A stretch of 62,153 nt of DNA, taken from contig DASTMB010000053.1 in the NCBI GenBank assembly GCA_035714365.1, forward strand, positions 1-62,153. The letters are read 5' to 3'. The translations under genes and the position numbers were made by a program. Below, piece after piece: positions 1-62,153 of the stretch (position 1 is the first letter of the stretch; each line of letters starts with the position of its first letter). The notes under the pieces were generated by a model. The model saw only the letters and a list, made by a program, of their open reading frames with translations. It searched no databases and had not been told where the DNA came from. This DNA comes from Mycobacteriales bacterium (GTDB lineage: Bacteria; Actinomycetota; Actinomycetes; BP-191).

Positions 1-104
1 CGCGGCCGCTGGGGAGAGTGTCCAGCGGCCGCGCGCGGCGGTCGGGCTGGTGCGTACTGCCCCGTAGTACGCACCGCCCCGGTCCCCCGGTACTGGCAAT
101 ACCG
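1..104. terminator. Cluster of inverted repeats downstream of the GtrA gene
   Basis: Three inverted repeats follow one another: CGCGGCCGCT (1-10) with AGCGGCCGCG (24-33); GGTGCGTACT (49-58) with AGTACGCACC (66-75), a perfect 10-bp stem with a 7-nt loop; and CGGTA (88-92) with TACCG (100-104). They lie just past the 3' end of the leftward GtrA gene. There is no T-run, but actinobacterial terminators often lack one. A binding site for a regulator of a gene beyond the window edge is the alternative. Confidence 0.5.
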
Positions 105-134
105 ACGCGGGGGCCGTTTCGTTACGCGGCGTTT

Positions 135-608
135 TCACGCCACGGTGGAGATCGCCGCCTCCGCGGCGCTCGGCTCGCCGTCCGCCGGGGGCAGGAACAC
201 CCACCTCTTGAACGACCAGAACCGCCACAGCGTGCCCAGCACCAGGCCCACGCCGTTGCCGGCGACGTTGTCGGCGAGGGTGCTGGTGAGGCCCAGGCCG
301 TAGTGCGAGACGGCCAGGCAGACCTCGGTGATGGCCAGCCCGACGGCCGACAGCACGATGAACAGCACGTACTCGCGGCGGATCCCCGACCGGGCGCGGT
401 GCGCGAACGACCAGTGCCGGTTCATGAAGTACGAGCTGGTCGCGGCGACGGTGACCGACAGCGCCTTGCTCGTCAGCGGGCCGACGCCGTGGTGGAGCAG
501 CCAGTTGAACAGCGCGATGTCGAGGACGGCGTTGAACGCGCCGACGACACCGAACTTGGCGACCTCGTGGATGAGCACGCGGAAGCGGCGGTAGAGAGCG
601 GTGAGCAC
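135..608 (-). CDS. GtrA family membrane protein
   Basis: Predicted 157-aa polytopic membrane protein of the GtrA/DPMS_TM family, which is involved in moving or presenting polyprenyl-phosphate-linked sugars in cell-surface polysaccharide synthesis. Four hydrophobic segments are visible, and the first begins with the family-typical EVAKFGVVGAFNAVLD; a second conserved patch is SYFMNRHWSF. The GTG at 608 is chosen because the family homology begins directly after it and a TACCCT box lies 6 nt upstream (620-615). The reading frame continues upstream without homology, overlapping the divergent dehydrogenase. The family is secure; the lipid-sugar substrate is unknown. It fits the many envelope genes of this window. 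Confidence 0.85.
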   Translation of the reverse strand: MLTALYRRFRVLIHEVAKFGVVGAFNAVLDIALFNWLLHHGVGPLTSKALSVTVAATSSYFMNRHWSFAHRARSGIRREYVLFIVLSAVGLAITEVCLAVSHYGLGLTSTLADNVAGNGVGLVLGTLWRFWSFKRWVFLPPADGEPSAAEAAISTVA

Positions 609-614
609 CCGACG

Positions 615-620
615 AGGGTA
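615..620 (-). promoter_or_regulatory. -10 box of leaderless gtrA-like transcript
   Basis: TACCCT on the minus strand ends 6 nt before the GTG at 608. This matches the TANNNT box spaced for transcription starting at or next to the start codon. Confidence 0.5.
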
Positions 621-678
621 ACGGGCGCCGCGTGGGACACTGCGCGGAGTCCCGAGAGCGCGCCCCGAGGAGCACCCG

Positions 679-1830
679 TTGGTCGACATCCGGCTCAGCG
701 ACGAGCAGGAGACGTTCCGCAAGACCGTCGAGCAGTTCGCCCGCGACGTCGTCGCGCCGCGCGCCGAGGAGATGGACGAGTCCGGCGAGTTCCCGTACGA
801 CATCGTCCGCCAGATGGGCGAGCTGGGGCTGTTCGGGCTGCCGTTCCCCGAGGAGTACGGCGGCATGGGGGGCGACTACTTCACGCTCTGCCTCGCGCTC
901 GAGGAGCTGGCCCGCGTCGACTCCTCCGTCGCCATCACGCTGGAGGCCGGCGTCTCGCTCGGTGCCATGCCGGTCTACCGCTTCGGCACCGAGGAGCAGA
1001 GGCGGGAGTGGCTGCCGTCGCTGTGCTCGGCCGAGGCGCTGGGCGCGTTCGGGCTGACCGAGCCGGGCGGCGGCTCCGACGCCGGCGCCACCCGCACCAC
1101 CGCGAAGGTCGACGGCGGCGAGTGGATCGTCAACGGCACCAAGTGCTTCATCACGAACTCCGGCACCGACATCACCCGCCTCGTCACCGTCACCGCCGTC
1201 ACCGGGGAGGAGTTCGACGGGCGCAAGGAGATCTCGTCCATCCTCGTGCCGGTGCCGCGCGACGGCTTCACCGTCTCGAAGAAGTACTCGAAGGTCGGCT
1301 GGCACGCCTCCGACACCCGCGAGATCACGTTCACCGACTGCCGCGTGCCGGAGGAGAACCTCCTCGGCCAGCGCGGTCGCGGCTACGCGAACTTCCTCTC
1401 CATCCTCGACGAGGGCCGCATCGCCATCTCCGCGCTCGGCGTCGGCCTCGCCCAGGGCTGCGTGGACGAGTCGGTGAAGTACTCGAAGGAGCGGGAGGCG
1501 TTCGGCAAGCCGATCGGCAAGTTCCAGGCGGTGGCGTTCAAGATCGCCGACATGGAGATGCGCGCGCACACGGCGCGGCTCGCGTACTACGCGGCGGCCG
1601 ACAAGATGCTGCGCGGCGAGCCGTTCAAGAAGGAGGCGGCGATCGCCAAGCTGTACTCCTCCGAGATCGCGGTCACCAACGCGCGCGAGGCCGTGCAGGT
1701 GCACGGCGGCTACGGCTTCATCAACGAGTACCCGGTCGCCCGCTTCTACCGCGACTCGAAGATCCTCGAGATCGGCGAGGGCACCAGCGAGGTGCAGCGC
1801 ATCCTCATCGCCCGCGAGCTCGGCGTCTGA
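679..1830 (+). CDS. Acyl-CoA dehydrogenase
   Basis: 383-aa flavoprotein of the acyl-CoA dehydrogenase family, which oxidises acyl-CoA to trans-2-enoyl-CoA with FAD and passes electrons to ETF. The usual three domains are present: helical N-terminus (LSDEQETFRKTVEQFARD), middle beta domain (FGLTEPGGGSDAGATRT) and C-terminal helical domain with YGFINEYPVARFYRD and GEGTSEVQRILIAREL, where the Glu of the xEGT motif is the expected catalytic base. Length is normal. The start is the TTG at 679, with GAGG about 9 nt upstream; no better ATG/GTG fits the family N-terminus. A small gene follows 3 nt after the stop. Chain length and branching specificity cannot be read from the sequence. A paralogue lies at 8996-10150. 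Confidence 0.93.
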   Translation: MVDIRLSDEQETFRKTVEQFARDVVAPRAEEMDESGEFPYDIVRQMGELGLFGLPFPEEYGGMGGDYFTLCLALEELARVDSSVAITLEAGVSLGAMPVYRFGTEEQRREWLPSLCSAEALGAFGLTEPGGGSDAGATRTTAKVDGGEWIVNGTKCFITNSGTDITRLVTVTAVTGEEFDGRKEISSILVPVPRDGFTVSKKYSKVGWHASDTREITFTDCRVPEENLLGQRGRGYANFLSILDEGRIAISALGVGLAQGCVDESVKYSKEREAFGKPIGKFQAVAFKIADMEMRAHTARLAYYAAADKMLRGEPFKKEAAIAKLYSSEIAVTNAREAVQVHGGYGFINEYPVARFYRDSKILEIGEGTSEVQRILIARELGV

Positions 1831-1833
1831 CCG

Positions 1834-2187
1834 GTGCCGGCGTGGACCGGTAGCGACGCGTGGCTGCTGGCGTCGCTGGCGCTCGCGGGCGACGGCGCCC
1901 GGCTGGGCGCGCTGGTCGCCGCCGCTGACCACCTCGACCACGCGGTCCCGACCGCCGGCGAGGTGCGGACCGCGCTGGCCCGCCTGGCGGGCTCGGGCCT
2001 GGTGACGGTGGCCGACGGCCCGGTGCTCGCGCTGACGCCACGCGGCCGCGAGACCGCCGCCGGCCGCGGCGTCCCGGCGGTGCTCGCCGCACTCGCCGCC
2101 GTGCCGCTGCGCGAGGAGGCGACGGCGTGGGACGACGCGGCGTTCCGGGCGGCGGTCGAGGCGTACGTGGGCGGGCGGATCACGTAG
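1834..2187 (+). CDS. Small predicted winged-helix-like protein
   Basis: 117-aa protein starting with GTG 3 nt after the acyl-CoA dehydrogenase stop, so probably co-transcribed. Residues about 9-75 read like a compact helical DNA-binding fold: SDAWLLASLALAG, then EVRTALARLAGSGLVTV, then LALTPRGRETA, the order seen in winged-helix proteins (helix, recognition helix, wing). This is an inference from pattern only; no family is recognised with certainty. Third positions are strongly G/C and the frame is tightly packed behind its neighbour, which supports a real gene. It could act as a local regulator of the dehydrogenase. Confidence 0.7.
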   Translation: MPAWTGSDAWLLASLALAGDGARLGALVAAADHLDHAVPTAGEVRTALARLAGSGLVTVADGPVLALTPRGRETAAGRGVPAVLAALAAVPLREEATAWDDAAFRAAVEAYVGGRIT

Positions 2188-2277
2188 TACGGGTGACCCT
2201 TTCTCGCGGGCCGGAGTGTGGACCGCGCCGCGCGGGGAAGGGCCCGGGGGAGAGCGTCTCAACCCTACGGAGTCCTC

Positions 2278-2859
2278 ATGCGCCTGCGCACGCTCGTGCT
2301 CGCCGTGTCCGCCCTCGGCCTCGTCGCCTCGACGGCCGTGACCGCGCACGCCGTGGACCGGCGCAAGCCCGTCTGCAACCTCATCGTGGACGGCCGCGGC
2401 GACGGCTCGAACCGCATCACCGGCATCCCCGACTCGCCGTCGCTCGACATCGTCGGCGGCGACGTCGCGACCGGGAAGAGCACCGTGGTCGGCGTGCTGC
2501 GGCTCGACCGGTACGACGTCGCGAACGACCCCACGGCGTTCCTCGGCTTCGAGTGGAACCTCCGCTTCACCATCAAGGGCACGACGTACGCGTTCACCTA
2601 CGCCGACGGCCGGGGCACCTACGGCAAGTCGGCCGGGTTCATGATGGACAGCGCGAAGATCGCGACGCCGACGGTCAAGGCCGTCAAGAACACCATCACC
2701 TGGTCGGTCCCGCGCAAGGTCGTGCCGGGCCTGAAGAAGACCGGCCAGACGCTGGTGAACCTCGCCGCCACCAGCGGCTACGACCGGACCTCCGCCGACG
2801 CCGCGTCCACGACGAAGAAGTACGCGGACCTGTACCCGAGCTGCCTCAAGGCGGCCTGA
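2278..2859 (+). CDS. Secreted hypothetical protein
   Basis: 193-aa protein with a Sec signal peptide (MRLRTLVLAVSALGLVAS..., cleavage probably after AHA at about residue 23). The mature part is short and beta-rich, with an early GRGDGSNRI-type acidic motif, a run of aromatic/Thr strands (FTIKGTTYAFTYADG) and a C-terminal pair of strands ending in Cys. I do not recognise a named family, but its plan resembles the secreted proteins at 22852-23553, 37765-38694 and 41779-42999. The ATG at 2278 is chosen over upstream starts because the signal peptide begins there and GGAG precedes it by about 6 nt. The 90 bp upstream presumably holds its own promoter. Confidence 0.8.
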   Translation: MRLRTLVLAVSALGLVASTAVTAHAVDRRKPVCNLIVDGRGDGSNRITGIPDSPSLDIVGGDVATGKSTVVGVLRLDRYDVANDPTAFLGFEWNLRFTIKGTTYAFTYADGRGTYGKSAGFMMDSAKIATPTVKAVKNTITWSVPRKVVPGLKKTGQTLVNLAATSGYDRTSADAASTTKKYADLYPSCLKAA

Positions 2860-2862
2860 CGC

Positions 2863-3279
2863 TCAGGCCGCGCCGAAGAAGCGCGGGAGGTCCTGCGCGG
2901 GGCAGCGGTTGACGACGACGTCGAGGCCCGCCGCGCGCGCCCGCGCCAGTGCCGCGTCGTCCGGGAACACGCCGAGCTGCGTCCACACCGCCCGCGCCCC
3001 GATCGCGACCGCCTCGTCCACGTGCGCGCCGGCCAGCTCGGACCGGCGGAACAGGTCGACCACGTCGACCGGCCGCGGCACGTCCGCCAGCGTCGGGTAG
3101 CAGCGCAGGCCGAGGACGGTGTCGTACGACGGGTTCACCGGGATGACGTCGTAGCCGCGGGAGAGCAGGAGCTGCGCGACGCCGTGGCTGGACCGCCACG
3201 GGTCGTCGGACGCGCCGACGACGGCCCAGCAACGGGCCTCGGCGAGGACGCGGCGGGCGGTGGCGTCGTCGGTGCGCAT
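2863..3279 (-). CDS. CoA-binding domain protein (YccU-like)
   Basis: 138-aa single-domain protein of the CoA_binding_2 (YccU) family: a Rossmann fold resembling the CoA-binding domain of succinyl-CoA synthetase. The diagnostic stretch is WAVVGASDDPWRSSHG followed by LLSRGYDVIPVNP; later AVWTQLGVF and a near-terminal VVNRCPAQD are also family features. The ATG at 3279 gives the usual length. The gene ends 3 nt from the convergent secreted-protein gene stop. Function in the cell is poorly defined for the family; binding of CoA or an acyl-CoA is known from structural homologues and is inferred here. Confidence 0.9.
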   Translation of the reverse strand: MRTDDATARRVLAEARCWAVVGASDDPWRSSHGVAQLLLSRGYDVIPVNPSYDTVLGLRCYPTLADVPRPVDVVDLFRRSELAGAHVDEAVAIGARAVWTQLGVFPDDAALARARAAGLDVVVNRCPAQDLPRFFGAA

Positions 3280-3308
3280 GGAGGAGACGTTCCCCCGCGG
3301 GCGCGGCG

Positions 3309-3995
3309 CTACGCCAGCGTGAGCCGCGACAGCACGCCGTCCTCGGTGACCCAGCGCAGCGTGTCGCGGACCGACTCCCGTGACCGCTGCGCGGGCACCG
3401 CAGCGGTCACGGGGGGCCGTTCGGCGACCTCGGCGAGGACGCCGGCCAGGTGGCCGAGGACGTGCGCGACGTCCGGCCCGGGCCGGCGCGTGGACGGCAG
3501 GTACCACTCGAGCAGCGCGACCGGCCGGCCGTGCGCGTAGGCGGGGCAGGCCACCGCGGCGGCGACGCCCGCGGCCACGGCCGCGTCGTGCATCGGCGTC
3601 CCGGCCAGGGCGGCGAGATCGCCGACCCACTGCGTGCCCTCGAGGTGCAGCGCGAGCGCGAGGTGGCCGCGCGCGGGCGCGGGCGGCGCCTCGGCGCAGA
3701 CCCGGCGCAGCGCGCCGAGCCCGATGCCGTCGTCGGGGAACCACAGGCCGGACGACACCCACGCGCCCGGCTCGCCGGCCGGCACCCAGGCGTGGCCGAC
3801 GGTCCAGCCGGTGGCGCCGGCGACCTCGGAGAGCACGACGGCGATCGCGGCGGGCAGGTCCGCGGCGGCGCGCGCGGTGGCGCCCGTCGTCTCGACGAGG
3901 CGCATCAGCGCCGGGTCGGGCGGCGGTACGACGGAGGCACGCTGGCGGCGGAACACGGGTCGAAGATCGGCGTGACGCGGCTTTCGTGACGTCAC
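3309..3995 (-). CDS. GAF-domain protein
   Basis: 228-aa soluble protein with a GAF-type sensor domain at about residues 30-190: LMRLVETTGATARAAADLP, TGWTVGHAWVP, VSSGLWFPDDGIGLGALRR, GDLAALAGTPMHDAAVAAGV, and AYAHGRPVALLEWYLP. GAF domains bind small ligands (cyclic nucleotides, tetrapyrroles or others) and usually sit in front of an output domain. Here no output domain is visible, so the protein may act through a partner. The GTG at 3995 lies inside a 16-bp palindrome (TCACCCG-GA-CGGGTGA, 3992-4007), which could be an operator or could indicate that translation begins further downstream, for example at the Met near residue 31. The ligand is unknown. Confidence 0.75.
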   Translation of the reverse strand: MTSRKPRHADLRPVFRRQRASVVPPPDPALMRLVETTGATARAAADLPAAIAVVLSEVAGATGWTVGHAWVPAGEPGAWVSSGLWFPDDGIGLGALRRVCAEAPPAPARGHLALALHLEGTQWVGDLAALAGTPMHDAAVAAGVAAAVACPAYAHGRPVALLEWYLPSTRRPGPDVAHVLGHLAGVLAEVAERPPVTAAVPAQRSRESVRDTLRWVTEDGVLSRLTLA

Positions 3996-4013
3996 CCGGA
4001 CGGGTGAATGCGC

Positions 4014-4628
4014 TCACACCGCGACGTGCAGCCCCAGCGCCGCGAGCGACGCGACGAGGTCGTCGCGGCCGGTGAACACCTCCGCGTGCATGCCCGCGCG
4101 CCGCGCGCCGTCGACGTTCTCCGGCCGGTCGTCGGTGAAGAAGCACTCGCCCGGCTCGACGCCCAGCACGTTCGCCGCGTGCGCGAAGATCGCGACGTCC
4201 GGCTTGGCCATCCGCAGCTCCGCCGAGCAGAACACCACGTCGAACGTCTCCACCAGGTCGTGGTGGACGAGGTGCTCGCGGAGCTGGTCGGTGGCGTTGG
4301 ACAGCAGCGCCACCGTGACCTGCTCGCGCACCGCCGCGACCAGCTCGACCATCGACCGGTCGACCCGGCCGGCGTAAGAGAAGTAGATCTCGGCGGCACG
4401 GTCGGCGCCGGGGCCGTGCTCGGCGACGAGCGCGCGGCCGACGGCCGCCGCCCATTCGCGGGCGGTCACGTCGCCGACCTGCGTCGCCATGAACTCCGGG
4501 ATCGCGTACGCGACCCGCTCGATCGCGCCCTCCGGCAGCCCGGCCGCCGCCTCGCCGGCGCGCGCGCCGGCGGAGTCCCAGTGCCGGATGACGCCGTCCA
4601 TGTCGAACAGGACGGCCTTGACCGTCAT
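4014..4628 (-). CDS. HAD-superfamily hydrolase
   Basis: 204-aa HAD phosphatase of subfamily IA type. Motif I is VLFDMDGVIRHWD (nucleophile Asp9 and general acid Asp11), motif II is LLSNATD, motif III Lys is in RMAKPDVAIF, and motif IV is CFFTDDRPENV with the metal-binding acids. A helical cap separates motifs I and II. It probably hydrolyses a small phosphorylated metabolite; the substrate is not predictable. The ATG at 4628 overlaps the TGA of the upstream 146-aa gene by ATGA, so it is translationally coupled to the lower-GC three-gene insert although its own base composition is that of the host. Confidence 0.9.
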   Translation of the reverse strand: MTVKAVLFDMDGVIRHWDSAGARAGEAAAGLPEGAIERVAYAIPEFMATQVGDVTAREWAAAVGRALVAEHGPGADRAAEIYFSYAGRVDRSMVELVAAVREQVTVALLSNATDQLREHLVHHDLVETFDVVFCSAELRMAKPDVAIFAHAANVLGVEPGECFFTDDRPENVDGARRAGMHAEVFTGRDDLVASLAALGLHVAV

Positions 4629-5065
4629 GCTGCCGTTACAGGATCGGATTCAACCGAGTTATTGTTAGCCTTTGGCGGGCGGGGCCTAGATTGAATCCAG
4701 TCCGTCCGAATTGCTCCCGGCTGCGCCGTCATCGCGCGAAACTGCATTGCGTTGATGAAGGGTCTGGGCAGGTGGCGCCTATCGTTCATCCAGCGTTCGC
4801 GCTGTACCTTCTTACGAGCCTTGATTGCGAGGTCGCGCCTTGCCTGGTCGGGGCCAGCAAGTCCTGGCTGCGGCTGGAACGCGTCATGGTTAGAGGCTAT
4901 CGCATCGTTCAGAGAGGCTAGCGCAGCACGCTGCGCGACGAGCGACGCCAGGATTTCACTCTCTACCTCCCTGGCGAAAGCCCCACTCTTTAGCAGCCGG
5001 CGAAGAGTTGAAATAAAAGTGCAGCCGGAAGCCATCACTGCCGCAACAAGTAAAGCGTGACTCAT
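4625..5065 (-). CDS. Hypothetical protein in low-GC insert (third gene)
   Basis: 146-aa protein of unknown function. It starts with a hydrophobic stretch (MSHALLVAAVMASGCTFIS) that could be a weak membrane anchor or a lipoprotein-like signal, followed by an amphipathic helix (REVESEILASLVAQRAAL) and a basic, Pro- and Asn-rich tail. Its ATG overlaps the TGA of the preceding 75-aa gene (ATGA, 5062-5065), and its own TGA overlaps the ATG of the HAD hydrolase. Base composition is about 50-58% G+C, far below the flanks, and codons ending in A/T are common, which suggests acquisition by transfer. No homologue is recognised. Confidence 0.65.
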   Translation of the reverse strand: MSHALLVAAVMASGCTFISTLRRLLKSGAFAREVESEILASLVAQRAALASLNDAIASNHDAFQPQPGLAGPDQARRDLAIKARKKVQRERWMNDRRHLPRPFINAMQFRAMTAQPGAIRTDWIQSRPRPPKANNNSVESDPVTAA

Positions 5066-5289
5066 TTGCGGCGTTCCTTCAGAACTGCTTGGAATTCATC
5101 ATGAGTACGGGTCATGCCTTCTTTCAGTGTCTCCAGCATTTGCGTCGACAGTCGGGCGTGGGACTTCAGTCCTTCCAGGAGCGTATCACGTCCCTTCGCG
5201 GCTTTACCTTCTATAGCGTAATTCACAACCGCCGTGGCGAGGCTGAGTGCGGTAGTTGCTAAAGCGGCATAGTCCGCACCGCTACTCAT
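5062..5289 (-). CDS. Small membrane protein in low-GC insert (second gene)
   Basis: 75-aa protein with one predicted membrane helix near the N-terminus (YAALATTALSLATAVVNYAI) followed by a charged helical region (KAAKGRDTLLEGLKSHARL ... KEGMTRTHDEFQAVLKERRK). The ATG at 5289 is chosen because it overlaps the upstream stop in ATGAGTAG, the usual coupled arrangement; an in-frame ATG at 5346 lies deep inside the upstream gene and is less likely. The size and the order hydrophobic helix then charged tail are shared by many holin-like or membrane-anchoring proteins, but nothing more specific is visible. Low G+C matches its two neighbours. Confidence 0.65.
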   Translation of the reverse strand: MSSGADYAALATTALSLATAVVNYAIEGKAAKGRDTLLEGLKSHARLSTQMLETLKEGMTRTHDEFQAVLKERRK

Positions 5290-5896
5290 GGCGCTCTCGA
5301 AGCTGGATGCGAACTTGGTCAGCCACGTCCAAGCCCCTGCTGGCATCGTTCAGCAGTTGACGCAGTTCAAGCTCTGGTGCCTGGAATACCACGGTTGACG
5401 CTCCCCCCGCTACCGGTTCATCAAATTCTAGACGAACCAGTACGACCGGAAAAAAAGAAAGCCCATTGCTATCTTCTCTTACACGCGCGTCCACGCTAAC
5501 CGAGGCCTCGATCAGGGCTGGCAGCATCGACCACTGCGCGCGGTAATCTTCGAATACGTTGGGATCGGCCCCTTCGGCAAGCAGCCTTCGGATGAGCAGT
5601 TCGGCATCCTCGCTGAGAAAGACACGAAGAACTTCATCGTTCCGTATCAAGTTGAACAGTTCATCGCAGAAGCCTTCGACCGACTTACTGCTCGATGCAT
5701 GGACCCGCAGAGCGGCCCAGGCGGCCAGTATGGAATCGTCAAGCATCCAACTCTCAATGTCTTGCAGATTCGTACCTCGTTCTACATCGATGGCATTAAG
5801 TTTCAGCATCTGGTCTTCTGGCAGGCGAAGCAATCGCCCTACAGCCACCCGGAATGCCGAATCAGCCCAGTTGGTGTGAAGTGCCTCGATTGTCAT
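5282..5896 (-). CDS. Hypothetical protein in low-GC insert (first gene)
   Basis: 204-aa predicted soluble protein with no family I can name. It is acidic and mixed alpha/beta, with a helical N-terminal half (WADSAFRVAVGRLLRLPEDQ, FLSEDAELLIRRLLAEG) and a strand-rich C-terminal half (SFFPVVLVRLEFDEP, STVVFQAPELELRQLL). It starts 12 nt after the stop of the Ugd-like gene, so it may be read from that promoter, and it overlaps the next gene by 8 nt. G+C is about 48-60% in sampled lines against about 70% or more outside. The composition change coincides with the gene ends, which indicates that the three genes arrived as a unit. Confidence 0.7.
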   Translation of the reverse strand: MTIEALHTNWADSAFRVAVGRLLRLPEDQMLKLNAIDVERGTNLQDIESWMLDDSILAAWAALRVHASSSKSVEGFCDELFNLIRNDEVLRVFLSEDAELLIRRLLAEGADPNVFEDYRAQWSMLPALIEASVSVDARVREDSNGLSFFPVVLVRLEFDEPVAGGASTVVFQAPELELRQLLNDASRGLDVADQVRIQLRERHE

Positions 5897-5908
5897 AAGA
5901 GTCCTTCG

Positions 5909-7231
5909 CTACGGGCGGCCGAGGGCGCGGTAGGTCCAGCCGGCGTCGCGCCAGAGCTGCGGGTCGAGCGCGTTGCGGCCGTCGACGATGTTGCGCTCGC
6001 GCACCACCTCGGAGAGCACGGATGGGTCCATGTCGCGGAACTCGCGCCACTCGGTGAGGTGCAGCACGACGTCGGCGTCGCGGGCCGCCTCCGGCGCGCT
6101 GCCGGCGTAGGCGAGCTCGGGGTGGATGCGGCGGGCGTTCTCGACGGCGGCCGGGTCGTAGACCGTCACCTCGGCGTCCTGGCGGCGGATCGCGCTCGCG
6201 ACGTCGAGGGCGGGGGAGTCGCGGATGTCGTCGGAGTTCGGCTTGAACGCCGCCCCCAGCACCGCCACCCGCTTGCCGGCGAACGCGCCGCCGACCAGCT
6301 CGCACGCGAGGTCGACCATGCGGGCGCGCCGGCGCTGGTTGATCGCGTCGACCTCGGCGAGGAACGACAGCGCCTGGTCCACGCCGAGCTCCTCGGCGCG
6401 CGCCATGAACGCGCGGATGTCCTTCGGCAGGCAGCCGCCGCCGAAGCCGAGCCCCGCGTGCAGGAACCGCCCGCCGATGCGGGTGTCGTACGACAGCGCC
6501 TCGGAGAGCTTCTTGACGTCGGCGTGGACGACCTCGCACACCTCGGCCATGGCGTTGATGAACGAGATCTTCGTGGCGAGGAACGCGTTGGCGCTGACCT
6601 TGACCAGCTCGGCCGTCGGGTAGTCGGCGACGACGACGGGCGTGTCCTTGGCGAGGAGCGGCGCGAACACCTCGCGCAGCACCGCCTCGCCGCGCCCGCC
6701 CGGGCGGACGCCGAACACCAGCCGGTCCGGCGACAGCGTGTCCTCGACCGCGAACCCCTCGCGGAGGAACTCCGGGTTCCACGCGAGCTCGACGGCGTCG
6801 CCGCCGGGCGCCGCGGCCGCGAGCCGGGCGGCGAGCCGCTCCGCGGTGCCGACCGGGACGGTGGACTTGCCGACGACGAGGCACTCGCGGGTGAGGTGGG
6901 GGGCCAGCCCGTCGACGACGGCGTCGACGTAGGAGAGGTCGGCGGCGTTGCTGCCGGCCTGCTGCGGGGTGCCGACGCAGAGGAAGTGGACGTCGCCGAA
7001 CTCGCCCGCCTCGGCGTACGAGGTCGTGAACCGCAGCCGCCCGGACTCGACGTTCTTGCGGAGCAACGGCTCCAGCCCCGGCTCGAAGAACGGCACCTCG
7101 CCCGCCCGCAGCGAGGCGATCTTGGCCTCGTCCACGTCCATGCCGAGGACCTCGTAGCCGAGCTCGGCCATGCAGACGGCGTGGGTCGCGCCGAGGTAGC
7201 CGGTGCCGAGGACGGTGAGTCGGTACGTCAT
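5909..7231 (-). CDS. ugd: UDP-glucose/GDP-mannose dehydrogenase family protein
   Basis: 440-aa NAD-dependent nucleotide-sugar dehydrogenase that oxidises the C6 hydroxyl of a UDP- or GDP-sugar in two steps, most often UDP-glucose to UDP-glucuronate. The N-terminal Rossmann motif is VLGTGYLGATHAVCMAELG; the catalytic Cys sits in GFGGGCLPKDIRAF; the C-terminal domain has VLGAAFKPNSDDIRDSP. The start is the ATG at 7231 rather than 7261, because the fold begins there and a TACGCT box lies 7 nt upstream. Glucuronate would be a plausible building block of the surface polymer encoded elsewhere in this window. Substrate between UDP-Glc and others is not certain. Confidence 0.92.
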   Translation of the reverse strand: MTYRLTVLGTGYLGATHAVCMAELGYEVLGMDVDEAKIASLRAGEVPFFEPGLEPLLRKNVESGRLRFTTSYAEAGEFGDVHFLCVGTPQQAGSNAADLSYVDAVVDGLAPHLTRECLVVGKSTVPVGTAERLAARLAAAAPGGDAVELAWNPEFLREGFAVEDTLSPDRLVFGVRPGGRGEAVLREVFAPLLAKDTPVVVADYPTAELVKVSANAFLATKISFINAMAEVCEVVHADVKKLSEALSYDTRIGGRFLHAGLGFGGGCLPKDIRAFMARAEELGVDQALSFLAEVDAINQRRRARMVDLACELVGGAFAGKRVAVLGAAFKPNSDDIRDSPALDVASAIRRQDAEVTVYDPAAVENARRIHPELAYAGSAPEAARDADVVLHLTEWREFRDMDPSVLSEVVRERNIVDGRNALDPQLWRDAGWTYRALGRP

Positions 7232-7238
7232 GCGCCCG

Positions 7239-7244
7239 AGCGTA
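7239..7244 (-). promoter_or_regulatory. -10 box of leaderless ugd transcript
   Basis: TACGCT (7244 to 7239 on the minus strand) ends 7 nt before the ATG at 7231; no Shine-Dalgarno sequence is seen between them. Confidence 0.5.
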
Positions 7245-7257
7245 CCGGGGTCACCGG

Positions 7258-8418
7258 TCACCAGTCGGCGAGGGCCACGTCATCGGGCAGCAGGCGCAGC
7301 CCGGTGCCGGCGTCCCACCGGTAGACCTGGTACCTGTCGGGGCCGTCGCCGGGCGTCGGCGTCGTGACGCCCAGCAGCGCGTGCGCACCGGTCGGGTCGA
7401 ACGTCAGCCACTGCGGCTGCGCACCCACCGGGTACGCGAACAGGGTGCGGCCCGGCCGGCCGGTCACCGGGTCGAGCACCACGAGCCGGATCGGCTCCTC
7501 GCGCAGGCTCTGGTGGTCGACGCAGTGGTACGCGGCGACCAGCTCGCCGGTCGGCAGGTAGGCGGGCGTCGCCGAGTAGCAGGTCGTGCCGGGGTGGAGT
7601 GGGACGCCGCTCTCGTCGAGGTTGGGCCGGTCCACCCGGAAGTCCACCGGCAGCGACGGGAGCGGCGTCGGGGCGGCGGTGGTGTCGATGCGGTGCACGA
7701 ACTGGTCGCCGTACGCGAACGCGATGTACCGGCCGTCCGGCGACCACGTGAGGTCGACGACGGAGTAGTTGCGCAGGTCGCCGGTGACGGGCCAGACCTG
7801 GTCCCGGCCGGACGCGAGGTCCCGGACGTGGAGCTCGTGGGTCCCGCCGCAGATGGACTCGTCCGGCCCGTCCGCCCAGATCGAGTACGCGATCCGGCGG
7901 CCGTCCGGGGAGACCGCCAGACCGGTGACGTCGCCGGCCAGGTCGAGCACCGGAGCGGACCCGCCGGAGGGGGCGGAGAGCCGGTACAGCCGGCTGCGGC
8001 ACTCGTCCAGGTTCGCCCACGCGGCGTAGTACGTCCGGTCGTCCCCGACGGACGCGACGGCGCGGAGCACGTCCCGGTCGGCCGGCGCGCCCATCCGCGT
8101 GACCGGCTGCCCGGCGAGATCGTCGGCACCGACCACGGCCGCCTCGAAGGTGCGCTCCGAGAGGTGCCGGACGGTGACGACGGTACGGGGCACGCCCGCG
8201 GCCGGCTCCGCCGGGTCGCGGCCCGGGGCGCGTACCGCGACCGCGACGAGGCCCACGACCGCTGCGGTCGCGGCGGCGGCACCGATCGGGCGGACCCAGC
8301 GGGTGAGGCGGCGGCGGGCGCGGCGGCGCAGGACCTCGGCGTACGCGTCCGGGTCGTGGGCGACGTGCGCGACGCGCGCGTTCAGGGCGTCCCGCAGGAC
8401 CGTGTCGAGGTCGTTCAT
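7258..8418 (-). CDS. Membrane-anchored beta-propeller partner of the sigma factor (putative anti-sigma)
   Basis: 386-aa protein with a cytoplasmic N-terminus (MNDLDTVLRDALNARVAHVA), one membrane helix at about residues 46-65, and a large extracellular part with WD40/TolB-like propeller blades (VTGLAVSPDGRRIAYSIW, VVDLTWSPDGRYIAFAYG). The ATG overlaps the stop of the sigma-factor gene by ATGA (8415-8418), so the two are made together. This topology fits a transmembrane regulator or sensor that could hold the sigma factor at the membrane; no classic anti-sigma zinc motif is seen in the short cytoplasmic part. A paralogous pair lies at 13248-14866. Confidence 0.8.
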   Translation of the reverse strand: MNDLDTVLRDALNARVAHVAHDPDAYAEVLRRRARRRLTRWVRPIGAAAATAAVVGLVAVAVRAPGRDPAEPAAGVPRTVVTVRHLSERTFEAAVVGADDLAGQPVTRMGAPADRDVLRAVASVGDDRTYYAAWANLDECRSRLYRLSAPSGGSAPVLDLAGDVTGLAVSPDGRRIAYSIWADGPDESICGGTHELHVRDLASGRDQVWPVTGDLRNYSVVDLTWSPDGRYIAFAYGDQFVHRIDTTAAPTPLPSLPVDFRVDRPNLDESGVPLHPGTTCYSATPAYLPTGELVAAYHCVDHQSLREEPIRLVVLDPVTGRPGRTLFAYPVGAQPQWLTFDPTGAHALLGVTTPTPGDGPDRYQVYRWDAGTGLRLLPDDVALADW

Positions 8419-8933
8419 CGGATCGGCTCCAGGGTCCGGCGGAGCGCGGCCATGCCGCGCGAGGTGTGGGACTTCACGGCCCCCGTCGACAGGCCCATCG
8501 CGGCGGCGACCTCGGACTCGCTGAGGTCGGCCCAGTACCGCAGGACCAGCGCCTCGCGCTGCCGCGGCGACAGGCCGCGCATCGCGTCGAGCACCGCCCG
8601 CTGGTCGGCGCGCAGCAGCACGTCGTCCTCCGCCGACGGCAGCGCCCGGTCGTCCGGACGCTGGTGCAGCCGCGCGGTGCGCAACCGGCGCAGCCGCGAC
8701 CGCGACAGGTTCAGGACGGTCGCGCGCAGGTACGCCAGCGCGCGGTCCGGGTCGGCGAGCGTCCGGCCGTGCAGCCGCGCGAACGCCTCCTGGACGATGT
8801 CCTCCGCGGTTTCCCGCGAGCCGTCGTTCACGAGGATCGCCAGCGCCAGCAGCCGCCGGTAGTGGGCGTTGAACAGCTCGGGCAGGCCACGTGCGTCGTC
8901 CCGTGGCTCCACGAACCCCTCCGCGGTCGTCAT
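8415..8933 (-). CDS. SigE-family ECF RNA polymerase sigma factor
   Basis: 172-aa sigma-70 factor of the ECF type (SigE family). Region 2 is LFNAHYRRLLALAILVNDG ... AEDIVQEAFARLHGR; region 4 is LSPRQREALVLRYWADLSES, AAAMGLSTGAVKSHTSRGM. The ATG at 8933 is preferred to 8951 by the family N-terminus. It is followed by an overlapping propeller gene. The promoter carries GTAAACCG-N14-CGTCTA, an arrangement repeated in front of the paralogous sigma gene at 14866, so it is likely autoregulated. Which genes it controls outside this locus is unknown. Confidence 0.92.
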   Translation of the reverse strand: MTTAEGFVEPRDDARGLPELFNAHYRRLLALAILVNDGSRETAEDIVQEAFARLHGRTLADPDRALAYLRATVLNLSRSRLRRLRTARLHQRPDDRALPSAEDDVLLRADQRAVLDAMRGLSPRQREALVLRYWADLSESEVAAAMGLSTGAVKSHTSRGMAALRRTLEPIR

Positions 8934-8942
8934 CACGCCCCG

Positions 8943-8970
8943 TAGACGCAATCGGTGCGAATCGGTTTAC
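8943..8970 (-). promoter_or_regulatory. Putative autoregulated ECF promoter
   Basis: On the minus strand: GTAAACCG (8970-8963), 14 nt, then CGTCTA (8948-8943), ending 9 nt before the sigma-factor ATG. The same two blocks with the same 14-nt spacing precede the sigma gene at 14866. Confidence 0.55.
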
Positions 8971-8983
8971 ACGAACCCGCCAC

Positions 8984-8989
8984 TACCAT
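8984..8989 (+). promoter_or_regulatory. -10 box of leaderless acyl-CoA dehydrogenase transcript
   Basis: TACCAT ends 6 nt before the GTG at 8996. It faces away from the ECF promoter in the same 62-bp divergent region. Confidence 0.45.
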
Positions 8990-8995
8990 TGCCGC

Positions 8996-10150
8996 GTGAA
9001 CCCCGACTTCTCCACCTACCGGCTCGCCGAGGAGCACGACCTCCTCCGCAAGTCCGTCCGCGCCATGGCCGAGGCCAAGATCGCCCCGCGCGCCGCCGAG
9101 ATCGACGCGACAGGCGAGTTCCCGTGGGACGTGTTCGAGGAGCTCAAGCGCAACGACCTCCTCGCGATCCACGTCCCGGAGGAGTACGGCGGGCCCGGCG
9201 CCGACGCGATCTCCAGCGCCATCCTCATCGAGGAGGTCGCCCGCTGCTGCGCCGCCTCGTCGCTGATCCCGGCGGTGAACAAGCTCGGGACGCAGGGCAT
9301 GCTGCTGTCCGGCGGCGAGGACATCAAGCACAAGTACCTGCCGAAGGTCGCCTCCGGCGAGGGGATGTTCTCCTACGCCCTGTCCGAGCCCGAGGCGGGC
9401 TCCGACGCGGCGGCGATGAAGACGCGCGCGGTCCGCGACGGCGACTCGTACGTCCTCGACGGCTCGAAGCGCTGGATCACCAACGCCAGCGTCTCGACGT
9501 ACTTCACGGTCATGGCGGTGACCGACCCCGACATGGGCGCCAACGGCATCAGCGCGTTCGTCGTGGAGAAGGACGACCCCGGCTTCAGCGTCGGCAAGCT
9601 CGAGAAGAAGATGGGCATCAAGGGCAGCCCGACCGGCGAGCTGTACTTCGACGGCTGCCGGATCCCGGCGGACCGGATCATCGGCGCCGAGGGCACCGGC
9701 TTCAAGACGGCGTTGCGGACGCTCGACCACACCCGGCTGACGATCGGCGCGCAGGCGCTCGGCATCGCGCAGGGGGCGCTCGACTACGCGCTCGGCTACG
9801 TCAAGGAGCGGTCGCAGTTCGGCAAGCCGATCGCGTCGTTCCAGGCGGTGCAGTTCATGCTCGCCGACATGGCGATGAAGATCGAGGCCGCCCGCCAGCT
9901 CATCTACGTCGCCGCCGGCAAGGCCGAGCGGATGGAGCCGGACCTGACGTTCATCTCGGCGGCGGCGAAGTGCTTCGCCTCCGACGTGGCGATGGAGGTC
10001 ACCGTCGACGGCGTGCAGCTCCTCGGCGGCTACGGGTACGTCTCCGACTACCCGATGGAACGCTTCATGCGCGACGCGAAGATCACGCAGATCTACGAGG
10101 GCACCAACCAGATCCAGCGTGTCGTCATGGCCCGCAACCTGCTCAAGTAG
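8996..10150 (+). CDS. Acyl-CoA dehydrogenase
   Basis: 384-aa acyl-CoA dehydrogenase with the standard domain order: EEHDLLRKSVRAMAEAKIAP, middle domain SYALSEPEAGSDAAAMKTRA, and C-terminal YGYVSDYPMERFMRDAKI followed by YEGTNQIQRVVMARNLLK, the canonical YEGT motif with the catalytic Glu. It oxidises acyl-CoA to enoyl-CoA with FAD. The GTG at 8996 is chosen because the family N-terminus (LAEEHDLL) follows it and the frame further upstream has no homology. It is divergent from the SigE-family sigma gene. The protein is clearly related to, but not identical in type with, the dehydrogenase at 679-1830; this one resembles the butyryl/short-branched chain group more closely. Confidence 0.93.
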   Translation: MNPDFSTYRLAEEHDLLRKSVRAMAEAKIAPRAAEIDATGEFPWDVFEELKRNDLLAIHVPEEYGGPGADAISSAILIEEVARCCAASSLIPAVNKLGTQGMLLSGGEDIKHKYLPKVASGEGMFSYALSEPEAGSDAAAMKTRAVRDGDSYVLDGSKRWITNASVSTYFTVMAVTDPDMGANGISAFVVEKDDPGFSVGKLEKKMGIKGSPTGELYFDGCRIPADRIIGAEGTGFKTALRTLDHTRLTIGAQALGIAQGALDYALGYVKERSQFGKPIASFQAVQFMLADMAMKIEAARQLIYVAAGKAERMEPDLTFISAAAKCFASDVAMEVTVDGVQLLGGYGYVSDYPMERFMRDAKITQIYEGTNQIQRVVMARNLLK

Positions 10151-10182
10151 CCGGAAACGGCCCGCGCCGCGCCGCGGCGTCC

Positions 10183-10188
10183 TACCGT
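10183..10188 (+). promoter_or_regulatory. -10 box of leaderless transcript for the PKD-like secreted protein
   Basis: TACCGT ends 7 nt before the GTG at 10196; the box lies 33 nt after the upstream stop codon. Confidence 0.5.
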
Positions 10189-10195
10189 CGGGGGC

Positions 10196-11260
10196 GTGCG
10201 TCTCACCGCCCGCCGTTCCGGCGCCGCCATCGGGCTGCTCGCGGCCGCCGTGCTGGCGGGCGGCCTCGTCGCCGTGCGCGACCGCGGCGCGCCGATGGCG
10301 TTGCGCGAGGCGCCCGCGGACCCGGTCCTGACGGCGGCGCCATCGTTGACGCCCGCCGCGACGACCCCGGCCCCGCCCCCGACCACGCCGCCCGCCGTCC
10401 CGACGGCGACGCGACCCACCGCCGCGCCGGCGAGCGAGGTCGGCGGCGGCGACCCGCTGCCGTCGCTGCCGTTGCCCGTGACCCCGCCACCGCCGCCACC
10501 GCCGGTGACGCCCGCGCCCGAGCCCCCGGTGAGCGTCACCGTGTCCCGGGCGGCGTTGCCGGCGGCGACGAGGATGATCGTGACGGTCCGGTGGCGCAAC
10601 GAGCCGGGCAGCTTCGTGGAGGTCGGCCCCGGAGACGGCCACCCGCCGTTCATCAGCGACGGCTGCTATCACCGCGAACGCGCGGACGTGACGTACGGCG
10701 ACGAGTGGGCGGTCGCGCGGTACGAGTGGTCCTACCGCCGTGCCGGCACGTACGACATCGTGGCGCGGCTGCGGCACAACCCGTGTGACGGCGACGGGAC
10801 CGTCACGACGATCGCGACGTCCGCGCCCGCGCGCGTCGTCGTGACGCCGGGCGCCGACGTCGCCAACGGCCCGTGGCAGCCGCACCTGACCGTCTCCGCC
10901 ACGACGGAGCCGCCGCCCGCCGCCAACCCCGACTGGCCGGCCCACCGGGTCACGGTGAACGTCGGGACGTGGGACGCGGACGGGTGGCTGTGGAAGGTCG
11001 TGCTCGACTGGGGCGACGGGTCGGACCCGGAGCTGCTCGGCGGGGTGCTCGAGGACTGCCGCCTCGATGGCGACTACGGCGGCGACCCACACCCGTACCC
11101 GGCGACGACGTGGCCGTGGGGCGGCATGGGCGGCGGCTCTACCTGGCACGACCTGCCCGGCCCCGGCACCTACGTCGTGACGGCCACGGCGACGTCGTCG
11201 GGCTGCGACGGCGGCGACGCGCAGACCGTGACCCGGCACGTCACGGTGACGGTGACCTGA
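10196..11260 (+). CDS. Secreted protein with Pro-rich stalk and two PKD/Ig-like domains
   Basis: 354-aa exported protein. A short Arg-rich start and hydrophobic helix (AAIGLLAAAVLAGGLVAV, residues about 9-27) form a signal peptide or N-terminal anchor. Residues about 45-110 are a Pro/Thr/Ala-rich stalk. Two Ig-like domains follow: about 115-225 (VSVTVSRAALPAATRMIVT ... YRRAGTYDIVARL) and about 235-354 (LDWGDGSDPELL ... PGPGTYVVTATATSSG). The WGDG and GTYVV pattern is typical of PKD-type folds. Paired Cys in each domain suggest disulphides. No enzyme motif is visible; a structural or adhesive role at the surface is the likely guess. Confidence 0.75.
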   Translation: MRLTARRSGAAIGLLAAAVLAGGLVAVRDRGAPMALREAPADPVLTAAPSLTPAATTPAPPPTTPPAVPTATRPTAAPASEVGGGDPLPSLPLPVTPPPPPPPVTPAPEPPVSVTVSRAALPAATRMIVTVRWRNEPGSFVEVGPGDGHPPFISDGCYHRERADVTYGDEWAVARYEWSYRRAGTYDIVARLRHNPCDGDGTVTTIATSAPARVVVTPGADVANGPWQPHLTVSATTEPPPAANPDWPAHRVTVNVGTWDADGWLWKVVLDWGDGSDPELLGGVLEDCRLDGDYGGDPHPYPATTWPWGGMGGGSTWHDLPGPGTYVVTATATSSGCDGGDAQTVTRHVTVTVT

Positions 11261-11359
11261 GCCGCGTCGCGCCAGGCGGTCCGCCGGCGCGGATCGTCAG
11301 GACCAGGGTGTTCCGGTGGAACGGGTGCGGGTCGACGAGCAGCGCCAGCGTGCGCGTGG

Positions 11360-11827
11360 TCACGTGGTGGTGCGGGCCACCACGGTCGCCTGCGCGCGGC
11401 GCGGCGGGGTCCACGCGCTGCCGCGGTGCGCCTCCCAGTACCGGACGAGCGTCGCGACCTTCGCGTCGAACGCCGGGTCCGGCGCGACGAGCGCCAGGTG
11501 TGTCGGCGCGCGTACAAGCAGCACCCGGCCGTCGGCGACGACGCGCACGACGCGGGTGCCGAGGACGCTCTCGGTGTAGACCGCGTCCACGTCCGACCAG
11601 AGCACGACGCGGCGCTGGAGCCCGAGCAGGACGAGCGCGTCGGGGCGCACCTCGACGCCGTAGGCGCGCATCGCGGTGGCCACGCAGCCCCACGTCACCG
11701 CGAACAGCGCCAGCATCACCGGCTCGCGGTCCGCCCGCGTCAGGAACAGGAACGGCACCGGCATCGCGAGGTACCAGGCGAGCTGCCGCCACTCCTGGCG
11801 GTACCGCACGACCCCCTCCGCGTCCAT
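11360..11827 (-). CDS. Membrane protein with bacterial PH domain (bPH_6-like)
   Basis: 155-aa protein with two N-terminal membrane helices (LAWYLAMPVPFLFLT and ALFAVTWGCVATAM) and a small PH-like domain: YGVEVRPDALVLLGL, RRVVLWSDVDAVYTE, GTRVVRVVADGRVLLVRAP, a pattern typical of actinobacterial PH domain proteins of the bPH_6 type. The C-terminus is a helix with WEAHRG. The ATG at 11827 has a TACGCT box 6 nt upstream. A paralogue with the same plan follows upstream on the same strand (11875-12294). The biological role of this family is not established. Confidence 0.82.
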   Translation of the reverse strand: MDAEGVVRYRQEWRQLAWYLAMPVPFLFLTRADREPVMLALFAVTWGCVATAMRAYGVEVRPDALVLLGLQRRVVLWSDVDAVYTESVLGTRVVRVVADGRVLLVRAPTHLALVAPDPAFDAKVATLVRYWEAHRGSAWTPPRRAQATVVARTTT

Positions 11828-11833
11828 GCCCCG

Positions 11834-11839
11834 AGCGTA
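11834..11839 (-). promoter_or_regulatory. -10 box of leaderless PH-protein transcript
   Basis: TACGCT on the minus strand ends 6 nt before the ATG at 11827. Confidence 0.5.
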
Positions 11840-11874
11840 CGGCCTGCGCGGGGCGGGCGCGGGGGAACGACCGA

Positions 11875-12294
11875 TCACGGCTCCCGCGGTGCCCGCGCGC
11901 GCTGCCACCACTCGCGGATCGTCGCGACCTCCTGGTCGAACGCCGGGTCCGGCACCAGCAGCGAGTGGATCGGCGCGCGCAGGCGGTACCGGTGGCCGCG
12001 CGCGGTGACGCGGACGGTCCGCGTGCCCATCGTGCTCAGCGCCTCGACGTGCGTGATCTCCCGCCACGGCAGCACGATCCGGCGCAGGCCGCGCAGCACC
12101 AGGGCCTCCGGCGTGAGGTCCACGCCGGACCGCGGCTGGAGCACCAGCAGGACGACGACGAGCACGGCGCAGGCGCTGCCGCCCACGCGGCCCGGCCACT
12201 GGCCGGTGACGGCGTTGAGCGTCATCCGGACGAAGATCAGCCCGTAGAGGATCAGCCCGAGCGGGCCGAACCTGGGGCGGAAGCGGACGGTCAC
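11875..12294 (-). CDS. Membrane protein with bacterial PH domain (paralogue)
   Basis: 139-aa paralogue of the neighbouring 11360-11827 protein. Two hydrophobic segments (FGPLGLILYGLIFVRM and SACAVLVVVLLVL) precede the PH-like core: GVDLTPEALVLRGLRRIVL, WREITHVEALSTMGTRTVRV, HRYRLRAPIHSLLVPDPAFD. The strings LRAP/VRAP-x-H and PDPAFD are shared by both proteins, which supports tandem duplication. The start is the GTG at 12294, with a TAGCCT box 7 nt upstream. Each of the two genes appears to have its own promoter rather than forming one operon. Confidence 0.82.
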   Translation of the reverse strand: MTVRFRPRFGPLGLILYGLIFVRMTLNAVTGQWPGRVGGSACAVLVVVLLVLQPRSGVDLTPEALVLRGLRRIVLPWREITHVEALSTMGTRTVRVTARGHRYRLRAPIHSLLVPDPAFDQEVATIREWWQRARAPREP

Positions 12295-12301
12295 GGCGCG
12301 G

Positions 12302-12307
12302 AGGCTA
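12302..12307 (-). promoter_or_regulatory. -10 box of leaderless second PH-protein transcript
   Basis: TAGCCT on the minus strand ends 7 nt before the GTG at 12294. Confidence 0.5.
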
Positions 12308-12476
12308 CCGCCGCGCGGCGAGTGAGCGTTCGGTGGCGACGCAGGAGACGAGGCAGCGCTCCTTCGCGTCGTTGCGGAGCCGGTCCGGGTCCTCGCCGAG
12401 CGACGGCGACCGCCGCCGCCCGGACGGGGTCGGGGTTCGTCGGCCGAGCCTGGCAGAGCGGTAGCGTCGCCGCCAT
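12305..12476 (-). pseudogene. Possible small frameshifted gene
   Basis: Reading leftward from an ATG at 12476, the first about 25 codons have G/C third positions, then the coding signature appears to jump to another frame that reads LGEDPDRLRNDAKERC, VSCVATERSLAARR and stops at 12305. No start codon is available in the second frame. A single frameshift in the GCGGCGGCGG run would join them into a protein of about 58 aa. This could be a decayed gene, a sequencing error, or chance. The ATG would overlap the ATG of the divergent thioesterase gene. No homology is recognised. Confidence 0.22.
12462..12467 (+). promoter_or_regulatory. -10 box of leaderless thioesterase transcript
   Basis: TAGCGT ends exactly 7 nt before the ATG at 12475; no Shine-Dalgarno sequence is present. 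Confidence 0.5.
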
Positions 12477-12978
12477 GACGCTGGACCCCCGCCCCGTCGA
12501 CGCCTCGCGCTGCACGCTGTCGCGCATCATGACCGTGGTCGACGCGAACCTGCACGGCAACATCCACGGTGGCGTGATCATGAAGCTGGTCGACGACGCG
12601 GCCGGCGTCGTCGCCGCCCGCCACTCCGGCGGCCGCGCGGTGACGGCGGCGATGGACGAGATGGTCTTCCTCGTCCCGGTCCACGTCGGCGACCTCGTCC
12701 ACGCGCACGCCCAGGTCAACTGGGCCGGCCGCACGTCGATGGAGATCGGCGTGCGCGTCGAGGCGGAGCGCTGGGACGAGGTGGGGGAGCCGTTGCACAC
12801 GTCGACGGCGTACCTCGTCTACGTCGCGCTGGACTCGCGCGGCAAGCCCCGCGAGGTGCCGCCGGTGTCGTTCGCCGACGGCGACGACGTCGCGCCGCGG
12901 CGGTTCCGCGAGGCGGAGATCCGCCGGACGCACCGCCTCGCGCGGCGCCAGGCGATCAACGCCTCGCGGCAGCCGTAG
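12475..12978 (+). CDS. Acyl-CoA thioesterase (hotdog fold)
   Basis: 167-aa hotdog-fold acyl-CoA hydrolase of the YciA/BACH type, cleaving acyl-CoA to free acid and CoA. Typical features: LSRIMTVVDANLHGNIHGG with the conserved N-x-H-G-G-x-I-M, KLVDDAAGVVAARHSGG with the catalytic Asp on the long helix, MVFLVPVHVGDLVHAHA, and TAYLVYVALDSRGKPREVP. Length and order fit a single hotdog domain that would work as a dimer or hexamer. The ATG at 12475 is the only start matching the family. The stop abuts the stop of the convergent small secreted protein. It may act with the acyl-CoA dehydrogenases and CoA-transferase nearby, but each lies in a different operon. Confidence 0.9.
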   Translation: MTLDPRPVDASRCTLSRIMTVVDANLHGNIHGGVIMKLVDDAAGVVAARHSGGRAVTAAMDEMVFLVPVHVGDLVHAHAQVNWAGRTSMEIGVRVEAERWDEVGEPLHTSTAYLVYVALDSRGKPREVPPVSFADGDDVAPRRFREAEIRRTHRLARRQAINASRQP

Positions 12979-13176
12979 CTACGTCGGGCAGACCGGCGGG
13001 AGCAGCCAGGTCACCGCGCGCGTCGGGTCCTGGAGGACGTCGTGCACGCTCGGCCGCTGCGGGTTGTACGGGAGGCAGTCGCTCGGGTAGCAGCCGTTCT
13101 CGTCGCAGCCGGCGTGCGCCGGGACGGTCGCGAGCAGCGGGAGCGCGAGCAGCGGGACGAGGAGCAGGCGGCGCAT
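12979..13176 (-). CDS. Small secreted Cys-containing protein
   Basis: 65-aa exported peptide. A clear signal peptide (MRRLLLVPLLALPLLATVPA, cleavage after HA-G near residue 22) is followed by a 43-aa mature part with four Cys (CDENGCYPSDC and PPVCPT) and many Pro. Four Cys in such a short chain suggest two disulphides. The ATG at 13176 has a GGAGG about 8 nt upstream, so the gene is well supported despite its size. It is convergent with the thioesterase and lies downstream of the sigma/propeller pair at 13248-14866. No homologue is recognised; a secreted signal or wall-associated peptide is possible. Confidence 0.72.
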   Translation of the reverse strand: MRRLLLVPLLALPLLATVPAHAGCDENGCYPSDCLPYNPQRPSVHDVLQDPTRAVTWLLPPVCPT

Positions 13177-13247
13177 GCGGGCGTACCTCCGGGTGTCGAG
13201 GGGACGCGCCGTAGGGTGCCCGACCCGCGCCACCTCCGCAACGCCGC

Positions 13248-14348
13248 CTACCCGGCGACCGCGGTGACGCCGCGGCGGACCAGCACCGGCGCCGAGCCGG
13301 GGCGCCACCGCCACAGCCCCTCGCGCGCGCGGAACAGCACCTGGCCCGCCCGGTCGAGCTCCACCGACCCCGCCTCCTCGTGGAACGTCAGCAACGTCGC
13401 GGTCCTCGTGCCGCGCCAGGGCAGCCGCAGGATCCGGGCCCGCTCCGTCCAGTCGGGCATGCAGCACGTGGTGACGGCGAGGCGGGTGTCGCCGCGCGCG
13501 ACGAGGTCCCCCACTGCGACGTGCAGCCGTTCGCCGTGCCCGAGGTCGCGGTCGCGGTCCACGTCCACGACGACGACGTCCTCGGGGTCCTCCCACGCGA
13601 CGGCGACCGCGAGCGTGTGCGCGTCGAACCAGGTGACACTCGTCGCCGAGGGCGGGGGCGTGTAGTCGGGCCGCGGGTCCTGGGGCAGGCCGCGGATCGG
13701 CGTGACGCGGCGCGACCGCAGGTCCGTGACGATGACGCCGCCAGCGGGGGCGCCCTGGACGTAGGGAGCCGGGCAGGCGGCCGTGGCGAGGCGCCGGCCG
13801 TCCGGGGAGACCGCGGGGGCGGTGCCGGTGGTGACGTCGCGCACCGCGCCGGTGCGGTCCATCGCCGCGACGCGGCAGCCGCCGCGTTCGAAGTAGACCA
13901 GCGAACGGTCCGGCGACCAGGCGAGCCCCGAGCCGGTCGCGTCGGCGGGCAGCCGCCCGAGCTGGGCGCGTTGCGCGCCGGTGGTCGTCGAGACGACGAG
14001 GACGCGGCGGTCGGCGCCCACGACGACGGCGGAGTCGTCGGGGTACCCCGCGACCGCCGGGTGGGCCGGCCGCGTCGGCGTCGCGGTCGCCGGGGGCGGT
14101 GACGTCGGCGGCGCCGTGGGCGCGGGCGCCACCGGTTCGAGCGTGGCGGCGTCGGGGCGCAGGGCGTTGGTGGCGACGGCGGCCGACGCGACCAGCGCGA
14201 GCGCGATGGCGGCGCCGGCGGCCGCCCGGGTACGGCGGCGGTGGCTCGCGACGCGGTGGAACACGCCGTCCAGCGCGTCCGGCGACGTCCGGGCCGCCGC
14301 GGCGCGGTCGGCCAGCGCCGCGGCGAGCCGCTCCTCGGGGGTGGTCAT
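13248..14348 (-). CDS. Membrane-anchored beta-propeller partner of the sigma factor (putative anti-sigma)
   Basis: 366-aa protein with the same plan as the one at 7258-8418: short cytoplasmic segment (MTTPEERLAAALADRAAAA), one membrane helix (AAAGAAIALALVASAAVA, about residues 57-75), Pro/Thr-rich stalk, then TolB/WD40-like repeats (GSGLAWSPDRSLVYFE, APAVSPDGRRLATAA) and a C-terminal blade ending LWRWRPGSAPV. Its ATG overlaps the sigma-factor TGA by ATGA. A regulatory tether for the co-encoded sigma factor is inferred from gene pairing only. The cytoplasmic tail shows no zinc-binding anti-sigma motif. Confidence 0.78.
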   Translation of the reverse strand: MTTPEERLAAALADRAAAARTSPDALDGVFHRVASHRRRTRAAAGAAIALALVASAAVATNALRPDAATLEPVAPAPTAPPTSPPPATATPTRPAHPAVAGYPDDSAVVVGADRRVLVVSTTTGAQRAQLGRLPADATGSGLAWSPDRSLVYFERGGCRVAAMDRTGAVRDVTTGTAPAVSPDGRRLATAACPAPYVQGAPAGGVIVTDLRSRRVTPIRGLPQDPRPDYTPPPSATSVTWFDAHTLAVAVAWEDPEDVVVVDVDRDRDLGHGERLHVAVGDLVARGDTRLAVTTCCMPDWTERARILRLPWRGTRTATLLTFHEEAGSVELDRAGQVLFRAREGLWRWRPGSAPVLVRRGVTAVAG

Positions 14349-14866
14349 CGGTCCTCCAGGGCACGGGTGAGGGCGGCCAGGCCGCGGGAGGCGTGCGACT
14401 TCACGGCGCCGCGGGAGAGGCCGAGCGCCGCGGCGATGTCCGCCTCGGAGAACGCCGCGTAGTACCGCAGCACGAGCACCTCGCGCTGCCGCCGCGGCAG
14501 CGTCGCGAGGGCGGCGCGCACCGCCGCGTGCTCCTCCCTGGTGATCGCGTCGCCCTCGGGCGAGGGCACGTCGACCGGTGGCGGCTCGGGGTGGCGGCGG
14601 GCGGTGCGCAGGCGGCGCAGCCGGGAGTGGGCGGCGTTGACGACGCAGGCGCGGAGGTAGCCGTAGGCCGCCTCCTCGTCGCGCAGCCGCCGCCACCGCC
14701 GGTGCAGCCGCGCGAACGCCTCCTGCACCACGTCCTCGGCCGTGCCGTCGTCGTCCACGAGCAGCACGGCGAGCCGAACCAGACCGGCGTAGTGCCGCCG
14801 GAACAGCGCGGTCACGGCCGCGTCCGCCCCGGTGTCCCCCGCCAGCACCGCATCCGTCGTCGTCAC
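14345..14866 (-). CDS. SigE-family ECF RNA polymerase sigma factor
   Basis: 173-aa ECF sigma factor paralogous to the one at 8415-8933. Region 2: VTALFRRHYAGLVRLAVLL, GTAEDVVQEAFARLHRRW; linker with SRLRRLRTARRHPEPPPVD; region 4: TLPRRQREVLVLRYYAAFS, AALGLSRGAVKSHASRGL. Start is the GTG at 14866. The upstream motif GTAAACCG-N14-CGTCCA repeats the one in front of the paralogue, so the two factors may share promoter specificity or regulate each other. The gene is followed by an overlapping propeller gene. Confidence 0.92.
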   Translation of the reverse strand: MTTTDAVLAGDTGADAAVTALFRRHYAGLVRLAVLLVDDDGTAEDVVQEAFARLHRRWRRLRDEEAAYGYLRACVVNAAHSRLRRLRTARRHPEPPPVDVPSPEGDAITREEHAAVRAALATLPRRQREVLVLRYYAAFSEADIAAALGLSRGAVKSHASRGLAALTRALEDR

Positions 14867-14872
14867 ACCTGT

Positions 14873-14900
14873 TGGACGTTCGGGACGCGCCGCGGTTTAC
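14873..14900 (-). promoter_or_regulatory. Putative autoregulated ECF promoter
   Basis: On the minus strand: GTAAACCG (14900-14893), 14 nt, then CGTCCA (14878-14873), ending 6 nt before the GTG at 14866. Compare 8943-8970. Confidence 0.55.
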
Positions 14901-14922
14901 CGGGACCGCTGATTTCCCGCCT

Positions 14923-15579
14923 CTAGACGCGCATCTCCGCGGGCTCGCCGTCGACGACGAGGTCCGGCTCGGTCACCTTCCGCACGTCGTCCACCGACAC
15001 GCCCGGCGCCAGCTCGCGCAGCACCAGGCCGTCCGGTGTGACGTCGATCACGGCCAGGTCGGTGATGATCCGGTGGACGACGCGGCGGCCGGTGTACGGC
15101 AGCGAGCACTCGTCGACGATCTTGGGGGAGCCGTCCTTGGCGGCGTGCTCCATCATCACGATCAGCCGCTTGGCGCCGTGGACGAGGTCCATCGCGCCGC
15201 CCATCCCCTTGACCATCTTCCCGGGGATCATCCAGTTGGCCAGGTCGCCGTCCTTGGACACCTGCATGGCGCCCAGCACCGCGACGTCGATGTGCCCGCC
15301 GCGGATCATCGAGAACGACGTCGCCGAGTCGAAGAACGACGACCCCGGCTGGATCGTGACCGTCTCCTTGCCGGCGTTGATCAGGTCCGGGTCCTCGGTG
15401 CCGTCCTCGGGGTACGGGCCGACGCCGAGGATGCCGTTCTCGCTCTGGAGGACGACGTGCACGCCGTCCGGCAGGTAGTTGGGGATCAGCGTCGGCATGC
15501 CGATGCCGAGGTTGACGTACTGGCCGTCCTCGAGCTCGGTCGCGACGCGCGCGGCGAGCTGCTCGCGGGTCAGTGCCAT
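14923..15579 (-). CDS. scoB: 3-oxoacid CoA-transferase subunit B
   Basis: 218-aa beta subunit of a class I CoA-transferase, which moves CoA from succinyl-CoA to a 3-oxoacid. N-terminus [20 protein letters not shown] leads to [15 protein letters not shown]; the active-site Glu lies in [14 protein letters not shown]; further family motifs are [20 protein letters not shown] and [19 protein letters not shown]. The ATG at 15579 follows the subunit A stop by one base. Acetoacetate or 3-oxoadipate may be the substrate; length and motifs favour the succinyl-CoA:3-ketoacid (SCOT) type, linking it to ketone-body, acetoacetate or aromatic catabolism. Confidence 0.92.
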
Positions 15580-15580
15580 G

Positions 15581-16333
15581 TCAGCCCGCCTTCCGCACGG
15601 TGCGGCGTTCGATCCGCTTCTCGCCCTCGCCGACCGGCACGACGCGCTGCACGAACACCCCCGGCGTGTGCACCTCGGCCGGGTCCAGCTCGCCCGGCTC
15701 CACGAGGTTCTCGACCTCCGCGATCGTCACGCGGCCGGCGGCGGCGCAGAGCGGGTTGAAGTTCCGCGCGGCCATCCGGTAGACGAGGTTGCCGTGCCGG
15801 TCGCCCTTCCAGGCCCGCACCAGCGCGAAGTCGGTGACGATCGACTCCTCGAGGACGTAGTCGCGGTCGCCGAACGTCCGCGTCTCCTTCTTCGGCGACG
15901 CGAGCGCGATGCCGCCGCTGCCGTCGTACTTCCACGGCAGGCCGCCCTCGGCCACCTGGGTGCCGACGCCGGCCGGCGTGTAGAACGCCGGGATGCCCGC
16001 GCCGCCGGCGCGGAGGCGTTCGGCCAGGGTGCCCTGCGGCGTCAGCTCGACCTCGAGCTCGCCGGAGAGGAACTGGCGTTCGAACTCCTTGTTCTCGCCG
16101 ACGTAGCTGCTCGTCATCCGGCGCAGCCGCTTCGCCTGGAGCAGCAGGCCTAGGCCCCACTCGTCGACGCCGCAGTTGTTCGAGACGACCGACAGGTCGT
16201 CGACGCCCGCGTCGAGGAGGGCCTGGATGAGAACGGAGGGGATGCCGCAGAGCCCGAACCCGCCGACGGCCAGCGTCGCCCCCGGCGGGATGTCGGCGAC
16301 CGCGGCACTGGGGTCGCTGACAACCTTGTCCAT
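15581..16333 (-). CDS. scoA: 3-oxoacid CoA-transferase subunit A
   Basis: 250-aa alpha subunit of the same class I CoA-transferase. [20 protein letters not shown] is followed by the glycine-rich [17 protein letters not shown]; other markers are [33 protein letters not shown] and [16 protein letters not shown]. It binds CoA with subunit B and the two form the heterotetramer. The ATG at 16333 has a TAGGCT box 8 nt upstream, so scoA-scoB probably form a two-gene unit with a leaderless transcript, separated from the TIGR03089 gene only by 11 bp. Confidence 0.93.
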
Positions 16334-16341
16334 GACGCGGG

Positions 16342-16347
16342 AGCCTA
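16342..16347 (-). promoter_or_regulatory. -10 box of leaderless scoAB transcript
   Basis: TAGGCT on the minus strand ends 8 nt before the ATG at 16333. It overlaps the last codons of the TIGR03089 gene, so scoAB can be transcribed on its own. Confidence 0.45.
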
Positions 16348-16923
16348 GGGCATGACGGCGCGCTCGACCTCGGCGCGCCTGGCGAGCGCGGCGGGGTCGG
16401 CGTTGCGGCAGAGGACGAGGCCGCCGCCGCCCGCCAGCGCGGCCAGCGCGAACGGCACCGGGTCGGTGCCGGCGACGAGTACGCGGCGCGGGTCGGGCGC
16501 GTGCGGCGGCGTGGTCGCCGGACCGCGCGGCGGGAACCGGTCGCCGTGCACCGGCACCTCCTCGGCGTAGTCGAGCACGCCCGGGTACGGCCGGCTCAAC
16601 GGCCCGGCGAACGGCCGCAGCGACAGCGCCACCACCTCGTCCCGCCCGGCGAGCGGCAGCCGGTCCTCCGCGACGAACGCCACGCCGCCGTCGTCGGCGA
16701 GCACGCACCCGGCCGCCCACACCGCGAGCGTCACGACGACGGCCTGCCAGTGCGGCGGTAGCAGCACCGCGACGGCGTCGCCCGGCGCCACGCCGAGGCC
16801 GTCCACGAGGAGGTTCGCGGTCTTGGCGACCCAGTTGTCGGCGGTGGCGTAGGAGAGCTCGGTGCGCTCGCCGGTGGCGTCGTCGTAGAACGTCAGGAAC
16901 GGCGTGCCCGGCTCGGCCGGCAC
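16345..16923 (-). CDS. TIGR03089 family protein (partial AMP-binding domain)
   Basis: Roughly 193-aa protein matching the actinobacterial TIGR03089 family, which resembles only the N-terminal part of an adenylate-forming (AMP-binding) enzyme. Recognisable stretches are [35 protein letters not shown] and [15 protein letters not shown]. The P-loop and the C-terminal lid of true acyl-CoA synthetases are not seen, so adenylating activity is doubtful. The only canonical start is the GTG at 16923, but the frame keeps a family-like sequence upstream ([12 protein letters not shown]) to a CTG at 16956, directly after the LCP stop, which may be the true start. Location beside LCP genes is common for this family. 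Confidence 0.8.
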
Positions 16924-16957
16924 CCGCGCGCCGAGGACGTGCGCCAGCGCGTCCAGG

Positions 16958-18517
16958 TCAGCAGCCCTCGGGCTCGTCGGCGGCGGTGAGCGTCTTCACC
17001 GGCGACGGCGTCGCGGTCGGCGTGCCGACCGACGGCGGCGCGGTGGTCGGCGCGGCGGTGCGGACGACGACCTCGCGGGCGCCGGTGTAGTTGGCGCCGA
17101 TCACGACCTCGATGGTGCTGCCGAGCGTCTGGTCGAGCTGCGTGGACGAGCCGGGGATCGCGGCGGCGACGGTGCGCGCGCTGTCCGCCTTGGACGGGCC
17201 GTGCCGGACGATCGTGGTGGCGTACGACGACGCGTCGGCGTCGCCGGTGCCGAGCACCTGGAAGCCGACGCCCGCGAGGTCCTCGCCGGCCTTGCGGGCG
17301 GTGCCGGCGACGCCGGTGCCGTTGAGCACCTTCAGCCGGATGCGGGACGGCCGGACGATGAGGTCGGTCGGCTGCTGGGTCGGGGCGGGGGAGGCGCCGG
17401 CGCTGATCGCGTCGTCGGCGCGGATCGACGCGAACAGCGCGTCGTCGGCCTCCTTGTCCAGCTCCACGACGAGCGCCTTGCCGTGGTAGACGCCCTTCGG
17501 GTGGTACGGCACGGTGACGAACACGATCTTCGCCGGGTCGAGGCCGCGCAGCTTCGTGGCCAGCGCCTTCATGTCGTTGAACGACAGCTTGTCGTCGACG
17601 GTGAGCGACCGGGCGACGGTGTCGAGGAACCGGTACAGCCGGTCCGGGCGGGCCAGGATGCCGAGGCTGGTGGCGCGGCGCAGCATCGAGCCGAGGAACT
17701 GCTGCTGCCGCTGGATGCGGCCGAAGTCGCCGCGCGGGTCGAACTTCCGCGCCCGCACGAACGCCAGCGCCTGCGTGCCGCGCACCCGGCTGCGGCCGGC
17801 CGGCAGGTCGAGCGCGGCGTCCTTGTCCTTCGCCGCCTCGGGCAGGCAGACGTCGACGCCGCCGAGCGCGTCGACCATCTTGAGGAAGCCGCGGAAGTCG
17901 ACCTCGAGGTAGTGGTCGACGTAGATGCCGGAGAGCTGCTCGATGGTGCGGATGAGCATGGCCGGGCCGCCGCCCTTGCGCTCGGCCTCGCCCTTGCCGT
18001 ACGCGGTGTTGATCCGGCCGAAGCCGTGGCCCGGGATCTCCACCCACGAGTCGCGGGGGAACGACACCAGCACGGCCTTGTCCCGCTTCGGCGACAGGTG
18101 CACCAGGATGATCGAGTCGGTGAGCTTGGCGCCCGGGTTGGCCTCGGTGCCGGCGGCCTTCAGCTCCTCCTTGGACAGCCCGTCGCGCGAGTCGGAGCCG
18201 ACGAGGAGGAAGTTCAGCGCCTTGCCGCCGTCGCCGTCGGCCTTGGCCGGGCGGGCCTGCTTGGTCTCCTCGTCGGTGCCGCAGAAGATGCAGGTGCGGT
18301 TGACGTGGCTGTTGATCAGCGCGAGCGCGCCGAAGCCGACCACGCTCGCCGCGAGCACGGACACCGAGGTGACGACGGCGACCCAGGAGAGCAGGCGGGC
18401 GACCCGGCGGCGGCGGGACCGGCGGCGCGGCCGCGCGGGCACGGCGGCCGGGGGCGCGGCGGCGGGCTCCGCCGGCGGCCCGGCCGGTCCCGGGACCTCC
18501 GGGCCGTCCTCGGTCAC
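16958..18517 (-). CDS. LCP family protein with LytR_C domain
   Basis: 519-aa LytR-CpsA-Psr enzyme, which transfers polyprenyl-pyrophosphate-linked glycans to peptidoglycan outside the membrane. A Pro/Arg-rich cytoplasmic head (about 40 residues) precedes one membrane helix (LLSWVAVVTSVSVLAASVVG). The LCP domain has LNFLLVGSDSRDGLSKEEL, DSIILVHLSPKRDKAVLVSF, PRDSWVEIPGHG with the conserved Arg/Asp, and GSMLRRATSLGIL. A LytR_C domain follows (RIRLKVLNGTGVAGTARKAG). Oddity: a C-x-x-C pair (TCIFCGTD) sits between the helix and the LCP domain. GTG start one base after the upstream LCP stop. Together with the polymer genes it probably anchors a wall polysaccharide such as an arabinogalactan- or teichoic-acid-like glycan. 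Confidence 0.92.
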   Translation of the reverse strand: MTEDGPEVPGPAGPPAEPAAAPPAAVPARPRRRSRRRRVARLLSWVAVVTSVSVLAASVVGFGALALINSHVNRTCIFCGTDEETKQARPAKADGDGGKALNFLLVGSDSRDGLSKEELKAAGTEANPGAKLTDSIILVHLSPKRDKAVLVSFPRDSWVEIPGHGFGRINTAYGKGEAERKGGGPAMLIRTIEQLSGIYVDHYLEVDFRGFLKMVDALGGVDVCLPEAAKDKDAALDLPAGRSRVRGTQALAFVRARKFDPRGDFGRIQRQQQFLGSMLRRATSLGILARPDRLYRFLDTVARSLTVDDKLSFNDMKALATKLRGLDPAKIVFVTVPYHPKGVYHGKALVVELDKEADDALFASIRADDAISAGASPAPTQQPTDLIVRPSRIRLKVLNGTGVAGTARKAGEDLAGVGFQVLGTGDADASSYATTIVRHGPSKADSARTVAAAIPGSSTQLDQTLGSTIEVVIGANYTGAREVVVRTAAPTTAPPSVGTPTATPSPVKTLTAADEPEGC

Positions 18518-18518
18518 G

Positions 18519-19979
18519 TCAGGCCGCGCACGGGTCGTCGGCGGCGGTGGCGACCGGCGGGCGGCTCGCCGTCGGGCGCGGCGCGGGCGGTGGCGACGAG
18601 GACGTCACCTTCACCGCGAGCGGCTTCTGGTAGTCGCGGCCGACGATCAACGTCAGCGTGCCCGGCGCGGCCGGCCCGGGCTCGGCCTTCGCGCCGTGCA
18701 GCGCGGCGACGAGCGTCGCGGCGGCGGCCTCGTTGCCGGGGGCGTAGCGGACGGTGGTGCGCTCGTACGACGAGCCGTCGGCGTTGCCGGTGCCGACGAC
18801 GCGGAAGCCGACGTCGCGCAGGTCGTTCGCCGCACCGGCGGCGCGGCGCGGGACGCCGGTGCCGTTGAGGACGTTCACCCGGACGTCGCGCGGCGCGACG
18901 GTGAGCTTGGCGGGCACCGGCGCGGGCGGCTTGGTGAGCGGCTGGTCGTGCGCGATCGCCTGGTACATGTCGCGGCCGGCGACCTCGTCCAGCAGCACGA
19001 CGGACTGGCCGTTGCGCATCGCCAGCCGGTCCACCGGCGCGGTGACGAACGCCACGCGCCCCGGGTCGAGCCCCTTCATCGCGAGCGCGAGCGACTTCAT
19101 GTCGTCGAAGCCGAGCCGGTCGTCGACCTGCACCGACTTGGTGGCGACGTCGAGGAACGACTTGAGCTTGAACGGGTTGAGCAGCACGCCGAGGCTGGTG
19201 GCCCGGCGCAGCAGCGCGCCGAGGAACTGCTGCTGGCGCTGGATGCGGTCCAGGTCGCCGCGCGGGAGGCCGTGCCGCTGGCGGACGAACGCGAGCGCCT
19301 GCTGGCCCTTGATGTGGCTCTTGCCGGCCGGCAGGTCGATGCCGGAGAACGAGTCCTTGGCGGGCTTCGGCAGGCAGACGTCGACGCCGTCGAGGGCGTC
19401 GACCAGCCGCTGGAACCCGGCGAAGTTGACCTCGAGGTAGTGGTCGACGCGCACGCCGGTGAGGTGCTCGACGGTCTGGATCGCGAGCGCCGGGCCGCCG
19501 TCGGAGAACGCCGTGTTGATCTTCGCGCTGCGCAGCGGCTTGCCGCCGTGGGCGGGGATCTCGACGTAGGAGTCGCGGGGGAAGCTGACGAGCGTCACGT
19601 GCTTACGGTCGGCCGCGAGGTGGATCAGGATCATCGTGTCCGACCGCCGGCCGGGCGTGAACTCCGTCGCCGCCTTGCGCAGCTCCTCCTTGGACAGCCC
19701 GTCGCGGGAGTCGGAGCCGACGAGGAGGAAGTTCAGCGCCTTGCCGCCGACGCGGGCGGGGCGGTTGCCGCCGATGTGCAACGGCAGCCGGTCGATGTTG
19801 CCGTCGTAGTAGCGGTACAGCGCGTACCCGACGCCGCTCGTCGCCACGATCGCGAACGACGTGAGGACGGCGACCCAGGACAGCACGCGCGCCAGGCGGC
19901 CGCGCTCGCGGCGCGCGGGACGGCGGCCGCGCGGGTCCAGCTCCGGCGGCAGCACGAGACCGTGCGGGTTGTCGCTCAC
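18519..19979 (-). CDS. LCP family protein with LytR_C domain (paralogue)
   Basis: 486-aa second LCP transferase, closely similar to its downstream neighbour: membrane helix VLSWVAVLTSFAIVATSGVG, LCP core LNFLLVGSDSRDGLSKEELR, DTMILIHLAADRKHVTLVSF, PRDSYVEIPAHG, and a LytR_C domain (DVRVNVLNGTGVPRRAAGAA). It lacks the C-x-x-C insertion. The start is the GTG at 19979. Divergent from rmlA across about 120 bp; a TACGCT box on the minus strand at 20047-20042 would give a 5' leader of about 55 nt. Two LCP proteins in tandem suggest distinct glycan acceptors or redundancy, as known in mycobacteria and corynebacteria. Confidence 0.92.
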   Translation of the reverse strand: MSDNPHGLVLPPELDPRGRRPARRERGRLARVLSWVAVLTSFAIVATSGVGYALYRYYDGNIDRLPLHIGGNRPARVGGKALNFLLVGSDSRDGLSKEELRKAATEFTPGRRSDTMILIHLAADRKHVTLVSFPRDSYVEIPAHGGKPLRSAKINTAFSDGGPALAIQTVEHLTGVRVDHYLEVNFAGFQRLVDALDGVDVCLPKPAKDSFSGIDLPAGKSHIKGQQALAFVRQRHGLPRGDLDRIQRQQQFLGALLRRATSLGVLLNPFKLKSFLDVATKSVQVDDRLGFDDMKSLALAMKGLDPGRVAFVTAPVDRLAMRNGQSVVLLDEVAGRDMYQAIAHDQPLTKPPAPVPAKLTVAPRDVRVNVLNGTGVPRRAAGAANDLRDVGFRVVGTGNADGSSYERTTVRYAPGNEAAAATLVAALHGAKAEPGPAAPGTLTLIVGRDYQKPLAVKVTSSSPPPAPRPTASRPPVATAADDPCAA

Positions 19980-20082
19980 AGGGCGTGCGTCTCCACGAAG
20001 GACAGGACGAACGGGCGCGGCCGTTGGTTGCGCGCCGGATCAGCGTAGCGAACGGGCTTGGCTCCGCCCGGTAACCCGCTGC

Positions 20083-20088
20083 TAGCCT
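20083..20088 (+). promoter_or_regulatory. Putative -10 box of rmlA
   Basis: TAGCCT ends 10 nt before the ATG at 20099, giving either a leaderless transcript or a leader of a few nucleotides. Confidence 0.4.
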
Positions 20089-20098
20089 CGCAGGCACC

Positions 20099-21163
20099 AT
20101 GAAGGCTCTCGTCCTCTCGGGCGGCGCCGGTACGCGCCTGCGCCCGATCACGCACACGTCCGCGAAGCAGCTCGTGCCGATCGCGAACAAGCCCACGCTG
20201 TTCTACGGCCTGGAGGCGATCCGCGACGCGGGCGTCACCGACGTCGGGATCATCGTCGGCGACACCGCGCCGGAGATCATGGCCGCCGTCGGCGACGGCA
20301 GCGCGCTCGGCATCTCCGTCACCTACATCCGCCAGGACGCGCCGCTCGGGCTGGCGCACTGCGTGCTCATCGCGCGCGACTTCCTCGGCGACGACGACTT
20401 CGTGATGTACCTCGGCGACAACTTCATCGTCGGGGGCATCACCGAGCTGGTCGACGAGTTCAAGCGGGACCAGCCGGACGCGCAGATCCTGCTGACCAAG
20501 GTCGACAACCCGTCGCAGTTCGGCGTCGCCGAGCTCGGCCCGGACGGCCGCGTGCAGTCGCTCGTGGAGAAGCCGAAGGAGCCGCGCAGCGACCTCGCGC
20601 TCGTCGGCGTCTACATGTTCGGCCCGTCGATCCACGAGGCGGTCGGCGCCATCAAGCCGAGCGCCCGCAACGAGCTGGAGATCACCGACGCGATCCAGTG
20701 GCTGGTCGACGCGGGCCGCGACGTGCGCCCGCACCTCGTCACCGGCTACTGGAAGGACACCGGCCGCCTCGAGGACATGCTCGAGTGCAACCGCAAGGTG
20801 CTGGAGTCGCTGGAGCCGGCCGTGCACGGCACCGTCGACGCCGAGTCGCGGCTGGTCGGCCGCGTCGTGGTCGAGGAGGGCGCGTCGATCGTCCGCTCGA
20901 CCGTGCGCGGCCCGGCGATCATCGGGCGCGGCACGCGGATCGTGGACACCTACGTGGGGCCGTTCACCTCGATCTACCACTCCTGCCTGGTCGAGCGGAC
21001 CGAGGTCGAGCACTCGATCGTGCTGGAGTCGACGCACATCGCCGACATCCAGCGGATCGAGGACTCGCTCATCGGCAAGGAGGTCGAGCTCTCCCGCTCG
21101 GTCACCCAGCCCAAGGCTCTGCGGCTCATGCTCGGCGACCACAGCCGGGTCGCCATCCCGTGA
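20099..21163 (+). CDS. rmlA: Glucose-1-phosphate thymidylyltransferase, long form
   Basis: 354-aa nucleotidyltransferase making dTDP-glucose from glucose-1-phosphate and dTTP, first step of dTDP-L-rhamnose synthesis. N-terminal signature LVLSGGAGTRLRPITHTSAK and KQLVPIANKPTLFYGLEAI, followed by YIRQDAPLGLAHCVLIA and the metal-binding MYLGDNF. Unlike the 290-aa E. coli type, it has a C-terminal left-handed beta-helix of hexapeptide-like repeats (about residues 245-340: AESRLVGRVVVEEGASIVRS). This long form is common in actinomycetes, often in antibiotic or wall gene clusters. The next gene's GTG overlaps its stop (21160-21163). Confidence 0.92.
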   Translation: MKALVLSGGAGTRLRPITHTSAKQLVPIANKPTLFYGLEAIRDAGVTDVGIIVGDTAPEIMAAVGDGSALGISVTYIRQDAPLGLAHCVLIARDFLGDDDFVMYLGDNFIVGGITELVDEFKRDQPDAQILLTKVDNPSQFGVAELGPDGRVQSLVEKPKEPRSDLALVGVYMFGPSIHEAVGAIKPSARNELEITDAIQWLVDAGRDVRPHLVTGYWKDTGRLEDMLECNRKVLESLEPAVHGTVDAESRLVGRVVVEEGASIVRSTVRGPAIIGRGTRIVDTYVGPFTSIYHSCLVERTEVEHSIVLESTHIADIQRIEDSLIGKEVELSRSVTQPKALRLMLGDHSRVAIP

Positions 21164-21948
21164 GCGGCGGCGGGGGGCCGTTCGACCTCTACGACCCGGA
21201 GTCCGGCGTCGGGCCGCCGCCGGAGCCGCTGGCCGCCCCGCCGGCCCGCCGCCGGCGCGGGGGCGGCCGGCCCGCCGTGGCCGTGCTCGCGTTCGTCCTC
21301 GTGACCGCGGGGGTGCTGGCGCTGCGCGCCGCGGGCGGCGTGCGGCACGCCGATCCGCTCCCGCCGTCGCCGCGGCACGAGGCCCTGGCGCCGCTCGCGG
21401 CGTTCAAGCCGGTGACGTACACCGGCAGGGGGCCGAAGACGATCCGGCTCCAGCGGCCGGCGCCGGGCGCGATGCTGCTGGCGGTCCAGGGCGGCGGCGG
21501 CGACGAGGAGTTCACCGTCACCTCGCGGAGCGCCGACGGCGTCGAGATCGCGACGCTGGTGTGGGCGAGGCACGCGGCGTTCGACGGCGTCGTCCCGCTG
21601 GACTTCGGCGAGGACATCGTCGGCAACGCCGTGGCGCTCGACGTCGCGTCCCGGCACCCGTGGACGTTGCGGCTGCTCCCGGTGTCGACGGCGCCGGAGC
21701 TCGGCGCGCGGGGCTACCGCGGTCACGACATGCAGGTGCTCCACCACACCGGCGACACGGTGACGTACCGGGTGTCCGGCAACGACCGCGCCGAGCAGTT
21801 CGGCGTGTTCGTCGGCCACGACACGGTGCACTGGCCGTCCGAGCCGATCCTGGAGGTCGAGCCGGTCCACGACCTGCTGCTGACCGTGCACGACGGCGAC
21901 TACCTGTACGTGTTCGCGGCCGGCGGCTGGACGATCACCCCCCGGTAG
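21160..21948 (+). CDS. Membrane-anchored hypothetical protein
   Basis: 262-aa protein translationally coupled to rmlA (GTGA overlap). A Pro/Gly-rich cytoplasmic head ends in a membrane helix (AVAVLAFVLVTAGVLALRAA, about residues 39-58). The extracellular part (residues 75-262) is strand-rich: TYTGRGPKTIRL, AMLLAVQGGGGDEEFTV, WTLRLLPVST, DTVTYRVSGNDRAEQFGV, and DYLYVFAAGGWTITPR. It looks like one beta-sandwich, with two similar halves possible, but no family is recognised. The stop overlaps the stop of the convergent acetyltransferase-like gene by 14 bp. Coupling to rmlA suggests a role linked to rhamnosylated polymer at the surface. Confidence 0.72.
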   Translation: MSGGGGPFDLYDPESGVGPPPEPLAAPPARRRRGGGRPAVAVLAFVLVTAGVLALRAAGGVRHADPLPPSPRHEALAPLAAFKPVTYTGRGPKTIRLQRPAPGAMLLAVQGGGGDEEFTVTSRSADGVEIATLVWARHAAFDGVVPLDFGEDIVGNAVALDVASRHPWTLRLLPVSTAPELGARGYRGHDMQVLHHTGDTVTYRVSGNDRAEQFGVFVGHDTVHWPSEPILEVEPVHDLLLTVHDGDYLYVFAAGGWTITPR

Positions 21949-22765
21949 CGCGGCGGCGGGCGATCTCGCCGGCGCCGAAGTCGACGAGCTCGCGCTGGCG
22001 CATCAGCCGGGCCGTGCCCTCGCCCGCCGGGCCGGCCCGCACGCCCGCCCCGCTCGCCTCGAACGCCGCCCCGACGTCCGGGAAGTCCGAGTCGTCGGTC
22101 TCCCACTCCGGGAACGTCACCCACTCGCGCCGCCCGCCGGCCAGCACCGCCGCGCCCTGCTGCTCGACCCGCTTCGCCGGATACTCCGCGCGGGCCTCGG
22201 CGAGGTGCAGCGAGGAGTTGTTGACGTGCCCCACGCCGAGCAGCAGCACGTGCGCGTCCAGCTCGTACAGGCGGGCGAGCGGCGACTCCTCGCCGAGGCC
22301 GAACGGCAGCGGGTGCGGCTCCAGCACGCGTTCGGCGAGCGGGCCCACCGCGCCGAACGACAGGTGCGGGTGCGCCGACCGGCGCGCGCCGGGCCAGCGC
22401 AGCACGCAGTCCGCGACCGCGCCCATCTGCCGGGTCGACGCGGTCCGCGGGTCGAACGCCGGCGTCTCCGCGCGGATCACCGGCCACCACGCCTCCGGGA
22501 CCGGCGGGTGCCGCCACAGCGACGGCTCCGTCCGCCCCGTGGAGAACGCCGGCACGACCAGCGTGCCGTCCGGCCCCAGCACCGCGAGCAGCGCCTCGAC
22601 CACCGCCTCCGGGCCGCCCGCGACCCAGCCGAGCGCGCTCAGCCGCGAGTGCGCCAGCACGACGCCGCCCTCCGGCACGCCGAGCGCGCGCAGGTCCGCG
22701 ACCAGCCGCCGGACCGTCACCGGCGTCCCCTGCGCCGTCCCCGCCACGACCTCCGCCTCACCCAC
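21935..22765 (-). CDS. AAC(3)-family N-acetyltransferase
   Basis: 276-aa protein of the antibiotic N-acetyltransferase (AAC(3)/YokD) superfamily, which uses acetyl-CoA to acetylate an amine. Family landmarks: VVLAHSRLSALGWVAGG, LGPDGTLVVPAFSTGR, ARRSAHPHLSFGAVG with the active-site His, and LGEESPLARLYELDAHVL followed by GVGHVNNSSLHLAE. Length is normal. GTG start at 22765 with TACGGT 6 nt upstream. Chromosomal members in actinobacteria need not confer drug resistance; with rml genes on both sides, a role in modifying an amino sugar is equally possible. Substrate not predictable from sequence. Confidence 0.88.
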   Translation of the reverse strand: MGEAEVVAGTAQGTPVTVRRLVADLRALGVPEGGVVLAHSRLSALGWVAGGPEAVVEALLAVLGPDGTLVVPAFSTGRTEPSLWRHPPVPEAWWPVIRAETPAFDPRTASTRQMGAVADCVLRWPGARRSAHPHLSFGAVGPLAERVLEPHPLPFGLGEESPLARLYELDAHVLLLGVGHVNNSSLHLAEARAEYPAKRVEQQGAAVLAGGRREWVTFPEWETDDSDFPDVGAAFEASGAGVRAGPAGEGTARLMRQRELVDFGAGEIARRRATGG

Positions 22766-22771
22766 GGCGGC

Positions 22772-22777
22772 ACCGTA
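22772..22777 (-). promoter_or_regulatory. -10 box of leaderless acetyltransferase transcript
   Basis: TACGGT on the minus strand ends 6 nt before the GTG at 22765. Confidence 0.5.
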
Positions 22778-22851
22778 CCGGCAGGAAGGGCGGCGCGGGC
22801 GCCGAAGTGCGGGGGTGGACGCACACCCCCTCCTCCTTCAGGAGCCCAGCC

Positions 22852-23553
22852 GTGAAGTTCCGTTCCCTCGCGTTCGTCGCGACCCCCGCGGTGGCCGTTC
22901 TCGCCACCGTCGCGCACGCCGCGGCCCCCGCCGCCCCGCCCAAGCCGCTCGTCGTCACCGACGCCGCCGGCGACGCCAACGCGATCAACGGCGCCGGCGT
23001 CGTGTCCGGCGGCGGCGTGCCGGAGGGCGTGCCCACCGACCCCGCCAGTATGGCGGCCTACGACATCCGCTCGGTGACGTTCGCCGCCACCGGCAAGGTC
23101 ACCAGCAAGAAGGTCCGCGGCAAGACGGTGAAGACGTTCGGCTGCACCGGCTACACCGTGGCGATGGAGATGGCGGGCACGCCGTCGACCACCGCCACGC
23201 TGTACCGCGTGCAGGCGCAGACGCCGTTGCACTCGACGTTCTGGCTCCAGTTCTCGAACCCGGCGGGCGGCGAGACGTCGTCGGTCCTGCGCTTCAACGT
23301 CCCGGCGTCCCCGACCGACCCGACGGCGACGACGAAGAGCGTCCCGCTCGTCAACCCGGCGAAGGTCGTCGGCAACAAGGTGGTCTTCACCGTCACCGCC
23401 GCCGACCTCGGCAAGGCCGGCGAGAAGCTCGGCCGCGCCACCATCACGAACATCGGCGCCGACGTGCGCACCGCCACGCCGCGCGCCACCGCCCCGATGT
23501 GGGACCAGCTCGTCACCGACGGGTCGCAGGTCTGGCGGGTCTGCCCGCAGTAG
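22852..23553 (+). CDS. Secreted hypothetical protein
   Basis: 233-aa exported protein. Signal peptide VKFRSLAFVATPAVAVLATV with cleavage near AHA-AA at about residue 24. The mature part begins LVVTDAAGDANAINGAGVV, a D-x-x-GD motif that opens several secreted beta-sandwich families, then DIRSVTFAATGKVTSKKVRG, TFWLQFSNPAGGE, and KVVFTVTAADLGKAGEKLG. The same ordered pattern occurs in the proteins at 2278-2859, 37765-38694 and 41779-42999. GTG start at 22852 with GGAG about 8 nt upstream. A strong hairpin follows 7 nt after the stop. Function unknown; a carbohydrate-binding or DOMON-like fold is a reasonable but untested guess. Confidence 0.8.
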   Translation: MKFRSLAFVATPAVAVLATVAHAAAPAAPPKPLVVTDAAGDANAINGAGVVSGGGVPEGVPTDPASMAAYDIRSVTFAATGKVTSKKVRGKTVKTFGCTGYTVAMEMAGTPSTTATLYRVQAQTPLHSTFWLQFSNPAGGETSSVLRFNVPASPTDPTATTKSVPLVNPAKVVGNKVVFTVTAADLGKAGEKLGRATITNIGADVRTATPRATAPMWDQLVTDGSQVWRVCPQ

Positions 23554-23560
23554 CCGCCGC

Positions 23561-23603
23561 GGGCGCGGTTCCCGGCCGCCACGCGCAACCGGGAACCGCG
23601 CCC
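23561..23603 (+). terminator. Strong hairpin terminator
   Basis: A perfect 15-bp stem (23561-23575 with 23589-23603) and 13-nt loop lie 7 nt past the stop of the secreted-protein gene and before rmlB. No T-run follows. Confidence 0.65.
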
Positions 23604-23652
23604 CGGAGTCTGGGAGGATGACCGCGCTCGTCCCCCGACCCCGAGGACTCCC

Positions 23653-24627
23653 ATGCGACTGCTCGTCACCGGTGGCGCCGGCTTCATCGGCTCGCAGTAC
23701 GTCCGTTCGCTGCTCGCCGAGCGCGACGACGTCGAGGTCACCGTCTACGACAAGCTCACCTACGCCGGCAACCTTGCCAACCTCGCGCCCGTTGCCGACC
23801 ACCCGCGGTACCGGTTCGTGCAGGGGGACATCTGCGACGCGACGCTGCTCGCCGAGGTGCTGCCCGGCCACGACGCGGTCGTGAACTTCGCCGCCGAGAC
23901 GCACGTCGACCGGTCGATCAGCGGCGCCGCCGACTTCGTCGTCACCAACGTCCTCGGCGCGCAGACGCTGTTCGACGCGGCGTTGCGGCTGGACGTGCCG
24001 CGCGTCGTGCACGTCTCCACGGACGAGGTCTACGGCTCGATCCCGGAGGGGGAGTTCCGGGAGACCGACGTCCTCGAGCCGAACTCGCCGTACTCCGCCG
24101 CGAAGGCCGGCGCCGACCTCATCGCGCGGGCGTACCACGTCACCCACGGGCTCAACATCAGCATCACCCGCTGCTCCAACAACTACGGGCCGTTCCAGTT
24201 CCCGGAGAAGGTCATCCCGCTGTTCGTGACCAACCTCATCGACGGCAAGAAGGTCCCGCTCTACGGCGACGGCCTCAACGTCCGGGACTGGCTCTACGTG
24301 GACGACCACTGCCGCGGCATCCAGCTCGTCCTCGACCAAGGCGCGCCCGGCGAGGTCTACAACATCGGCGGCGGCGTCGAGCTCACCAACAAGGAGCTCA
24401 CCCAGCGGCTGCTCGACGCGTGCGGCGCGACGTGGGACTCGGTCGAGTACGTTGAGGACCGCAAGGGCCACGACCGCCGCTACGCCATCGACGACTCGAA
24501 GCTGCGCGGGCTCGGCTACGCGCCCCGGACGACGTTCGACCAGGGGCTCGCCGAGACGGTGCGGTGGTACCGCGACAACGAGGCCTGGTGGCGCCCGCTC
24601 AAGGAGAAGGCCGCGCTGCCGGGCTAG
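23653..24627 (+). CDS. rmlB: dTDP-glucose 4,6-dehydratase
   Basis: 324-aa short-chain dehydrogenase/reductase (extended) converting dTDP-glucose to dTDP-4-keto-6-deoxyglucose, second step of dTDP-rhamnose synthesis. NAD-binding motif LLVTGGAGFIGSQYV, catalytic STDEVYG with the Asp-Glu pair typical of the dehydratase, and YSAAKAGADLIARAYH giving the Tyr-x-x-x-Lys; then ITRCSNNYGPFQFPEKVIPL and NVRDWLYVDDHCRGI. ATG at 23653 with GAGGA 7 nt upstream. It stands alone between a hairpin and the convergent methyltransferase. Confidence 0.96.
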   Translation: MRLLVTGGAGFIGSQYVRSLLAERDDVEVTVYDKLTYAGNLANLAPVADHPRYRFVQGDICDATLLAEVLPGHDAVVNFAAETHVDRSISGAADFVVTNVLGAQTLFDAALRLDVPRVVHVSTDEVYGSIPEGEFRETDVLEPNSPYSAAKAGADLIARAYHVTHGLNISITRCSNNYGPFQFPEKVIPLFVTNLIDGKKVPLYGDGLNVRDWLYVDDHCRGIQLVLDQGAPGEVYNIGGGVELTNKELTQRLLDACGATWDSVEYVEDRKGHDRRYAIDDSKLRGLGYAPRTTFDQGLAETVRWYRDNEAWWRPLKEKAALPG

Positions 24628-24629
24628 CG

Positions 24630-25538
24630 CTAGGCCGGCTTGCGGCCGTGCCAGGCGAGGTACATGTAGCCGGGCGTGAGGCCGGCGGTGCGGGCCAGGT
24701 CGTCGTCCATGACCACCGTGAGGTCGTCCGGCTTGGCGGCGGCGAGGATCGACGGCACGTCCCACTCCGGGAACAGCTCCGGCCACTCCGGGTCGTTCGC
24801 GAGGACGTGCCGGCGGAACTCCTCGGTGCAGAGCAGGTCGGTCTCGAAGCCGTGCGAGCGCAGCCGGTCGGTGAGGTCCAGGCCGAACCGCCAGAACACC
24901 GGCGTCATGTCGCCGTGGAACTCCGGCTCGGTCGGCGGCGCCGTCTCGCCCTGCGGCACCGGCACCAGCAGGATCACGCTGCCGCCCGGCTTGAGCACGC
25001 GGAACACCTCGCGCAGCGCGGCGTCGGTGTCCGGCACGTGCTCCAGGACGTGCGAGGTCATGATCACGTCGAGCGACGCGTCCGGCAGCGCCATGTCCTG
25101 GAGGTCCAGCGCGATGTCCGCCTTGTGCGCGCGGAGGTCGTAGTCGCTGGACAGGTACTCGAGGCGCTGCTTCATCGCGTCGCGGTACTCGCCGCCGAGC
25201 CGCGGGCTGGTCTCCAGCAGCCGCGTCTCCCGCGTCACCGGCACCCGCGAGACGAGGCAGTGGAACAGCCAGCGGTCGCGGCCGATGGCGCCGCAGCTCG
25301 GGCAGATGGCGCGTTCGCAGTGCATGGGCGGGGTGAACGCCTCGCCCTCCCACGTGCAGACGACGCACCGCACGCCGGTGCTCGCCGGGGTGAGCGGCTC
25401 GAACGGCCGCAGCGTGAGTGGGGGCGGCGGCGCGGGCGGTGCGGGTGCCGCCGCCGGTGCCTCGCCGGAGGGCGCCGACCCCCGCAGGCGGGCCAGCGTC
25501 TCCGCCGCCTTCCGCCGTGCCGCGTCCACCACCGACAT
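24630..25538 (-). CDS. SAM-dependent methyltransferase with zinc-binding N-terminus
   Basis: 302-aa class I methyltransferase. After a Pro/Ala-rich head, two CxxC pairs (GVRCVVCTWEG and RAICPSCGAIGRDR) suggest a structural zinc site, then the Rossmann methyltransferase core: RETRLLETSPRLGG (SAM-binding strand), DIALDLQDMALPDASLDVIM, TSHVLEHVPDTDAALREVFR, LKPGGSVILLVPVPQ. The motif HVLEHVPD is typical of small-molecule or sugar methyltransferases. ATG at 25538 with GGGAGG about 7 nt upstream. It is convergent with rmlB and divergent from rmlD, so methylation of a deoxysugar or of the surface polymer is a plausible role. Confidence 0.88.
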   Translation of the reverse strand: MSVVDAARRKAAETLARLRGSAPSGEAPAAAPAPPAPPPPLTLRPFEPLTPASTGVRCVVCTWEGEAFTPPMHCERAICPSCGAIGRDRWLFHCLVSRVPVTRETRLLETSPRLGGEYRDAMKQRLEYLSSDYDLRAHKADIALDLQDMALPDASLDVIMTSHVLEHVPDTDAALREVFRVLKPGGSVILLVPVPQGETAPPTEPEFHGDMTPVFWRFGLDLTDRLRSHGFETDLLCTEEFRRHVLANDPEWPELFPEWDVPSILAAAKPDDLTVVMDDDLARTAGLTPGYMYLAWHGRKPA

Positions 25539-25600
25539 GCGTTGCCTCCCGAAGCCCTGCGACACTGCCGGACGCATCCTGTCACCGAAGGGCCGAAACC

Positions 25601-26494
25601 ATGACCTCCGCGCCGTTGCGCGCCCTCGTCGTCGGCGCGGGCGGCCAGCTCGGCACCGACCTGCTCACCGTGCTCGGCGGCTCCGCGCGCGGCCTCACCC
25701 GGGCCGACCTCGACGTCACCGACGGCGCCGCCGTGCGCGCGGCCGTCGGCGACTGGGCGCTGGCAGTCCGCGACCGGCCCGGGCCGTTGACGATCTTCAA
25801 CGCCGCCGCCTGGACGAACGTCGACGGCGCCGAGGAGGCCGAGGAGGCGGCGTACGCCGCGAACGCCGCCGCCCCCGCGCACCTGGCCATCGCCGCCGAG
25901 GCGGCCGGCGCGCGGCTGGTCCACGTGTCGACCGACTACGTGTTCGCCGGCGACGCGGACGCGCCGTACGAGGTGGACGCGCCGACCGCCCCGCGCTCGG
26001 CGTACGGCCGCACCAAGCTGGCGGGGGAGGAGGCGGTGCTCGCCGCGAGCGCGGGCGCGTACGTCGTCCGCACCGCCTGGGTCTACGGCGCCACCGGCGG
26101 CAACTTCGTGAAGACCATGGCCCGGCTGGAGCGCGAACGGGAGACGGTGTCCGTCGTCGACGACCAGCGCGGCTCGCCGACCTGGTCGGCCGACCTGGCC
26201 CGGGGGCTGGTCGCGCTGGCCCGCCGCGCGCCCGCCCCCGGCGTCTACCACTGCACCAACGGCGGCGAGACGACCTGGTACGGCTTCGCGCGGGCGGTGT
26301 TCGAGGAGCTCGGCGCCGACCCGGAGCGGGTGCGGCCGTGCACGACCGCCGACTTCCCGCGGCCGGCGCCGCGGCCGGCGTACTCGGTGCTCTCCGACCG
26401 GGCCTGGCGCGAGGCGGGGCTGGACCCGCTGCCGGAGTGGCGGGCGGCGTTGCGGGCGGCGTTCGCGACCGCGGGGGACGCGCTACGGGGGTGA
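25601..26494 (+). CDS. rmlD: dTDP-4-dehydrorhamnose reductase
   Basis: 297-aa NADPH-dependent reductase making dTDP-L-rhamnose, the last step of the pathway. Dinucleotide motif RALVVGAGGQLGTDLL, conserved NAAAWTNVDGAEEAE, STDYVFAGDADAPYE, and the catalytic Tyr/Lys in SAYGRTKLAGEEAVLA; later TWSADLARGLVALARRAP. The ATG at 25601 is preferred; an upstream frame extension is not homologous. The gene is divergent from the methyltransferase. rmlC, needed between RmlB and RmlD, is not in this window. Confidence 0.95.
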   Translation: MTSAPLRALVVGAGGQLGTDLLTVLGGSARGLTRADLDVTDGAAVRAAVGDWALAVRDRPGPLTIFNAAAWTNVDGAEEAEEAAYAANAAAPAHLAIAAEAAGARLVHVSTDYVFAGDADAPYEVDAPTAPRSAYGRTKLAGEEAVLAASAGAYVVRTAWVYGATGGNFVKTMARLERERETVSVVDDQRGSPTWSADLARGLVALARRAPAPGVYHCTNGGETTWYGFARAVFEELGADPERVRPCTTADFPRPAPRPAYSVLSDRAWREAGLDPLPEWRAALRAAFATAGDALRG

Positions 26495-26552
26495 CCCCGG
26501 CGCCAGGTTTCCGGCGAGTTCGGTCAAGACGGGGACGCGGGGCGACGACGCC

Positions 26553-29411
26553 TTGCACAGTGAAGTGACGCCCTCGACCCCTCGGGACCCCGCCTTGCGC
26601 CGCCTGATGCAGAGCCTCGCCGTGCTCACCGCGACCCCCCTCGCGCTCGCCCTGCCGGTGGTGGGGCGCCCGCTGCCGCGGCCGCACGTCGTGCACGCCT
26701 CCGTCGTGGAGGCGCCCGTCGCCGGCATCGACGCCGCCTCGGCGCGCTCCGTCGCCGGCTGGGGCCTGGCCGGCCCCGCCACCGCGCGGCCGCTGGCGCT
26801 CACGCGCCAGGTGCGGGCGGCGGCGTTCTCCGCGCTCGGCGTGACCTGGGCCGGCGGCGGCGAGTACGAGGTGCTCGCGCGGGTCCGGCAGGGCGGCCGT
26901 TGGACGGACTGGCACGCGCTCGACGCCGACGCCGACCACGGCCCGGACACCTCGGTCGAGACGGAGGCGCGGGCCGGGACGGCGCCGTGGTTCACCGGCC
27001 CCGCCGACGGCTACCAGGTGCGCGTCGGCGTTGTTGGCGGCGCGGCGCCGCGCGACGTCCGCGTGGCGCTGGTCGACCCGGGGCGTTCCGACGCCGACGG
27101 GTCGCTCGGCGCGTCGCCGACGCTCGGCTCGTCCAGCGCCGACGCGTCGATCGGGCAGCCGGCGATCGTGACGCGCGCGCAGTGGGGCGCCGACGAGTCG
27201 TTGCGGTCGGGCAGCCCATCGTACGGCGACACGATCCGGATGGGCTTCGTCCACCACACCGACACGTCGAACTCCTACACGTCGTCCCAGGCGGCGGCGA
27301 TGGTGCGCAGCGTCTACGCGTACCACGTCCGCAGCCGCGGCTGGAGCGACATCGGCTACAACTTCCTCGTCGACAAGTACGGCCGCGTCTTCGAGGGCCG
27401 GTACGGCGGCGTCGACCGGCCGGTCATCGGCGCGCACACGGGCGGGTTCAACAGCAACACATTCGGCGTCTCGCTGCTCGGCACGTACACCACCGTCGCC
27501 CCGACCTCCGGCCAGCTCGCCGCGCTGGAGAAGGTGTTCGCCTGGAAGCTCGGGCTGCACTACGTCAACCCGCTCGCCCGCACCACCCTGACCTCCGCCG
27601 GCGGGACCAAGTACGCCAGCGGCACGCGGGTGACGTTCGACAACGTCTCCGGCCACCGCGACGCGGGCCTCACCTCGTGCCCCGGCAACCAGACCTACAG
27701 CCGGCTCGGCTCCATCCGCGCCGCGATCAAGTCGTACATGGGCGCGTCGCTCTACGGGCCGTCGGTGTCGGCGACGTCGGTGACGTACCTGACGACGCCG
27801 TCGGTGACGGTGCGGGCGACCGTGCCCGGCGGGCAGGCGTGGAAGCTCACCGTCCGCAACCACCGCAGCGGCACCGTCCTGCGCACGCTCTCCGGCACCA
27901 CGTCCTCGGCGATCGCGGCGACGTGGGACCTCAGGTCGTCGCTCGGCGTCCCGGCGACGCCGGACACGTACGACCTCACGCTGACCTCGTGGAACGCTGC
28001 CTCCACCGCGCGGCCGTTCACCGCCGCCGTCGCGGTGCGGTCGCCGCTGCCGTCGGCGGTGTCGGTCGCGCGCACCTCCGGCACGCCGTACGCGATGGTC
28101 GACGCCGGGCGCCTCTACGGCGTGTCCGCGCCGCTCGCGGCGGCGTTGCGGCCGCAGCCGTCGGTCACCGGCTGGTACGGCTCCGTCTCCGCGCTCGCCG
28201 CGCCGCTCGCGCCGCCGCGTGAGGGGATGGTCGTGAAGAACGCGGCCGGCACGGTCTGGCTCGTCGTGGACGGGTCGCGGCGGCCGGTGTCGTCGTCGGT
28301 TGCCGCCGCGCTGGGGCTGCCCGCCGCGCGGCTGCTGCCGGACGCTGTGCTGTCGGCGCTGCCGGCCGGCCCGGGCTGGACCGACGGCTCGCGGCACCCG
28401 GACGGCGCCGTCGTCACGTCGCCTGACGGCGCGTGGCGGCTGGAGAGCGGGGTACGGCGGCCGTTCACGTCGCCGGCGTCGCGGTCGTCGTGGTCTCGTT
28501 CCGCGGTCGTGGTGGCGGCCCTGCCCGGCGACCTCGCGCTGCCGCTCGGCGCGCCCCTCGCGCCGCCGGAGGGCGTCGTCCTGCGCACCGCGACCGGCGG
28601 CGCCGTCGTCAGCGGCGGGACGTTGCGGCCGGTGTCCGCCGGCTACCCGATCGACACCGCGCCGCTCGCGACCGCCGCGGACCTGGCGGCGCTGCCCGCC
28701 GGTGCTGTGGTGGAGGCCGGGCGGCACGCGCCCGGCACGCTGCTCAAGTCCGGCACCACCTACTACGAGGTGCTCGGCACCACCCGCCGCCTGGTCGACC
28801 CCGCGCTCGCGGCGTCGGACCCGCGCGTGGCGGTGGCGGCGTTCGCCGGCGAGGTCGCCGCGCTGACCGGCGCCCGCTGGCTGCCGCCGTCCGGCGTCGC
28901 CGGCCGCGCCGCCGACGGCACCGTGCGCGTCGTCGAGGCCGGCCGCCTCGTCACTCTGGCCCCGTCCGTCGCCGCGTCGCTGGGCTACGCCGGCGCCGCG
29001 CTGCCAACGTTGGCGGCGGCCGACTTCGGACCGTTGCCTCTCTCGTCGTCGCTCGCGAACGCCGCCGCCCACCCGGCCGGCACCGTCGTCACCGACGGCA
29101 CGGCGTTCTGGCTGCTCGACGCGTCCGCGCGGCGGCCGCTGGCGGCGTCGCTGGTGCCGACCTGGCTCGGGCGGCCGGCGCTGCCCGCGACGGCGGCCGA
29201 CCTGGCGTTGCCGGTGGGGGCGGTGGCGCCGCCCGCGACCGGTGCGTGGGTCGCGACGCCGGACGGCGCGCGGTGGCTGGTGGACGGCGGCTACCGGCAC
29301 GCGGTCTCGGCGACCGTGGCCCACCGCCTCGGCCTGGACCAGGTGCAGCCCGTTCCGGTGCCCTCCGCCGACCTGACGGCGGCGACCAAGTCCGGCACCG
29401 CGACCCCGTAG
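26553..29411 (+). CDS. Secreted peptidoglycan amidase with long repeat region
   Basis: 952-aa exported protein. An N-terminal hydrophobic segment (LAVLTATPLALALPVV) serves as signal. Residues about 60-165 form a beta domain; residues about 205-390 are a PGRP/Amidase_2 domain with zinc ligands in RMGFVHHTDT, VSGHRDAG and TSCPGNQ and the core GWSDIGYNFLVDKYGRVFEG. It should cleave the bond between N-acetylmuramate and L-Ala. From about residue 490 there are seven or eight loose repeats of 50-65 residues with G-x-x-RPV...LG...ALPAG patterns, probably wall-binding. The start codon is uncertain: TTG at 26553 or GTG at 26565. It lies between rmlD and the HigBA pair. Confidence 0.88.
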   Translation: MHSEVTPSTPRDPALRRLMQSLAVLTATPLALALPVVGRPLPRPHVVHASVVEAPVAGIDAASARSVAGWGLAGPATARPLALTRQVRAAAFSALGVTWAGGGEYEVLARVRQGGRWTDWHALDADADHGPDTSVETEARAGTAPWFTGPADGYQVRVGVVGGAAPRDVRVALVDPGRSDADGSLGASPTLGSSSADASIGQPAIVTRAQWGADESLRSGSPSYGDTIRMGFVHHTDTSNSYTSSQAAAMVRSVYAYHVRSRGWSDIGYNFLVDKYGRVFEGRYGGVDRPVIGAHTGGFNSNTFGVSLLGTYTTVAPTSGQLAALEKVFAWKLGLHYVNPLARTTLTSAGGTKYASGTRVTFDNVSGHRDAGLTSCPGNQTYSRLGSIRAAIKSYMGASLYGPSVSATSVTYLTTPSVTVRATVPGGQAWKLTVRNHRSGTVLRTLSGTTSSAIAATWDLRSSLGVPATPDTYDLTLTSWNAASTARPFTAAVAVRSPLPSAVSVARTSGTPYAMVDAGRLYGVSAPLAAALRPQPSVTGWYGSVSALAAPLAPPREGMVVKNAAGTVWLVVDGSRRPVSSSVAAALGLPAARLLPDAVLSALPAGPGWTDGSRHPDGAVVTSPDGAWRLESGVRRPFTSPASRSSWSRSAVVVAALPGDLALPLGAPLAPPEGVVLRTATGGAVVSGGTLRPVSAGYPIDTAPLATAADLAALPAGAVVEAGRHAPGTLLKSGTTYYEVLGTTRRLVDPALAASDPRVAVAAFAGEVAALTGARWLPPSGVAGRAADGTVRVVEAGRLVTLAPSVAASLGYAGAALPTLAAADFGPLPLSSSLANAAAHPAGTVVTDGTAFWLLDASARRPLAASLVPTWLGRPALPATAADLALPVGAVAPPATGAWVATPDGARWLVDGGYRHAVSATVAHRLGLDQVQPVPVPSADLTAATKSGTATP

Positions 29412-29422
29412 GCGCGCTCAAT

Positions 29423-29442
29423 CGATAATGCTATCGTTATCG
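29423..29442 (+). promoter_or_regulatory. Palindromic operator/promoter of the HigBA module
   Basis: CGATA-ATGC-TATCG-TTATCG carries three CGATA half-sites, forming overlapping inverted repeats (29423-29427 with 29432-29436; 29423-29428 with 29437-29442). TATCGT (29432-29437) sits 6 nt before the GTG at 29444 and can serve as the -10 box. This fits autorepression by the HTH antitoxin at a leaderless promoter. Confidence 0.65.
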
Positions 29443-29443
29443 C

Positions 29444-29833
29444 GTGACGGGGGAGTCGTGGTCGGTCGAGTTCCACCCGGCGTGCGAGGAGTGGGCGGGC
29501 TCGCTCGACCGTGACGACGGCGAGGCGTTGCTGGCCGCGATCCGCGTGCTGCGGGTCGAGGGGCCGGCGCTGGGCCGTCCGCTCGTGGACACGATCGTGG
29601 GCAGCCGCCACCCGAACATGAAGGAGCTCCGGCCGGGGTCCACCGGCCGGACCGAGGTCCGGGTGCTGTTCGCGTTCGACCGGGAGCGCCGCGCGATCCT
29701 GCTCGTGGGTGGCGACAAGAGCGGCGACTGGTCTCGGTGGTACCGGAAGAACGTGCCGCTCGCGGACGAGCGGTTCGAGGAGCACCAGCGCACACTCACG
29801 CACGTGGCGAAGCGACGGAGAGGCAAGCGATGA
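29444..29833 (+). CDS. higB: HigB/Gp49-type toxin
   Basis: 129-aa protein of the phage Gp49-like / RelE-HigB toxin family, ribosome-dependent or free mRNA interferases. Recognisable features: VEFHPACEEWAGSLDRDDGE, the central GPALGRPLVDTIVGSRHPNM with KELRPG, and the EVRVLFAFDRERRAILLVGGDKS segment, followed by a basic C-terminus RKNVPLADERFEEH. The toxin gene comes before the antitoxin, as usual in HigBA. Its TGA overlaps the antitoxin ATG (ATGA). G+C is as in the host, so any transfer is old. GTG start directly at the predicted transcription start. Confidence 0.88.
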   Translation: MTGESWSVEFHPACEEWAGSLDRDDGEALLAAIRVLRVEGPALGRPLVDTIVGSRHPNMKELRPGSTGRTEVRVLFAFDRERRAILLVGGDKSGDWSRWYRKNVPLADERFEEHQRTLTHVAKRRRGKR

Positions 29834-30156
29834 GCCTGAAGGACTGGGAACGGCGGGTCCTGTCGGCACCGGGGGCCGAGGAGCGCGTCGCCGAGATCGA
29901 GAACGAGCTGCGGCTGGCGGCGGGGCTGACGGCGTTGCGCGAGGAGGCCGGGCTGTCCCAGCGCGAGCTCGCGCAGCGGGCGGGGGTGTCGCAGCCACGC
30001 GTGGCCGCGATCGAGCGGTCGAAGAACGTCACGATGGACGTGCTGGAGCAGTACGTCGGCGCCCTCGGCTACGAGCTCCAGGTCACGGCCGTGCGCGGGC
30101 GCAAGAAGGTCCCGCTGCTGCGCACGCGGGGGCAGGCGCGCGGCAGCGTCGCCTAG
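29830..30156 (+). CDS. higA: HigA-type XRE antitoxin
   Basis: 108-aa antitoxin with an HTH_3/XRE domain: LTALREEAGLSQRELAQRAG, VSQPRVAAIERSKNVTMDVL, EQYVGALGYELQVTAV. The N-terminal helix (MSLKDWERRVLSAPGAEERV) is likely the toxin-binding part. The ATG overlaps the toxin stop, so the two are translated in a fixed ratio. It should neutralise HigB and repress the promoter at 29423-29442. Two hairpins follow the stop at once, isolating the module from the convergent glycosyltransferase operon. Confidence 0.9.
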   Translation: MSLKDWERRVLSAPGAEERVAEIENELRLAAGLTALREEAGLSQRELAQRAGVSQPRVAAIERSKNVTMDVLEQYVGALGYELQVTAVRGRKKVPLLRTRGQARGSVA

Positions 30157-30159
30157 AGG

Positions 30160-30185
30160 CTACGAGGTCGCCGGCGACCTCGTAG
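30160..30185. terminator. Perfect 26-bp palindrome after higA
   Basis: CTACGAGGTCGCC directly followed by its complement, a 13-bp stem without loop, begins 4 nt after the higA stop. It could form a cruciform or a terminator hairpin. Confidence 0.55.
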
Positions 30186-30198
30186 GCGCGCCCACGCT

Positions 30199-30249
30199 GA
30201 TCAATGCTGCGCTCTGTGCGGCCGCGCGCGTGCGTGCGCAGCATTGATC
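30199..30249. terminator. Long inverted repeat between convergent operons
   Basis: GATCAATGCTGCGC (30199-30212) pairs perfectly with 30236-30249 across a 23-nt GC-rich loop. It lies 10 nt from the end of the leftward polysaccharide operon and is placed to terminate transcription from both sides. Confidence 0.6.
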
Positions 30250-30258
30250 GCCCGGCCG

Positions 30259-31818
30259 CTAGAGGCCGAGGTCGCCGGCGATCTCGCGCCAGCGCTTGGC
30301 GAACGCCTCTTCCGAGAAGTCGTTCGCCCGCTGCACGGCGGAGGTGGCGAGGCGGGCGCGCAACGTCTCGTCGTGCGCCACCTGCTCGGTCCGCCGCCCG
30401 AGCTCGTCCGGCGTCGACCAGCGGAAGCCGTCGACGCCGTCGCGGACGATCTCGCGCTGCCCGGCGCGGTCGATGACGATCGGTACGCAGCCGCCCGCCA
30501 TCGCCTCGACGGTCGTCATGCCGAAGTGCTCCATGGACCACGGCGCCTTGGCCTCGCTCTCGCCGAGGCCGGTCGCCGACCAGAAGATCGACGCCTCGTC
30601 CAGGAGGCGCTCGACCAGGCGGCGGGGCGCGTTCGGGTGGATCTCGACGGGCAGGCCCTCGGCGGCGGCGCGGACCTCGTCCAGGTACGGGAGCTGCGAC
30701 GGCTCGCAGCCGCCGACGACGTGCAACGTCCAGCCGTCGAGGCGCCCCGCACGCGAGAACTCCCCGAACATCCGCACCATCTCGAGCTGCCGCTTGGCGT
30801 GGCCGAGGCCGGGCCGGAAGAACCGGCCGACGGTGACGATGGTCTTGGTGCGCTTCGACGCGGGCTCCAGCTCGCCGACGCGGATCGGCGGGAAGAGGAC
30901 GGCCGAGTCGCGGTTCCAGAACTTGCTGATCCAGCCGCGCGTGAACTCGGAGTTGGCGAGCACCAGCTCGTACGCGTCGAGGAACGACAGGTCCGTCGGG
31001 TCGTTGGACAGCCACGGGAACCGGTGCACGACGCGGAGCTGCCAGCCGGCCGCCTCCTCGCCGAGCCGCAGCCGGGAGACGGCGACGCCGAGGTCGCGGG
31101 TGTCGTGCTCGCCGGGCCGGAACGTCTCGGAGACGAGGTGCAGCTCGGAGCCGTGGCCGGCGGTGCCGAAGTCGAAGTCGAAGTCGTGGAACTCCGACAC
31201 GACGTCGACGCGGGCCAGCTCCTTGCCGGTCTCGTCGAGGACGCGCAGCTCGGTCGGCGGGCCGCCGGGGCGGCCGAGCGCCATGGCGAGGTGCCGGCGC
31301 TGGCCGGGCGGCAGCGAGATGACGCCGTTGCCCTGCGTCCACGCCCACGAACGCCGCAGCCCGCCCTCGGGCGGGTACCAGCCGATGCCGTGGGTGAGCC
31401 GCCCGGGCATGCCGCGCGCGACGCGCGGCGCGACGTGCCGCAGCACGAACCGCCGCCACGGTTCGGCCGTCGCGTCGAACGGCGTGGGGAAGAAGCAGAG
31501 GAACAGGTTGTGCTTGGCGCGCGGCGCGAGCCGGCTCATGTGGGTGGAGTTGACGAAGAGGTCGTACTCCTCGGACAGGAGCTGGAGGTCGAAGTCGCCC
31601 CGGTCGGGGACGACGCGCAGCCGGCAGCCGGACAGGTCGAGGCCGAGGTGGTCGGCGAGCTCGTCGCGGCCGACGTCGGAGTGGCCGACGAGGTCGACCT
31701 GCCAGCCGTCGCCGGCGAGCACCTCGGCCAGCTTGCCGCTGTGCCGCTCGCCGCCGCCCATGGAGTGCCAGAAACGGTTGTAGACAGCGGCTCGACGGGG
31801 CTCGGACACGCTGCTCAC
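30259..31818 (-). CDS. Glycosyltransferase family 4 protein with inserted beta domain
   Basis: 519-aa GT-B glycosyltransferase, larger than the usual 360-400 aa. N-lobe: AAVYNRFWHSMGGGERHSGK, YDLFVNSTHMSRL. Residues about 143-253 are an inserted strand-rich module (WAWTQGNGVISLPPG ... SETFRPGEHDTRDLGVAV). The C-lobe holds IVTVGRFFRPGLGHAKRQLE, GLPVEIHPNAPRRLV, and the nucleotide-sugar site FGMTTVEAMAGGCVPIVI with the E-x-x-x-G pattern. GTG at 31818 overlaps the upstream stop (GTGA). Last gene of the wzm-wzt operon. It adds a sugar to the polymer in the cytoplasm; donor and linkage are unknown. The insert matches part of the adjacent GT2. Confidence 0.88.
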   Translation of the reverse strand: MSSVSEPRRAAVYNRFWHSMGGGERHSGKLAEVLAGDGWQVDLVGHSDVGRDELADHLGLDLSGCRLRVVPDRGDFDLQLLSEEYDLFVNSTHMSRLAPRAKHNLFLCFFPTPFDATAEPWRRFVLRHVAPRVARGMPGRLTHGIGWYPPEGGLRRSWAWTQGNGVISLPPGQRRHLAMALGRPGGPPTELRVLDETGKELARVDVVSEFHDFDFDFGTAGHGSELHLVSETFRPGEHDTRDLGVAVSRLRLGEEAAGWQLRVVHRFPWLSNDPTDLSFLDAYELVLANSEFTRGWISKFWNRDSAVLFPPIRVGELEPASKRTKTIVTVGRFFRPGLGHAKRQLEMVRMFGEFSRAGRLDGWTLHVVGGCEPSQLPYLDEVRAAAEGLPVEIHPNAPRRLVERLLDEASIFWSATGLGESEAKAPWSMEHFGMTTVEAMAGGCVPIVIDRAGQREIVRDGVDGFRWSTPDELGRRTEQVAHDETLRARLATSAVQRANDFSEEAFAKRWREIAGDLGL

Positions 31819-32903
31819 GCCCCGGATCGTAGGGCCAGGGCGCGCGCGTAGCCGCGCGCCGTCTCGGCCGCGCACCGCGCCCAGGTGAACGCGCGGGCGT
31901 GCGCGGCCCGCTCGGCCCGAGCGGCGGGGCCGCCGTCGCCGTCGGCGAGGGCCTTCGCCAGCGCCGCCGCCAGCGCCTCCGCGTCGCCCACCGGCACGAA
32001 CGCCGCGTGCTCGCCGAGCACCTCGCGCAGCACCGCCAGGTCGCTCGCCACGACCGGCGTGCCGGTCGCCAGCGCCTCCAGCGGCGGCAGGCCGAACCCC
32101 TCGTACCGCGACGGGAACGCCAGCACCGACGCGTGCGCGACGGCCGCGACGAGGTCGGCGCCGCCGACGTAGCCGGGCGTCACGACGGCGTCGCGCGGCA
32201 GCCCCGACGCGTCCAGCGCCGGCCCCCAGCCGGCCGGGCCGGCGAGCACGACCGGCGGCGCGGCCGGGTCGGTCGCGTGCAGCGAGGCCATGGCGCGCAG
32301 CAGGACGGGGACGTTCTTGCGGGGCTCGAGGTTGCCGACGAACAGCACGTACCGCTCCGGCAGCCAGGCCGGGCGCGGCCCGGGGTCGGCGAACCACCGC
32401 GGCGCGACGCCCAGCGGCGTCACGAGGACACGTTCCTCCGGCAGGTCGTAGCGCGTGCGCACCTCGGCGGCCACGGCGTTGCTCGGCGTCAGCACCAGCC
32501 CGCCGCGCCGCAGCGCCCGCGGCACCAGCGCCCGGTAGCGCAGCGTCGCGGGCGTGACGGTGTCGGCGTGCTGCTCGTACGACAGGTCGTGGATGGTCAC
32601 GACGCCCGCCGCGCGGCGGGTGGGCGGCAGCACGAAGTTGGTGCCGTGGAACACGTCGACCCGGCCGGACAGCCACTCCACCGGCGGCAGGTCCGCATTC
32701 GCCCACAGCGTCTGCAACGCCCGCGCCGAGAAGCGGCGGGGCGCCACGGCGTGACCGCGCGGCAGGCCGCCCACACCGCGCCAGGTGAACGCCGTCAGCA
32801 CCGGCTCCACCTCGGGCGGCAGCGCGGCGAGCAGCTCGGCGACGTAGTGGCCGACCCCGGTCCGCGTGCCGAGCAGCGGGGTCGCGTCCAGGCCGACCCT
32901 CAC
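31815..32903 (-). CDS. Glycosyltransferase family 4 protein
   Basis: 362-aa GT-B retaining glycosyltransferase of normal length. N-lobe: VRVGLDATPLLGTRTGVGHY, VDVFHGTNFVLPP, GVVTIHDLSYEQH; C-lobe: LFVGNLEPRKNVPVLLRAM, and the donor site FPSRYEGFGLPPLEALATGT with E-x7-E. It resembles mannosyl- or rhamnosyltransferases of the WbaZ/MtfB group. GTG at 32903 overlaps the upstream stop and its TGA overlaps the next start. It acts in the cytoplasm on the lipid-linked polymer before Wzm/Wzt export. Confidence 0.92.
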   Translation of the reverse strand: MRVGLDATPLLGTRTGVGHYVAELLAALPPEVEPVLTAFTWRGVGGLPRGHAVAPRRFSARALQTLWANADLPPVEWLSGRVDVFHGTNFVLPPTRRAAGVVTIHDLSYEQHADTVTPATLRYRALVPRALRRGGLVLTPSNAVAAEVRTRYDLPEERVLVTPLGVAPRWFADPGPRPAWLPERYVLFVGNLEPRKNVPVLLRAMASLHATDPAAPPVVLAGPAGWGPALDASGLPRDAVVTPGYVGGADLVAAVAHASVLAFPSRYEGFGLPPLEALATGTPVVASDLAVLREVLGEHAAFVPVGDAEALAAALAKALADGDGGPAARAERAAHARAFTWARCAAETARGYARALALRSGA

Positions 32904-34219
32904 CGGCGGGTGACCAGCCAGCGTTCGAGCTCCGCGCGGGGCACGGTGCGCGAACGGTCGATCTCCCGGCGGCGGCGCAGCATCGCCGGGAGGAGCCGCA
33001 GGTAGGACAGGCAGACGCGGACCTGCAGCCGCGTCTGCGACAGGTCGGGCCGCGCCCGCGCGGCGAGCCCCTGGCGCAGCGTGCGGCGCGCGATCGACGC
33101 GACGGTGAGCGGGTAGCGCAGCACCTGGCGCACGGCGAGCGGGCGGGAGGCGTTCTTGGTGAGCATGAGCAGCCGGTTGCGCTGGACGTGGAACTGGAAC
33201 ACCGGCGACGTCTCGCCGCTGCTCGCCGAGTGGTGGTGGCGCAGCACGGCGGTGGGCTCGTACGCGATCCGCCAGCCGGCCGCGCGGACCCGCCAGGACA
33301 GGTCGGTGTCCTCGTAGTAGAGGAAGAAGTCGTCGTCGAACAGGCCGACGGTGTCGAGCACCTCGCGGCGGAACGCCGCGCCGTTGCCGCAGAACGAGAA
33401 CACCTCCTCGCGCGCGTCGTACTGCCCCTCGTCGACCTCCTGGAAGCCGCGGTCGGCGCCGTACCCCTCGCGCAGCACGATGCCGCCGGCGTTGTTGACG
33501 ACGTCGAGCCGCGGCACGTCGCCCGGCAGGTCGAACGACGCCTCCCCGCCCCCGGCGGTCGCGCGCAGCGTGACCGCGCCGCCGTCCCACGACAGCGTCA
33601 CGTCCTTGTCCCGCTCGGCCGCCCAGGTGAACGCGACGCGGTGCGGCCCCGCGCTGTCCGGCAGCGGCAGCAACAGCTCGCCCTCCGGCCGGGTCCACGC
33701 CCAGGCGCCCGGCTCGTACCCCCAGGACAGGCGCTCCCAGAGCGGCTTCGCCGGCTCGCCGCCGACGGTGACGGCGTGCACGCGGACACCGAGCTCGCGC
33801 GGGTCTGCGCCGCCCGGCGTGAACCCCTCCGTGCGCAACGACAGCCGCGCGAACCGCGGCAGGAACACGATCTTCGGCGTCACCACGCCCACGTCCGGCT
33901 GCTCGTCCAGCGCGGCCAGCGTCTGCCGCAGCCAGGACGGCTCGGGGACGGCGTCGTTGTTGAGCAGCACGACGAACGGCGTCGTGCAGGTGCGCAGCGC
34001 GGCGTTGTTGCCGCCGGCGAAGCCGAGGTTGGCGCCAGTCTCGACCACCCGCACCCACGGGTAGTCACGGCGCAGCAGCTCGACCGAGCCGTCGGTGGAG
34101 GCGTTGTCGGCGACGACGGTCTCGAAGTCGCTCACGTCCTGCTTGGCGAGCGCGTCGAGGCAGGGGCCGAGCAGGTGGGCGCCGTTCCAGTTGACGATGA
34201 CGACCGTCGCGCGGGTCAC
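32900..34219 (-). CDS. Glycosyltransferase family 2 protein with inserted beta domain
   Basis: 439-aa GT-A glycosyltransferase. The N-terminus TRATVVIVNWNGAHLLGPCL, VADNASTDGSVELLRRDYP and GANLGFAGGNNAALR is typical of rhamnosyl- and galactofuranosyltransferases (WbbL/GlfT1 type). The normal LLNNDAVPEP metal-binding loop is at about residue 87. Residues about 125-258 are an inserted beta module (FTPGGADPRELGVRV, WAWTRPEGELLLPLP) before the acceptor part FCGNGAAFRREVLDTVGLF and YYEDTDLSWRVRAAGW. The C-terminus is basic and amphipathic, suited to the inner membrane face. GTG at 34219 overlaps the wzt stop. Confidence 0.9.
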   Translation of the reverse strand: MTRATVVIVNWNGAHLLGPCLDALAKQDVSDFETVVADNASTDGSVELLRRDYPWVRVVETGANLGFAGGNNAALRTCTTPFVVLLNNDAVPEPSWLRQTLAALDEQPDVGVVTPKIVFLPRFARLSLRTEGFTPGGADPRELGVRVHAVTVGGEPAKPLWERLSWGYEPGAWAWTRPEGELLLPLPDSAGPHRVAFTWAAERDKDVTLSWDGGAVTLRATAGGGEASFDLPGDVPRLDVVNNAGGIVLREGYGADRGFQEVDEGQYDAREEVFSFCGNGAAFRREVLDTVGLFDDDFFLYYEDTDLSWRVRAAGWRIAYEPTAVLRHHHSASSGETSPVFQFHVQRNRLLMLTKNASRPLAVRQVLRYPLTVASIARRTLRQGLAARARPDLSQTRLQVRVCLSYLRLLPAMLRRRREIDRSRTVPRAELERWLVTRR

Positions 34220-35412
34220 TGCCCGGCCCCGGTGGTGCGGGTGACGTAGCGGACGTCCACGATGCCGGCGGAGGAGTTGCCGCGGATGCGGAACGTGTCG
34301 TGGAACCGCCCGGTCGCCAGCGTGTCGCCGGTGTCCGGGTCGGTGACGCCGACGGCGACGATGAACGACCCCATCACCGGCGGCAGCTCCGGCACGACGA
34401 AGTCGACCCAGTACCGGCCCGGCCGGTTGGGCACGACGGCGCTGCCGTCCTGGCCCATCACCCAGATCGGGATGTCGCCGGCGCCGAGCACGACGACCTG
34501 CACCTGCCCGCCGATCGGCGCGGTGCCGTCGAGCACCTCGACCTCGACGCGGATCGCCAGCGGCTCGCCGCCGAAGAACCCGTCCTTCGGGTCGCCGCCG
34601 GGGACGTCGGACACGATCGCGCCGTGGATGTAGGCGCCACCGGCCGGCTCGGCGTCCTCCGGGATCACGACCGGCTGCGACGACGTGCCGAGGATGCCGC
34701 GCAGCGTGCCCGTCGCGAAGCCGGGGTCGCCGATGTACTTCACGTTGCCGTGGTCGAGCACGACCGTGCGGGTGCAGATGTTCTCGACCAGATCGAGCGA
34801 GTGGCTGACGAACAGGATCGTCCGGCCGTCCTTCTGGAACTCGTCGATCTTCGCCAGGCACTTGCGCTGGAACGCCTCGTCGCCGACCGCCAGCACCTCG
34901 TCCACCAGCAGGATGTCCGGGTCGATGTGCACGGCCACCGCGAAGCCGAGCCGGACGTACATGCCGGACGAGTAGTTCTTGACCTGGTTGTCGATGAACG
35001 GCTCGAGCTCGCTGAACGCCACGATCTCGTCGAAGTGCCGGTCCACCTCCTTGCGCGACAGGCCGAGGAGGGAGGCGTTGAGATAGACGTTGTCGCGGCC
35101 GGAGAGCTCGCCGTTGAAGCCGGCTCCCAGCTCCAGCAACGACGCGATGCGGCCGTTGACGGTGACCGTGCCGGAGGTCGGCTGGAGGATGCCGGCGAGC
35201 AGCTTCAGCGTCGTGCTCTTGCCGGAGCCGTTCGCGCCGATCAGCCCGACCGTCTCGCCGCGGTCGATCTCGAGCGACAGGTCGCGGACCGCCCAGAACT
35301 CCTCGGCCTCCTGGCCGCGGTTGACGAACCGTTCCTTGAGGCTGGTCGCGCGCTTGCGGTGGATGAGGAACCGCTTCGAGACGTCGATCGCCGAGATCGC
35401 GGCGCCGCCCAC
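34216..35412 (-). CDS. wzt: ABC transporter ATP-binding protein for polysaccharide export
   Basis: 398-aa ATPase of the Wzt/TagH type. Walker A is GLIGANGSGKSTTLKLLAG, the signature is KNYSSGMYVRLGFAVAV, Walker B is DILLVDEVLAVGDEAF. After the 240-residue ATPase comes a C-terminal beta domain of about 140 residues (DGFFGGEPLAIRVEVEV, IWVMGQDGSAVVPNRPGRYW, FHDTFRIRGNSSAGIV), similar to Wzt_C, which in O9a-type systems recognises the finished glycan end. It powers export of the lipid-linked glycan with Wzm. The GTG at 35412 follows wzm by one base. Confidence 0.95.
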   Translation of the reverse strand: MGGAAISAIDVSKRFLIHRKRATSLKERFVNRGQEAEEFWAVRDLSLEIDRGETVGLIGANGSGKSTTLKLLAGILQPTSGTVTVNGRIASLLELGAGFNGELSGRDNVYLNASLLGLSRKEVDRHFDEIVAFSELEPFIDNQVKNYSSGMYVRLGFAVAVHIDPDILLVDEVLAVGDEAFQRKCLAKIDEFQKDGRTILFVSHSLDLVENICTRTVVLDHGNVKYIGDPGFATGTLRGILGTSSQPVVIPEDAEPAGGAYIHGAIVSDVPGGDPKDGFFGGEPLAIRVEVEVLDGTAPIGGQVQVVVLGAGDIPIWVMGQDGSAVVPNRPGRYWVDFVVPELPPVMGSFIVAVGVTDPDTGDTLATGRFHDTFRIRGNSSAGIVDVRYVTRTTGAGQ

Positions 35413-35413
35413 G

Positions 35414-36274
35414 CTAGAGATCCTCGGCGAAGTCGCCGCGCATCCGGCGGAACACCGTCAGCCCGGCCGCGAACGTCACGAGCGACACCGCCGCGCCGAT
35501 GCCCAGCACCAGCAGGTAGCCGGCGTAGCCGCGGTAGGCGAGGAGCTGGACCCGCTGCCCGTTGGCGGTGATGTCGGAGGTCACGTAGAGCGCCCGCTGG
35601 AACGTCGCGGTGACGCCCGCCATCGGGTTCAGGAAGTAGACCCAGTACAGGTTGTGCGGCGCGAGCCGGGCGTGCACGAGGTGCATGCCGTAGATCACCG
35701 GGTTCAGCCAGAACCAGGCGAGCAGCAGCACGTCGACGAGGTGCTGCACGTCGCGGTAGCGCACCGTCAGCGACCCGACGAGCATCGCCAGCCCGATCGA
35801 GAACAGCAGCAGCACCGCCATCGCCGGTAGCAGCAGCACGAGCTGCGGCCCGAACGCCTTGCGGTGGAACAGCAGCAGGAAGACCGCGAACACGCCCATC
35901 TGGAGCACGAAGTGCACGGCGGCGTAGCCGACGGACACGAGCGGCAGCACGGTGGTGGGGAAGCGGACCTTCTTCACCAGGTTGGCGTTGCCGACGACGC
36001 TCCCGCAGCCGAACGCCACCGCGCTCGCGAACGCGTTCCACGGCAGCAGGCCGGCCATGAGGTAGACGGCGAAGTTCGGGACGCCGTTGGGGATGATGAC
36101 GCTGAAGACCAGGTAGTAGACGGTCAGCAGCAGCAACGGCGTGGCGAGGCTCCACACGAAGCCGAGGGCGCTGGCCTGGTACTTCACCTTGAGGTCCTTG
36201 CGGACCAGGTTGACGAGCAGCTCCCACCGCAGCCGGGACTGCGCGGTCGCGCGCGCCTCGGCGACGACTGTCAT
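35414..36274 (-). CDS. wzm: ABC transporter permease for polysaccharide export
   Basis: 286-aa ABC-2 type permease (Wzm/TagG) with six predicted membrane helices. It starts MTVVAEARATAQSRLRWELL; interface helix NLVRKDLKVKYQASALGFVW; membrane segments PLLLLTVYYLVFSVI, MAGLLPWNAFASAVAFG, AVHFVLQMGVFAVFLLLFH, LVLLLPAMAVLLLFSIGLAM, LLLAWFWLNPVIYGMH, LVLGIGAAVSLVTFAAGLTV. ATG at 36274 with TAGAAT 7 nt upstream. First gene of the overlapping leftward operon wzm-wzt-GT2-GT4-GT4. Forms the channel for the glycan with Wzt. Confidence 0.95.
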   Translation of the reverse strand: MTVVAEARATAQSRLRWELLVNLVRKDLKVKYQASALGFVWSLATPLLLLTVYYLVFSVIIPNGVPNFAVYLMAGLLPWNAFASAVAFGCGSVVGNANLVKKVRFPTTVLPLVSVGYAAVHFVLQMGVFAVFLLLFHRKAFGPQLVLLLPAMAVLLLFSIGLAMLVGSLTVRYRDVQHLVDVLLLAWFWLNPVIYGMHLVHARLAPHNLYWVYFLNPMAGVTATFQRALYVTSDITANGQRVQLLAYRGYAGYLLVLGIGAAVSLVTFAAGLTVFRRMRGDFAEDL

Positions 36275-36281
36275 GGCCGCG

Positions 36282-36287
36282 ATTCTA
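36282..36287 (-). promoter_or_regulatory. -10 box of the wzm-wzt-glycosyltransferase operon
   Basis: TAGAAT, close to the TATAAT optimum, ends 7 nt before the wzm ATG. The adjacent hairpin (36289-36328) covers the expected -35 region. Confidence 0.6.
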
Positions 36288-36288
36288 G

Positions 36289-36328
36289 GGGTGGGTGCGT
36301 CCGGCGCCCGCGCCGGACGCACCCACCC
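36289..36328. terminator. 18-bp perfect hairpin upstream of wzm
   Basis: 36289-36306 pairs perfectly with 36311-36328 around a 4-nt loop. It lies between the end of the leftward gene at 36424 and the wzm -10 box. It may end transcription from the sigma-factor operon, act as an operator at wzm, or both. No T-run. Confidence 0.65.
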
Positions 36329-36336
36329 GTGCCCGG

Positions 36337-36388
36337 CGCTTCCGGGAAGCGGGCCGTGCGGGGAGAAAGCGCGAAACGCTTCCCGAAC
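36337..36388 (-). repeat. Dispersed intergenic repeat, copy A
   Basis: 52-bp element; 36346-36386 matches copy B (45041-45081) at 40 of 41 positions. Its reverse complement matches copies C and D. It contains CGCTTCC-GGGAAGCG, a hairpin-forming core, plus a second CGCTTCCCG. Confidence 0.8.
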
Positions 36389-36423
36389 GGGCGCGTGGGC
36401 GCCGGCGCGCGGACGGCGACCGG

Positions 36424-37164
36424 CTACGGCGCGCAGACGCGGAGCTCGTCCAACGTCCAGGTGCCGGGCTCGACCATCTCGTGCCACACGGCGAGGCCGA
36501 CGATGTGCGTGCCCTGGCGGGCGCGGACGAGGCGCCGGGAGGCGGCGGCCGGGTAGCCGGCCGGCTCGACCACCGTGCCGGCCGGCAGCGACCGGCCGAG
36601 GTGGGCGCGGGTCAGCGCGACCGGGTCACCCGCCTCCACGGCGCCGAGGCCGTGGAACGCCGCCACCTGCGGTCGCGGGCAGTCGAGGCTGTCGTCGACG
36701 AAGACGTGGTGCCGGTCGGTGACGGTGAGCGCGGCGGGCGCGGCGAGGACGGCGCTGCCGGTGTCGCAGCGCACCTCGACCCGGCCGGGCCGCAGCGCGA
36801 CCTCGACGGCCGAACGCCCCGGCGGCACGATCGCGGCCTCGTCGCCGGCGAGCACGCGGACGGCCTGGCCGGTGGCGTTGGTGACGTCGAGCCGCACGCC
36901 GGAACGCCCCACCGACGCGTGGGGGCGGGCGACGACGGCGCGGTCGGCGTAGCAGGCGACGGACGCGCTGGCGGGGGCGGTGGAAGGCCCGGCGACGCCG
37001 TACCAGCCGAGGCCGGTGACGGCGAGCGCGACGGCGGCGCCCGACCGGACCGCGCGGCGGCGGGCGGCGCGGCGGCGGCCGCGCGCGAGCGCGGCGGTGT
37101 CCAGCAACGGCGACGGCGCGACGCCGGAGGCGATGCGGGCGAGCTCGCCGGAGAGGTCGTTCAC
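36424..37164 (-). CDS. Membrane protein co-encoded with sigma factor (putative anti-sigma)
   Basis: 246-aa protein: cytoplasmic N-terminus of about 45 residues (NDLSGELARIASGVAPSPLL), one membrane helix (SGAAVALAVTGLGWYGVAG), then an extracellular beta-rich domain with two pairs of Cys (SVACYADRAVV, VEVRCDTGSAV, DSLDCPRPQVA, DELRVCAP). The start is the GTG at 37164, which overlaps the sigma-factor stop in GTGA; a GTG one codon upstream is possible. Gene pairing suggests control of the adjacent sigma factor. Unlike the two partners near 7 and 13 kb it has no propeller repeats. Confidence 0.72.
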   Translation of the reverse strand: MNDLSGELARIASGVAPSPLLDTAALARGRRRAARRRAVRSGAAVALAVTGLGWYGVAGPSTAPASASVACYADRAVVARPHASVGRSGVRLDVTNATGQAVRVLAGDEAAIVPPGRSAVEVALRPGRVEVRCDTGSAVLAAPAALTVTDRHHVFVDDSLDCPRPQVAAFHGLGAVEAGDPVALTRAHLGRSLPAGTVVEPAGYPAAASRRLVRARQGTHIVGLAVWHEMVEPGTWTLDELRVCAP

Positions 37165-37685
37165 CACGCCTCCACCTCCCGCAGGACGAGCGCGGGCGGC
37201 GCGGGCTCGCCGAGCAGCTCGCGGAGGCGGTCGAGGCCGCGCGAGACGTGCTTCTTGACCGAGCCGGTGGAGCAGCCGAGCGCGGCGGCGGTGTCGGCCT
37301 CGCTGAGGTCGGCGTAGAAGCGCAGGACGACGGCGGCGCGCTGCCGGGCCGGGAGCAGCCGCAACGCCCGCACGAGCGGTTCGCGCTCGGCGACGGCGAG
37401 GGTGTCGTCGCCGCCCGCCGCGTCGGGCAGGGTGTCGACCGGCACCTCGGTGGCGGACCGGCGGCGCCACCAGGCGGCGTTGGCGTTCACGAGCACCTTC
37501 CGCGCGTACGCCTCGACCTGGGAGAGGTCGCGGATGCGGTGGCAGTGGACGTAGGTCTGCGCCAGCGCGGTCTGCACGAGGTCCTCGGCGAGGTGCCGGT
37601 CGCCGGTGAGGAAGAACGCGGTCCGGGTGAGGGCCGCGCCGCGGTCGCGGACGAACGCCGTGAACGCGGCGTCCCGCTGCTCCAC
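37161..37685 (-). CDS. SigE-family ECF RNA polymerase sigma factor
   Basis: 174-aa ECF sigma factor. Region 2: FTAFVRDRGAALTRTAFFLT, HLAEDLVQTALAQTYVHCHR; region 4: RLLPARQRAAVVLRFYADLS, ALGCSTGSVKKHVSRGLDRL. Start is the GTG at 37685, with GGAGG 8 nt upstream; the open frame continues upstream without homology. It differs from the two other sigma factors of this window in sequence and lacks their GTAAACCG-N14-CGTC promoter motif. It precedes an overlapping membrane-protein gene. Confidence 0.9.
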   Translation of the reverse strand: MEQRDAAFTAFVRDRGAALTRTAFFLTGDRHLAEDLVQTALAQTYVHCHRIRDLSQVEAYARKVLVNANAAWWRRRSATEVPVDTLPDAAGGDDTLAVAEREPLVRALRLLPARQRAAVVLRFYADLSEADTAAALGCSTGSVKKHVSRGLDRLRELLGEPAPPALVLREVEAW

Positions 37686-37764
37686 CGCGTACCTCCGCCT
37701 CGCCGCGCGGGGGTCGCGCGTGTCCCGAGCAGCGTTCGCCGCGCGGGCCGCGCGCTCCTGCCGG

Positions 37765-38694
37765 TCACAGCCGCACCTGCGCGGAGACGGGGTCGTGCGC
37801 GCCGGGCACGCCGCCGTAGACGACGGTGGCGGTCCGGCCACCGGGGGCGGTGAGGCGGGCGGTGCCGGTGGCGTCGGTGCGCGCGCCGGCGATGGTGCGG
37901 CCGCCGGACACCAGCCGAACGGCCTGCCCCGGCAGCGGGGTGCCGTCGCCGGAGCGCAGGGTGGCGGCGACGGTCCGGCGGGTGGCCGGGCCGGAGACGG
38001 CGACGCGCAACGACGTCCGCCGCAGCAGCGCGTCGCACGCGGTGAGCGAGACGGTGGCGCCGGCCGGGGCGGCGAGCGTGGTGTCGGCGCGGTGGCCGAC
38101 CTCGCCGGTGCCGAGTGGCGTGGCGTCGAGCGCGGCCTCGGCGTGGTCGTAGCGGATGGTGGAGACGGCGACGCCGGTGAGGGTGCCGCTCACGGTCTGC
38201 GCGGCGCGGGCGAGGTCGGCGCGGCGGAGCGTCAGGGTGAACGCGCTCGCGCGGGCGTCGGCGGTCAGCAGCAGGTCGGTCGCGATGTCCGGCGTCTCGG
38301 TGGCGTCGCCGTACGTCGCGTCCTTGCGGGCGGCGTAGACGAGCGGGCGGCGGTTCGCCGTGAACGTCAGCAGCAGGCCGTGGCCGGTGCCGACGGCTGG
38401 GCCGGCGGCGTTCAGCGCGGCGACCTTGGCGGTGACGACGACGTCGGTGGCGGTGACGCGGACGGTGACGGCGGTCGCGTCGAGGTCGTCGTCGGGGACG
38501 GTCGCGCCGGCGCCGGCGCCGGTCTCGTAGAACGTGTCCGCGCGCGGGTCGGCCCACGCGGTGACGCAGGGGCTGGCCGCGCCGCCCGCCGAGCGGGGAA
38601 CGGGCATGGCCGCGACAGCCAGCGCCGCCGCGAGCAGCAGGCGCGGGCGAGGGGGGGACGCGGCGATCCCTTTCCGGCGGGCGGCGCGGGTCAT
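37765..38694 (-). CDS. Secreted protein with Ig-like C-terminal domain
   Basis: 309-aa exported protein. Signal peptide with Arg-rich head and hydrophobic core LLLAAALAVAAMPVP. Domain 1 (about 42-190) has DPRADTFYETGAG, VTVRVTATDVVVTAKVAAL and FTLTLRRADLARAAQTV, matching the repeats of the protein at 41779-42999. Domain 2 (about 215-309) is Ig-like: TSLRVAVSGPATRRTVAATL, GQAVRLVSGGRTIAGART, TGTARLTAPGGRTATVVYGG, the pattern of bacterial Ig or carboxypeptidase-regulatory folds. ATG overlaps the VWA-gene stop (38691-38694). No enzyme motif. Confidence 0.78.
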   Translation of the reverse strand: MTRAARRKGIAASPPRPRLLLAAALAVAAMPVPRSAGGAASPCVTAWADPRADTFYETGAGAGATVPDDDLDATAVTVRVTATDVVVTAKVAALNAAGPAVGTGHGLLLTFTANRRPLVYAARKDATYGDATETPDIATDLLLTADARASAFTLTLRRADLARAAQTVSGTLTGVAVSTIRYDHAEAALDATPLGTGEVGHRADTTLAAPAGATVSLTACDALLRRTSLRVAVSGPATRRTVAATLRSGDGTPLPGQAVRLVSGGRTIAGARTDATGTARLTAPGGRTATVVYGGVPGAHDPVSAQVRL

Positions 38695-40190
38695 CGGGCC
38701 CGTTCCGGGGCGGTGGCGCCGCGCAGTGCGGCGCGGCGCGCGGCGGCGGCCGCGGCGGCCGTGAGCGCGGCGGCGCCGAGCAGCAGCGGCGCGGCGGGCG
38801 GGTCGTCGTCGGTCGACTCCTCCGCCGTCTCGAGCTCGGTGTCGTCCTGCGCGCGCAGGCCGGCCTGCGGCTGCGCGGCGTTGACCTGCTGGGCGTTGGC
38901 GCCTGGGCCGGGCGGGGGCGCGGGGGGCGCGGGCGGGGCCGGGGGAGCGGCGGCAGGCGCCGGGGCGGGCGCGGGAGCGGGTGGCGGCGGCGGGGCCGCG
39001 GGCGGCGCGACGGTGGCGACCGGGGCCGCCAACGCCGCCGCGCAGGCGGCCGTGACGCGGCCGGTGGCGGACGTGCCGCCGTAGGCGACGGTGACCGGCA
39101 GCGAGTGCCGCGACGCGGTGCGCGCGACCGGGCAGGACACCGCGACGTCGACCGTGAACGCCCCCGGGCGCGGCGCGGCGGGCAGCACCCGCAGCACGCC
39201 GGTCGACGCGGCGCGCACGGTCACCGGCGCGGGCCGGGCGAGCGAGCGGGCGGCGGTCTCGACGGCGAGCGCGGCGCGTTCGGCCGAGCAGACGAACGGC
39301 GCGCCCGCAGGCACGACCTCGTCGCCGCGCAGGCCGCCGCAGCGCAGCCCGCCGGCCGGGACGTAGGTGCCGCTGGCGTCGGAGAGGCGGGCCAGGTCGG
39401 CGACGCCGGCGGCGTACCCCATCGCGACGAGGCCGAGGTGCGCGACGCCCTGGCGGCGCAGCTCGGCGCCGACGGCGGCGACGGCGCGGGTGCCGTACGG
39501 CGCGTCCAGCTCCTGGTCGGTCGCGCTGACGAGCAGCCGCGCGGCGCCGTCCCGCCAGCCGGCGCCCTGGCCGGGCGCGACGGCGTCGAGGAAGTTGTCG
39601 TCGGCCGAGCCGGGCGAGCCGGTGCCGGTGAGGAGCTGGTCGACGCCGAGGAGCTGCGCCTGCGCGCGGTCGAACACGTACGCCGTGTCGCTGCTCGACA
39701 CGAGCACCTCGGGGCGGACGGCGGCGAGCGCGGCGAGGAACTCCGCCGGCGCCGACACCGGCAGCACGCGGCGGAACAGCACCGGCGGCCGGTACGCCGG
39801 GTTCGCCGGGTCGGCGAGCGGGTCGGCCTGGCGGGGGTCGGCGTGCGGCACCGCCTGGCTCGCCGCGCGCGGCGCGGACCCGGCGAGCGCGAGGCCGACG
39901 CGCAGGTCGACGCCGTCGCGTCGCAGCCGGGTGACGGCGGTGGCGAGGTCGCGGCGCAGCCCGTCGAGCGTCAGCGTCATCGAGGTGGACGTGTCGAGCA
40001 GCACCATGACGTCCACGCGCGGCGGCAGCGGGCGCACCCGAACGGGGACGTGCGCGACGGCCGTCCGCCCGGCGGGCAGCCGGACCGTGACGGAGCCGAC
40101 GGAGACGACGGGCGGGGTCGCGGGCGTCGCGGCGGCGACGACCGTCCCGAGCAGGACCGCGGCGAACGCCGCGCGCAGCGGCGTCCTCAC
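38691..40190 (-). CDS. Surface VWA-domain protein with Pro/Ala stalk and C-terminal anchor
   Basis: 499-aa exported protein. After a signal peptide (AAFAAVLLGTVVAAATPA) and a short strand region, residues about 55-270 are a von Willebrand A domain with the MIDAS motif VMVLLDTSTSMTLTLDG (D-x-S-x-S). Residues about 290-400 add a beta domain with Cys pairs; then a Pro/Ala-rich stalk; the C-terminus has a membrane helix (PLLLGAAALTAAAAAAA) and an RR-rich tail, so it is probably held in the membrane from outside. GTG at 40190 overlaps the upstream stop (GTGA), and the stop overlaps the next start (ATGA). Metal-dependent protein or glycan binding is inferred. Confidence 0.85.
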   Translation of the reverse strand: MRTPLRAAFAAVLLGTVVAAATPATPPVVSVGSVTVRLPAGRTAVAHVPVRVRPLPPRVDVMVLLDTSTSMTLTLDGLRRDLATAVTRLRRDGVDLRVGLALAGSAPRAASQAVPHADPRQADPLADPANPAYRPPVLFRRVLPVSAPAEFLAALAAVRPEVLVSSSDTAYVFDRAQAQLLGVDQLLTGTGSPGSADDNFLDAVAPGQGAGWRDGAARLLVSATDQELDAPYGTRAVAAVGAELRRQGVAHLGLVAMGYAAGVADLARLSDASGTYVPAGGLRCGGLRGDEVVPAGAPFVCSAERAALAVETAARSLARPAPVTVRAASTGVLRVLPAAPRPGAFTVDVAVSCPVARTASRHSLPVTVAYGGTSATGRVTAACAAALAAPVATVAPPAAPPPPPAPAPAPAPAAAPPAPPAPPAPPPGPGANAQQVNAAQPQAGLRAQDDTELETAEESTDDDPPAAPLLLGAAALTAAAAAAARRAALRGATAPERAR

Positions 40191-41152
40191 GAGTCCAGCG
40201 CCAGGACGTAGCCGGCGGCGGCGTAGCCGCAGGGCGGGTGCTCGCAGTGGACGGCGTACGACGCGCCGGTGACGCCCTCGTACGTGCCGAACTGCGAGGC
40301 GGCGGTGACGTTGACGTAGCCGTCGTCCGAGCCGGGCAGCGGGTGGGCGAGCGGGTCGCGGCCGACGATGCTGCCGACCGACGACGAGTAGCCGGTGCAG
40401 GTGGGGCGGGCGGCGGCGACGGCGTCGGCCTGCGCCGAGCGGGAGCCGTACGCGCCGGGGCAGAGCGCGAAGTCGTACCCGCCGCCGCCGCGCACGTCGA
40501 CCGCGAGCACGACGCCGGCGAGCATCCGGCGGCCGAGCGTCGGCAGCGTCCACGCGCCCCGGTCGGCCTGGTACGCCGCCGACGTCGGCGGCGCGGGCGC
40601 CGGCGCGATCGGTGCCGCCGCGAACGGCACGGCGTACAGGTGCCCGACCTTCGTCACCTTCTCGGTGCCGTCGAAGCCGCGCAGCGTGTACGACACGGTC
40701 GACCCGGGCGGGCCGGCGAGCACGAGGACGTAGTCGCCGGGCTCGACGCGGGCGTTGGCGGGTGCCGAGTCGACGAGGGTGGCGTTGGGGCAGGTGTCCC
40801 GGCCGCAGGCGAACCGCGGCGTCACCGTCGCGGCCTCGAGCGCCGGGCCGGTGCCGTCCTCGCGGCGCAGCACGACCGCGCCCCAGCCGCCGGTGGTGGT
40901 GAAGTCGAAGCGGCGGGTGTCGGCCGGGTGCGGCGCGTCCAGCGCCTTCCGCAGCCGGACGTGCACGAGCGAGCTGGCCCGGCCGGTGACGGCGAACGCC
41001 GCGTCGGCGACGACGACGGGGTTGCCCGGGTGGCCGGGGGGCGGCCCCGGCACGGCGGACGGGCGGCGGGCCGCGACGGCGCCCACGCCGGTCGCGAGCA
41101 CGCAGGCGAGGCCGGCCGCCACGAGCGCGGCCGGCCTCGCCTGGGACGTCAT
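40187..41152 (-). CDS. Secreted hypothetical protein
   Basis: 321-aa exported protein. Signal peptide AALVAAGLACVLATGVGAVA with cleavage after about residue 28. The mature part has two beta-rich regions: about 45-170 (DAAFAVTGRASSLVHVRL, FDFTTTGGWGAVVLRRE, GDYVLVLAGPPGSTVSYTL) and about 200-321 (YDFALCPGAYGSRSAQADA, YVNVTAASQFGTYEGVTG), with six Cys likely in disulphides. It resembles pre-peptidase-type domains (EPGDYVLVLAGP). It is coupled to the VWA gene and is probably part of the same surface complex. No named family is assigned. Confidence 0.75.
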   Translation of the reverse strand: MTSQARPAALVAAGLACVLATGVGAVAARRPSAVPGPPPGHPGNPVVVADAAFAVTGRASSLVHVRLRKALDAPHPADTRRFDFTTTGGWGAVVLRREDGTGPALEAATVTPRFACGRDTCPNATLVDSAPANARVEPGDYVLVLAGPPGSTVSYTLRGFDGTEKVTKVGHLYAVPFAAAPIAPAPAPPTSAAYQADRGAWTLPTLGRRMLAGVVLAVDVRGGGGYDFALCPGAYGSRSAQADAVAAARPTCTGYSSSVGSIVGRDPLAHPLPGSDDGYVNVTAASQFGTYEGVTGASYAVHCEHPPCGYAAAGYVLALDS

Positions 41153-41192
41153 GCGGGAGATGTTCTCCTCCGGTGGGCGGACGCCCTTCCTG

Positions 41193-41615
41193 CTAGGACG
41201 CGAGGATCACCGGGGAGGTCGTGCACGCCGAGTTCGTGGCGGCGGTGCAGACGGTCGTGACGGTGAACACGTCGAACACGTTGTCGAACAGCGTGCGCTG
41301 CCCGCCGACCGCGTGGACCTCGAAGGCGGCCGGGGCGGTCGGGCTGCCGAGGTCGGCGGCGATGTGGCAGGTGTTGGTGTTGGTGCAGCCGGCGGTGCGC
41401 GGGCCGACCGAGTCGACGCGGACGATGTCGATGTCGAACTTCTCGGTCGCGTTGTCGAGGCTGGTCACGCTGACGGTGGCGCCGTAGCTGCCGGCGTCCA
41501 GCGTCACGGTGATCTTGATGTGCTCGGTCGGGATCGCGTGGCTGGTGGCCGGGGTGAGCGCGACGGCGGCGGCGGCGAGGCCGGTGGCGGCGAGGCGGGC
41601 GAAGCGGTGGTTCAC
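41193..41615 (-). CDS. Small secreted Cys-containing protein
   Basis: 140-aa exported protein, first gene of the VWA surface operon. Signal peptide LAATGLAAAAVALTPATSHA, then a beta-rich mature domain: IKITVTLDAGSYGATVSVTS, NATEKFDIDIVRVDSVG, CTNTNTCHIAADLGSPT, FDVFTVTTVCTAATNSACTT. Four Cys form two close pairs. GTG at 41615 with GGAGG about 6 nt upstream. The gene is 40 bp ahead of the next in the operon. Possibly a structural subunit or pilin-like protein; this is a guess from size and gene order. Confidence 0.72.
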   Translation of the reverse strand: MNHRFARLAATGLAAAAVALTPATSHAIPTEHIKITVTLDAGSYGATVSVTSLDNATEKFDIDIVRVDSVGPRTAGCTNTNTCHIAADLGSPTAPAAFEVHAVGGQRTLFDNVFDVFTVTTVCTAATNSACTTSPVILAS

Positions 41616-41646
41616 GAATCCTCCAGATCGGGGCGGAACGGGGCCA

Positions 41647-41683
41647 CGGTGCCCCGCCGGAGCATGGATGCGGCGGGGCACCG
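41647..41683. promoter_or_regulatory. 13-bp hairpin in divergent region
   Basis: CGGTGCCCCGCCG (41647-41659) pairs perfectly with 41671-41683 across an 11-nt loop, in the 163-bp region between two divergent secreted-protein genes. It may be in the 5' leader of the leftward operon or be an operator; no terminator role is expected there. Confidence 0.45.
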
Positions 41684-41778
41684 GAAAGGTTGACCGCCCG
41701 GCCGACAGGACTTTTCGCGGCGCCGCCCGAATCCAGGAGGGGTACGCCGTCGTTCCCGTCGTCATGGAGAGGGCTCCC

Positions 41779-42999
41779 GTGCGCCTGCGCCCGGCACTGC
41801 TCTGCGCGGCCCTCGCGCTGGGCGCGGCGGCGTTCCCGGCGCGCGCGGCGGCGCCCGCGCGGCCCGACCCGTGCACGGTCTCCTACGCCGCGCCCACCGG
41901 CGACGGCCCGTCGTACTACGCCGGCCCGACCGACCCGGACGTCGACGTCACCGGCGTCACCTGGCGCGTGACGGCGACGGACGTGGTCGTGGTGGCTCGC
42001 GTCGCGAAGCTCGCCGACCGGCCCGCGGCCGCGTGGGGCGACGAGTTCGAGGCGGTTGTGGACGACCGCGCGAGCGGGACCCGGGTGTCGTTCGGCTACT
42101 TCCGTTCGCTCTCCGGCGGCGGCCCGACGTTCTTCGGCGGGAAGGTCCCCGCCGCCGCCAACCCGGCCGGCGCCACCTGGTCCGCGTACCCCGGCGGCCC
42201 GACGCACCTGCTCGCCGACTTCGACCTCGCCCGGAGCCAGGTGACGCTGACGATCCCGCGCACCGACCTGGAGACGGCGTTCGGCAAGCGGCTGAACGCC
42301 CTCTCGCTCACCGTGCTGGGCGTCAACACGTACCTGATGGACCCGGCGTACGACCCGGTCATGGCCGACTGGGGCAAGGCGGCGGTCGACCCGCGCGTCA
42401 CCACGCTGAACGTCGCCGCCTGCGACCGCTGGCTCGCCGCGCGCGGCGCCCGCGCGCCCGCCGCGTCGCCGTGCGCCGTCTCGGTCGTCGCGGTGACCGG
42501 TGACGAGACGTCGCGGACGAGCGACGTCGTGCCGACCCGGGACGACAGCGTCGACGTGGCGCGGGTGACGTACGCGGTCACGGCCAAGGACGTGGTCGTG
42601 ACCATCCGGCTGGCGCGGCTGACCGACCGGCCGCTCGTCGGGACCGGTCAGGGGTACCACGCGCTGTTCGTCAACCGCGGCCAGGTGGTGCGGTTCGGCG
42701 TCACCCGCGACGCCGCGTCCGGCACCACGGTCCGCCAGGTCGGCGGCCGCTCGATCGCGCCGGGCGTCGTCCGGGCGAACGTCGACACCGCGCGGTCGCT
42801 CGTGACGCTGACCGTGCCGCGCGCGGCGCTGGCGACGGCGTTCCTGCTGAAGGACACCCGCTCGCTGGTGCTGTCCGACCCGGGCGCGGTGGCGTTCTGG
42901 ACGGCCAACGGCGAGTCGTTCGCGACCGCCGACGGCGACGCGGCCGCGAGGGGCCGCGTGCTGTCGTTCGCCGCCTGCGACAGGGCGGCGCGCCGGTAG
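41779..42999 (+). CDS. Secreted protein with two tandem homologous domains
   Basis: 406-aa exported protein. Signal peptide RLRPALLCAALALGAAAF. Two repeats of about 185-195 residues: repeat 1 has DPCTVSYAAPTGDGPSYYAG, VTWRVTATDVVVVARVAKL, RSQVTLTIPRTDLETAFG; repeat 2 has CAVSVVAVTGDETSRTSDV, VTYAVTAKDVVVTIRLARL, RSLVTLTVPRAALATAFL. The same fold occurs in domain 1 of the protein at 37765-38694. The start is GTG 41779 with GGAGAGGG upstream; the ATG at 41764 would put the purine run inside the gene. Divergent from the VWA operon. Function unknown. Confidence 0.8.
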   Translation: MRLRPALLCAALALGAAAFPARAAAPARPDPCTVSYAAPTGDGPSYYAGPTDPDVDVTGVTWRVTATDVVVVARVAKLADRPAAAWGDEFEAVVDDRASGTRVSFGYFRSLSGGGPTFFGGKVPAAANPAGATWSAYPGGPTHLLADFDLARSQVTLTIPRTDLETAFGKRLNALSLTVLGVNTYLMDPAYDPVMADWGKAAVDPRVTTLNVAACDRWLAARGARAPAASPCAVSVVAVTGDETSRTSDVVPTRDDSVDVARVTYAVTAKDVVVTIRLARLTDRPLVGTGQGYHALFVNRGQVVRFGVTRDAASGTTVRQVGGRSIAPGVVRANVDTARSLVTLTVPRAALATAFLLKDTRSLVLSDPGAVAFWTANGESFATADGDAAARGRVLSFAACDRAARR

Positions 43000-43012
43000 G
43001 ACGGCCCGCCGC

Positions 43013-43018
43013 TATGCT
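43013..43018 (+). promoter_or_regulatory. -10 box of leaderless GT39-like transcript
   Basis: TATGCT ends 7 nt before the ATG at 43026. It overlaps an alternative ATG at 43014, so it argues for 43026 as the true start. Confidence 0.5.
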
Positions 43019-43025
43019 CGCCGCG

Positions 43026-45017
43026 ATGAGCAGCGACGAGGCGGCCGCGCCCCCGCCGCCCCCCACTCTCACGACCGCCGACCTCGCGGCGTTCCTCCCC
43101 GCGCTCGCCGTCGCCGTCGTCGCCGTCTGCTCGCTGGCGCTCGCCCACGCGCACCACCACTCGTTGCCGGCCGTCCTGCTGGCGAGCGCGGCGGTGCTCG
43201 CGCTGCTCGGCCTGCTGCTCGCCCGCGTCGCGCGGCCGCGGCTGGTGGGCGACCGCGGCGGGCTGGTCGCGGTGCTGGCGTGCGGGGCGCTCGCGGCGGT
43301 GATGTTCCTGCCGGGGTTCTCCTACGGCGTCTCCGACAAGGACCCGGGCGGCTACGTCGCCCACTCCGTGGAGATCGCGCGCGGCGGCTCGTACTCGTTC
43401 ACCGACCCGGCGCTGGCCGACCCCGAGCTGAAGGTGCAGTACTCGTCGCCGGGGGCGCGGCTGCCCGGCGTGTGGATCCGCAACGCGGACTCCGGGCTGA
43501 TAGTTCCGCAGTTCTACCACCTGTGGCCGGCGCTGCTGGCGACCGGCTACGACGTCGCCGGCTTCGGCGGGATCACCGCCACGACGCCCCTCGTCGGGGT
43601 CGCCGTGGTGATGGCGCTGGTCGGGCTGTTACGCCGCGTCGGGGGTCTCGGCGCCGGCGTGATCGGCGGCGTGCTGCTCGCCACGAACATGCTCCAGGTC
43701 TGGCAGGCGAAGTACCCGACGAGCGAGGTGCTCGCCGAGCTGCTGTTCGTCGGCGCGCTGCTCGCCGTCGTCGTCGCCGCGCAGGAACGCTGGCGCCCCG
43801 CGGCGTTCCTCGCGTCGGTCCTCGCCGGCATCGGCTTCCTCGGCCGCGCCGACGGCTGGCTGATCGTCATGCTCGCCGCCGCCACCCTCGCCGCGCTCGC
43901 CGTCACGCGCCGCGCGGACGGCGAGGTGCTGTGGGGTGTCGCCGGGCTCGCGCTGGTGCTGCCGTACGGGCTGTGGCAGGCGTACGCCGCCGCCGTCTCC
44001 TACACCGTCGGCAACGGCGTCCCGTCGCTGCGCAAGACGCTGCTGCTGCTCGCGCTGCTCGCGCTCGGCGCCGCCGGCGCGCGGGTGCTGCTGCGGCGAC
44101 CGGTCGCCTGGCTGCTCGGCACGTTCGCGCGGCCGCGCGCGCAGGTCGTCACCGGCTTCGCGGTCTGCGCGTTCTACGGCCTGCTGCTCGCGCTCGGCTT
44201 CCTGCGGCCGCGGCTGTTCGGCGCCGAGTACTTCGTCTACCAGGGCCGCCGCTATCCGTCGTACGACGAGCTCAACCTGCACCGGCTGGCGTGGTTCGTG
44301 TCCGTGCCGGGCTTCGCGCTCGCCGGGCTCGGGCTCGCCGCCGTCGCGCTGCGGCGCTGGCGCACCGCCGCGTGGGCGGTGATCCTGCCGACGCTGCTGC
44401 TGCTGCCGGTGTTCGCGTACAAGGCGCACAACTCCACCCGGCTGATGTGGTGGGCGCGCCGCTACGTCTCCAACGTCCTCCCCGGGCTGATGGTGCTCAT
44501 CGCGCTGGCGCTGGCGTTCGGGCTGGCCTGGCAGTGGCGCGGGCGGCGGCCGCTGCGGGTGCCCGCCGTGCTCGCGGCGGTGGGGCTGTGCGCGTTCTTC
44601 CTCTCCGAGTCGCTGCCGCTACGGAGCCACGACGAGTGGCACGGGTCGTTCGGCGTCGCCGAACGCCTCTCCCGCCTCGCCGGCGACGAGCGCGGCGTCT
44701 TCCTGTGGCAGCAGCCGGTGTCCTGCTGCGCCGCGCCGACGACGTTGTGGGCGACGCCGGTCTGGCTGGAACGCGGCGAGCTCTCGGTGCTGATGCCGCG
44801 CGAGGGGCAGCAGGCGTACGTCGACTCGTACCGCGAGGCGTTCCGCGACGACCCGGTCTTCGTGGTGTGGGCGGGCACCGACCGGCCGCCGGTGCGCGGG
44901 CTGATCCTGGTCGACCACCTGACGGGGACGCTGCCGTTCTGGGAGGAGAGCGACGTCAAGCGCCCCGACCACGCGCTGACGATCCCGTACGACTTCAGCG
45001 TCTACCGCGTGGCGTAG
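43026..45017 (+). CDS. Polytopic membrane glycosyltransferase (GT39/ArnT-like)
   Basis: 663-aa protein with about a dozen membrane helices, of the PMT/ArnT type that uses a polyprenyl-phosphate sugar to glycosylate a target outside the membrane. After the first helices comes an extracytoplasmic loop with acidic residues SYGVSDKDPGGYVAHSVEIA, where the catalytic Asp is expected. Other segments: PQFYHLWPALLATGYDV, GIGFLGRADGWLIVMLAAAT, STRLMWWARRYVSNVLPGLM. The C-terminal soluble part (about 550-663) contains SCCAAPTTLWATPVW. The start at 43026 follows from the -10 box. Substrate unknown; it may decorate the wall polymer or proteins. Confidence 0.82.
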   Translation: MSSDEAAAPPPPPTLTTADLAAFLPALAVAVVAVCSLALAHAHHHSLPAVLLASAAVLALLGLLLARVARPRLVGDRGGLVAVLACGALAAVMFLPGFSYGVSDKDPGGYVAHSVEIARGGSYSFTDPALADPELKVQYSSPGARLPGVWIRNADSGLIVPQFYHLWPALLATGYDVAGFGGITATTPLVGVAVVMALVGLLRRVGGLGAGVIGGVLLATNMLQVWQAKYPTSEVLAELLFVGALLAVVVAAQERWRPAAFLASVLAGIGFLGRADGWLIVMLAAATLAALAVTRRADGEVLWGVAGLALVLPYGLWQAYAAAVSYTVGNGVPSLRKTLLLLALLALGAAGARVLLRRPVAWLLGTFARPRAQVVTGFAVCAFYGLLLALGFLRPRLFGAEYFVYQGRRYPSYDELNLHRLAWFVSVPGFALAGLGLAAVALRRWRTAAWAVILPTLLLLPVFAYKAHNSTRLMWWARRYVSNVLPGLMVLIALALAFGLAWQWRGRRPLRVPAVLAAVGLCAFFLSESLPLRSHDEWHGSFGVAERLSRLAGDERGVFLWQQPVSCCAAPTTLWATPVWLERGELSVLMPREGQQAYVDSYREAFRDDPVFVVWAGTDRPPVRGLILVDHLTGTLPFWEESDVKRPDHALTIPYDFSVYRVA

Positions 45018-45031
45018 CCCCCCGGACAGAA

Positions 45032-45083
45032 CGCTTCCCGGAAGCGGGCCGTGCGGGGAGAAAGCGCGGAACGCTTCCCGATC
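45032..45083 (-). repeat. Dispersed intergenic repeat, copy B
   Basis: 52-bp element in the space between the convergent GT39-like and acyltransferase genes. Same orientation as copy A; its reverse complement matches copy D at 43 of 52 positions. Confidence 0.8.
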
Positions 45084-45107
45084 ACCCGCACGCCGGGCCG
45101 CCCGCGC

Positions 45108-45773
45108 CTACGTCCAGGAGTCGGCGCGGCCGACGACCTTCGCCGGAACGCCCGCCACGATCGCGCCGGCGGGCACGTCGCGGGTGACCACGGCGCCGGC
45201 CGCGACGATCGCGCCGTCGCCGATGGTCACGCCCTTGAGCACGATCGCGCCGGTGCCGACCCACACCCGGTCGCCGATCACGACCGGCGCCGTCATCGGC
45301 TGCACCGCGCCGTCGACGGTGATCGCGTGGAAGTCGTTGTCGAGCACCTGCACGTCCCACGACAGCGTGCAGTCGCGGCCGATCGTCACGGAGGTGCCGA
45401 CGAGGATCTTGGTGAGGCCGTTGACGTTGGTGCCGTGGCCGATGCGCAACGTCCCGGCGTCGACGACGACGCGCACCCCGCGCTGCAACGACACCAGGCC
45501 GTCGCAGGCGAACACCGCGCCTTCACGCACCCGGATCACCGACGTGTCGTCGGACGACGTCATGCCGAACGACGCCAGCCCGACGCGCAGCGCACCACCT
45601 GGGGCCACGAGAATCCGGGAGGCGCCGTCGATCACGGTGCGGGAGCCGACCCAGATGGACCGCTTGCCGAGGACGCGGTGCCGCAGCACCCCGCCGTAGA
45701 ACGCGCGGCGCGACGTCTCCCGGCCCGGCCGGAGGTCGCGCACGTAGCGCCGGTACACGCGGAAGTCGCCCAC
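45108..45773 (-). CDS. Hexapeptide-repeat acyltransferase
   Basis: 221-aa left-handed beta-helix protein of the NodL/LacA/WcaF class, which O-acetylates sugars with acetyl-CoA. Hexapeptide-like coils run from about residue 40: [46 protein letters not shown], and the final [20 protein letters not shown]. The active-site loop is [15 protein letters not shown] with His, and the C-terminal tail is [13 protein letters not shown] at 45773 with TAATCT 8 nt upstream. Divergent from the GT2 gene across 26 bp; likely acetylates the polymer or its precursor. Confidence 0.88.
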
Positions 45774-45781
45774 GGCAGGGC

Positions 45782-45791
45782 AGATTAGACT
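45782..45791. promoter_or_regulatory. Interlocked bidirectional -10 boxes
   Basis: AGATTAGACT contains TAATCT on the minus strand (45787-45782, 8 nt before the GTG at 45773) and TAGACT on the plus strand (45786-45791, 8 nt before the GTG at 45800). The two boxes share two bases, so both genes may start from one DNA site, each with a leaderless transcript. Confidence 0.6.
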
Positions 45792-45799
45792 GCCGCACC

Positions 45800-46789
45800 G
45801 TGACCACCGCCACCACCACGTCCGCGACGACGCGTGCCCGCAGGGCACCGGCCAAGACGCTGGCGCCCGCGCCGGCCACCGAGCCGGCGGAGGAGCGGGT
45901 CGACGTCACCGTCGTGCTGCCCTGCTACAACGAGGTGGGGCACGTCGTCGCGGAGCTGGAGCGGATCGACGCCGCGCTCGGCGCGAGCCCGTACACGTAC
46001 GACCTGGACGTCTACGACGACTGCTCCAGCGACGGCACCCGCGAGCTGCTGGCGGAGGTGGCGGCGAGCGGGCGGTTCCCGCGGCTGCGCTACTTCCCGC
46101 GCGCCCGCAACGGCGGCTCCGGCACGATCCGCCGCATCGGCAGCCAGCACGCGCGCGGCGAGTTCGTGGTGTGGACCGACGCGGACATGACGTACCCGAA
46201 CGAGCGGATCCCCGAGCTGGTCGACCTGCTCGCCAACGACGACGCGTACGACCAGGTGGTGGGCGCGCGCACGACGGAGGAGGGCACGTACAAGCTCCTC
46301 CGCGTCCCGGCGAAGTGGGTGATCCGCAAGATCGCCGAACGCCTCACCGGCACGAAGATCCCGGACCTGAACTCCGGGCTGCGGGCGTTCCGCCGCGAGG
46401 TGTCGCTGCCGTACCTGCCGCTGCTGCCACCGGGCTTCTCGTGCGTGACGACGCTGACGGTGTCGTTCCTGTCTAACGCGCACGACGTCCAGTACGTGCC
46501 GATCGACTACGCGAAGCGCGCCGGCCGGTCGAAGTTCCACTTCACGAAGGACGCCTACCGCTACATCCTCCAGGTGCTGCGGATGGTCATGTACTTCAAC
46601 CCGCTCAAGGTCCTCATGCCGCTGGCGCTGTGGATCCTCGGCCTCGGCACGGCGAAGCTCGTCTACGACTTGGTGGCGCACCCGTTCCGGATCACCGGGT
46701 CGACCGTGCTGACGGTGGTGACCGGCTTCCAGATCGCGGCGCTGGCGCTGATCGCGGACCTCATCGTGCGGTCCCGCCAGCAGCGCTGA
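45800..46789 (+). CDS. Polyprenyl-phosphate sugar synthase-like glycosyltransferase family 2
   Basis: 329-aa GT-A enzyme resembling dolichyl/polyprenyl-phosphate mannose or glucose synthases. Core: [57 protein letters not shown] with the metal-binding D-x-D, and [20 protein letters not shown]. Two C-terminal membrane helices follow ([18 protein letters not shown] and [19 protein letters not shown]). The product could be the lipid-linked donor for the GT39-like enzyme encoded at 43026. A Thr/Ala-rich N-terminal extension of about 30 residues is unusual. GTG start fixed by the -10 box. Confidence 0.9.
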
Positions 46790-46791
46790 CC

Positions 46792-47772
46792 GTGACGGCG
46801 GACGCGGCGGTCGAGGACCCGCCGCAACGCCCGCCGCGCCGGCCGCTGCGGACGGCGTTGCGGGTGGGCTTCGCGGTCCTCTGCCTCGGCGGCCTGGCGG
46901 CCGCGACGGTGTCGCAGTGGTCGCACGTCCGCGACACGGTCGGGTCGGTGTCGGTGGCGGCGCTGGTGGCGGCGTTCGCGGCGACGGCGGTGGGGGTGCT
47001 GTTCGCGCTGCTGTCGTGGCGGGCGGTGCTCGCCGACCTCGGCTCGCCGTTGCGCCTCAAGCACGCGGTCGGCATCTTCGGCATCGGCCAGCTCGGCAAG
47101 TACCTGCCGGGCAGCCTGTGGCCGGTCGTCGCGCAGATGGAGCTGGGCCGCGAGCACGGCGTCCCGCGCAAGCGGAGCGCGGTCGCGGCGCTGCTCGTCA
47201 TCGTCGTGGCGCTGACGGCGGGCGGGCTGCTGTCGGCGGCGACGCTGCCGTTCGCGGCGCGCGAGGCGCTGGGGCCGTACCGGTACGTGTTCCTCGTGCC
47301 GGCGGTGGGCCTGCTGCTGCTCTGGCCGAAGGTGTTCAACGCCGTCGCCAACCGCGGCCTGCGCCTGCTCCGCCGCGCCCCCCTCGACCGCGGCCTCAGC
47401 CTGCCGGGGATGGCCACGGCGCTGGGCTGGGCGGTGGCGCAGTGGGCCTGCTGGGGCGTCGCGGTGTGGGCGCTGGGCCGGGGGCTGCCGGGCGCGCACG
47501 GGCCGTTGCTGGCGCTGTCGCTGGGCGCGTACGCGCTGGCCTGGTCGGCGGGGTTCCTGTTCCTCGTCGCGCCGGCGGGCGCCGGCGTGCGCGAGGGGGC
47601 GCTGGTGCTGCTGCTGGCGGCGTCGCTGTCGACCGAGCAGGCGCTCGGTGTCGCGCTGCTGGTGCGGCTGCTGACGACCGTGGCGGACGTGGGCTGGGGA
47701 CTTGTTGCCGTTGGGACTGTTGTGACGCGTGGGAAACGGGGTCAAGATAGCGGGACGCCCCGCCGACGTTGA
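46792..47772 (+). CDS. Lysylphosphatidylglycerol synthase TM-domain/flippase-like protein
   Basis: 326-aa membrane protein of the UPF0104/LPG_synthase_TM family. About eight helices, e.g. ALRVGFAVLCLGGLAAATV, VAALVAAFAATAVGVLFAL, AALLVIVVALTAGGLLSAAT, YVFLVPAVGLLLLWPKV, ALGWAVAQWACWGVAVWALG, SAGFLFLVAPAGAGVREGAL. The family signature GIGQLGKYLPGSLWPVVAQM is present. Members near DPM-like GTs are proposed to flip or present lipid-linked sugars. No LPG catalytic domain. It begins 2 nt after the GT2 stop, so it is in the same operon. Confidence 0.88.
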   Translation: MTADAAVEDPPQRPPRRPLRTALRVGFAVLCLGGLAAATVSQWSHVRDTVGSVSVAALVAAFAATAVGVLFALLSWRAVLADLGSPLRLKHAVGIFGIGQLGKYLPGSLWPVVAQMELGREHGVPRKRSAVAALLVIVVALTAGGLLSAATLPFAAREALGPYRYVFLVPAVGLLLLWPKVFNAVANRGLRLLRRAPLDRGLSLPGMATALGWAVAQWACWGVAVWALGRGLPGAHGPLLALSLGAYALAWSAGFLFLVAPAGAGVREGALVLLLAASLSTEQALGVALLVRLLTTVADVGWGLVAVGTVVTRGKRGQDSGTPRRR

Positions 47773-47829
47773 GAGACGGGGCCGTCCGCCACGCGCCCGT
47801 TACGCCGAACGCCGTACGAGGAGGTCCGC

Positions 47830-50691
47830 ATGCGCCTGCCGCTGCGGGCCGCCCTTGTCGCCGCGCTCGTCGCCGCGCCGCTCGCGGTGCTGCCCGCCGC
47901 CCCCGCCGCGGCCGAGGAGGTCTACCCGCGCCCGGCGGACGGCGTGTTCCAGATCGAGGGGCACGGCTGGGGGCACGGCCACGGCCTGAGCCAGTGGGGC
48001 GCCGAGGGCGCCGCCCGCCAGGGCGTGGGCTACACGCAGATCCTCAACGCCTACTACCCGGGCACCGCGCAGCAGGCGCTGGCGGCGCGGACCATCCGGG
48101 TGCTGATCGGCGAGGACGACCACACCGACGTCGTCACCCGCCCGGCGACCGGCCTCGCCGTCCGCGACCTGGCCAGCGGCGCGCGGTACACGCTGCCGTC
48201 CGGACCCACCCGCTGGCGCCTCGTCGGCGACGGCGCCGGGCTGCACGTGCAGGGCTACAACTCGGGCTGGTCCACCTGGTCCACCAGTGGCAGGAGCGCG
48301 TGGAGCGGGCCGCTGCAGTTCGAGGGCGCGACGCCGCTGCGGCTCTACCTCCCGGACGGCAGCGCGCGCGACTACCGCGGCGTGCTCCGCGCCGTCCGCA
48401 CCGGCACCTCGACCCTCAACGTCGTCAACGCGCTCGACCTCGAGCACTACCTGTACGGCGTCGTCCCGCGCGAGTCGTCCGCGTCGTTCCAGGCCGAGGC
48501 GCTCAAGGCACAGTCGGTCGCCGCGCGCTCGTACGCCGCGTACAAGCTCGACCACGTCGCCTCCGGGTCGACGTACGACATCTGCTCCACGACGTCCTGC
48601 CAGGTCTACGGCGGCGTCCGGCTCATCACCGCGAGCGGCTCCACGATCGAGCTCGAGGCCGCCGCCACCACCAACGCCGTCAACGCCACCAAGGGCGTCA
48701 CCCGCACCTACGGCGGCAAGGCGATCTTCGCGGAGTTCTCCTCCTCCAACGGCGGCTGGTCGACGAACGGCTCGCAGTCCTACCTCGCCGCGAAGGCCGA
48801 CCCGTGGGACGCGATCGCGTCGCCGCACCACTACTGGACCGCGCAGGTGACGGCGGCGCAGCTCGAGGCGCGGTACCCGGCGGTCGGGCACCTGCTGCGG
48901 CTGCGGGTCACCCAGCGCGACGGCAACGGCGACTGGGGCGGCCGGGTCAAGACGGTGGTGCTGGAGGGCGTCAGCTCGTCCGGCGCCGCCACGTCGGTCA
49001 CGACGACCGGCGGCGGCGTCTACAACGCCAACCCGTGGCCGCGCTCCGCCGGCGGCCTGCGCGGCTCGTGGTGGCACGTGCGCGCGACGTACGCCGCGGC
49101 CGTCGTCTCCAAGAGCACCGCGCCGCGGCTGGTCCGCCCGCCTGGCGCGGCGAAGGGCGACCTCGTCGCGACCGTGAAGAACACCGGCGCGCAGGCCTGG
49201 CCGACCGCCGGGCTGCACCTCGCCGTCGCGTCGCCGCTCGGCGCCGCCGACCCGCTCGCCGGCGGCAGCACCAGGCCCGGCGCGTTCGCCGGCAACGTCA
49301 CCCGCTCCGGCGCGAGCACCGTCGAGCCGGGCGAGGTCGCGAAGTTCGTCGTCCACCTCGACGCGTCCGGCGTCAACGCCGGCACCTACGCCAGGTCCTA
49401 CGTCGTCCGCATCGGCAGCGGCGGCGGCTTCGGCCAGGCGGTCACCTGGTCGGTGCCGGTCGTCAACCCCGTCTTCACGTCGGCCCTCGGCAGCGTCGTC
49501 GCCGCCGGCTCCACCGCGAGCACCGACGCCGACGCGCCGCCCGCCGTCTGGTCCGACGGCACCGTCGTCGTGCCGCGCACGGGCACGGTGTCGTTGCGCG
49601 TGCGCATCAAGAACACCGGCAACGTCGCCTGGCCGGTCAACGGCGCCGTCCGGCTGATGACCTCCGACGCGCGCGGCCGGGAGAGCGCCTCCGCCGGCTC
49701 GGACTGGCTGTCGAGGACCACCGTGTCGCCGGTCACCGGCGTCGAGGGCGTCTCCGGCGCGACCAGCGTCGCGCCGGGGCAGGTCGGCGTGTTCCCGCTG
49801 ACGATCCACGGCAACGGCCTCGCCGCCGGCGTGACCACGGAGGCGTTCGAGGCCGCGTGGAACGGCTACCACTGGCTCGACGGCGCGAAGGCGACGCTGC
49901 GCGTGGTCCGCGTCGACCCGGCCGTCTCGCGGCTCGCGATGCTGCACGCCGGCCCGGCCGCGAGCACCAGGCTGGTCGCGTACCCGGGCGACCGGCGGAC
50001 GCTGGTGATCCGGCTGCGCAACCTCGGCGGCGCCGCCTGGCCGGTCGCCGGCAGCGAGGTGCTCGCCACCGCCAACCCGTCCGGCCGCGCCGACGCGCTG
50101 CGGACCAGCACCTGGCTCTCCGCGACCCAGCCGGGTCGCCTCGCGGCCAACGTCTCCCGCCCGGGCGTCGCGGCCGTCTACCCCGGCGAGGTCGGCGAGT
50201 ACCGCGTCCCGATCGACCCCACCAACCGCGCGGCGGGCACGTACGGCGAGTGGTTCCAGGCCACCGCCGGCGCGACCCGCTACGGCCCGGTCGCCGGGAC
50301 CAGCGTGTCGCTGACGGCGGCGGCGTTCACCGGCTCGCTCACCCGCTACACGACCGGGCTCGTCGTGCCGGCGACGGGGACGGCGACGTTCTCCTTCGAC
50401 CTGAAGAACACCGGCAACACCGTCTGGCAGGTCGGCGGCTCGGTCCGCGTCACCGCGCCGTCCGCCTCGAAGACCGCCACCTGGCTCACCGCGACCCGCC
50501 CCGGCGCCGTCACGGGCAACCTCACCCGCGCCGGCGCGGGGGACGTGCGGCCCGGCGAGGTGGCGCGGTTCGCGTTCACCCTCGGCGGCAACGGCCGCGC
50601 GCCCGGGTCGTACCGGGAGACGTTCGGCGTGGGCTGGGAGGCGTGGCGTGCGATGGTTCTCTCCGTGCCGGTGACCTACACGATCCGCTGA
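47830..50691 (+). CDS. SpoIID/LytB-domain secreted protein with four NBR1-Ig-like repeats
   Basis: 953-aa exported protein. Signal peptide AALVAALVAAPLAVLPAAPA. The HGWGHGHGLSQWGAEGAA motif is at the N-terminus; the SpoIID core follows at about residues 190-330 (LDLEHYLYGVVPRESSASF, EALKAQSVAARSYAAYKL). SpoIID proteins are lytic transglycosylases acting on stem-less peptidoglycan strands. From about residue 440 there are four repeats 131-145 residues apart, marked by VKNTGAQAWP, IKNTGNVAWPVNG, LRNLGGAAWPVAG and LKNTGNTVWQVGG, Ig-like domains of the NBR1 central type. ATG at 47830 with GAGGAGG 5 nt upstream. Confidence 0.88.
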   Translation: MRLPLRAALVAALVAAPLAVLPAAPAAAEEVYPRPADGVFQIEGHGWGHGHGLSQWGAEGAARQGVGYTQILNAYYPGTAQQALAARTIRVLIGEDDHTDVVTRPATGLAVRDLASGARYTLPSGPTRWRLVGDGAGLHVQGYNSGWSTWSTSGRSAWSGPLQFEGATPLRLYLPDGSARDYRGVLRAVRTGTSTLNVVNALDLEHYLYGVVPRESSASFQAEALKAQSVAARSYAAYKLDHVASGSTYDICSTTSCQVYGGVRLITASGSTIELEAAATTNAVNATKGVTRTYGGKAIFAEFSSSNGGWSTNGSQSYLAAKADPWDAIASPHHYWTAQVTAAQLEARYPAVGHLLRLRVTQRDGNGDWGGRVKTVVLEGVSSSGAATSVTTTGGGVYNANPWPRSAGGLRGSWWHVRATYAAAVVSKSTAPRLVRPPGAAKGDLVATVKNTGAQAWPTAGLHLAVASPLGAADPLAGGSTRPGAFAGNVTRSGASTVEPGEVAKFVVHLDASGVNAGTYARSYVVRIGSGGGFGQAVTWSVPVVNPVFTSALGSVVAAGSTASTDADAPPAVWSDGTVVVPRTGTVSLRVRIKNTGNVAWPVNGAVRLMTSDARGRESASAGSDWLSRTTVSPVTGVEGVSGATSVAPGQVGVFPLTIHGNGLAAGVTTEAFEAAWNGYHWLDGAKATLRVVRVDPAVSRLAMLHAGPAASTRLVAYPGDRRTLVIRLRNLGGAAWPVAGSEVLATANPSGRADALRTSTWLSATQPGRLAANVSRPGVAAVYPGEVGEYRVPIDPTNRAAGTYGEWFQATAGATRYGPVAGTSVSLTAAAFTGSLTRYTTGLVVPATGTATFSFDLKNTGNTVWQVGGSVRVTAPSASKTATWLTATRPGAVTGNLTRAGAGDVRPGEVARFAFTLGGNGRAPGSYRETFGVGWEAWRAMVLSVPVTYTIR

Positions 50692-50695
50692 CCGC

Positions 50696-51790
50696 GTGAC
50701 GCGGGTCGGCTTCCTGCTGGAGCAGTGCCTCGCGCCCGTCCCCGGGGGGACGGCGCGGTACTCGCGCGAGCTCGCCGCCGCCCTGGCCGCGACCGCGCCG
50801 GACGGGTGCGGCGTCGACGGGTGGACGGCGTTGCACGCCTCGACGGCGGCCGCGGTCGTGCCGGGCGTGGCGGGGCCGCACCGGCTGCCGCTCGGCCGCC
50901 GGCCGCTGATCGCGGCCTGGGAGCGCGGCGTCGGGCCGGTGCCGCGCGCCGACCTCGTGCACGCGCCGACGCTGCTCGCGCCGCCCCGGCGCGGCCGGCC
51001 GCTCGTCGTGACGGTCCACGACGCCGTGCCGTGGACCCACCCGGAGACGCTGACGCAACGCGGCGTGGCCTGGCACCGGCGGATGGGCGCGCGGGTGGCC
51101 GCGTCCGCCGACCTGGTGATCGTGCCGACGGCGGCGGTGCGCGCGGACCTGGCGGAGTTCCTCGACATCGGCGACCGGGTGCGGGTCGTGCCGGAGGGCG
51201 CCGACACGATCGCCGTCCCGGCCGACGCCGCCGCCCGGCGCGACCGGCTCGGCCTGCCGGAGCGGTACCTCTGCACGCTCGCCACGCTGGAGCCGCGCAA
51301 GGGCCTCGACGTCGCGCTGTCGGCGCTGGCCGAGGCCCCGGCGCCGGACCTGCCGCTCGTCGTGGTCGGCCAGCCCGGCTGGGGCGGCGTCGACCTCGAC
51401 GCGACCGCCGGCTCGCTCGGCCTCGCCGCCGACCGGGTGCGCGCGCTCGGGCGGCTGCCCGACGACGACCTGGCCGCCGTCCTCGCCGGCGCGCTGGCGC
51501 TGGTGGCGCCGTCGCGGGCGGAGGGGTTCGGGCTGCCGGTCGCCGAGGCGATGGCGGCGGGCGTGCCCGTCGTCTGCTCGGACGCCGCCGCCCTGGTCGA
51601 GGTCACCGCCGGCGCCGCGCTGACCGTCCCCGTCGGCGACGTGCTCGCGCTCGCCGAGGCGCTGGGGGAGGTCGCGACCGACGAGGCGTTGCGCGCCCGG
51701 CTCGTCGCGGCCGGGCTCGCCCGCGCGGCGGACCTGACCTGGCGCAACGCCGCCGAGGCCACCTGGGCGGTGTACGGGGAGCTGCTGTGA
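50696..51790 (+). CDS. Glycosyltransferase family 4 protein
   Basis: 364-aa GT-B glycosyltransferase starting with GTG 4 nt after the SpoIID gene. N-lobe: TRVGFLLEQCLAPVPGGTAR, ADLVHAPTLLAPP, VVTVHDAVPWTHPETL; C-lobe: CTLATLEPRKGLDVALSAL, VVVGQPGWGGVDL, and the donor-binding APSRAEGFGLPVAEAMAAGV. It is similar to the GT4 at 52270 and to the one at 31815, pointing to mannosyl- or rhamnosyl-type transfer. Its TGA overlaps the GTG of the GNAT gene. Confidence 0.92.
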   Translation: MTRVGFLLEQCLAPVPGGTARYSRELAAALAATAPDGCGVDGWTALHASTAAAVVPGVAGPHRLPLGRRPLIAAWERGVGPVPRADLVHAPTLLAPPRRGRPLVVTVHDAVPWTHPETLTQRGVAWHRRMGARVAASADLVIVPTAAVRADLAEFLDIGDRVRVVPEGADTIAVPADAAARRDRLGLPERYLCTLATLEPRKGLDVALSALAEAPAPDLPLVVVGQPGWGGVDLDATAGSLGLAADRVRALGRLPDDDLAAVLAGALALVAPSRAEGFGLPVAEAMAAGVPVVCSDAAALVEVTAGAALTVPVGDVLALAEALGEVATDEALRARLVAAGLARAADLTWRNAAEATWAVYGELL

Positions 51791-52197
51791 CGGTCGCCCC
51801 CCTCACGCCCGACCGCTACGACGCCGCCGTCGCGCTCTGGCACGAGGCCGGGCTGACCCGGCCGTGGAACGACCCGCACGACGACCTGCGCCGGGCGGTG
51901 GACGGCCCCGCCTCCACCGTGCTCGGCGCCGTCGACGACGGGCGGCTGGTCGGCACCGCGATGGTCGGCCACGACGGGCACCGCGGCTGGGTCTACTACC
52001 TCGCCGTCGCGACCGACCGGCGGCGCCACGGCGTCGGCACGGCGCTGATGCGCGCCTGCGAGGAGTGGGTCGTCGCGCGGGGCGTCCCGGCGTTGATGCT
52101 CATGGTCCGGCACGGCAACGAGGCCGCCGCCGGCTTCTACGAACGCCTCGGCTACGGCCGGTCCGAGGTGAACGTCTACGCCCGCCGGTTGGACTAA
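51787..52197 (+). CDS. GNAT acetyltransferase (YpeA-like)
   Basis: 136-aa GCN5-related acetyltransferase, similar to YpeA. VTVAPLTPDRYDAAVALWHE at the N-terminus, GRLVGTAMVGHDGHRGWVYY, the acetyl-CoA loop VATDRRRHGVGTALMRACE (R-x-x-G-x-G/A), and HGNEAAAGFYERLGYGRSEV at the C-terminus. GTG at 51787 overlaps the upstream TGA. It lies between two GT4 genes; an amino-sugar substrate is possible, but YpeA-type enzymes are poorly characterised. Confidence 0.88.
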   Translation: MTVAPLTPDRYDAAVALWHEAGLTRPWNDPHDDLRRAVDGPASTVLGAVDDGRLVGTAMVGHDGHRGWVYYLAVATDRRRHGVGTALMRACEEWVVARGVPALMLMVRHGNEAAAGFYERLGYGRSEVNVYARRLD

Positions 52198-52269
52198 CGG
52201 CGTCGGAACGGCCGCGAGGGGAATAGGCTCAGGGGAGCGGATGGTCCGCCGGAAGGAGCCCGTAGCCAG

Positions 52270-53394
52270 TTGTCCCCGCGCGTGCTGGTGGACGCCACGG
52301 CCGTACCCGCCGACCGTGGCGGCGTCGGGCGTTACGTCGACGGGCTGATCGAGGCGCTGGACCGGGCCGACGCGGACCTGGCTATCGTCTGCCAGCGCGC
52401 CGACGCCGACCGCTACGGCCGCAGCGCCCCGAGCGCGCGGATCGTCGCCGGACCGGCCGCGATCGCGCACCGCCCGGCGCGGCTCGCCTGGGAGCAGACC
52501 GGGCTGCCGATCGTCGCGCAGCAGGTCCAGGCCGACGTCATCCACTCGCCGCACTACACGCTGCCGCTGCGTGCCGGCCGGCCGGTCGTCGTGACGCTGC
52601 ACGACGCGACGTTCTTCAGCGAGCCGGAGCTGCACACGGCGGTCAAGGGCTCGTTCTTCCGCTCCGCGATCCGCACCGCCGTGCGCCGCGCTGCGCGCTG
52701 CATCGTGCCGTCGAAGGCGACCCGCGACGAGATGATCCGCGTGGTCGACGCCGACCCGACCCGGCTGGACGTGGCGTACCACGGCGTCGACCAGGCGATG
52801 TTCCACCCGCCGTCCGAGGCGGAGGTCGCGCGGGTGCAGGGCCGGCTCGGCCTGTCCACCGGCTACGTCGCCTTCCTCGGCATGCTGGAGCCACGCAAGA
52901 ACGTCCCCGCGCTGGTGCGCGCCTGGGTCGCGACCTGCGAGGGCCGCGACGAGCCGCCGGCGCTGGTGCTCGGCGGCGCGGCCGGCTGGGACGAGGACGT
53001 CGACGCGGCCGTCGCCGAGGTGCCCGCCCACCTGCGCTGCCTGCGCCCCGGCTACCTGCCGATCCGCGACCTGCCCGGCTTCCTCGGCGGCGCGCTGGTC
53101 GTCGCCTACCCGAGCCACGGCGAGGGGTTCGGCCTGCCGGTGCTCGAGGCGATGGCCTGCGGCGCGGCGGTGCTGACGACGCCGCGGCTGTCGCTGCCGG
53201 AGGTCGGCGGCGACGCCGTCGCCTACACCGAGCCGGACGTCGGCGCGATCGCGACGGCCCTCGGCGGGCTGCTCGACGACCCCGACCGGCGGGCGCGGCT
53301 CGGCGCGGCCGGCCTCGCCCGCAGCCGGGAGTTCACCTGGGCGGCGAGCGCCGAGGCGCACCTCGCCTCGTACGCCCGCGCCGTCGGTGACTGA
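52270..53394 (+). CDS. Glycosyltransferase family 4 protein
   Basis: 374-aa GT-B glycosyltransferase. N-lobe: RVLVDATAVPADRGGVGRYV, DVIHSPHYTLPL, VVVTLHDATFFSEPELHTAV; C-lobe: VAFLGMLEPRKNVPALVRAW, LGGAAGWDEDVDAAV, and YPSHGEGFGLPVLEAMACGA with the E-x7-E pattern. The start is the TTG at 52270: a GGAAGGAG sits about 11 nt upstream, and no nearer start keeps the N-terminal strand. A TAGGCT box (52224-52229) suggests a separate internal promoter. The stop overlaps the next gene by 8 bp. Confidence 0.9.
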   Translation: MSPRVLVDATAVPADRGGVGRYVDGLIEALDRADADLAIVCQRADADRYGRSAPSARIVAGPAAIAHRPARLAWEQTGLPIVAQQVQADVIHSPHYTLPLRAGRPVVVTLHDATFFSEPELHTAVKGSFFRSAIRTAVRRAARCIVPSKATRDEMIRVVDADPTRLDVAYHGVDQAMFHPPSEAEVARVQGRLGLSTGYVAFLGMLEPRKNVPALVRAWVATCEGRDEPPALVLGGAAGWDEDVDAAVAEVPAHLRCLRPGYLPIRDLPGFLGGALVVAYPSHGEGFGLPVLEAMACGAAVLTTPRLSLPEVGGDAVAYTEPDVGAIATALGGLLDDPDRRARLGAAGLARSREFTWAASAEAHLASYARAVGD

Positions 53395-54286
53395 GGCCCC
53401 CGTCCGGGTCGTCACCGTCACGTACTGGCCCGGCGACGCGCTGGGGTCGTTCCTCTCCTCGCTGCGCACCGCCACCGCCCGCGAGACGCACGTCGTGCTC
53501 GCCGACAACGGTTCCGGGGACGGCGTGCCCGAGGCCGCGGCCGCCGCGTACCCGGAGGCGACGCTGCTGCCGACCGGCGGCAACCTCGGCTACGGCGGCG
53601 GCGCCAACGCCGGCGCGCGCGGCGGCGACGAGCCGTGGCTGGTCGTCGCGAACCCCGACATCACCTGGCGCCCCGGCTCGCTGGACGAGCTGCTGAAGGC
53701 CACCGAGCGCTGGCCGGACGGCGGGGCGTTCGGCCCGGCGATCGTCACACCCGAGGGCGCGCTGTACCCGAGCGCGCGCGGCTTCCCGTCGCTGTCGCGC
53801 GGCATCGGCCACGCCCTGCTCGGCTGGTGGTGGCCCGCCAACCCGTGGACCAAGGCGTACCGCCGCGAGTCCGGCGGCCCGGTCGAGGCGCCGGCCGGCT
53901 GGCTGTCCGGGTCCTGCCTGCTGCTGCGGCGCGCGGCGTTCGACGCGGTCGGCGGCTTCGACCCCGCGTACTTCATGTACTTCGAGGACCTCGACCTCTG
54001 CCGCCGCCTCGCCGACGCCGGCTGGCGGTCCGTCTACGTTCCGTCGGCCGTCGTCGAGCACACCGGCGCGCACTCGACCCGGCGGTCCCGCAAGGCGATG
54101 CTGCGCGCGCACCACGCCAGCGCGTACCGGTACCTCGCCGGGCAGTACGCCGGGCCGTTCTGGCTGCCGGTGCGGGCGGCGTTGCGGCTCGGGCTGGCCC
54201 TCCGCTACGCGCTGTCGCTCGTCGTGCGCGAGCTCGGCGAGGGGGCGAAGCCGACCCGGTCGGCGGACCTGCTGCGGGAGGGCTGA
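53387..54286 (+). CDS. wbbL: Rhamnosyltransferase-like glycosyltransferase family 2 (WbbL type)
   Basis: 299-aa GT-A enzyme. VRVVTVTYWPGDALGSFLSS, VLADNGSGDGVPEAAA, PTGGNLGYGGGANAGAR, VVANPDITWRPGSLDELL (metal site), SGSCLLLRRAAFDAVGGFDP and YFEDLDLCRRLADAGW. The order matches WbbL, which adds L-rhamnose from dTDP-rhamnose to decaprenyl-pyrophosphate-GlcNAc in the arabinogalactan linker. The assignment is supported by rml genes in the window and by the following pyrophosphorylase and fbi genes, as in mycobacteria. GTG overlaps the upstream stop; TGA overlaps the next ATG. Another rhamnosyl acceptor is possible. Confidence 0.85.
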   Translation: MTEAPVRVVTVTYWPGDALGSFLSSLRTATARETHVVLADNGSGDGVPEAAAAAYPEATLLPTGGNLGYGGGANAGARGGDEPWLVVANPDITWRPGSLDELLKATERWPDGGAFGPAIVTPEGALYPSARGFPSLSRGIGHALLGWWWPANPWTKAYRRESGGPVEAPAGWLSGSCLLLRRAAFDAVGGFDPAYFMYFEDLDLCRRLADAGWRSVYVPSAVVEHTGAHSTRRSRKAMLRAHHASAYRYLAGQYAGPFWLPVRAALRLGLALRYALSLVVRELGEGAKPTRSADLLREG

Positions 54287-55341
54287 TGGACGCGGTGCTG
54301 CTCGTCGGGGGCCAGGGGACCCGGCTGCGGCCGCTCACCTGCACCACCCCGAAGCCGATGCTGCCGACGGCCGGCGTGCCGTTCCTCGAGCACCTGCTGG
54401 TGCGCGCGCGCGACGCCGGCGTCGACCACGCCGTGCTGTCGACGTCGTACCGGCCGGAGGTGTTCGAGGGGCACTTCGGCTCCGGGGAGGCGCTCGGCCT
54501 GCGGATCACCTACGTCACCGAGGCCGAGCCGCTCGGCACCGGCGGCGCGATCCGCAACGTCGCCGAGCACCTGCGCGGCGACGACTTCCTCGTCTTCAAC
54601 GGCGACGTCCTCTCCGGCGTCGACCTGCGCGCGCTGGTCGCGGCGCACCGGTCGCGGCACGCCGACGCGACGCTGTACCTCACCGAGGTCGCCGACGCGC
54701 GGGCGTTCGGCTGCGTGCCGACCGACGACGGCGGCCGGGTCACGGCGTTCCTGGAGAAGATGCCGCAGCCCGTCACCAACCGGATCAACGCCGGGTGCTA
54801 CGTCTTCGCGCCGTCCGTCCTCGACGCGATCCCGGCCGGGCGGCCGGTGTCGGTGGAGCGGGAGACGTTCCCGGCGCTGCTGTCCTCCGGCGCGCTCGTC
54901 TACGGGCACGTGGACCGGTCGTACTGGCTGGACCTCGGCACCCCGGCGGCGTTCGTCACCGGCTGCCGCGACCTGGTGCGCGGCGTGGTTCCGTCCGCCG
55001 CGCTGCCCGGCCCGGCCGGGGAGTCGCTGGTGCTCGACGGCGCGGTGGTCGAGGGGGAGGCGACCGGCGGCAGCACCGTCGGGCGCGGCGCGCGGGTCGG
55101 CGTCGACGCGTACGTCGACGGCAGCGTGCTGTTCGACGGCGCCGTGGTCGAGCGGGGCGCGCGGGTGACGCGGTCGGTCGTCGGGCGCGGCGCGCATGTC
55201 GGCGCGGGGACCGTTCTCGACGGCGTCGTCGTGGGGGACGAGGCCCGCATCGGTGCCCGCAACGAGCTGGTGGACGGCGCCCGCGTGTGGCCCGGCGCCG
55301 TCCTCGCCGACGGCGCGGTCCGCTTCAGCCCCGACGCGTAA
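54286..55341 (+). CDS. Nucleotide-sugar pyrophosphorylase (mannose-1-phosphate guanylyltransferase-like)
   Basis: 351-aa NDP-sugar synthase. N-terminal signature AVLLVGGQGTRLRPLTCTTP with KPMLPTAGVPFLEHLLVRA; FLVFNGDVLSGVDLRAL carries the metal-binding Asp; EKMPQPVTNRINAGCYVF follows. The C-terminus is a hexapeptide beta-helix (VGRGARVGVDAYVDGSVLF). It closely fits the mycobacterial Rv3264c-type GDP-mannose pyrophosphorylase, which has the same neighbourhood. It supplies GDP-mannose (or another NDP-sugar) to the glycosyltransferases. ATG overlaps the wbbL-like stop by one base. Confidence 0.88.
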   Translation: MDAVLLVGGQGTRLRPLTCTTPKPMLPTAGVPFLEHLLVRARDAGVDHAVLSTSYRPEVFEGHFGSGEALGLRITYVTEAEPLGTGGAIRNVAEHLRGDDFLVFNGDVLSGVDLRALVAAHRSRHADATLYLTEVADARAFGCVPTDDGGRVTAFLEKMPQPVTNRINAGCYVFAPSVLDAIPAGRPVSVERETFPALLSSGALVYGHVDRSYWLDLGTPAAFVTGCRDLVRGVVPSAALPGPAGESLVLDGAVVEGEATGGSTVGRGARVGVDAYVDGSVLFDGAVVERGARVTRSVVGRGAHVGAGTVLDGVVVGDEARIGARNELVDGARVWPGAVLADGAVRFSPDA

Positions 55342-55411
55342 GGCCCGACGCCCCGCCACGTGTAGGTGGTGCCGGACCGCCCGGTGCCACCCACGAACGC
55401 CTAGGCCGCAC

Positions 55412-55463
55412 GTTCGGGAAGCGTTCTGCGCTTTCACCGTGCGCGGGGCGCTTCCCGGAAGCG
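55412..55463 (+). repeat. Dispersed intergenic repeat, copy C
   Basis: 52-bp element between two convergent genes. It matches the reverse complement of copy A at 44 of 52 positions; the ends (GTTCGGGAAGCG and CGCTTCCCGGAAGCG) are the best conserved. Confidence 0.8.
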
Positions 55464-55481
55464 CCCCGCACCGGCACCTGA

Positions 55482-56168
55482 CTAGATCGCGCCCTTCTCC
55501 GGGGCCTTGCCGTTGTTGCCGCCGTACTTGTCCATGAACTCCTGCATCACCGCGCCGGAGACGTCCGAGCACTGCTGCCGCTCGCCCCACGCCGTGATGA
55601 CGATGTGCTTGTCGTCCGGGAAGTCGGCACGGTCCCACGGCACGACGAGGAACTTGCCGACCGCCGCGTCGGCGGCCTGCTTCAGCGCGTCGATCTGCGC
55701 GTCGGTCGCCTTCTTGTCGTACCAGACGACGGTGTACGCGTGCTCCAGGTTGTGGACCGCGCGCTCGGGGGGCGGGTTCTCGTCGCGCGAGTAGAACTTC
55801 TTCGCGCCCACCGGCAACGGCGTCGGGTTGTGCTGGCCGGACGTCGGCGGCGCCTGCTTGTAGTCGACGTGGTCGCCGTCGCGCTGGGTGTGCTTCGCGG
55901 CGCCGGTCGCCTCGTTCGGGATCTCCTCCGACTTCGCGTCGGAGCACCCGGCGGCGTCGGCGGTGACACCGATGCCGTTCAGCGGCCCGACCTCGTTCTT
56001 CTTCTTGCTCTTGACGCTGAAGTAGACGGACCCGCCGATGAGGGCGAGGCCGACCAGCGCGCTGATGACGATCGTGAGGATCGTCTTCCGCCGCTCCTGG
56101 GCGCGCGCCTTCCGGCGCTGCTCCTCGATGATCCGGCGCCGGTCGTTCTCAGGTGATCGCTTGGCCAC
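55482..56168 (-). CDS. DUF3105 membrane protein
   Basis: 228-aa protein. Cytoplasmic charged N-terminus (MAKRSPENDRRRIIEEQRRK), one membrane helix (ILTIVISALVGLALIGGSVYF, shown by its position at about 30-50), then an extracytoplasmic DUF3105 domain: HVDYKQAPPTSGQHNPTPLP, ERAVHNLEHAYTVVWYDKKA, FLVVPWDRADFPDDKHIVIT, AWGERQQCSDVSG. Conserved His and acidic residues suggest metal binding, but the family has no known function. GTG at 56168 with TACACT 7 nt upstream. Confidence 0.9.
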   Translation of the reverse strand: MAKRSPENDRRRIIEEQRRKARAQERRKTILTIVISALVGLALIGGSVYFSVKSKKKNEVGPLNGIGVTADAAGCSDAKSEEIPNEATGAAKHTQRDGDHVDYKQAPPTSGQHNPTPLPVGAKKFYSRDENPPPERAVHNLEHAYTVVWYDKKATDAQIDALKQAADAAVGKFLVVPWDRADFPDDKHIVITAWGERQQCSDVSGAVMQEFMDKYGGNNGKAPEKGAI

Positions 56169-56175
56169 GGGCGGG

Positions 56176-56181
56176 AGTGTA
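56176..56181 (-). promoter_or_regulatory. -10 box of leaderless DUF3105 transcript
   Basis: TACACT on the minus strand ends 7 nt before the GTG at 56168. Confidence 0.5.
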
Positions 56182-56197
56182 GTGGTGAAGTGGCCGG

Positions 56198-57109
56198 GTG
56201 ACCGGCCCGGCGTTCGCCACGACGGTCCGGCCGGCGCTGCCGACGGACCTGCGACTGACGCTGCTCGCGCTGCGGCGGGGGCCGTACGACCCGCACCTGC
56301 GGTTCGAGGCGGACGCCGTCTGGCGGGCCTGCCGGACCCCGCACGGCCCCGGCACGCTCCGGCTGGCGCAGCGCCCCGACGGCGAGATCGCCGTCGCCGC
56401 GTGGGGGCCCGGCGCGGAGTGGCTGGTCGCGTCGGCGCCGGACCTCACCGGCGCGCGGGACAGCCTGGACGGCTGGGACCCGCCGTACGCCGTGCTGCGC
56501 GACGCCGCCACGCGCAACCCCGGCTTCCGCGTCCCCCGCAGCGGGTTGGTGCTCGACGCGGTCGTGCCCGCGATCATCGAGCAACGCGTCACCGGCCAGG
56601 AGGCGTGGCGCTCCTGGCGGCAGCTCGTCCGGCGCTGGGGCGAGCCCGCGCCGGGGCCGTCGCCCGGCCTGTACGTGCCGCCGTCCGCAGAGCTGCTCGC
56701 CCGGCTGCCGTCGTGGGAGTGGCACCGGCTCGGCGTCGAGGAGGCGCGCGCCCGGGTGGTGCGGTTCGCGGCGCAGGTCGCGCACCGGCTGGAGGAGGCC
56801 GTGACGATGGCGCCGGAGGACGCGCTGCGGCGGCTGCGCGTCGTTCCGGGGATCGGGCCGTGGACGGCGGCCGAGACGGCGCAACGCGCCCTCGGTGACG
56901 CCGACGCGGTGTCGGTCGGCGACCTGCACCTCCCGGCGTTCGTCGGCTGGGTGCTCGCGGGGCACCGGGTGGACGACGACGGGATGCTCGAGCTGCTGGA
57001 GCCGGTGCGCGGGCACCGCTACCGCGCGACCCGGCTGCTCGAGCTGTCCGGGCTGCGGCACCCGCGGTTCGGCCCGCGCTACAACCCCCGCGACATCCGC
57101 CGCGAGTAG
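56198..57109 (+). CDS. alkA: DNA-3-methyladenine glycosylase II family protein
   Basis: 303-aa base-excision enzyme of the HhH-GPD superfamily. N-terminal beta domain (ATTVRPALPTDLRLTLLALR), helical part with VVPAIIEQRVTGQEAWRSWR, and the helix-hairpin-helix LRVVPGIGPWTAAETAQRAL followed by ADAVSVGDLHLPAF, whose Asp is the catalytic residue. It should remove alkylated purines. The GTG at 56198 gives the usual length. No zinc or FeS motif. The upstream promoter overlaps that of the divergent DUF3105 gene; it is convergent with fbiB. Confidence 0.9.
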   Translation: MTGPAFATTVRPALPTDLRLTLLALRRGPYDPHLRFEADAVWRACRTPHGPGTLRLAQRPDGEIAVAAWGPGAEWLVASAPDLTGARDSLDGWDPPYAVLRDAATRNPGFRVPRSGLVLDAVVPAIIEQRVTGQEAWRSWRQLVRRWGEPAPGPSPGLYVPPSAELLARLPSWEWHRLGVEEARARVVRFAAQVAHRLEEAVTMAPEDALRRLRVVPGIGPWTAAETAQRALGDADAVSVGDLHLPAFVGWVLAGHRVDDDGMLELLEPVRGHRYRATRLLELSGLRHPRFGPRYNPRDIRRE

Positions 57110-57118
57110 CGCGGGGGG

Positions 57119-58414
57119 CTACCGCTCGACCACGAACCGCCGCGGGTCGCGCGGCGGGCGGTCCGGCGGCGGCGCGGCCGGGTGCCCGACCGCCACCGCG
57201 CCCATCGGGTCCCAGTCGTCCGGCAGCCCGAGCGCGCGGCGCACCGGCTCCTTGCAGAACAGCGTGGACGACACCCAGCACGACCCCAGCCCGTCGACGG
57301 CGAGTTGCACCAGGAGGTTCTCGACCGCCGCGCCCATCGCGACGAGGAACATCTCCCGCTCGGCGGTCGCGCGGCGTTCGTCGGGGTAGTCGTGCGCGCC
57401 CTCGGTGACCAGGCACGGCACCACGAGCAACGGCGCCGCGCCGAGCAGGGCGTCGGAGCGGGCGAGGCGGCGTTCGACCCGGTCGTCGGGGAGGCCGTCG
57501 TTGCGCAGGTCGTCGCGCCAGGCCGCGCGCATGGCGTGCAGCAGCGCGTGCCGCGCCTCGTCGGTGTCGACCAGCACGAACCGCCACGGCGTCGTGTGGT
57601 GCGGCGCCGGCGCGGTGACGGCGGCGGCGACCGCCTTGCGCACCAGCGCCGGGTCGACCCGGTCCGGCCGGAACGCCCGCACCGTCCGCCGCGCGGTCAG
57701 CACCTGGTCGGTGCCGAGCCGGAACATGTCCTCGTGCGCCGGCCGCAGCATCGCCCGCGCGCCGAGCCCGTCGTCGGCGGGCGGCACCAGCCCGCGCACG
57801 ACCGCGAACGGCACGCCGCCGAGCTTGCCCATCGCCAGCTCGGCCGCCGCCGCGATCTCGTCCGCCTCGGCGACCTGCGTCATGGCCAGCTCGTTGCCGT
57901 GCTCGTCGGTCTGCCCGACGAGGTCGCGGACCGCGCCGAGCCCCGCGACGCCGATCGCGACGTCGGTCAGCCCGCGCCGCCACGGCCGCCCGAACGTGTC
58001 GCTGACGACGACGCCCACGTCGACGCCGCGGCGTTCGCGCAACGCCGCCCGCAGCCGGCGCGCGCTCGCGTCGGCGTCCTCGGGGAGCAGCGCCAGCGCG
58101 TCGCGGGCGACGTTGCTCGTGTCGATCCCGGCGCTCGCGAGGACGAACCCGTGCCGCGTCTCCACGATGCGCGTCGGCCCCCGCCGCGCGACCTCGCGCA
58201 CCGACTCGGCGTCGATGAGCCGCTGCCGTTGCTCCTCGCGTTCCTCGGCCGTGCCGGAGACCGCGACGAGACGGCCCTCCGCCTTGCTCACGACCTTGCT
58301 CGTCACCACGACGACGTCGCCGTCGCGCAGGTCGGTGCCGTCGAGCAGCGCGGCGAGGTCGGTCCCGGGCGTGACCTCCGGAACGCCCGTGACGCCGGTG
58401 ACCGTGAACGTCAT
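57119..58414 (-). CDS. fbiB: Bifunctional F420 gamma-glutamyl ligase / FMN reductase domain protein
   Basis: 431-aa fusion as in mycobacterial FbiB. N-terminal CofE domain (about 1-235): [80 protein letters not shown]; it adds L-glutamates to F420-0 with GTP. C-terminal nitroreductase-like domain (about 245-431): [47 protein letters not shown]; it binds FMN and reduces dehydro-F420. ATG overlaps the fbiA stop (ATGA), so both are co-translated. Confidence 0.95.
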
Positions 58415-59328
58415 GCCGTCAGCGCGAGCGCCGCCCGCGCGATCGCGGCCGTCGCCTCGACGTCGCTCATCCAGAGCGGCACCGCGCGGCAGCGGATGCC
58501 CGCCGCCTCCACCGACGGCACCGCGTCCGCGTCGCTGTCGTCGACCAGCCAGCCGTCGAGCAGCGCGTCGCCGTAGTGGAGCGCGACGGCGGCGGCGGTG
58601 CAGTCGACGCCGATCGCGGCGAGCATCCGGTCGGCCATGCCGTGCACCGGCGCGCCGCCGATGATCGGGGAGACGCCGACCTTCGGCGCGGCGCTGCGCT
58701 CGACCGCCTCGCGGATGCCGGGCACCGCGAGGATCGTGCCGATGCTGACGACCGGGTTCGACGGCGGCAGCACGATCGTCGTCGCGGCGGCGATCGCGTC
58801 GAGCACGCCCGGCGCGGGCGTCGCGTCGCCGGCGAGCCAGACGCGTTCGACCGGGAGGCTCGCGCGCAGCCCCACCCAGTACTCCTGGAAGTGCATCTCG
58901 CGCCCGCCCGCCACGACCCGCGTCTCGACGGGGTCGTCGGTCATCGGCAGCAACGTCACCGGCAGCCGCCAGCGCTCCGCGACCCGCCGCGTCACCTCGC
59001 TCAGCGGGACCCCGTCGTCCAGCAACGCCCGCCGGTACAGGTGCGTCGCCAGGTCGCGGTCGCCGAGCGTGAACCACGTCGGCGCGCCGTACGCCTCCAG
59101 CTCCTTCGCGACCGCGTACGACTCGCCGGCCCGGCCCCAGCCGCGTTCCTCGTCGATGCCGCCGCCGAGCGTGTAGGTCACCGTGTCGAGGTCGGGGCAG
59201 ACGCGCAGGCCGTGCAGCGTGATGTCGTCGCCGGTGTTGCCGACGACGGTGACCGGCTCGTCGGTGGCCGCGAGCAGCCCCCGCAGGAACCGCGCCGCGC
59301 CCACGCCCCCGGCCAGCACCACGATCAC
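58411..59328 (-). CDS. fbiA: 2-phospho-L-lactate/phosphoenolpyruvate transferase (CofD)
   Basis: 305-aa enzyme that joins a phospho-C3 unit (EPPG from PEP in actinobacteria) to Fo to give dehydro-F420-0. Signature residues: [39 protein letters not shown] with the acid for metal binding, [19 protein letters not shown], and [22 protein letters not shown] at 59328 is fixed by the family N-terminus; a TAGCGT box lies 7 nt upstream. First gene of the fbiA-fbiB pair, divergent from fbiC. Confidence 0.95.
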
Positions 59329-59335
59329 GCCGACG

Positions 59336-59341
59336 ACGCTA
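59336..59341 (-). promoter_or_regulatory. -10 box of leaderless fbiAB transcript
   Basis: TAGCGT on the minus strand ends 7 nt before the GTG at 59328. Repeat copy D begins 30 bp further upstream. Confidence 0.5.
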
Positions 59342-59371
59342 CAGGGCGGCGCCCGCGCGGCCGCACCGGGC

Positions 59372-59423
59372 GATCGGGAAGCGTTCCGCGCCTCGACCGT
59401 GCGGGGGCCGCTTCCGGGAAGCG
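59372..59423 (+). repeat. Dispersed intergenic repeat, copy D
   Basis: 52-bp element in the 114-bp divergent space between fbiA and fbiC. Same orientation as copy C; matches the reverse complement of copy B at 43 of 52 positions, with about 19 identical bases at one end and 16 at the other. Confidence 0.8.
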
Positions 59424-59430
59424 GCCCGCA

Positions 59431-59436
59431 TAGGCT
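59431..59436 (+). promoter_or_regulatory. -10 box of leaderless fbiC transcript
   Basis: TAGGCT ends 6 nt before the ATG at 59443. The repeat copy D ends 7 nt before the box and so covers its -35 region. Confidence 0.5.
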
Positions 59437-59442
59437 CCGGGC

Positions 59443-61968
<2,526 letters not shown>

Positions 61969-62041
61969 GCCGGTGGGGTGACCCCGCACGCGCCGCGCTC
62001 GCCGGTGCGGCGGCGGCGCGGCGGCGCGCGGGGGACCGAGG

Positions 62042-62153
62042 CTAGCGGCTCCGGCCCGGCGGCGTGGTCGGACGGCCGGTCGGGTGGGTGGACCCGTCCG
62101 GGTGCGCGGGCGGCGTCGGGTGCGCCCCGCCCTGGCCGGACGTCGGCGTGGGG
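62042..62153 (-). CDS. C-terminal end of a Pro/Thr-rich protein (partial)
   Basis: A leftward frame enters from the window edge and stops at TAG (62044-62042). The 36 visible residues are low-complexity Pro/Thr/Gly/His (PTPTSGQGGAHPTPP, STHPTGRPTTPPGRSR); nearly all third positions are G or C, which favours true coding. It is convergent with fbiC, with 73 bp of GC-rich sequence between. The rest of the protein lies outside; a stalked or secreted protein with a disordered tail is possible. Confidence 0.5.
   Translation of the reverse strand, partial: PTPTSGQGGAHPTPPAHPDGSTHPTGRPTTPPGRSR

Follow-up and report, generated by a model that had tools for sequence, protein, structure and literature searches.

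The locus raises the question of how three small genes of low G+C content came to lie between two G+C-rich host genes, ugd and a HAD-type hydrolase gene, and what their products, hereafter A, B and C, might do. We analysed them within a window of 62,153 nucleotides, the whole stretch of DNA under study. The three overlapping frames delimited by the first-pass annotation hold at their coordinates, all on the minus strand (Table 1), and gene B has in addition a longer open frame, with a 94-residue start at position 5346. The G+C contents of A, B and C are 0.55, 0.54 and 0.58 against 0.736 for ugd and 0.737 for HAD, and the reported shift extends to the third codon position (0.58, 0.53 and 0.61 against 0.99 and 0.98, respectively). 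With flanks at 70-80% G+C, the cassette coincides with the G+C minimum of the window over 1,272 bp, at 0.564 against a mean of 0.748 (sd 0.035), and in 400-bp windows it is the sole stretch below 64%.

Table 1. Positions of the cassette genes, the insertion and the flanking host genes in the window.
Feature	Positions	Strand	Size	Description	Basis
Gene A	5282..5896	-	204 aa		Open reading frame
Gene B	5062..5289	-	75 aa	Borderline N-terminal membrane helix, then amphipathic helix (putative)	Open reading frame, overlaps, hydropathy
Gene C	4625..5065	-	146 aa	Putative N-terminal membrane helix or weak lipoprotein signal, helical stretch, basic tail	
Whole insertion	4628..5911	-	1,284 bp	Precise at the ugd/HAD overlap	Empty-site comparison
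ugd	5909..7261	-		UDP-glucose dehydrogenase, host upstream flank, C-terminus unchanged	Pfam
HAD-type hydrolase gene	4014..4628	-		Host downstream flank, start ATGA common to the C stop	Pfam

The cassette is tightly fitted into the host operon. The stop of A overlaps the start of B by 8 nt, B and C overlap by ATGA, and we confirmed the two couplings to the host that had been noted before, namely the ATGA overlap of C with HAD and the start of A 12 nt past the ugd stop, which is accompanied by an AGGA-type ribosome site. Neither an Rfam RNA nor a terminator was found in or beside the insert, nor was a consensus promoter, in a promoter search that does not cover all promoter types. As no consensus promoter was found between ugd and the cassette, transcription probably starts from the host ugd promoter.

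Comparison of the ugd-HAD junction with relatives revealed an empty site in both of the same-genus genomes searched (G001 and G002), where the ugd stop overlaps the HAD start directly (G001 CCCGTGACGG, G002 CCCATGACGG) and the encoded HAD protein is 76-79% identical to that of the window. In the window, the left junction reads CCCGTAGCGAAGG and the right junction GCAGCATGACGG, such that CCCGTAG at the ugd end and the latter sequence at the HAD start are separated by 1,284 bp, and both flanking proteins are intact with their termini kept. G001 and G002 also keep the surrounding acyl-CoA dehydrogenase, CoA-binding, GAF-like, HAD and ugd genes, and ugd is present in 55 of 60 relatives. Insertion, empty site and deviant composition are thus directly observed, and they strongly support the earlier proposal of a foreign insert that uses the host operon; conservation of the three genes across relatives, which would have spoken against it, is not seen, and none of the genes matches a housekeeping family. 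The near absence of G+C amelioration indicates that the gain was recent, and of a recent horizontal gain we are virtually certain. In agreement with the first reading, no integrase or transposase was found, and comparison with the empty site showed no target duplication at the junctions; terminal repeats were not found either, so that the cassette is not classified as an integrative element or transposon.

Against the profiles of Pfam, NCBIfam, PHROGs and PADLOC, A, B and C scored at chance level only, and none of the three had a match among phages, plasmids or viral contigs; the earlier suggestion of a defence, toxin or phage-derived cassette stays a guess. For A, nothing beyond chance-level rows was detected in the 148 nearest genomes, 396 phylum genomes, 72,556 plasmids, 50,697 phage records or the viral contigs. 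B and C had no relative in anything searched; the weak matches of C in relatives are at chance level, most of them with stop codons. Several weak genome matches (L002, L038-L042 and L058) were rejected as housekeeping or non-coding frames, and a candidate duplication between B and C (HDEFQ/HDAFQ) was likewise discarded, since 5.5% of shuffles were as good. Across 84,980 species genomes, the search yielded a single relative of A, a protein of 217 residues encoded at positions 726-1379 of a 3.5-kb contig labelled Chloroflexi (L003). It is 33% identical to A over the alignment, and the stretch RLEFDEPVAG is identical in both.

The predicted structure of A consists of an all-helical N-terminal half (residues 1-122) followed by a COMM-like strand-strand-strand-helix part (residues 128-203). 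The models of A and its relative both have about eight helices, three strands and a long helix, at a low mean pLDDT of 41 and 49.5, respectively; both were built on the same two-sequence alignment and are therefore not fully independent. This is the order of COMMD proteins, in which an all-helical N-terminal domain precedes the COMM domain, a three-stranded sheet with a capping helix that dimerises by interlocking (PMC6089597). A Foldseek search of the PDB with A placed COMMD chains in all of ranks 1-19; the best of them was 9q6c, a bacterial octameric COMMD-like protein (E 3.6e-6), and human CCC chains came next. The separate model of the relative gave COMMD chains at ranks 1-6, after which the E-value jumps 20-fold, from 0.011 to 0.22. 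Upon structural realignment, the N-terminal half of the relative matched COMMD helical domains best, with Z-scores of 5.4, 5.0 and 4.4, and in the COMM part of A a Z-score of 3.4 was reached by COMM domains and unrelated chains alike. A BFVD fold search gave nothing convincing. The COMMD-like fold of A, which the first reading did not recognise, is well supported. We consider it likely that the COMMD-like architecture of A is real.

As the models are weak, we tested the resemblance separately in sequence, using a profile seeded with the COMM domains of COMMD1, COMMD9, 9za1 and 9za2 and leaving out A and its relative. Among about 2,000 open frames, the relative ranks first and A third, both matched in the correct register, and 13 of 5,000 shuffles (A) and 0 of 5,000 (relative) score as well. 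With smaller seed sets, the signal weakens or vanishes. The alignment contains L, D, P and G positions common to A, the relative and 9za1/9za2; where the first COMM strand carries WRVD, A reads VSVD and the relative LNSD, so that only the D is kept, along with the later P and G, and the tryptophan is missing in both. An hhalign comparison gave a P-value of 0.004 at a probability of only 9%. Neither protein matches PF07258, even at an E-value of 10 and hence short of its curated cut-off. Given no PF07258 match and no COMM tryptophan, we call A COMMD-like and not a member of the COMMD family, with the helical N-terminal domain, three strands and long helix being present in low-confidence models.

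Searching the PDB by sequence with A, A1 or A4 alone retrieved no COMMD, nor did a profile of A and its relative alone, and a human COMMD1 query matched PDB 8f2u over the full length. PF07258 had no match in 40 relatives or in 301 genomes from the phylum of the L003 organism, a result that does not indicate absence, as the control genomes had none either. When the COMM profile was extended by A and its relative, detection of the other human COMMDs became neither clearly better nor clearly worse, and the enlarged profile is therefore not counted as support. Bacterial COMM fragments as queries found nothing in plasmids or viral contigs.

Among known structures, A is closest in length class and architecture to the bacterial COMMD-like or COMM domain-containing proteins 9q6a and 9q6c (Flavobacteriaceae, octamer), 9za1 and 9za2. 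However, identity to 9q6a/9q6c is only about 16%, and 9za1, 9za2, human COMMD1 and COMMD9 all keep the W of WRVD that A lacks; A moreover resides in a small mobile cassette. Human COMMD1-COMMD10 of the CCC/Commander assembly share the two-part architecture, and the COMM-like part of A aligns to COMMD1 and COMMD9, but the human proteins serve eukaryotic endosomal recycling with CCDC22 and CCDC93, partners that the cassette does not have. In chlamydiae, CT584/Cpn0803 has been described as structurally homologous to HN and COMM domains (PMC6089597); it has extra C-terminal helices, and its structure (3q9d) matches the model of the relative only marginally, with a Z-score of 2.1. Characterised COMMD proteins dimerise through the COMM domain and build rings: that of the human CCC complex is decameric (PMC10187114), the bacterial entry 9q6c is octameric, and 9za1 and 9za2 contain eight chains each.

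The gene of the relative lies directly upstream of an Xre/MbcA/ParS antitoxin gene (PF09722, E 2.8e-8), which is followed by a RES-domain toxin gene (PF08808, E 1.1e-20), with frames overlapping or abutting. This arrangement is seen in one short contig, without B or C, and none of the three proteins on it matches a PADLOC component. The likeness to an Xre/MbcA-RES system ends at the pair sitting after the only relative of A, as the window cassette encodes neither Xre nor RES. RES-type toxins deplete NAD in characterised systems (PMC8065639 and PMC11535050). Elsewhere in the genome of the window, away from the cassette, one RES-domain gene lies on contig C41 (32884-33042; 33.5 bits, over the cut-off). 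The L003 contig further encodes, at 2874-3275, a C-terminal sorting-type domain (NPFNP...VYTLTGQLVETL...), which we take to be of the kind known from type IX secretion clades, and the bin assignment of this contig may thus be wrong.

In B, the hydropathy peak is 1.54 (residues 8-26), and in C it is 1.69 (residues 3-21). The initial order of a soluble, a small membrane and a possibly membrane-anchored protein therefore needs softening: B is only borderline hydrophobic, and C, which carries ASGC at residues 12-15 without a preceding K/R, may equally be read as having a weak lipoprotein signal or an N-out membrane anchor. B and C resemble helical partner proteins with a membrane anchor, and their N-terminal hydrophobic stretches and helical charged sequence make a membrane-tethered A-B-C assembly plausible.

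We propose that a lower-GC donor recently supplied the three-gene cassette, which inserted cleanly at the ugd-HAD stop/start overlap. Through its COMM-like C-terminal half, A would dimerise in an intertwined manner and might build a higher ring, the helical N-terminal halves lying on the outside; by homology, some form of oligomer, dimer or ring, is rather probable. B and C would be made by coupled translation, and their N-terminal helices probably anchor or cap the A assembly at the inner membrane, although a membrane-tethered complex of A with B and C is a tentative guess. By analogy with the relative beside an Xre antitoxin and a RES toxin, the module would most likely be an accessory stress or defence device. 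The toxin-antitoxin neighbours of the relative speak for stress or defence rather than metabolism, as do the small size and overlap of the cassette genes and their recent mobility, and yet such a role, taken alone, is a doubtful guess. For the reading as a whole, a horizontally gained, COMMD-like, membrane-tethered accessory cassette for stress or defence, we estimate a probability of roughly 45%.

Among the alternatives, the three genes might together make up a toxin-antitoxin or abortive-infection unit: C or B would be a small membrane-active toxin, A its soluble neutraliser or sensor, and the COMMD-like fold a mere scaffold. Compact overlapping genes, two small hydrophobic proteins, recent mobility and the toxin-antitoxin neighbours of the relative would all fit, but PADLOC, Pfam and PHROG give no match, the hydropathy of B and C is borderline, and beside the relative the toxin is a RES protein that has an antitoxin of its own; we regard this unit as unlikely. 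Somewhat more unlikely is that A is an unrelated two-domain protein whose resemblance to COMMD arose by chance in models with pLDDT of 41 and 49.5, a view that agrees with the missing Pfam match and the weak Z-scores. Against such chance, two sequences of 33% identity each place only COMMD chains at the top, and the independent sequence profile agrees. It is improbable that the genes are a functionless remnant of a phage or integrative element, either morons or cargo: the foreign composition, the precise insertion and the lack of relatives in the genus are compatible with it, whereas three intact frames with tight overlaps, standing without element genes or terminal repeats, and the blank searches of phages, viral contigs and plasmids argue otherwise. 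An assembly chimera, to which a draft of 98 contigs and a sharp GC shift might point, is exceedingly improbable, since the breakpoints fall exactly on the ugd stop and HAD start codons, the flanking proteins are intact, the ATGA overlap is kept, and a single contig, syntenic with relatives, carries both flanks.

In a study from 2023, neither Bacteria nor Archaea yielded sequence homologues of COMMD proteins, and the family origin was placed on the eukaryotic stem (PMC10187114). The bacterial COMMD-like octamers appear in PDB entries released from 2025, so bacterial COMMD-like proteins, earlier believed missing, have become known only recently. What is new here is that a divergent COMMD-like gene is carried, together with two small partner genes, by a mobile insertion that is both precise and recent. 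With its cassette newly moved and its relative located next to a toxin-antitoxin pair, the gene offers a concrete and cheap handle on the function and spread of bacterial COMMD-like proteins. A stronger version, a mobile and horizontally spread COMMD-like module of bacteria in which two dedicated small proteins hold a COMM ring at the inner membrane for stress or phage defence, is a long shot; if true, it would suggest a bacterial source, and possibly a defence past, for the eukaryotic Commander ring.

The host genes around the cassette show features of their own. An ECF-type sigma factor gene (8415-8951) is followed by a gene for a probable anti-sigma or beta-propeller protein (7258-8418) directly upstream of ugd. 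The latter protein diverges fast, with 35% identity in the genus versus 74-84% for its neighbours. The sigma factor and its partner gene are kept in the neighbourhood in G001; in G002 they lie on another contig beside a second ugd. Of the two ugd genes of G002 (contigs C4 and C29), one is followed by a dTDP-glucose dehydratase-like start, and the other, partial at a contig end, precedes HAD in the empty-site arrangement. Judged from sequence start and codon composition only, frames of nucleotidyltransferase, dehydratase, ABC transporter and glycosyltransferase-like type lie at 20099-24627, 34216-35412 and 50696-54286 of the window, and the wider region resembles a surface polysaccharide locus.
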